Below, in pieces: positions 1 through 19,894 of a stretch of DNA of 19,894 bases. Location of the stretch: NCBI GenBank assembly GCA_019417795.1, contig DXUR01000015.1, positions 1-19,894 of the forward strand, written 5' to 3'. Source of the DNA: Clostridiales bacterium (GTDB lineage Bacteria; Bacillota_A; Clostridia; Oscillospirales; Oscillospiraceae). Every line of letters begins with the position of its first letter. The stretch's first letter is position 1. The notes below the pieces were generated by a model. The model made no database searches, was not told the origin of the DNA, and worked only from the letters and a program-made list of their open reading frames with translations. A program made the position numbers and the translations under genes.

Positions 1-20
1 GGCTGAAGGAATCCAAATGA

Positions 21-58
21 AAAACCGTGTGCTGACCTTGCGGTCAGCACACGGTTTT
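21..58. terminator. Strong bidirectional hairpin terminator
   Basis: A perfect 17-bp stem (21-37 with 42-58) closes a TTGC loop. The arms begin AAAACCGTG and end CACGGTTTT, so a U-run follows the stem on either strand. It lies 51 bases past the stop of the ADP-ribosylglycohydrolase gene and probably ends the minus-strand operon, as well as any plus-strand gene entering from the left. Confidence 0.85.
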
Positions 59-72
59 CTTTGTCTATTGCG
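57..72 (+). repeat. Partial copy of a dispersed intergenic repeat
   Basis: TTCTTTGTCTATTGCG matches 14 of 16 positions of TTCTTTGCCTATAGCG, found at 15104 and 17333. This copy directly follows the terminator hairpin. The other two follow stop codons on the plus strand. It is a weaker member of the family and could be coincidental. Confidence 0.35.
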
Positions 73-109
73 AGGCAGATTTTAAACCGCCCGCGTCTTT
101 GATACGCCA

Positions 110-907
110 TCAAAACGCAGCTTTCTCCCATTCAATCAGGATCTCCGCCAGCTCAGGCGTCAGCCGCTTGCGGCACTCCTGCCGCAGTTCCTTCGGCACG
201 CCGTAGAATGCCTCAGCGATGCTGCCGGTGATGGCGGCGAGGGTGTCGCTGTCACCGCCGAGGGACACCGCCGTGCGGAGAGCATCCTCAAAATCTGTGC
301 TTTCCAGAAACGCAGTGATAGCCTGCGGCACGGTCTCCCGACAGCTCTCCACATGATGATAGGTTGGACGGATCTCATCGCAGGTACGGCTGAGATCATA
401 ACCAAACTTGCGCTCCACATGTGCCTTGATCTCCGCCCTACTATGACCGGTACGGGCGAGGAAGATCACCGCAGCAACAGCCTGCGCACCTTTGATGCCT
501 TCCGGATGATCATGCGTCACCTCGGCGGTGAGCCGCGCCAGACGCAGCGTTTCCGCCATGTCCTTCGCCAGCCATGCGGCAGATGACACCCGCATGGCGC
601 TGCCATTGCCGTAGCTCTGGTAGGGCTGCGGGTCGTCCTCATAGAGCCAGTCGCCAAAATGGGTGCCATAGCCCCGGTCGGGGTAGGCACGGCCCAGTTG
701 CTGCATCTCCCGCACCAGTGCTGCTTTGATGGCGGCATCGTCTTGCCCACGGGTGCTGAGTAGGGCCTTTGCCACAGCCAGCGTCATCACCGTATCGTCG
801 GTAAATTCGGAACGCTGGCTGAATAACGGAAAGTCCTTGGCCTTGTAGTTGTTGCAGTCAAACTCGTAGGGGCTGCCCACGATGTCGCCTAAAATCGCTC
901 CGTACAT
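110..907 (-). CDS. ADP-ribosylglycohydrolase (DraG/ARH family)
   Basis: This cytoplasmic hydrolase family removes ADP-ribose from proteins or small molecules using a two-metal centre. The protein has 265 aa. The opening MYGAILGDIVGS is the family's N-terminal G-D motif, TDDT at 36-39 and GGDSDT at 217-222 supply the metal ligands, and the usual all-helical body lies between them, so it looks full length and active. The start at 907 is chosen because it begins exactly at the conserved MYGAILGD and is preceded by GGGAGATGATAAA; a longer reading upstream adds only unrelated residues. It starts 4 bases after the VWA gene stop and is the last gene of the minus-strand run, just before the terminator at 21-58. 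The actual substrate cannot be read from the sequence; the macro-domain gene in the same run points to ADP-ribose chemistry. Confidence 0.92.
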   Translation of the reverse strand: MYGAILGDIVGSPYEFDCNNYKAKDFPLFSQRSEFTDDTVMTLAVAKALLSTRGQDDAAIKAALVREMQQLGRAYPDRGYGTHFGDWLYEDDPQPYQSYGNGSAMRVSSAAWLAKDMAETLRLARLTAEVTHDHPEGIKGAQAVAAVIFLARTGHSRAEIKAHVERKFGYDLSRTCDEIRPTYHHVESCRETVPQAITAFLESTDFEDALRTAVSLGGDSDTLAAITGSIAEAFYGVPKELRQECRKRLTPELAEILIEWEKAAF

Positions 908-911
908 TTTA

Positions 912-1547
912 TCATCTCCCACGTCTTTGCACGTCTTCGTCGATACGGCGCTTCCAGTCGGCGCTAAGCGGCCGGGCGGCGCGGACGCTGCACACCGCCT
1001 CACTGATAACCTCGTAATTCAGCGCCGTGCCCGCCTCGTCGCACTTGTAGTTCACTGCACAATCAGCGCCGATACCGAAGCGTGCCGCCTCCTTGACTGC
1101 GTCGATGTTTGCGCCGAGGAACAGGAATTCCCAGCCGTATCTCTCCTTCTGCCGTTCAATCATACGGCGCACTCGCTCGTAATCGTAGCGGCGGCTGGCG
1201 TTTTCGTAGCCGTCGGTGGTGATGATGAACATCGTCTTCTCTGGCACGTCCTCCCGGCGGGCGTACTTGTGGATGTTGCCGATGTGGTGGATGGCGCCGC
1301 CCACGGCATCCAGCAGCGCCGTGCAGCCGCGGGTGAAATACTCCTTTTCCGTCAGGGGCGGCACCTCGCTCAGCGGCAGGCGGTCATGGATGACCGTGCT
1401 GTCGTTGGCGAAAAGCACCGTGGAGACCAGCGTCTCGCCTGCCTCCCTCTTTTGCTGTGCAAGCATGGAGTTGAAGCCGCCGATGGTGTCCGATTCCAGC
1501 CCCGACATGGAGCCGCTGCGGTCAAGAATAAAAACCAGTTCTGTCAT
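912..1547 (-). CDS. VWA-domain protein with intact MIDAS (TerY-like)
   Basis: This is a 211-aa protein that is almost entirely one von Willebrand factor A domain. The metal-ion-dependent adhesion site is complete: DRSGS at 9-13, a Thr near 76 in CTALLDA, and TDGYEN at 111-116. There is no signal peptide or membrane segment, so it is probably a cytosolic metal-dependent protein-interaction module. The start at 1547 is preceded by GGAGGG with good spacing and begins right at the domain. It resembles the stand-alone VWA proteins of TerY type. Its stop lies 4 bases before the ADP-ribosylglycohydrolase start, indicating co-translation. A partner protein is expected but not identified. Confidence 0.9.
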   Translation of the reverse strand: MTELVFILDRSGSMSGLESDTIGGFNSMLAQQKREAGETLVSTVLFANDSTVIHDRLPLSEVPPLTEKEYFTRGCTALLDAVGGAIHHIGNIHKYARREDVPEKTMFIITTDGYENASRRYDYERVRRMIERQKERYGWEFLFLGANIDAVKEAARFGIGADCAVNYKCDEAGTALNYEVISEAVCSVRAARPLSADWKRRIDEDVQRRGR

Positions 1548-1626
1548 AAGGAAAGCCCTCCTTCGTTTGATTACGCTCACATGGTAGCGCATCCGAAGGA
1601 TGGTTTGGTCGCCTGTAGGGCGACAT

Positions 1627-1983
1627 TTACGAAGTTTTCAGACGTTCCGCCCACTCAGCTTCTTTGAAGCCAACCAGCACGAAGTCATTGCCCACCAGCA
1701 GCGGGCGCTTGACCAACATCCCGTCTGCCGCAAGGAGCTTCAGCATCTCGTCCTCGTTCATGGTGGGGAGCTTATCCTTCAACGCCATGGATTTATAGAG
1801 GAGGCCACTTGTGTTGAAGAATTTCTTGAGCGGCAGCCCGCTGCGCCGATGCCACGCAGACAGTTCCTCATAAGTGGGATGTTCCATTTTGATGTCCCGG
1901 AATGTATAGGAAATGCCGTTCTCGTCCAGCCACTTCTGCGCCTTCTGGCAGGTGGTGCATTTGGGGTAGCAGATAAAAGTCAT
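1627..1983 (-). CDS. ArsC/Spx-like thioredoxin-fold protein
   Basis: This 117-aa protein of the arsenate reductase family is close to the Spx/MgsR/YffB branch. The N-terminus MTFICYPKCTTCQKA holds a CxxC redox pair (Cys9, Cys12), and VKRPLLVG near residue 91 is the family's conserved Arg-Pro segment. Members either reduce a substrate through the N-terminal Cys or bind RNA polymerase as redox regulators. Genuine Spx proteins are usually a little longer and have a different C-terminus, so 'ArsC family protein' is the safe call. The start at 1983 has AGGAG 10 bases upstream. It sits in the minus-strand run 45 bases after the DUF4268 gene and 79 bases before the VWA gene. Its link to its ADP-ribose-related neighbours is not obvious. 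Confidence 0.88.
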   Translation of the reverse strand: MTFICYPKCTTCQKAQKWLDENGISYTFRDIKMEHPTYEELSAWHRRSGLPLKKFFNTSGLLYKSMALKDKLPTMNEDEMLKLLAADGMLVKRPLLVGNDFVLVGFKEAEWAERLKTS

Positions 1984-2028
1984 GGTGTTACGCTCCTGAT
2001 AGTCTTTATGTAGTTGGTCACCTCGCAC

Positions 2029-2964
2029 TTACAATTCAGCCAGAACATACTCTTTCAGCACATCTCGCATTTTCACAACGAGGTCAATGGATTTATTCAT
2101 AAGCTCCGGATAGTTTTCATGATTTTTGAAATCCAATCCCTTGATATATGTGCAAATCAGAGAGGATTTTTTGTTGTCCAGCCTCTCCCATGACAGCGCC
2201 ATTCCCATCGCCGCTTCTATTTCTGTCTTGTGCTGCTTCATATAGTCAAAGCGTTCCTTGTTGTCAGCAATCCACAGCCCAACTCTTATCTTATGCTCTT
2301 TGTTGACCAAGTCGATTGAAATTTGACATTCCGATGAACCAACTGCAACAGAATACCAATGATCCGTGGTCGCTTTACGCTTGTTAAAAGGCTTGCCGCG
2401 CTGCTCAAGAATATCGTTGAACTGCGTCCAAAACTCCAATCTGCAGCCCTGAGACTCGTTCATCCCCTTATCCTGTGAAATGCGTTTCACAATTTTTGCA
2501 AAATCGTTGGGTTGCTCAATAATCTTAAATTGCGGTGCAGGCTCTGAATCGCCTATCTTGTAGGCATGGATCTCTATCAAGAAAAAGGAAATGCTATCAT
2601 CTGTGTGTTTGTTGAGCCACTCGATGGCGCTTGCGTGTTCATCACGCGCGGCAGCAACTACCCACACAACAACAGAAGCGTCAAGACCGGATGCATAGGT
2701 CAATATTTTCCCTAAGTGGTCATGGTTGGTCTGTTCAAGCTGATTTTCAATGAGCACGACTTTCCCTGTGATCTCATCTCTGCATAGAATATCGCAACGA
2801 TAACTACCAACAAGCCTTTCTGTTTCAATATCCGTTAGCGACAAGTTAAGTACATTTCCAAGCTCTTGAATGTTCTCTTCCGCAGCAAGCCACTTTGAAA
2901 AATCATATTGTTCATGCGGCCAGACTTTTCTTATATCGACCTCGTGCAGTTTTCCGAGTTTCAT
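2029..2964 (-). CDS. DUF4268 protein with PD-(D/E)XK-like N-terminal domain
   Basis: The protein has 311 aa. The N-terminal part (about 20-140) reads like a restriction-endonuclease fold: Asp58 in SYRCDIL, then VVLIENQLEQT with Glu73 and Gln75, giving a D...ExQ variant of the PD-(D/E)XK core. The C-terminal half (about 160-305) matches the DUF4268 type found beside such cores. Proteins of this build are often annotated as putative nucleases in defence or repair settings. The start at 2964 has GGGAGG upstream and yields the typical N-terminus. It follows the macro-domain gene by 22 bases, so the two are probably co-transcribed. Its function is unproven. The Gln in place of Lys occurs in other superfamily members and does not by itself suggest inactivation. 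Confidence 0.85.
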   Translation of the reverse strand: MKLGKLHEVDIRKVWPHEQYDFSKWLAAEENIQELGNVLNLSLTDIETERLVGSYRCDILCRDEITGKVVLIENQLEQTNHDHLGKILTYASGLDASVVVWVVAAARDEHASAIEWLNKHTDDSISFFLIEIHAYKIGDSEPAPQFKIIEQPNDFAKIVKRISQDKGMNESQGCRLEFWTQFNDILEQRGKPFNKRKATTDHWYSVAVGSSECQISIDLVNKEHKIRVGLWIADNKERFDYMKQHKTEIEAAMGMALSWERLDNKKSSLICTYIKGLDFKNHENYPELMNKSIDLVVKMRDVLKEYVLAEL

Positions 2965-2986
2965 TTTTCTTTTCCTCCCTTCACGT

Positions 2987-3979
2987 CTATGCTCCCAACA
3001 AACTCTGATCAAAGGCGAACAGCGCCTCGTTGATCTCGAAGATGTCGTACTTCTTCTGCCTGATGAAATACTCAATAATGACGTCGAACTTGCTGCTGGC
3101 GCTGAGAGCGTAGCCCGCGCGGGCGATGAGGTCACGGGTCTCCGGCAGGCTCAGCTCAAGCGCGATGGCGAAGGCCACCGCCGTGGGCTTGGATGGCTTG
3201 TAGTCCGGGTTGTTGCGGATTTTCGAGAACAGCTTGCGGTCTACGTTGGCTTTCTTATATATCTCGGAATCCTTTTTGCCGCTTCGGTCGATGAGCTTCA
3301 ACAGGGTTTCCGAGAAACCGGCGTCCAGATGTGCCAGCAGACTGTCCAAGCCGTCGGCAGACATAGGCGCTGCCGCTGCACCGGCAGACAACGCTCGACC
3401 TTCGAGAACGCTCATCCGGCGCATCCGCTCCCGGCGGGAGTCGGTGTGGACATCCACATAGTGGTCGTCGATGTAGGCAGCGATGTCCGCGAAGAGCTTA
3501 TTGCCAATCGCATACGCCGCGCGGCTGAAAATGACAAGATACACCGTCATGTCGTTTTCCGCGAGAAATTCGCTGATGGTGTCCACCGCCACGCGGAGCG
3601 CCTGATCCTTGGGATAGCCAAAAACGCCGGAGGAGATCAGCGGGAAGGCAACCGTCTCACAGCCGTGCTTCTTCGCCAGCGCAAGGCTTGAGCGATAGCA
3701 GGAGGCGAGTTGTTCCCGCTCGCCGTACTTACCGCCGTTCCACACGGGGCCGACTGTGTGGATCACATATTTGCACGGCAGGCGGTACGCGCCGGTGAGC
3801 TTGGCCTCGCCGGTCCGGCAGCCGCCCAGCGTCCGGCACTCTTGGAGCAGCTCCGGTCCCGCCGCGCGGTGGATGCAGCCATCCACGCCGCCTCCGCCCA
3901 GCAGCGTTTCGTTCGCCGCATTGACGATAGCGTCCACCTTCATTTTTGTAATATCATTGCGAACAATTTCAAGAGGCAT
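2987..3979 (-). CDS. Macro-domain ADP-ribose hydrolase/binder with HTH-like C-terminal domain
   Basis: This 330-aa two-domain protein has a macro domain at residues 1-175. It shows the ADP-ribose-binding signatures [15 protein letters not shown] (20-34) and ISSGVFGYP (115-123), typical of MacroD/YmdB-type enzymes that remove mono-ADP-ribose or hydrolyse O-acetyl-ADP-ribose. After a low-complexity linker (about 180-210, Arg- then Ala-rich) comes a 120-residue helical domain (210-330). It contains a segment resembling an XRE-like helix-turn-helix ([19 protein letters not shown]) and a conserved-looking tail. The start at 3979 is preceded by GAGGG and begins at the domain. It lies 31 bases after the small Cys-rich gene and 22 before the DUF4268 gene. 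The C-terminal domain could bind nucleic acid or be an interaction module; this is inference. Confidence 0.92.
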
Positions 3980-4010
3980 GGTTCTATCCCTCAATTTCTA
4001 TCATTCAAAA

Positions 4011-4217
4011 TCAAGTCAATGCGCCGTTGTTCTCCAGCTTTTCCACTTCGGACAGTTCTTCCCAATCCTCACGATTTCCGCACCTGCGAAGGTAATCGTG
4101 GCCGCCGTCCACGGCGCAGGAGCCACAACTGCAAAACTTGAAATCATGGACAGTTTTGCTTTCGATGATATCTCCGCATTTCTTACATCTGATTGCGTTC
4201 CTGATAATTTTCGGCAT
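4011..4217 (-). CDS. Small Cys-rich, probably zinc-binding protein
   Basis: This is a 68-aa protein with a metal-binding pattern CxxC (11, 14), CxCxxC (29, 31, 34) and a further Cys46. The rest is charged, with an acidic C-terminal helix (DWEELSEVEKLE). Short proteins beginning KIIRNAIRCKKCGD are common in Firmicutes and are assigned to a domain of unknown function. Met at 4217 is preferred over the Met two codons upstream because GGGAG then lies 7 bases before the start instead of 1-2. The start region overlaps the stop of the DUF2726 remnant (TGA at 4220-4222), so the ancestral arrangement was probably a coupled pair. It leads the ADP-ribose-related run. Confidence 0.8.
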   Translation of the reverse strand: MPKIIRNAIRCKKCGDIIESKTVHDFKFCSCGSCAVDGGHDYLRRCGNREDWEELSEVEKLENNGALT

Positions 4218-4219
4218 GA

Positions 4220-4402
4220 TCATTCTCCCTTTAGTGCATTTTTGAGTTTCCCTTTTTCCCCACTGCCATCTGTGCGCAGTCGCAGCAGCGGGACGCCGCA
4301 CTTCTCCAGAATGAAGTTCTTTTTCGCGTCCCGCACTGCCTGCTTGCTCCCAGATTTATGAGATCCGCCATCCGCTTTAATCGTCAGCACGCACTTTGCT
4401 GA
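4220..4402 (-). pseudogene. C-terminal remnant of a DUF2726 (nuclease-like) protein
   Basis: Reading the minus strand from 4402 down to the TGA at 4220-4222 gives about 60 codons with no stop. It includes AKCVLTIKADGGSHKSGSK, then RDAKKNFILEKCGVPLLRL and a charged tail ending KNALKGE. The pattern 'strand-x-D-G-x-x-H ... R-D-x-x-K ... I-L-E-K-x-G-x-P-L-L-R-L' is the C-terminal half of the DUF2726 fold, related to Vsr/PD-(D/E)XK endonucleases. An in-frame TAA sits immediately upstream (4403-4405), and no start codon with a ribosome binding site exists. The N-terminal two thirds are gone, so this is a dead fragment. Confidence 0.7.
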
Positions 4403-4410
4403 TTAGGTCG

Positions 4411-4465
4411 CAAGTTAGTTCAAAGTTGGTCCCAAGTCAGTTCCAAGTTGGTTCCAAGATTTGTT
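4411..4465. repeat. 11-nt tandem repeat, five degenerate units
   Basis: Consensus CAAGTTGGTTC. Units lie at 4411-4421, 4422-4432, 4433-4443, 4444-4454 and a decayed fifth at 4455-4465. On the minus strand this follows the stop of the AlbA-type remnant by about 10 bases. Because the period is 11, each unit shifts reading frame. Too short and spacer-free for a CRISPR. Confidence 0.75.
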
Positions 4466-4476
4466 AGTGTTTTGGA

Positions 4477-4877
4477 TTATTTGGACGCAAACCACCTTGC
4501 GGCACTTGTTGTTCCTTCGCAGAAAACCTTCCCGCTTTCACGCAATTCTCTCATCAAAACGCGGATTTGGTTTCGATCAAGCCCCGGCAAAACTTGCTGC
4601 AATTCTTTGAACGGAGTACCGACTTCGTTGTTCTGCCGAATGTGCTTTAACAGCAGTTCCTTGTTGGTATCTCGATCCAGGCCGACATACCTTGTATACA
4701 CGCCAGTTTTCCCGTTGCTGCATAGAGACTTCTGTCAAGAACATACTTCTTGCGACCGATATGCTCGACAATGCCCATCTCGATCAGCCGGTTCAAACGG
4801 GACTGCATCTTCTCGTTCAGCGGTCTTTTGTTTCGTTGCAATCTGATTGGTGAGCATTCATCCTTTGTCCACGGCAC
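4477..4877 (-). pseudogene. Frameshifted C-terminus of an AlbA/Schlafen-type ATP-binding protein
   Basis: Two overlapping minus-strand frames make one family C-terminus. The first (from about 4877) gives LNRLIEMGIVEHIGRKKYV and then SLYAATGK, a winged-helix segment. The second (to the stop at 4477) gives VYTRYVGLDRDTNKELLLK, then GTPFKELQQVLPGLDRNQ and ends ARWFASK. The join is at about 4705-4715, where GGAAAACTGGCGTG would need one more A (GGA AAA ACT GGC GTG) to continue in frame. A single-base loss in an A-run is therefore the simplest explanation. The AlbA_2 ATP-binding N-terminal domain is missing altogether. This type of protein often accompanies type I RM loci. It is a remnant of a neighbouring accessory gene. 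Confidence 0.72.
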
Positions 4878-5109
4878 TGTCGAGACCTACTTGCAATTCT
4901 TTCGCGTCTTGAGCTGGTATAGCGGCATAATCTGAATAATCATATATTTTGCATTTATCGGCATCGGTTTGACTCCATACATCATCAAAGAAGTCATCAA
5001 TTAGCATTGGAGACTCAACACTCGGAATTATATGGTGACTTTTTCCAACAGAATTGACAGAGGTGCCAAGAGACCACACGCGAGTTTTATTGAGCTGGTA
5101 TTTAATCAT
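4858..5109 (-). CDS. Hypothetical 83-aa protein, last gene of the RM operon
   Basis: I do not recognise this protein. It starts MIKYQLNKTRVW and has an acidic middle (MLIDDFFDDVWSQTDADK). The ATG at 5107-5109 overlaps the TAA of the preceding ASCH gene (5102-5104), the overlap type used for coupled translation; no clear ribosome binding site is present. A Met four codons upstream is an alternative. Its 3' end overlaps the AlbA-type remnant by 20 bases in another frame, so its C-terminus (roughly after residue 75) may be read-through into foreign sequence. It could be a truncated relic of a longer protein. Existence as a gene is moderately likely; function unknown. Confidence 0.5.
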   Translation of the reverse strand: MIKYQLNKTRVWSLGTSVNSVGKSHHIIPSVESPMLIDDFFDDVWSQTDADKCKIYDYSDYAAIPAQDAKELQVGLDSAVDKG

Positions 5110-5476
5110 CCAAATACACAAACGATTGAGGAGCTGATTGAATATTAAAGTCCGCTAAAGATTTTGAAGTCTCATACCTTTTAAATGAGCCAAGGGCAAA
5201 AGCATATGCAGTCGTGCATCCACTAAAGTACTCTCTATACTTCAATCTGCTAATACCAGCATTTGCCTTTGTACTGTTCCAGAGCGGCGTAGGTTTCATC
5301 TTGATCGTTTTTACAACTTCAACCTCGCCAATAACCGCTTGTTCTGGAGCAGAGGAATACACAACAATCTTTGATACCTCTTTTTTAGGAATACGTTTTC
5401 GGTACTCATAGTGTTTCTGCCCGTCAAATATTTTATTGGCATATTCTGGTTTGATAGATAGTAGAATCGTGGCCAT
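5102..5476 (-). CDS. ASCH-domain protein (PUA-like fold)
   Basis: This is a 124-aa single-domain protein. The opening ATILLSIKPEYANKIFDG followed by K-x-x-E-x-R gives the ASCH signature GxKxxExR at 19-26. Later strands include VVYSSAPEQAVIGEVEV and the C-terminal half seen in this family. ASCH domains share the PUA/EVE fold and are predicted to bind RNA or modified bases; some relatives hydrolyse modified nucleosides. The gene starts 3 bases after the stop of the PIN-GNAT-ASCH gene and overlaps the next ORF, so it is part of the same transcript. Having a free ASCH protein beside one fused to a PIN domain suggests the two act on the same kind of nucleic acid. The substrate is unknown. Confidence 0.88.
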   Translation of the reverse strand: MATILLSIKPEYANKIFDGQKHYEYRKRIPKKEVSKIVVYSSAPEQAVIGEVEVVKTIKMKPTPLWNSTKANAGISRLKYREYFSGCTTAYAFALGSFKRYETSKSLADFNIQSAPQSFVYLDD

Positions 5477-5479
5477 GCC

Positions 5480-7003
5480 TCATTGCCTTTCAAAGTGTAT
5501 TTTTGTTTGCGATTTGGCTAAAATCGTGTCAAAATCTGCGTCAGAAATATGATCAAATGGTCTTGGTCCGCTATATTGTGGTATGATTCCACTACTCCAT
5601 AATTCGCCTAAAGTAATTCGTTTTGTAAGGCTTTTTATAAAGATGAATTTAACAACCAGAAGTTTTTCACTGTGCTTTTCCCAAAGCTGATTTAGCGTTT
5701 CGGGGCTAAAGACTGTCCGGTTTTCACAGTATTTGAGGTAATCCTCTTTGCTTGAAAAGTTATATCGCACTTCATCAACAACACAAATCGTACTGACAAC
5801 AGATTCATACGCTTTTCTTCTTGGCGTTATCCCCTTCCGGTAAATAACAAGCAAGTCGCCCGGACGCATATCCCGTTTATATGAGAGAGAAATATACACT
5901 TTTTGCAGTGCATAGCGATGAGCTTTGTCTCCCAGATAATCAAAGTTTCCTTCGGTTCTCAATTGCGAGTCTGGAAATAACGGAGTATGGTATTGTGCTT
6001 CAATCGGAAGAAAGAATTTCTGCACATCGTATCTGATATTGGGAAAATTCTCTTTAACCGATTTTGATTTATCATAACCGGCCATTTTCTTAACGAGCAC
6101 AACTTCTTCACCGTTGTCATTTCTCTTAATGCCATATTCATAGAACCCCCATCGAACCAGCAAATCATATAGCGTCCTTAATTCGGGACGGTTCATATAT
6201 AGTGTAACATATATCTCCTCCACATTGCGTTCAATGGCATTGTCAAAAATAATCTTGATGAATCGTTCACCAAGCCTAAAGCCAGAAGCTTCAACCTTGA
6301 ATGTCCCAACTTTTAATCTTCGCTTAGGTCGAAAAATTGGCGCAATGTCACTGTAATTTTCCTCTTCTGTTTCAGTTTTGAGATATAGAAATCCAAGTAT
6401 TGCGCCTGTGTCCGTTCGACATACATAGGCTTCTTCATTGCTCTTTCTTATAAACCAATTCTCGAATCCCGTATATGCTTCACGGAAAGTAGCAAAAAAC
6501 GGGTCTGCCACATCAATATTACCAAACAGCTCCTTTTTGACTGCAAGTACCTTATAGTCTATAAGATCAGGATTTTCATTGGTACATTTTTCAATGAACG
6601 AGTTGATTGTAAATACACGCTCTGACAGCCCTAATCTATCTGCTTTTAAGCGCATACGACGGTCTTCTGTGATTAGAATATCTGCCCTTTTGCAATACAA
6701 TTCGCATAGAAGTTGATTGTCAATTTGATCGTTGGCTGTTTTAGGTGTGTCACTGAGCAGTGCGGTAAATTCCGCCGTCTGCGGCGCAATGCATCGCATC
6801 TCTGTATAAGCATCAATTTTTGCATCATACAGCGATTGCATTTGTGGGTTGCGATATTTACGAAGTTCAGCTATAGAGTATGGATGAATCAGCTTTTCAT
6901 AGTGCAGTTTGTCGAGCCAGTAGAATAGTTTCCCGATAGTAAAGCTTGTCGCTTTAGTATTTTCTCTATGTATAATGACATTCGTATCGAGTAGCGCTCG
7001 CAT
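5480..7003 (-). CDS. PIN nuclease-GNAT acetyltransferase-ASCH/EVE-like fusion protein
   Basis: This 507-aa protein reads as three domains. Residues 1-140 form a PIN-like RNase domain: Asp6 in ALLDTNVII, Glu46 in YSIAELRKY, Asp92/Asp95 in NDQIDNQLL and Asp114 in DILITEDRRM, i.e. the expected acidic metal-binding set. Residues about 155-310 look like a GNAT acetyltransferase: GAILGFLYLKT, then the acetyl-CoA loop region GFRLGERFIK and YDLLVRWGFYEYG. Residues about 365-490 resemble a PUA-like ASCH/EVE domain, with QKVYISLSYKRDMRPGDLL. The start ATG follows the kinase stop with no gap (TAAATG) and has a GGGGGG stretch 7 bases upstream. Likely a cytoplasmic RNA-acting effector, possibly directed at tRNA; this is inference from the domains. 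The gene is visibly AT-richer than hsdR. Confidence 0.85.
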   Translation of the reverse strand: MRALLDTNVIIHRENTKATSFTIGKLFYWLDKLHYEKLIHPYSIAELRKYRNPQMQSLYDAKIDAYTEMRCIAPQTAEFTALLSDTPKTANDQIDNQLLCELYCKRADILITEDRRMRLKADRLGLSERVFTINSFIEKCTNENPDLIDYKVLAVKKELFGNIDVADPFFATFREAYTGFENWFIRKSNEEAYVCRTDTGAILGFLYLKTETEEENYSDIAPIFRPKRRLKVGTFKVEASGFRLGERFIKIIFDNAIERNVEEIYVTLYMNRPELRTLYDLLVRWGFYEYGIKRNDNGEEVVLVKKMAGYDKSKSVKENFPNIRYDVQKFFLPIEAQYHTPLFPDSQLRTEGNFDYLGDKAHRYALQKVYISLSYKRDMRPGDLLVIYRKGITPRRKAYESVVSTICVVDEVRYNFSSKEDYLKYCENRTVFSPETLNQLWEKHSEKLLVVKFIFIKSLTKRITLGELWSSGIIPQYSGPRPFDHISDADFDTILAKSQTKIHFERQ

Positions 7004-7543
7004 TTACTCACCCCCCAGGACATATTCTCTAACTTGCTGCACATCGGAATCGTCAAATAACATCTGATGGATGTAAAGTGGGAGACCTAATTGCTTTGTA
7101 ATCTTTTCACATTGCATCTTTTCACTTTGTTTTAGGGATTTCAATGCATCAAGTGGATAGCAACAGGAATCTCTATACCGAAGATTTTCACAAACTTTAG
7201 TCACATCTGATTCAAGTAAAACCACTTTCGCAATTGGCATTAACGAAAAAACAGACTCAGGCAGCCTTTCAACATTAAATGATTTATCAAAAATGCAGAA
7301 GTGACCCGCTAATATAAATGTCTTATCCTTCTGTAGCCTTTCATTCACCGCCGTAACCAGAATATCCTGATTTTTTTCCTTGTTCACTACAGTTTTGTTA
7401 CGACCATAAATTTCTCCATTGATTGCGCTTATCAAGTCACCAGCTGAATAGCAGGGGATTCCAATGGAGATACTAAGTCTTTCACACAAGGTGCTTTTTC
7501 CCACGCCATAGATTCCCGCAACAAAAATTATGCCATCTTTCAT
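7004..7543 (-). CDS. P-loop kinase-like ATP-binding protein
   Basis: A 179-aa protein with an N-terminal Walker A motif, GIYGVGKST (10-18), in a nucleotide-kinase-like setting. A strand ending FILAGHFCIF (about 95-105) resembles the Walker-B-like region of small AAA_17/adenylate-kinase-type proteins, and a basic region follows near YRDSCCYP. No additional domain is present. Members of this broad group phosphorylate nucleotides, nucleosides or RNA ends, or act as regulatory NTPases; which one applies here cannot be told. Its start has AAGGGGGATAAC upstream and lies 35 bases after the hsdR stop. Its stop abuts the next start, so it is translationally coupled to the PIN-GNAT-ASCH gene and probably works with it. 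Confidence 0.82.
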   Translation of the reverse strand: MKDGIIFVAGIYGVGKSTLCERLSISIGIPCYSAGDLISAINGEIYGRNKTVVNKEKNQDILVTAVNERLQKDKTFILAGHFCIFDKSFNVERLPESVFSLMPIAKVVLLESDVTKVCENLRYRDSCCYPLDALKSLKQSEKMQCEKITKQLGLPLYIHQMLFDDSDVQQVREYVLGGE

Positions 7544-7578
7544 TGTTATCCCCCTTTTGAAAATGTAATAAGTTTGGG

Positions 7579-10545
7579 TTAGCCCATCCTCATCTCCCGA
7601 TACACTACATCGGCCAATGCGCTCATAATGGCATTGTACTTGTGCTGATCCTCAAAGAGCGAGGTATAGGTATCCTGCGATTCCAGATAGCTGTCCTGGG
7701 CCGCTGCACCGAAGGCCTTAGGGAAAATGCTTTCCACAAAAATCTGCGGATCTGAGGTCTGCGCCATCTTGGTCAGCTTCTTGTCGGCCATCAGACGGCT
7801 GCGCAGAGCCGTCAGCAGCACTTTGTCTCCCTCGGTGAATTCACCCTTGTACTTTTCGTTGATCTTGGCGATGATCTCATCCAGCGGCGACTTTGTGTCC
7901 AGTCCCATTGCACCCTTTTGCTTGGCCGGTTCGTACACGCCCTTCACCTGTTCCAGCTCAATGCTTCCGGCGAAGGTCTTTTGCAGCTTGTAGTATTCCA
8001 GCTTCAACTTACCCTCAAGGTCAACCATATCCGTGGTTTCCGCAGGCAGCAAATTAATCAGATAACAACAGAACGCATATTCCTTATGCAGCTCCTTATC
8101 GAACATCCGCAGGATCTGGGAAATATAGCCATACCACTTAATGAGATTGCGCACCTGACGGCGGAACTGATACCGCTCGTTGGGCGTTTTTTGATTATAA
8201 CGGTCTGCCACCGGCTTCAACACACTGGTCATTCGCCCCATCGCCCGGGCATCCTGCCGGCCTGTGCTGAAATACTCCTTGGCAAAAGCCTCAATATCTG
8301 CATCGTTATAGACCGCAAATCCCCGCAGCTCTTTCTGCGTCTGATAGATCAGGTCAGCGTTGACCTCCTGCGAAAGCGAGGTTTCTTGATAGAACGGCTG
8401 AAACGCCTCCAAAATGTCCTCTTTCTTGTTGGCAAAATCGAGAACGAAAGTGTCCACCTTGCCGGTGCAGGTGCGATTCAATCTGGACAGCGTCTGCACC
8501 GCCTTGACACCCTTCAGCTTCTTGTCCACGATCATCGTGTGCAGCAGCGGCTCGTCAAAGCCAGTTTGGTACTTCTCGGCAACGATCAGCACATTGAAAT
8601 GGTCGTGGAACTCCGCCTTGGTCTGCGTTTCGGCGATGTGCGTTCCATCCGCACGAACATTCAGCTTCGGCTCGGTATACTCTTCATCACCGTCCTGCAC
8701 AGCACCCGAAAAGGCCACCAGCACCTGCACATCGTTGTACTTCTGCTCCTCTATGTAGCGCTTGACCTCGTGGTAGTAGCGCACTGCCGCAAGGCGGGAC
8801 GAGGTAATGACCATCATTTTACCCCTGCCGCCGATCTTGTTTCGGGTGGTTTCCCGGAAGGTCTCCACGATGATCTGTGCCTTTTGGGAGATGTTATACG
8901 GATGCAGCTCCTGATATTTGCGGATCACCTTAGCCGCACGGCTGGCGGGCACATCCGGGTTATCTTCGGAGGTTTTGACGATTTTGAAGCAGGTGTCATA
9001 GGTCATATAGTTCTGGAGCACATCCAGAATAAAGCCTTCCTCAATGGCCTGCCGCATGCTGTAAATGTGGAACGGATGAAAGCTGCCGTCCTCATATTCC
9101 GTTCCGAACAATTCCAGCGTCTTGTCCTTGGGCGTTGCGGTAAAGGCAAAGAAGGACAGATTCTTATGCCGCCCCTGAACGGTCATTTCCCGCATCAGAC
9201 GGTCGTCCGGGTCCAGCTCTTCTTCGGCCTTACCTTCGATCTCAGCGTATTCCCGCAGAGCGTCCTCGGTATCTGCAAGGGCGGCTTTCAGTTTCAGAGC
9301 CGAGCTGCCGGTCTGGGAGGAATGAGCCTCGTCTACGATAATCGCAAAGTTCCGTCCCACTACTTTATCCACTTCCTGATAGATGACCGGGAACTTCTGC
9401 AAGGTGGTGACGATAATGCGCACGCCGCCGTTGATGGCGTCCCGCAGGTCCTTGGAGGTCTTATCTTCCCCGATGGTCTCAATGGCGCCGAGGGTGTGGT
9501 CAAATCCGGAAATGGTCTCCTGCAGCTGCGCATCCAGCACGGTGCGGTCGGTAACGACGACCACGCTGGAGAACACCGGCTTGTTTTCCTCATTGAACAG
9601 CGAGGCCAGCCGGTAAGCCGTCCACGCAATGGAGTTGGACTTGCCGCTTCCGGCGCTGTGCTGGATCAGGTAATTATGCCCCGCTCCGTTCTGCCTGACA
9701 TCGGCCAGCAGCTTGCGCACCACATCCAGCTGATGATAGCGCGGAAAAATCAGCGTTTTGCCGTCCTTCAGGTTCATAAACTTCTGGACAATGTCCATCA
9801 TACTGTCCTTCTGAAAGACATTCTCCCACAGATACGCTGTCGGGTAACCGTTTGGGTTTGCCGGATTGCCCTTGCCGCCGTCGTTTCCGGCTCCGTTGGA
9901 GCCCTGGTTAAAGGGCAGGAAATAGGTGTTCTTTCCGGCGAGCTTTGTGGTCATCCACACCTCGGTGTGATCCACACAAAAATAGGCCAGAATACGCTTG
10001 TTGAATTGGAAGCAAAGCTCCCGCGGGTCGCGGTCATACATCCACTGCCGCTTGGCATCATCCACCGTTTGTCCGGTGTACTGGTTTTTTAATTCAAAAG
10101 CGAATACCGGGATGCCGTTGAGCACCAGCACCATATCCACGCTCTTTTTTGTATCGGCGGAGAAGTACCACTGGCGATAGCACTCGATGGTGTTTGCCGC
10201 CCACTGGGCAGCCGCCGCCTGATTCAAGGCAGACTCCGGCTTAAAATAGCACACCCGAAAACGCAGTCCACGGTGCTTGAAGCCGTGGCGCAGGACAGAG
10301 AGCAGCCCCTCCGTCTCGCAGGCGGTGTTGAACGCCGTGCAGAATTTCCGCACCGGGTCCACCTGATTGGCGTTTTCAAATCGCGCCCACTCCTTGGGCT
10401 GGGTACGCTGGACAAAGTCGATCAGGGTATTTACATAGAGCCCCTGTTTGGCGTCATAGGTGTCTGCACCCTTGGTATATCCGCCCGCCGGGGAGAGAAA
10501 GAAGGATTCTATATCCGCTTCAAAACGCTTTTCGGTGGTGATCAT
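7579..10545 (-). CDS. hsdR: Type I restriction enzyme R subunit
   Basis: This motor/nuclease subunit of the type I RM complex has 988 aa, the normal length. An N-terminal PD-(D/E)XK nuclease core is visible: Asp137 in SVDMVLVL, then [11 protein letters not shown] with Glu151 and Lys153. The translocase follows, with Walker A HSAGSGKS (296-303), DEAH at 405-408 in [12 protein letters not shown], and motif [17 protein letters not shown]-terminal helical region that binds the methylase follows. All catalytic residues are present. The start has AAGGGG 8 bases upstream. It is 22 bases downstream of the 72-aa ORF and 35 bases upstream of the kinase-like gene, so RM and accessory genes share one transcript. 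The long plus-strand reading frame opposite is a codon-bias mirror, not a gene. Confidence 0.97.
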
Positions 10546-10567
10546 AATTCGTTCCCCTTATGTAAAG

Positions 10568-10786
10568 TTATCCTCTGTTGTGCTTGTTGAAATACGCAGC
10601 GATAACTGCACAAAACTCTGCCGTTGCCTGCTGCTGATAGGCAGGCTCAATTTTGTCGCAGCCGTCCAGAAAATCAGACAGTGCCTTCGCTGTGTCCTGT
10701 ACCTGCTTGACCTGTGAAAAATGGTGCTGCATTTGCGCCTGCTGCTGAATATAGTCATAGTTCCAAATGTTGTAGAATGGATTCAT
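10568..10786 (-). CDS. 72-aa helical ORF between hsdS and hsdR
   Basis: Begins MNPFYNIWNYDYIQQQAQ; then a Gln-rich helical stretch and DTAKALSDFLDGCDKIEPAY. Ends in KHNRG. The ATG directly follows the hsdS stop (TAAATG) and an AGGAGG lies 7 bases before it inside the end of hsdS, so it is translated efficiently and coupled. It is too short for a known RM subunit. By position it may be an accessory protein that modulates HsdR or HsdS assembly, or an antirestriction-type factor. I recognise no domain, so that role is speculation. Confidence 0.78.
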   Translation of the reverse strand: MNPFYNIWNYDYIQQQAQMQHHFSQVKQVQDTAKALSDFLDGCDKIEPAYQQQATAEFCAVIAAYFNKHNRG

Positions 10787-12061
10787 TTATACGACCTCCT
10801 TCTTGCCCGTCACATACTCATAAATCAGAGATTTCTTGTAGTTTTCGATTTCGGTGAGGTATTGCTGTTTCTTGGCAATCAAAGCATCAATGTCTGCGCA
10901 TTTCGTATTTAAATACTCGGCAATTTCAAGCTGCTCGGACTTTTGAACTACGACTGGAACAAACAAATCTCGTATTCGCTCAACATTCAAATTTAATTGT
11001 GTACTTTTAATCGCTGTGCGTACGAATTCTGGTTTCATCGCTTTGAAGATATAGTATAGATACTCATCATTGATATCTGCATTTGGAATAAATCCGACTA
11101 CACTATCAGGGAAAAAAGCGTCAAATCCAAGAATGGCTGCATCTCCAACATTAGCGGCAATCGTCATTGTGAGAGTTCCTTTGGGAAAACACTTGCTAAC
11201 ACTTTTTCCAAGTCCGTTTAGCGTCTGGCTATACGACTCAATGTATTTTTGAGCGCCTGCAACATCTCCAGTTTGGATAAAGGGATATTCACCACCGTAA
11301 TACCTCTCATCATTTCTTGGCCGGTGGTTAAATATTCCTCTTGAGATAGAAGTAACATACTTAACTTTCTTGCAGTCCCATTCTTTCGGAATGTCCCCAA
11401 TCCATTCAATGCCGCTGTTCTTCATCGGCCTGTCGCCACGGATGCCCTTGGTGACAGCCTGCGTAATGACCGCCTGTTTCAGCTTTTTGTATTCTTCAAT
11501 GGACGCGCGGGTCTTTTCCAATACAGCGTCGATTTCGGCGCACTCTGCATCCAAAAAGGCCGCAATGCGCTCCTGCTCCGGTACTGAGGGTGCAAGAATC
11601 TTTAACCATTTGACACCGTCCCAATTTAGTCCCTGCCTTACGCCTGCACCCATACCATAAAAGCCTTTTGCAATGTCAAAAGAGTGCAGGTAGTAGTACA
11701 AGTATTTAGGGCAGAAATTGCTGCGATTTCTTATTGTCAAATACGCTGAAGTAATAATACCTCGTTCTTCTGCAAGGCCGACCCTTAAACTTGTATGGTC
11801 GTTTTGGAGATCTGTGAGCCTTAAAACGATGTCGTCTTTTTCAATAATGTTATATCCATCAAAGCTTTCCGGCAACAGTCCCTCAACCGTGTCAATGCTC
11901 TTTCGCTTCACTTTACCATAGCTTAGTGAAAGCAAATTTTTCTCCTGCAACCCAGTATTTTTGCATTTCACTTGCAGGAAAATCTGAGCAATAGTGTTCA
12001 TTTTCCACGCCCGTGGCATTGCTCCAATCCAAGCAATCCCGCTGTCTTTCATTTCACGCAT
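10787..12061 (-). CDS. hsdS: Type I RM specificity subunit
   Basis: A 424-aa DNA-recognition subunit with the classic two-half design. The first half begins MKDSGIAWIGAMP, with TRD1 at about 20-155 and the conserved helical spacer PEQERIAAFLDAECAEIDAV (161-180). The second half begins MKNSGIEWIGDIP, with TRD2 at about 225-370 and a second spacer (372-418) containing SEQLEIAEYLNTKCADIDAL. The TRDs, especially TRD2, are AT-richer than the spacers, as expected for exchangeable recognition domains. The start at 12061 has AAGGAGGG 11 bases upstream and lies 6 bases after the hsdM stop. Another ATG three codons later is less well spaced. Target sequence cannot be read from the protein. Confidence 0.96.
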   Translation of the reverse strand: MREMKDSGIAWIGAMPRAWKMNTIAQIFLQVKCKNTGLQEKNLLSLSYGKVKRKSIDTVEGLLPESFDGYNIIEKDDIVLRLTDLQNDHTSLRVGLAEERGIITSAYLTIRNRSNFCPKYLYYYLHSFDIAKGFYGMGAGVRQGLNWDGVKWLKILAPSVPEQERIAAFLDAECAEIDAVLEKTRASIEEYKKLKQAVITQAVTKGIRGDRPMKNSGIEWIGDIPKEWDCKKVKYVTSISRGIFNHRPRNDERYYGGEYPFIQTGDVAGAQKYIESYSQTLNGLGKSVSKCFPKGTLTMTIAANVGDAAILGFDAFFPDSVVGFIPNADINDEYLYYIFKAMKPEFVRTAIKSTQLNLNVERIRDLFVPVVVQKSEQLEIAEYLNTKCADIDALIAKKQQYLTEIENYKKSLIYEYVTGKKEVV

Positions 12062-12067
12062 CTGCCG

Positions 12068-13825
12068 TCAGCCCTCCTTATGGAACAGTGTGTTCAGGCT
12101 GTCGGCAATTTCACGCTCCAGCTTTTGAATCCGCTCCACAATGTCGTCCACCGGCTCCGGTGGCTGATACTCGTAGAAATAGCGGGTCATCGGAATTTCA
12201 TAGCCCACCTTGGTCTTGCTCTTGTCGATCCACGCATCCGGGGCGTAGGGCAGGACTTCCCGTGCAAAATAAGCGTCAATATCCTGCACCAGCGGTACAT
12301 TTTCGGTGTCCCGCAGGGCAGTGTCCGCCACCGGCTTGCCCCGCTTCATCACGATCTCGCCGTTTTCGTCCCGCTGCGGACGCTCCACCACAATTTTGTT
12401 GTAGCCGAACTCCTCACTGCCGAAAATCTTGCTCTCGCAATACATGCCAGATTTATCCCCAAACACAGCATTGTTCCGGTATTCGCCGTAGGCCTGCACA
12501 ATCAGTTCCCGGCAATGGTCGCTGATGTCGTTGCGCTTGGTGCCGATGGCTTTGCGGCGCTGTTCATAGCAGTGGGACGCGTCAATGAGCTGCACCTTGC
12601 CGCAGCGGTAGGCGGGCTTGTCCTTGCACAGCACCCAGATATAGGTGGAGATGCCGGTGTTCATAAACTGGTCGGTGGAAAGCTGAACAATGGCGTCCAG
12701 CCAATCGTTTTCCAAGATATACTGGCGGATGTTGCTGGGGCCGCTCCCGGCATCACCGGCAAACAGAGGCGAGCCGTTCTGAATGATCGCCATTTTGCCT
12801 CCCGGCGCCAGCTTGGACAGACCGTTGAGCACAAAAAGCTGCTGTCCGTCGCTGATTTTCGGCAGACCGGGCGCAAATCGCCCCAGCTCGCCCTTGGCAG
12901 CTTCGGTCTCCACCGCCTTCTGTTCCCGCTTCCAGTCGATGCCGAAGGGCGGATTGGAAATGCAGTACCGGAAGGTGAAGCCCGGGAACTGATCGTCGGA
13001 GAGCGTATCACCGAACCGCATATTATTGGGGTCGCCGCCACGGATCATCATATCCGCCTTTGCAATGGCGAAGGTGGAGGGGTTGAACTCCTGTCCGAAG
13101 CAAGTCACCTCCACATCGCTGTTCAGCTCGTGGATGCGCTCCTCCATACAGGAAAGCATCTGTGAGGTGCCCATCGTCATGTCGTACACGGTCACATTGC
13201 CGTCATCCAGCTTGGCATCGCACAGCAGCAGGTCGGTCATCAGATAGATGATGTCCCGACTGGTGAAGTGCGCTCCGGCCTCCTCGCCAAAGGACTCGGA
13301 GAAACGCTTGACGAGATCCTCAAAGATATAGCCGCAGTCCACGGCGCTGATCTTATCCGGGCCGAGGTAGCCTTTGGGGGAGTTGAACTCCTTGATGACC
13401 AGATACAGGCTGTTGCACTCCACCATACGGCGGATGATGTTGTCAAAATCGAACTTGGTCAGCACATCCTGCACATTGCCGGAGAACCCGGCCAGATAGT
13501 CCCGGAAATTTGCTTCAATGTTGTCCGGATCGGCCAGCAGGCTCTCAAAAGTGAAGCGGCTGGTGTTATAGAACTGATAGCCGGAAGCACGGGTCAGAAA
13601 ACCGTCGATAACCGCCAGCTTCTTAACCTTTTCATATTGCTCGATCACCGCATCGTGGGTGGGCAGCAGGCAGTCGTGAAACCGCTTGACCACCGTCATC
13701 GGCAGGATCACAAGGCCATATTCGTGGGGCTTGAACGGCCCGCGAAGCACATCCGCCACATTCCAGATCATCGTGGCCTTTTCCTGTATATTTACGCCCA
13801 CGGCGCTGCTTTTTTCATTAACCAT
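12068..13825 (-). CDS. hsdM: Type I RM methyltransferase subunit (N6-adenine)
   Basis: This 585-aa methylase partners HsdS to methylate adenine in the target, and both with HsdR to restrict. An N-terminal helical domain (about 15-150) precedes the SAM-binding core: motif I is DMTMGTSQML (215-224), motif IV is NPPF (291-294) in ISNPPFGIDW, and the fold signature HFTSRDII is at about 186-193. The motif I variant with Met and Thr is known in this branch. GGAGGAAAAGCA precedes the ATG at 13825. The gene sits 74 bases downstream of the XRE regulator and 6 bases before hsdS. No good independent promoter is obvious in the 74-base gap, so it is probably read from the XRE promoter. Confidence 0.97.
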   Translation of the reverse strand: MVNEKSSAVGVNIQEKATMIWNVADVLRGPFKPHEYGLVILPMTVVKRFHDCLLPTHDAVIEQYEKVKKLAVIDGFLTRASGYQFYNTSRFTFESLLADPDNIEANFRDYLAGFSGNVQDVLTKFDFDNIIRRMVECNSLYLVIKEFNSPKGYLGPDKISAVDCGYIFEDLVKRFSESFGEEAGAHFTSRDIIYLMTDLLLCDAKLDDGNVTVYDMTMGTSQMLSCMEERIHELNSDVEVTCFGQEFNPSTFAIAKADMMIRGGDPNNMRFGDTLSDDQFPGFTFRYCISNPPFGIDWKREQKAVETEAAKGELGRFAPGLPKISDGQQLFVLNGLSKLAPGGKMAIIQNGSPLFAGDAGSGPSNIRQYILENDWLDAIVQLSTDQFMNTGISTYIWVLCKDKPAYRCGKVQLIDASHCYEQRRKAIGTKRNDISDHCRELIVQAYGEYRNNAVFGDKSGMYCESKIFGSEEFGYNKIVVERPQRDENGEIVMKRGKPVADTALRDTENVPLVQDIDAYFAREVLPYAPDAWIDKSKTKVGYEIPMTRYFYEYQPPEPVDDIVERIQKLEREIADSLNTLFHKEG

Positions 13826-13899
13826 TGCTTTTCCTCCACGTGTGCTTTACAGTGACTATTTCCTTACTGAATTGAAAAATCAACAAATTATTTTTCATC

Positions 13900-14109
13900 T
13901 CACTTCTCATCTGGGACAATCTCCACAATATCCTCAATCCTGCAATCCAGCGCCGTACAAATCTTCACGAGTATCTCCGTGGTGACATGCCCATTCCGTC
14001 CCATTTTAGTGACGGATGCTGGGCTGATACCCGCCTTTTCACACAGGTCTTTTTTCTTCATGTCTTTATCGATGAGCAGCTTCCAGAGTTTTTTATAACT
14101 CACAGACAT
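13900..14109 (-). CDS. XRE/Cro-type HTH regulator of the hsd operon
   Basis: This 69-aa protein is entirely one XRE-like helix-turn-helix domain: KKLWKLLIDKDMKKKDLCEK, then ISPASVTKMGRNGHVTTEIL and ICTALDCRIEDIVEIVPDEK. It lacks any extra effector domain. The start at 14109 has GGAGGAGAT upstream; a much longer reading frame upstream is non-coding and contains the leader hairpin. It lies directly upstream of hsdM on the same strand, in the place where C-protein-like controllers of RM systems sit, so it probably times or limits expression of the operon and of itself. Controlled sites are not visible with certainty. Confidence 0.88.
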   Translation of the reverse strand: MSVSYKKLWKLLIDKDMKKKDLCEKAGISPASVTKMGRNGHVTTEILVKICTALDCRIEDIVEIVPDEK

Positions 14110-14135
14110 AAAATATCTCCTCCGTACCGATATGC

Positions 14136-14166
14136 AAAAAAATGCTCTGCCGCTTGGCAGAGCATT
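14136..14166 (-). terminator. Terminator-like hairpin in the XRE/hsd leader (attenuator candidate)
   Basis: A perfect 11-bp stem (14141-14151 with 14156-14166, 4-nt loop) is followed on the minus strand by seven T (14142-14136). It lies about 27 bases upstream of the XRE start and downstream of the promoter at 14225-14253. CTTGGCAG on the minus strand (14192-14185) is exactly complementary to CTGCCAAG of the stem's first arm and loop (14160-14153), an 8-bp alternative pairing that would open the terminator. Confidence 0.65.
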
Positions 14167-14224
14167 CGGTCTATTGCAGCCAAACTGCCAAGGCCTATTC
14201 CAACACATGACAGCGTTGTTTATA

Positions 14225-14253
14225 ATAATAGCACATTTTGACATAGGAAGCAA
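14225..14253 (-). promoter_or_regulatory. Promoter for XRE-hsd-accessory operon
   Basis: Minus strand: -35 TTGCTT (14253-14248), 17-base spacer, -10 TATTAT (14230-14225). Transcription would start near 14218, giving a leader of about 110 bases before the XRE ATG that contains the terminator-like hairpin. Confidence 0.55.
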
Positions 14254-14327
14254 GAAAATGATAGATTTGCACGATTTTTGCAGCAATCACAGCGCATAGA
14301 TTTTTTCGCAAATAGAGGATTTCCCTC

Positions 14328-14358
14328 TTGACTCTTCCGTTACGTCATAGTGTATTGT
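14328..14358 (+). promoter_or_regulatory. MerR-type promoter with 19-bp spacer
   Basis: -35 TTGACT (14328-14333) and -10 TATTGT (14353-14358) are 19 bases apart, the over-long spacing typical of MerR-activated promoters. A dyad TGAC...GTCA (14329-14332 and 14343-14346) lies within the spacer region, so the downstream MerR protein probably controls its own gene. Confidence 0.65.
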
Positions 14359-14383
14359 AAACTCACACGGAGGAGGGATACCC

Positions 14384-15100
14384 ATGATGACCATTCACGA
14401 AGTCAGCAAACTGGCCGGTGTCAGTGTCCGGACACTTCACCACTATGATGCCATCGGGTTGCTGCCGCCCACAGCCCTCACAGAATCGGGCTACCGGCTG
14501 TATGACGATACAACCTTGGCGCGGCTTCAATCCATTCTGCTGTTTCGAGAGTTGGAATTTCCGCTCAAAGACATCAAACGCATTCTGGATGACCCAAACT
14601 TTGACCAGGCCGCCGCTCTCGCAGATCAGATCAAGCTGCTGGAGCTGCGACAGGCGCGGTTGGGACGGCTCATCACCCTCGCCCGTGAAACCTTAGAAAC
14701 AGGAGTAACACCTATGAAATTTGACGCATTTGATAAGGCCGAGCAGGAGAAGTACACCGCAGAGGTCAAAGGAAAATGGGGCAATACCATCGCCTATCAG
14801 GAATATCAGCAGCATGAAAAAGGCGGGTCTACCGGCAACCCTGCCGATTTGATGAGGCACTTTGCAAAGCTGGGCGAGCTGAAGCATCTTGCCCCTACCG
14901 CACCGGAAGCGCAGGCGGCCATTCGTGATTTGCAGCAATTCATCACCGACCATTTTTACACTTGCACGCCGGAGATTCTGGCAGGCTTAGGCCAGATGTA
15001 TGTGGCCGATGACCGCTTCCGTAAAAACATTGACATGGCTGGCGGTGAGGGCACGGCAGCGTTTGTCGCACAGGCCATCGCCGCCTACTGCGGAAAGTAA
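14384..15100 (+). CDS. MerR-family regulator with TipAS-type effector domain
   Basis: A 238-aa protein. The N-terminal MerR winged helix covers 1-70 (IHEVSKLAGVSVRTLHHYDA, then TESGYRLYDDTTLARL), a dimerisation coiled coil spans about 75-108, and residues 111-238 form a TipAS-like all-helical domain that in relatives binds peptide antibiotics or other drugs (FYTCTPEILAGLGQMYVADD is characteristic). Two ATGs in tandem occur; the first, at 14384, has GGAGGAGG 7 bases before it. The promoter at 14328-14358 has MerR-type spacing, implying autoregulation. No target transporter follows in the window. It is transcribed divergently from the RM operon and is probably unrelated to it. An internal start at 14714 could yield the effector domain alone. 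Confidence 0.92.
   Translation: MMTIHEVSKLAGVSVRTLHHYDAIGLLPPTALTESGYRLYDDTTLARLQSILLFRELEFPLKDIKRILDDPNFDQAAALADQIKLLELRQARLGRLITLARETLETGVTPMKFDAFDKAEQEKYTAEVKGKWGNTIAYQEYQQHEKGGSTGNPADLMRHFAKLGELKHLAPTAPEAQAAIRDLQQFITDHFYTCTPEILAGLGQMYVADDRFRKNIDMAGGEGTAAFVAQAIAAYCGK
14701..14716 (+). promoter_or_regulatory. Internal ribosome binding site and ATG for a TipAS-only product
   Basis: AGGAG (14701-14705) is 8 bases before the in-frame ATG of Met111 (14714-14716), exactly at the start of the effector domain. In Streptomyces tipA the short TipAS form is made from such an internal start. Here translation from this site is inferred only. Confidence 0.5.
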
Positions 15101-15103
15101 CTC

Positions 15104-15126
15104 TTCTTTGCCTATAGCGCTGCAAA
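15104..15126 (+). repeat. 23-bp intergenic repeat, copy A
   Basis: TTCTTTGCCTATAGCG followed by CTGCAAA. It begins 3 bases after the MerR stop and matches 22 of 23 bases of the copy at 17333-17355. Together the two bracket 2.2 kb holding the VbhA-like remnant and the DUF3990 toxin-antitoxin genes. Confidence 0.7.
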
Positions 15127-15133
15127 CTTTGAG

Positions 15134-15155
15134 TTGCGTCTTTCGCAAATTTTTT
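15134..15155 (+). terminator. Weak terminator after the MerR gene
   Basis: A 5-bp stem TTGCG/CGCAA (15134-15138, 15144-15148) is followed by ATTTTTTG. Position after the stop codon fits a rho-independent terminator, but the stem is short. Confidence 0.4.
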
Positions 15156-15292
15156 GTACCGTCTAACCTCTAATGCCTTGAAATAACTCTCGCTTAACTC
15201 TTCGGGAAGCCTTTAGCGAAACAAATTTGAAACTACTCTCCATATACATATCATTGAAAAGGAATCGATAGGTCTGCAATCAGAAAACAACC

Positions 15293-15496
15293 TTATCCTC
15301 TCTTTTCGTACTTCTCCCTCAGCTCGGCCAGGACTTGCTGATAGCTGGTCTGCCCGCTGGCGATTCGGCCAAGATTTCTGCGGGTATATTTGCTGATTGT
15401 CATACCCTCGGCAGCAAATGTCCCGCAGATGTTGCGGAGGTTACTCTTATGCTTTGCTGCGGAGTATTTGTATTTTTCCAGCAGTTCTGCAATATT
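15293..15496 (-). pseudogene. VbhA-like (Fic-inhibiting) antitoxin remnant without start codon
   Basis: The minus strand from 15496 to the TAA at 15293-15295 encodes 67 codons: AELLEKYKYSAAKHK, then the motif TFAAEG, TRRNLGRIASGQTSYQQ and VLAELREKYEKRG. TFAAEG fits the Fic-inhibitory pattern (S/T)xxxE(G/N), and the following helix with G-Q-T-S-x-x-x-x-L resembles the antitoxin VbhA family. An in-frame TAG stands directly before it (15499-15497) and no ATG or ribosome binding site is present. An ATG at 15506-15504 would join the frame only with a one-base change. No Fic toxin follows. Probably the dead or truncated antitoxin half of a lost Fic toxin-antitoxin pair. The family call rests on motif recognition, not on a search. 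Confidence 0.62.
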
Positions 15497-15513
15497 CTAC
15501 TTAGCTGCATTTA

Positions 15514-15542
15514 ATTATACCACCGGCAAAATGGATGCTCAA
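15514..15542 (-). promoter_or_regulatory. Strong sigma-A promoter facing the VbhA-like remnant
   Basis: Minus strand: -35 TTGAGC (15542-15537), 17-base spacer, consensus -10 TATAAT (15519-15514). The remnant's first codons lie only about 15 bases beyond the -10 box, leaving no room for a normal leader and start, as if sequence between promoter and gene was deleted. Confidence 0.6.
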
Positions 15543-15649
15543 TATCATTCTGTAAACTGATTATCTTTATGTTTCTCTTGGAAATATTCGTCTAAAGAAA
15601 CTGTATTTTTCAAGCGAGAAATGCTCTCTTTTTTCTCTACAAATATTAC

Positions 15650-15693
15650 TTGATTTTATATCACTTTGGTGATACTATTTTTACAGTGATACT
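15650..15693 (+). promoter_or_regulatory. Promoter and operator of the DUF3990 toxin-antitoxin genes
   Basis: -35 TTGATT (15650-15655) and -10 TACTAT (15673-15678) with 17-base spacing. A perfect inverted repeat TATCAC-N4-GTGATA (15659-15664, 15669-15674) fills the spacer and enters the -10. A third half-site, GTGATACT, lies at 15686-15693, 17 bases from the same octamer at 15669. This is a good binding site for the HTH antitoxin-like protein encoded downstream. Confidence 0.68.
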
Positions 15694-15708
15694 TAGGAGG
15701 ACGCGGAG

Positions 15709-16401
15709 ATGAATCAGAAAATTACCCTATATCATGGCTCTGAACAGATCATCGAATCTCCAACCTTTGGGTTGGGTAAGCAGAACAATGACTTCGGGCT
15801 GGGCTTCTACTGCACGGAAAGCGAGGAACTCGCTAAAGAATGGGCTGTATCCTCTCTGCGTAACGGCTTCGTCAATCGTTACAGTCTTGATACGGAATAC
15901 ATGAAAATTCTGAATCTGAACAATCCAGACTATACGATTCTGAACTGGATTGCTGTTCTGGTAGCGCATCGTCTGTTTTCTATCAAAAGCCCAGCCGCAC
16001 AGCGGGCAAAACGATATTTGATCGACAATTTCGGCGTCAACGTCAATGCCTACGACCTGATTATCGGATACCGTGCCGATGACTCCTATTTTGACTTTGC
16101 TGCGTCTTTCCTAAATAACGGAATTTCCGTACAGCAACTCGCAAACGCTATGCGACTTGGCAAGTTAGGCGAACAGATCGTCATCAAGTCTAAATACGCC
16201 TTTTCGCTGCTGCATTACGATGGATTTTCTATTGCAGAAAAGGAAAAATATTATGTCCGCCGCAAGGCTCGAAATGATGAAGCCGACCAACTTTATTCGG
16301 ATATACTTGAAGAGGAAACAGATGGTCTGTATATCCTTGATATCATAAGAGGAGGCATCCAAAACGATGACCCACGCATACCAAGAAATCTATCTGAGTA
16401 A
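15709..16401 (+). CDS. DUF3990 ADP-ribosyltransferase-like toxin
   Basis: A 230-aa protein of the DUF3990 type, a branch of the ART superfamily that would transfer ADP-ribose from NAD+ to a target. The fold's landmarks are visible: ITLYHGSEQ with Tyr8-His9-Gly10, FGLGFYCTE with Tyr34, the conserved YRADDSYFDF (121-130) after DLIIGY, and LGEQIVIKS (153-161) where the catalytic Glu/Gln motif sits. AGGAGG lies 8 bases before the ATG. Related DUF3990 genes commonly pair with a short downstream partner. Here the last 35 bases overlap an HTH gene, implying coupled synthesis as in toxin-antitoxin pairs. Target unknown. Activity as a toxin is inferred from family and arrangement. Confidence 0.82.
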   Translation: MNQKITLYHGSEQIIESPTFGLGKQNNDFGLGFYCTESEELAKEWAVSSLRNGFVNRYSLDTEYMKILNLNNPDYTILNWIAVLVAHRLFSIKSPAAQRAKRYLIDNFGVNVNAYDLIIGYRADDSYFDFAASFLNNGISVQQLANAMRLGKLGEQIVIKSKYAFSLLHYDGFSIAEKEKYYVRRKARNDEADQLYSDILEEETDGLYILDIIRGGIQNDDPRIPRNLSE

Positions 16402-17005
16402 CGCACAGGCATTACTGGGCGATGCTTTTGATTATGCTATCAACGCGTGTGGAGTTGCCGGAGATAGCTTCATAAAGCTGTTTTCCGTCAGTTCCGTCAG
16501 TAATCGGATTGAGAATGGTGAACCTTCATATCTTTTGGGGAAAAGCGGGATTGAAACTGCTGTTGATGTTCTCGTTGAGACTACGGGCAAAGCGCCGACC
16601 GCCAAGCCTCAAGCGAATTTCAGCCGTTCCAGAGAGTATTGGATCGGCTGGGCAGTCGCCTACTACCAATGGTTTTCCGGAAGAAAATTCAGTGATATTT
16701 TTAAGGTTCTTTCGTTTGAAGATTTGCAGCAGATGTATTCCCCCCTTCATGAAGCGGATGTCACTAAATTCGCTGATATTGTCGATACTAAAGTGCGCGA
16801 ATACTTCGCTGATACCAACCTCAAACGCATCCGCACGCTTTATGGCTGCACGCAGGCAGAGCTTGCCAAGCGAAGCAATGTCAGTCTTCGCTCAATTCAA
16901 ATGTACGAACAGCGCAACAAGGACATTAACAAAGCCAGTGCGGAGACTGTTCTTAGCCTTGCAAAAGTCCTCGGCTGTACGATGGAGGATCTTCTGGAAA
17001 CGTAA
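16367..17005 (+). CDS. HTH antitoxin-like partner of the DUF3990 protein
   Basis: A 212-aa protein. The C-terminal part (152-211) is a clear XRE helix-turn-helix: RIRTLYGCTQAELAKRSNVS, then LRSIQMYEQRNKDINKAS and TVLSLAKVLGCTMEDLL. The N-terminal 150 residues are not a known DNA-binding fold; two helical segments (FDYAINACGVAGDSFIKLFS and YWIGWAVAYYQWFSGRKFSD) may hold or neutralise the toxin, taking the place of the small DUF3791 partner often found after DUF3990 genes. The ATG at 16367 lies inside the toxin gene with GAGGAGG 11 bases upstream. It probably binds the TATCAC/GTGATA operator at 15659-15693 and represses the pair. Confidence 0.85.
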   Translation: MTHAYQEIYLSNAQALLGDAFDYAINACGVAGDSFIKLFSVSSVSNRIENGEPSYLLGKSGIETAVDVLVETTGKAPTAKPQANFSRSREYWIGWAVAYYQWFSGRKFSDIFKVLSFEDLQQMYSPLHEADVTKFADIVDTKVREYFADTNLKRIRTLYGCTQAELAKRSNVSLRSIQMYEQRNKDINKASAETVLSLAKVLGCTMEDLLET

Positions 17006-17027
17006 GGTTGTGACGAAAAGGGTAGTC

Positions 17028-17080
17028 TTTCCCTTAAAAAACTACATGAATTACGGGAATGTAATAGCTGTTAAGGGAAA
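17028..17080. repeat. 10-bp inverted repeat between antitoxin gene and 71-aa ORF
   Basis: TTTCCCTTAA (17028-17037) and TTAAGGGAAA (17071-17080) are exact inverted copies 33 bases apart. A smaller AAGGG/CCCTT pairing is nested at its left edge. It may be a regulatory or processing structure in the 106-base gap; no T-run follows, so it is a poor terminator. Confidence 0.45.
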
Positions 17081-17111
17081 ACCATGATTTCATCCAGAAG
17101 GGGCAACTGAC

Positions 17112-17327
17112 ATGGATAAAGAACGTATGGCAGAGTTGGAGAAAATCGAAGCCCACGGTGCCGAGAACGGCTGGGTTGCACCGATGACAGAGGAAGACAG
17201 GGAGTTCTTTGCATATTTTCGCTCGGTGTTTAAGCGCTACAATATTTCGCCCTCAAAGGCAACACGGCTGGAATATAATTTTGTGACGCAGGTTGCGGAA
17301 AATGAGTTTTACCTCCAGAAGGTGTGA
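17112..17327 (+). CDS. Hypothetical 71-aa protein
   Basis: A small, charged, soluble protein: MDKERMAELEKIEAHG at the start, TEEDREFFAYFRSVFKRYN in the middle and NFVTQVAENEFYLQKV at the end. AAGGGG lies 8 bases before the ATG, and codon use looks normal, so it is likely expressed. It follows the antitoxin-like gene by 106 bases on the same strand and may be a third member of that operon or an independent gene. No domain is recognised. The 23-bp repeat copy B begins 5 bases after its stop. Confidence 0.65.
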   Translation: MDKERMAELEKIEAHGAENGWVAPMTEEDREFFAYFRSVFKRYNISPSKATRLEYNFVTQVAENEFYLQKV

Positions 17328-17332
17328 GGGTA

Positions 17333-17355
17333 TTCTTTGCCTATAGCGATGCAAA
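17333..17355 (+). repeat. 23-bp intergenic repeat, copy B
   Basis: TTCTTTGCCTATAGCG followed by ATGCAAA. One mismatch to copy A at 15104. Both copies start within 6 bases of a plus-strand stop codon, so they behave like a post-gene element or a recombination scar. Confidence 0.7.
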
Positions 17356-17456
17356 TTCTGCGCCGCCTATCCCTGCATAAAAGACTTGCTCAACCTCTCC
17401 AGCAGAGGTACAATGCGACAAAACAGAATGCCAAACCATCCATCCCGATAAACTGT

Positions 17457-17506
17457 AAAAACCGCTTTCTACTCCCTGTCATGAGGGTGTTCAGAAAGCG
17501 GTTTTT
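17457..17506. terminator. Bidirectional hairpin near the candidate element end
   Basis: Outer arms AAAAACCGCTTTCT (17457-17470) and AGAAAGCGGTTTTT (17493-17506) are exact complements; the 22-base loop contains a second CCCT/AGGG stem. U-runs are present on both strands. It terminates the 71-aa ORF transcript and isolates the region from the tRNA fragment. Confidence 0.75.
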
Positions 17507-17526
17507 GACCACATGTTTGACTACAG
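17504..17526 (+). repeat. Tandem TTTGAC(C/T)ACA sites left of the tRNA fragment
   Basis: TTTGACCACAT (17504-17514) is followed 12 bases on by TTTGACTACAG (17516-17526). The same word recurs at 17750 beyond the tRNA fragment. Such short direct repeats near an attachment site suit arm-type binding sites of a tyrosine integrase; the role is inferred. Confidence 0.5.
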
Positions 17527-17638
17527 ACAGCCGTGGAGCATGCGGAAACAGTGGAGGTAAGAGTTGCGAAGAGCGTCCGTAACAAAGTGAAAACGGCTAT
17601 AAAGCGTCGAAAAAAGTAGAAAAATTTTTATTCAAAAG

Positions 17639-17683
17639 TTTGGGAGCAGGAGGCCCAGGGTTCGAGTCCCTGCACTCCGACCA
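17639..17683 (+). other. 3' part of tRNA-Pro(TGG), candidate attachment site
   Basis: The 45 bases run from an anticodon loop TTTGGGA (anticodon TGG, Pro) through the 3' anticodon stem GCAGG, a T-arm CAGGG-TTCGAGT-CCCTG, and the acceptor strand CACTCCGA with encoded CCA (17681-17683). The 5' half (acceptor, D-arm, 5' anticodon stem CCTGC) is absent: the sequence before it is AT-rich and unrelated. Integrative elements that use tRNA genes recreate the whole gene at one end and leave exactly such a 3' fragment at the other, with crossover often in the anticodon loop. Everything left of 17639 is therefore probably the end of an integrated element. Confidence 0.8.
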
Positions 17684-17692
17684 CCTTTCTTT

Positions 17693-17720
17693 GAAAAACC
17701 GCCTTTTTAGGCGGTTTTTC
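17693..17720. terminator. Terminator after the tRNA-Pro fragment
   Basis: Exact 11-bp arms GAAAAACCGCC (17693-17703) and GGCGGTTTTTC (17710-17720), loop TTTTTA. It looks like the original terminator of the tRNA gene, retained next to the fragment. Confidence 0.8.
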
Positions 17721-17749
17721 TGCGTTAAAAGTTTGACTTTCAGACTGCA

Positions 17750-17774
17750 TTTGACCACATTTCAACTGTGGTCA
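17750..17774 (+). repeat. TTTGACCACAT site with inverted copy, right of the tRNA fragment
   Basis: TTTGACCACAT (17750-17760) repeats the word at 17504; TGTGGTCA (17767-17774) is its inverse, so the two can form a hairpin. A further tandem pair AATCCCTAAC(C/T) lies at 17829-17850. Possible integrase or excisionase sites of a second, right-hand element. Confidence 0.45.
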
Positions 17775-17890
17775 GAGAGGTGAAATGGCAGTAATAACTG
17801 CGGTGCAGAAAAACTGCGAGAACCGTAAAATCCCTAACCAATCCCTAACTGGTATAGCTCAAGTATTTTCACCCCAAATACGACGGAAAC

Positions 17891-17919
17891 TTGAATTTTC
17901 CAGCATTATCCCTTATAAT
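17891..17919 (+). promoter_or_regulatory. Promoter of the OLD-family nuclease gene
   Basis: -35 TTGAAT (17891-17896), 17-base spacer, consensus -10 TATAAT (17914-17919). The expected start near 17926 gives an 86-base leader before the ATG at 18012. Confidence 0.72.
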
Positions 17920-17951
17920 TATTTTACGGTGAGCCTTTGCGCCACCAAGGC

Positions 17952-17985
17952 AGCCGTGTGGGTGTATTCCCATGCGGTTTTATTT
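17952..17985 (+). terminator. Attenuator-like hairpin in the OLD gene leader
   Basis: AGCCGTGTGGG (17952-17962) can pair with CCCATGCGGTT (17969-17979), with three G-U pairs, and is followed by a T-rich run TTTTATTTTGTC (17978-17989). A 28-codon frame from a GTG at 17929 runs through the hairpin and ends at a TGA (18013-18015) overlapping the nuclease start. The layout suits leader-peptide attenuation. Confidence 0.5.
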
Positions 17986-18011
17986 TGTCTTTCCCACCTG
18001 GAGGATTTATT

Positions 18012-19373
18012 ATGATAAAGGAACTCTCAATTTCTGGCTTTCGTGGCTTTGGGCAAACCCAGACGGTCAAGTTTTCAATCCCTGACCAAGAGCACATTGG
18101 TAGTGGGTTGACAATTATTACAGGTGCAAATAACGCAGGAAAAACTACGATTATTGAGTCTATCCGTGCGTTCAACGGTTCTGATTCACCTTCTTTTTCA
18201 GAAGGAAGACGAAACCATTTGACCGATGGAAAAATAACTTTAACACTAACGGATGAAGAATCGAAGACATATTCTATTACCTCAGTTGCAGGAGGTGGCA
18301 GTTCAACTCAAAAGAGTGAAAAATTCGACTTGCAATCTTATGTTTTGCCCTCCAGACGAGCGATTCCTTTTGATTTCGGAAAGGGATCTTGGAATAGAGA
18401 AACCTATATTTCATACGCACATAAATTAGAGGCACAGCGCAGTTCGTCTTTAGGCAATTTTGAATCCAGAATCTTTCAAATTGAACGTGAAAAAGCTGAA
18501 TTTGATACTGTGCTTGCCAAAATTCTCGGAAGCGATTTTCGCTGGGCTATTGAACAACGCGACAACGGACAGTATTATATTAAATTCACAAAAGACGGCG
18601 TATCACACAGCAGTGAAGGTGTCGGAGACGGGATTTGGAGTATCTTTACCATATGTGCATCCCTATTCGATGCTCCAGAAAAAAGTGTTGTGGTTATTGA
18701 CGAGCCTGAACTATCTGTACATCCTGCTTTACAAAAACGCCTAATGGCACTTTTCCTTGAGTATAGCAAAACACATCAAATTATCGTGTGCACACATTCG
18801 CCATACTTTGTAAATTGGGAGGCTATAGTCAACGGTGCTAATTTAATTCGTGTTGTGAAGGAAGGAACTGTTTCAAAGTGTTATTTGATTTCGGATGAGT
18901 GCAGACATTCTTTTGGTGGTATACTTCGTGATTTGAACAATCCTCATACGCTCGGCATAGAAGCTAATGAAGCCTTTTTTCTTGAGGACGGCATCATTTT
19001 AGTGGAAGGTCAAGAAGATGTCGTAGTCTTCAACAAAATGGCTCAGGAACTCAATATGACTTTAAAGGGAAACTTCTTTGGTTGGGGCGTCGGTGGTGCA
19101 TCCAAAATGAAAGCTTTCTTGATATTGTTTAAAGATTTAGGATACAAGAAAATTGTTGCAGTTCTTGATGGTGATAAGGCTGCTGATGCCGAGAAATTAA
19201 GAGCGGAATTTTCTGAGTATAAAATTATTACTCTAAAAGAAGATGATATCAGAGATAAAAAAGCAAGAGAAATACAAGCAAAATCCGGTATCGCTGACGA
19301 AAAAGGCAACTACAAGGAAGAACACAAAGAATACACTATCGGTTTGATAAACGAAATCAATTCCGTATTGTAA
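18012..19373 (+). CDS. OLD-family ATPase/TOPRIM endonuclease
   Basis: A 453-aa protein with an ABC-type ATPase split around a variable insert, then a TOPRIM nuclease domain. Visible: N-terminal ISGFRGF, Walker A GANNAGKT (38-45), signature-like SEGVGDGIWS (201-210), Walker B VVVIDEPELSVHP (226-238), the switch His in CTHSPYF (260-266), and TOPRIM ILVEGQEDVVVF (329-340) plus VLDGDKAAD (384-392) holding Glu332, Asp386 and Asp388. OLD nucleases cut DNA in anti-phage defence, either alone (class 1) or with a helicase (class 2, Gabija). No UvrD-like partner follows, so it looks like the solitary class. GGAGG precedes the ATG at 18012; an earlier in-frame ATG at 17937 lies in the leader. It sits between the tRNA-Pro fragment and the integrase, a typical cargo slot. 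Confidence 0.9.
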   Translation: MIKELSISGFRGFGQTQTVKFSIPDQEHIGSGLTIITGANNAGKTTIIESIRAFNGSDSPSFSEGRRNHLTDGKITLTLTDEESKTYSITSVAGGGSSTQKSEKFDLQSYVLPSRRAIPFDFGKGSWNRETYISYAHKLEAQRSSSLGNFESRIFQIEREKAEFDTVLAKILGSDFRWAIEQRDNGQYYIKFTKDGVSHSSEGVGDGIWSIFTICASLFDAPEKSVVVIDEPELSVHPALQKRLMALFLEYSKTHQIIVCTHSPYFVNWEAIVNGANLIRVVKEGTVSKCYLISDECRHSFGGILRDLNNPHTLGIEANEAFFLEDGIILVEGQEDVVVFNKMAQELNMTLKGNFFGWGVGGASKMKAFLILFKDLGYKKIVAVLDGDKAADAEKLRAEFSEYKIITLKEDDIRDKKAREIQAKSGIADEKGNYKEEHKEYTIGLINEINSVL

Positions 19374-19377
19374 CAAC

Positions 19378-19403
19378 AAGGGCGGCGCAGTTGCGCCGCC
19401 CTT
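19378..19403. terminator. Hairpin between convergent nuclease and integrase genes
   Basis: A 12-bp GC-rich stem AAGGGCGGCGCA/TGCGCCGCCCTT with a 2-base spacer lies 5 bases after the nuclease stop and 10 bases beyond the integrase stop. T-runs are short, so it may be less efficient, but the position between convergent genes fits shared termination. Confidence 0.7.
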
Positions 19404-19413
19404 ATCGTCATTC

Positions 19414-19894
19414 TTACCCTACTCTCTCGAACGGAATCACCTTGCACCGGCTCTGCTCCGGCGGGTCGGGAGGCTCCGGGGTAGGCGTTGCCGTAGCCGA
19501 TTCCATGAAGCCGCCGATTTTCTCAGCCGCACCTCTCTGCATATCGTTGGTGATGTGCGTATAGGTGTCCAGAGTGAAGCCCGCGCTGTAGTGGCCCAGC
19601 ATACTGGACAGGGTTTTCACATCCACGCCGCTGGAGATGGCCATGGTCGCAAAGGTGTGTCTGAGGTCATGAAAGCGCACATGCTCCTCGATGCCTGCGC
19701 TTTTCAGCAGCTTCCGGTTGATCCTCGACACCGCGTCCGGACTCCAGTAGCCGCCTGTCCGGGGCGATGGGAACAGGATGGGGTTGTCCGGGTGCTGTTC
19801 ATGCTCCTGCACCAGCAGGTCCACCGCCTGCTGGGACAACGCCACCTTGCGGACGGAGTTTTTCGTTTTCGGCTCCGTCACATCCAGCTCGCCC
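19414..19894 (-). CDS. Tyrosine integrase, C-terminal catalytic part (cut by window edge)
   Basis: The minus-strand frame is open to the right edge, where the residues GELDV precede VTEPKTKNSVRKVAL, so this is an incomplete gene and the apparent start near 19881 is internal. It shows most of the catalytic set: Lys in TEPKTKN, H-x-x-R in FHDLRHTFATMA, the Gly-His of MLGHYSAGFTLD and the nucleophile Tyr in DTYTHIT. The first catalytic Arg lies beyond the window. The tail after the Tyr is Pro-rich (TPTPEPPDPPEQ). Such integrases are typical of phages and ICEs in Firmicutes and insert into tRNA or other 3' gene ends. Its 3' end faces the tRNA-Pro fragment 1.7 kb away, so the two may belong to one element. 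Confidence 0.93.
   Translation of the reverse strand, partial: GELDVTEPKTKNSVRKVALSQQAVDLLVQEHEQHPDNPILFPSPRTGGYWSPDAVSRINRKLLKSAGIEEHVRFHDLRHTFATMAISSGVDVKTLSSMLGHYSAGFTLDTYTHITNDMQRGAAEKIGGFMESATATPTPEPPDPPEQSRCKVIPFERVG

What the first reader, a model, noticed from the sequence alone, without database searches (positions are those of the whole stretch)
4858..7543. RNA-targeting-looking module fused to the tail of a type I RM operon
Directly seen: after hsdR, on the same strand with gaps of 35, 0, 3 and -8 bases, come a P-loop kinase-like protein, a PIN-GNAT-ASCH fusion, a stand-alone ASCH protein and an 83-aa ORF. Known: PrrC and RloC anticodon nucleases are guarded by, and encoded with, type I RM enzymes and fire when restriction is disabled; PIN domains are RNases, ASCH/PUA-like folds bind RNA, and GNAT toxins acetylate charged tRNA. 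Inference: this may be a similar back-up or abortive-infection system with a different chemistry, switched on by RM inhibition or phage damage.
Basis: partly seen in the sequence, partly recalled or inferred. Interest (0 to 1): 0.82.

Follow-up and report, generated by a model that had tools for sequence, protein, structure and literature searches.

The report
Putative toxin module behind restriction operon
Right behind a bacterial DNA-restriction operon sits a real, conserved three-gene set (a kinase, a PIN-acetyltransferase-EVE protein and its ASCH partner) that belongs to a defence-like family already described from genome comparisons, and that most likely works as a toxin with its own brake.

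Summary
In detail: on the minus strand hsdM, hsdS, a 72-aa ORF and hsdR are followed, with the stated gaps, by an AAA_17 kinase, a PIN-GNAT-EVE protein (third domain EVE, not ASCH), an ASCH protein and an 83-aa ORF. The family is not new: PADLOC lists the pair as PDC-M11, Bell et al. 2020 described PIN-GNAT-EVE + ASCH + AAA_17 beside type I RM, and a phage record names PIN-less relatives GevT toxin / GevA antitoxin. Added here: a same-strand ASCH gene in 131 of 135 loci; natural effector-ASCH fusions; a dedicated kinase subfamily (5 of 5 hits beside the effector); invariant PIN acids; co-directional linkage also to type III RM and inside an hsdM-hsdS operon. But most copies are not RM-linked: an RM gene was found within 1.5 kb in 7 of 34 PIN-bearing and 3 of 101 PIN-less loci. 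Best reading: a self-contained toxin/antitoxin-like abortive module, repeatedly hitched to RM operons. A PrrC-like guard role is possible, not shown. No biochemistry was tested.

The parts
12068..13825 (-). hsdM, type I methyltransferase subunit (585 aa)
   Evidence: N6_Mtase 1.7e-49, HsdM_N 2.4e-20
10787..12061 (-). hsdS, specificity subunit (424 aa)
   Evidence: Methylase_S 3.2e-23, two stretches; part of it strongly diverged from L055
10568..10786 (-). 72-aa ORF between hsdS and hsdR, function unknown
   Evidence: intact in L055, 98.6% nt identity; no family above cut-off
7579..10545 (-). hsdR, type I restriction/translocase subunit (988 aa)
   Evidence: SWI2_SNF2 6.2e-25, HSDR_N 5.2e-11
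7004..7543 (-). AAA_17 P-loop kinase (179 aa), adenylate-kinase fold; dedicated partner subfamily
5480..7003 (-). PIN-GNAT-EVE protein (507 aa), proposed effector/toxin; PDC-M11A
   Evidence: PDC-M11A 1.7e-192
6569..7003 (-). PIN domain (about residues 1-145) with conserved D6, E46, D95, D114
   Evidence: PIN_4 over cut-off in homologues P0028 and P0106
6074..6556 (-). GNAT domain (about residues 150-310)
5495..6031 (-). EVE domain (about residues 325-503)
   Evidence: EVE over cut-off in homologue P0084, below it here; boundaries approximate
5102..5476 (-). stand-alone ASCH protein (124 aa), proposed antitoxin/regulator; PDC-M11B, related to GevA and ZmASCH
   Evidence: ASCH 1.9e-5; PDC-M11B 6.8e-45; same PHROG as GevA, phrog_3136; ZmASCH 2.7e-11
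4858..5109 (-). 83-aa ORF, status uncertain (87 aa from TTG at 5121)
   Evidence: conserved in L055; weak VPA1262_N_dom match 1.8e-5, below cut-off

Best explanation
A self-contained toxin-antitoxin-like, probably abortive defence module of the (PIN-)GNAT-EVE / ASCH family (PADLOC PDC-M11), here hitched to the tail of a type I RM operon. The PIN-GNAT-EVE protein is the effector: EVE binds RNA or a modified base, GNAT acetylates and PIN cuts, most likely an RNA such as tRNA, so that translation stops. The ASCH protein, made from the neighbouring and usually overlapping gene, holds it in check, by direct binding or by competing for the RNA. The adenylate-kinase-like protein is a dedicated but optional third part, perhaps a nucleotide-sensing switch. 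Shown: anatomy, conservation, partner strictness, natural fusions, purifying selection. Inferred: toxicity, substrate, ASCH as antitoxin (so named in one phage record), trigger, and any functional link to RM.
For: Same-strand ASCH neighbour within 2 kb in 131 of 135 loci; 121 overlap the effector frame when the longest mechanical ORF is taken. Effector and ASCH are fused in P0065, P0091 and P0106. The PhiR47_2 record names the GNAT-EVE gene GevT toxin and its ASCH neighbour GevA antitoxin; GevA and the window ASCH share phrog_3136, GevT and the window effector phrog_6345. In alphaproteobacterial plasmids the partner is an HTH-ASCH protein whose HTH matches HigA antitoxins (6.5e-7), in a tight HTH-ASCH / PIN-GNAT-EVE / kinase order. 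PIN acids conserved. The solved relative ZmASCH binds nucleic acid and weakly cuts ssRNA (PMC5615036, abstract and passages). Kinase subfamily beside the effector in 5 of 5 hits. dN/dS 0.07-0.125.
Against: No toxicity, neutralisation, RNA cleavage or acetylation was tested, and no paper behind the names GevT/GevA turned up. L064 has no ASCH neighbour in view. ASCH could be a second RNA-active part, not a brake, since ZmASCH is itself a weak RNase. No kinase was seen within 2 kb in 90 of 135 loci (some are cut by contig ends). In the window's kinase clade a conserved Asp is Ala.
Confidence: 0.6

Rival explanations
1. RM guard: the module is held inactive by the RM complex and fires when restriction is disabled, like PrrC/RloC but with RNase plus acetyltransferase chemistry.
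For: Co-directional RM linkage in 6 PIN-bearing loci and in none of the PIN-less ones: behind hsdR (window); behind type III mod-res (L056); 23 bases behind a type III mod (L057); between hsdM and hsdS (L095); before hsdMSR (L086); before an N6-methyltransferase gene (L060). Bell et al. 2020 report ASCH fused to HsdS in Methanohalophilus.
Against: In 27 of 34 PIN-bearing loci no RM gene was found in the DNA held, up to 8 kb (12 seed proteins, several loci cut short). Plasmid triplets mostly stand without RM. Among Bacillota genome loci plus the window alone the frequencies do not differ much: 4 of 10 PIN-bearing and 3 of 19 PIN-less. No physical or regulatory link was shown.
Confidence: 0.2
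2. Counter-toxin: PIN-GNAT-EVE removes the products of phage GNAT-EVE toxins, as Bell et al. 2020 suggested.
For: In viral contigs a PIN-based scan gave 6 relatives and a GNAT-EVE-based scan 161; the patterns differ, so this is only a rough comparison, but it agrees with Bell et al. One Rhizobium plasmid carries both kinds in tandem (L180).
Against: PIN-bearing proteins keep the whole GNAT-EVE part and their own ASCH partner, which a mere decoy would not need.
Confidence: 0.1
3. Nucleic-acid marking: GNAT acetylates a base as a self mark or helper of RM (Iyer et al. 2013, known to me only through Bell et al.).
For: EVE and ASCH belong to a superfamily that binds modified bases (Bell et al.); an acetyltransferase fold is predicted.
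Against: Mostly found without RM genes nearby, and the PIN domain points to RNA.
Confidence: 0.1

Closest known systems
PADLOC candidate system PDC-M11 (A and B)
   Same: Both proteins match over nearly their whole length (1.7e-192 and 6.8e-45).
   Different: The kinase is not matched by a PDC-M11 model; its only PADLOC match is a weak VakA hit (1.6e-4).
PIN-GNAT-EVE / ASCH / AAA_17 operons of Bell et al. 2020 (PMC7641849; passages read; figures and supplements not seen)
   Same: Same domains, same partners, same type I RM neighbourhood.
   Different: [quoted passage not shown] here also type III RM tails, an hsdM-module-hsdS operon, three RM-neighbouring PIN-less copies and natural effector-ASCH fusions.
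GevT/GevA of Escherichia phage PhiR47_2 (PV340567)
   Same: GNAT-EVE plus overlapping ASCH; 35.2% identity over residues 154-462 of the window protein.
   Different: No PIN domain, no kinase of this subfamily in the 8.9 kb read; beside cI of a prophage.
ZmASCH (PDB 5guq/5gus; PMC5615036, abstract and passages read)
   Different: The K53 equivalent is Q46 here and variable in the family.
PrrC / RloC anticodon nucleases (recalled; no call compared them directly)
   Same: Encoded with type I RM; suspected RNA effector.
   Different: No ABC-type ATPase match in the module; different catalytic domains.

Membership tests
PDC-M11 (PADLOC) | PDC-M11A protein, full length | tested here: met
   residues 1-504 on 1-498 of 501, E 1.7e-192
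PDC-M11 (PADLOC) | adjacent PDC-M11B protein | tested here: met
   E 6.8e-45, 3 bases downstream
PIN-GNAT-EVE operon (Bell et al. 2020) | N-terminal PIN with catalytic acids | tested here: met
   acids conserved; Pfam cut-off passed in homologues, not in the window protein
PIN-GNAT-EVE operon (Bell et al. 2020) | GNAT domain | tested here: met
   acetyltransferase PHROG 6.4e-22; structure model of fused homologue P0106; no Pfam GNAT match in the window protein
PIN-GNAT-EVE operon (Bell et al. 2020) | C-terminal EVE domain | tested here: met
   over cut-off in homologue P0084; window protein 14.3 of 23 bits
PIN-GNAT-EVE operon (Bell et al. 2020) | ASCH gene and AAA_17 ATPase beside it | tested here: met
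   both over Pfam cut-off
PIN-GNAT-EVE operon (Bell et al. 2020) | close to type I RM genes | tested here: met
   hsdR 35 bases upstream of the kinase gene
GevT/GevA pair | PIN-less GNAT-EVE architecture | tested here: not met
   the window protein has a PIN domain; the GevT match starts at window residue 154
type II toxin-antitoxin system | toxic protein neutralised by the partner protein | not testable with these tools
   needs expression experiments
type II toxin-antitoxin system | two tightly linked genes, partner near-universal | tested here: met
   131 of 135 loci, all 131 on the same strand
PrrC/RloC anticodon nucleases | ABC-type ATPase coupled to the nuclease (recalled) | tested here: not met
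   no such match in the kinase, effector, ASCH and 87-aa proteins in Pfam and PADLOC
PrrC/RloC anticodon nucleases | activation when type I RM is disabled (recalled) | not testable with these tools
   experiment needed
ZmASCH-like ASCH proteins | nucleic-acid-binding Tyr47, Lys53, Ser128 | tested here: inconclusive
   Tyr in 103 of 103 and Ser in 101 of 103 locus sequences; Lys position variable, Gln in the window

The most novel reading that the evidence does not exclude
The (PIN-)GNAT-EVE / ASCH module is a plug-in back-up effector for restriction systems of unrelated types (I and III). It uses two chemistries in one protein, cutting and acetylating RNA, with an RNA-binding ASCH protein as its brake and a dedicated adenylate-kinase-like protein as its sensor. 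It would be an RM guard unrelated to PrrC and RloC.
Probability: 0.2. Interest if true: 0.82.

Novelty: new member of a known kind. Interest (0 to 1): 0.45.

Why it matters
The family is widespread: matches lie in the window's phylum, in Proteobacteria, Actinomycetota and haloarchaea and in many prophages; a GevT-GevA pair at least 99% identical to that of PhiR47_2 lies in 274 of 5426 complete E. coli genomes. Yet my searches found no paper that tests it. The near-strict ASCH partner, the natural fusions and the dedicated kinase make its parts list firm. The recurrent co-directional linkage to type I and type III RM makes the question 'do RM operons carry suicide back-ups beyond PrrC/RloC?' directly testable in laboratory strains.

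Tried and rejected
PrrC/RloC membership: rejected, no ABC-type ATPase match in the module. ASCH as an N4-acetylcytidine amidohydrolase of the YqfB kind: considered from memory only, not tested. Promoter and terminator scan: 10 promoter-like sites against 13.3 expected and 12 terminator-like against 10.1, so uninformative; none lies between hsdR and the kinase gene. Alignment A4 put the ASCH-only rows on the EVE domain, so I dropped those 23 of 70 rows and used A6 for the model. The model of the fused protein has pTM 0.59, so the docking of ASCH on the effector cannot be read from it. The fold searches with that 639-residue model were filled by the GNAT and ASCH parts; PIN and EVE were barely tested that way. 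Literature: 'PDC-M11' no paper; 'PIN-GNAT-EVE' one paper, Bell et al., also found; GevT, GevAT and related words only unrelated papers in the listings (one search showed 20 of 57); one search listed 14 papers, judged by title and start of abstract; none. Passages of a 2026 BREX paper (PMC12839542) concern other GNAT proteins. Iyer et al. 2013 is not held. bioRxiv and most subscription papers are not in the library. The metagenomic joined proteins P0203, P0297, P0298, P0130, P0244 and P0288 could be real deletions or chimeric contigs; their contigs could not be reached.

Limits of the counts. ORF starts were taken mechanically (longest ORF), so overlaps are upper values; in the window itself the gap is 3 bases. 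Searches counted L058 as PIN-less; one search moved it to PIN-bearing because its start is cut by a contig end (34 and 101 instead of 33 and 102; the Fisher p went from 0.0021 to 0.0025). L055 was left out as a near-copy of the window. The plasmid loci are 17 of the 33 records matched, chosen because the match reached into the PIN part. The viral loci are the best 80 of 161. The profiles were built partly from the loci they then scored.
Full report
What is there. Pfam: AAA_17 2.5e-15 and ASCH 1.9e-5, both over cut-off. PADLOC: PDC-M11A 1.7e-192 and PDC-M11B 6.8e-45. The third domain of the fusion is EVE, not ASCH: in the window protein PIN_4 and EVE stay below Pfam's cut-offs, but they pass in homologues; the GNAT part matches an acetyltransferase PHROG at 6.4e-22.

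It is a maintained gene set. Within the operon, divergence between the two loci peaks in hsdS (about 10751-11500) and in the fusion/kinase stretch (about 5750-7250), with less between them; there are further differences in the genes below about 4.3 kb. The changes in the module are mostly synonymous, so this looks like exchange with a diverged allele, not positive selection.

It is a known kind. Bell et al. 2020 (PMC7641849; passages read) describe PIN-GNAT-EVE proteins with a second ASCH gene and often an AAA_17 ATPase, close to type I RM, predict toxin-antitoxin or defence roles and state that none of the modules had been characterised. They credit an earlier description to Iyer et al. 2013, which is not held. 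A phage record (PhiR47_2, PV340567) calls the PIN-less homologue GevT toxin and its ASCH neighbour GevA antitoxin; I found no paper on it in the library searched.

Partners. I scanned 136 loci: the window, 29 genome loci from the window's phylum (called Bacillota here), 17 plasmid loci, 3 phage loci and 86 viral-contig loci; L055 was then left out as a near-copy, leaving 135. An ASCH gene lies within 2 kb on the same strand in 131 of 135; in 121 it overlaps the effector frame when longest ORFs are taken. Of the four misses, L057 and L166 end at a contig end, L058 has its effector frame split with its ASCH further off, and L064 has no ASCH in view. Three homologues hold effector and ASCH in one chain (P0065, P0091, P0106). 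A kinase of the same subfamily lies within 2 kb in 45 of 135: 18 of 34 PIN-bearing and 27 of 101 PIN-less loci. A profile of this kinase searched in 398 Bacillota genomes gave 5 hits at E <= 1e-10, all 5 beside the effector gene, the window's own relative G001 being one of them (the tool scored at most 8 candidates per genome). In a search of 398 genomes drawn with the same settings 14 carry the effector at E <= 1e-50. Pairwise distances over 45 loci correlate (Spearman 0.82 effector-ASCH, 0.72 effector-kinase, 0.69 kinase-ASCH), a mirror-tree result that does not correct for shared descent of the hosts.

RM linkage. With 12 RM seed proteins, an RM gene was found within 1.5 kb of the module in 7 of 34 PIN-bearing loci, 6 of them co-directional, and in 3 of 101 PIN-less loci, none co-directional (Fisher p 0.0025, but loci are not independent and flanks differ). 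Much of that contrast comes from prophage loci: among Bacillota genome loci plus the window it is 4 of 10 against 3 of 19, and there the difference lies in the orientation. The PIN-bearing cases: window (hsdMSR, then module); L056 (type III mod, res, 11 bases, effector, ASCH); L057 (type III mod, 23 bases, effector cut by the contig end); L095 (hsdM, effector, ASCH, then an hsdS with five specificity stretches whose longest frame overlaps ASCH by 8 bases); L086 (effector, ASCH, hsdM, hsdS, hsdR in a haloarchaeal plasmid); L060 (an N6-methyltransferase gene 673 bases downstream); L096 (type I RM on the other strand). A separate Pfam search for type I genes in the 29 Bacillota genomes put them within 10 kb of the effector in 4 of 29 (G001, G929, G1120, G272), with shorter frames in G514 and G817. 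By a rough estimate from 37 HsdM_N places in 29 genomes of about 2.7 Mb, chance would give about 1% per locus. So the linkage is real, but in a minority. The main text of Bell et al. has no 'type III' ([quoted passage not shown] L064, L079 and L080 are PIN-less exceptions, all with the RM genes on the opposite strand.

Plasmid copies mostly stand alone. Of 33 plasmid records with a match I read 17, all PIN-bearing: 12 have the kinase, among them tight HTH-ASCH / PIN-GNAT-EVE / kinase orders, and only L086 has type I RM beside it by the seeds. The seeds do not see everything: L088 has an annotated DEAD/DEAH helicase just upstream, L181 an annotated restriction endonuclease about 1 kb upstream, and L089 lies near cas genes.

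Verdict. Ordinary in that the family and its type I RM linkage were already described; useful in that the partner rule, the fusions, the dedicated kinase and the type III / inside-operon linkage sharpen the hypothesis. I take a toxin-antitoxin-like abortive module as most likely (0.6) and a true RM guard as a minority reading (about 0.2). Toxicity, substrate, trigger and co-transcription remain untested.

Noticed in passing
window 5750-7250 and 10751-11500 against L055: Within the operon, divergence from the O. valericigenes locus peaks in the PIN-GNAT-EVE/kinase stretch and in hsdS, with less between.
   Followed up: partly
proteins P0203, P0297, P0298, P0130, P0244, P0288: Metagenomic relatives in which parts of kinase, PIN, HsdS and ASCH are joined in frame with the effector wholly or partly missing: real deletions or chimeric contigs.
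   Followed up: no
window 2029-3135 (-): DUF4268 protein that matches the single-gene defence candidate PDC-S11 (1.9e-121).
   Followed up: no
window 110-1003 and 2987-3994 (-): ADP-ribosylglycohydrolase and macro-domain proteins downstream of the module.
   Followed up: no
window 15709-17005 (+): DUF3990 protein followed by an overlapping gene for an HTH protein; looks like a toxin-antitoxin pair.
   Followed up: no
window 18015-19373 (+) and 19414-19881 (-): AAA ATPase with OLD-like TOPRIM domain beside part of a phage integrase: perhaps a defence island on a mobile element.
   Followed up: no
L180 3255-4866 and 6202-9057: Rhizobium anhuiense plasmid with an effector-ASCH pair of shorter, apparently PIN-less effector and a PIN-bearing triplet in tandem.
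   Followed up: no
kinase residue 79 (window 7307-7309): The Asp of the LDGHF motif is Ala in the window, L054 and L059, all PIN-bearing.
   Followed up: partly
L061 11189-12004 and L054 11626-12492: An HNH endonuclease gene (PF14279) lies near the module in two Bacillota loci.
   Followed up: no
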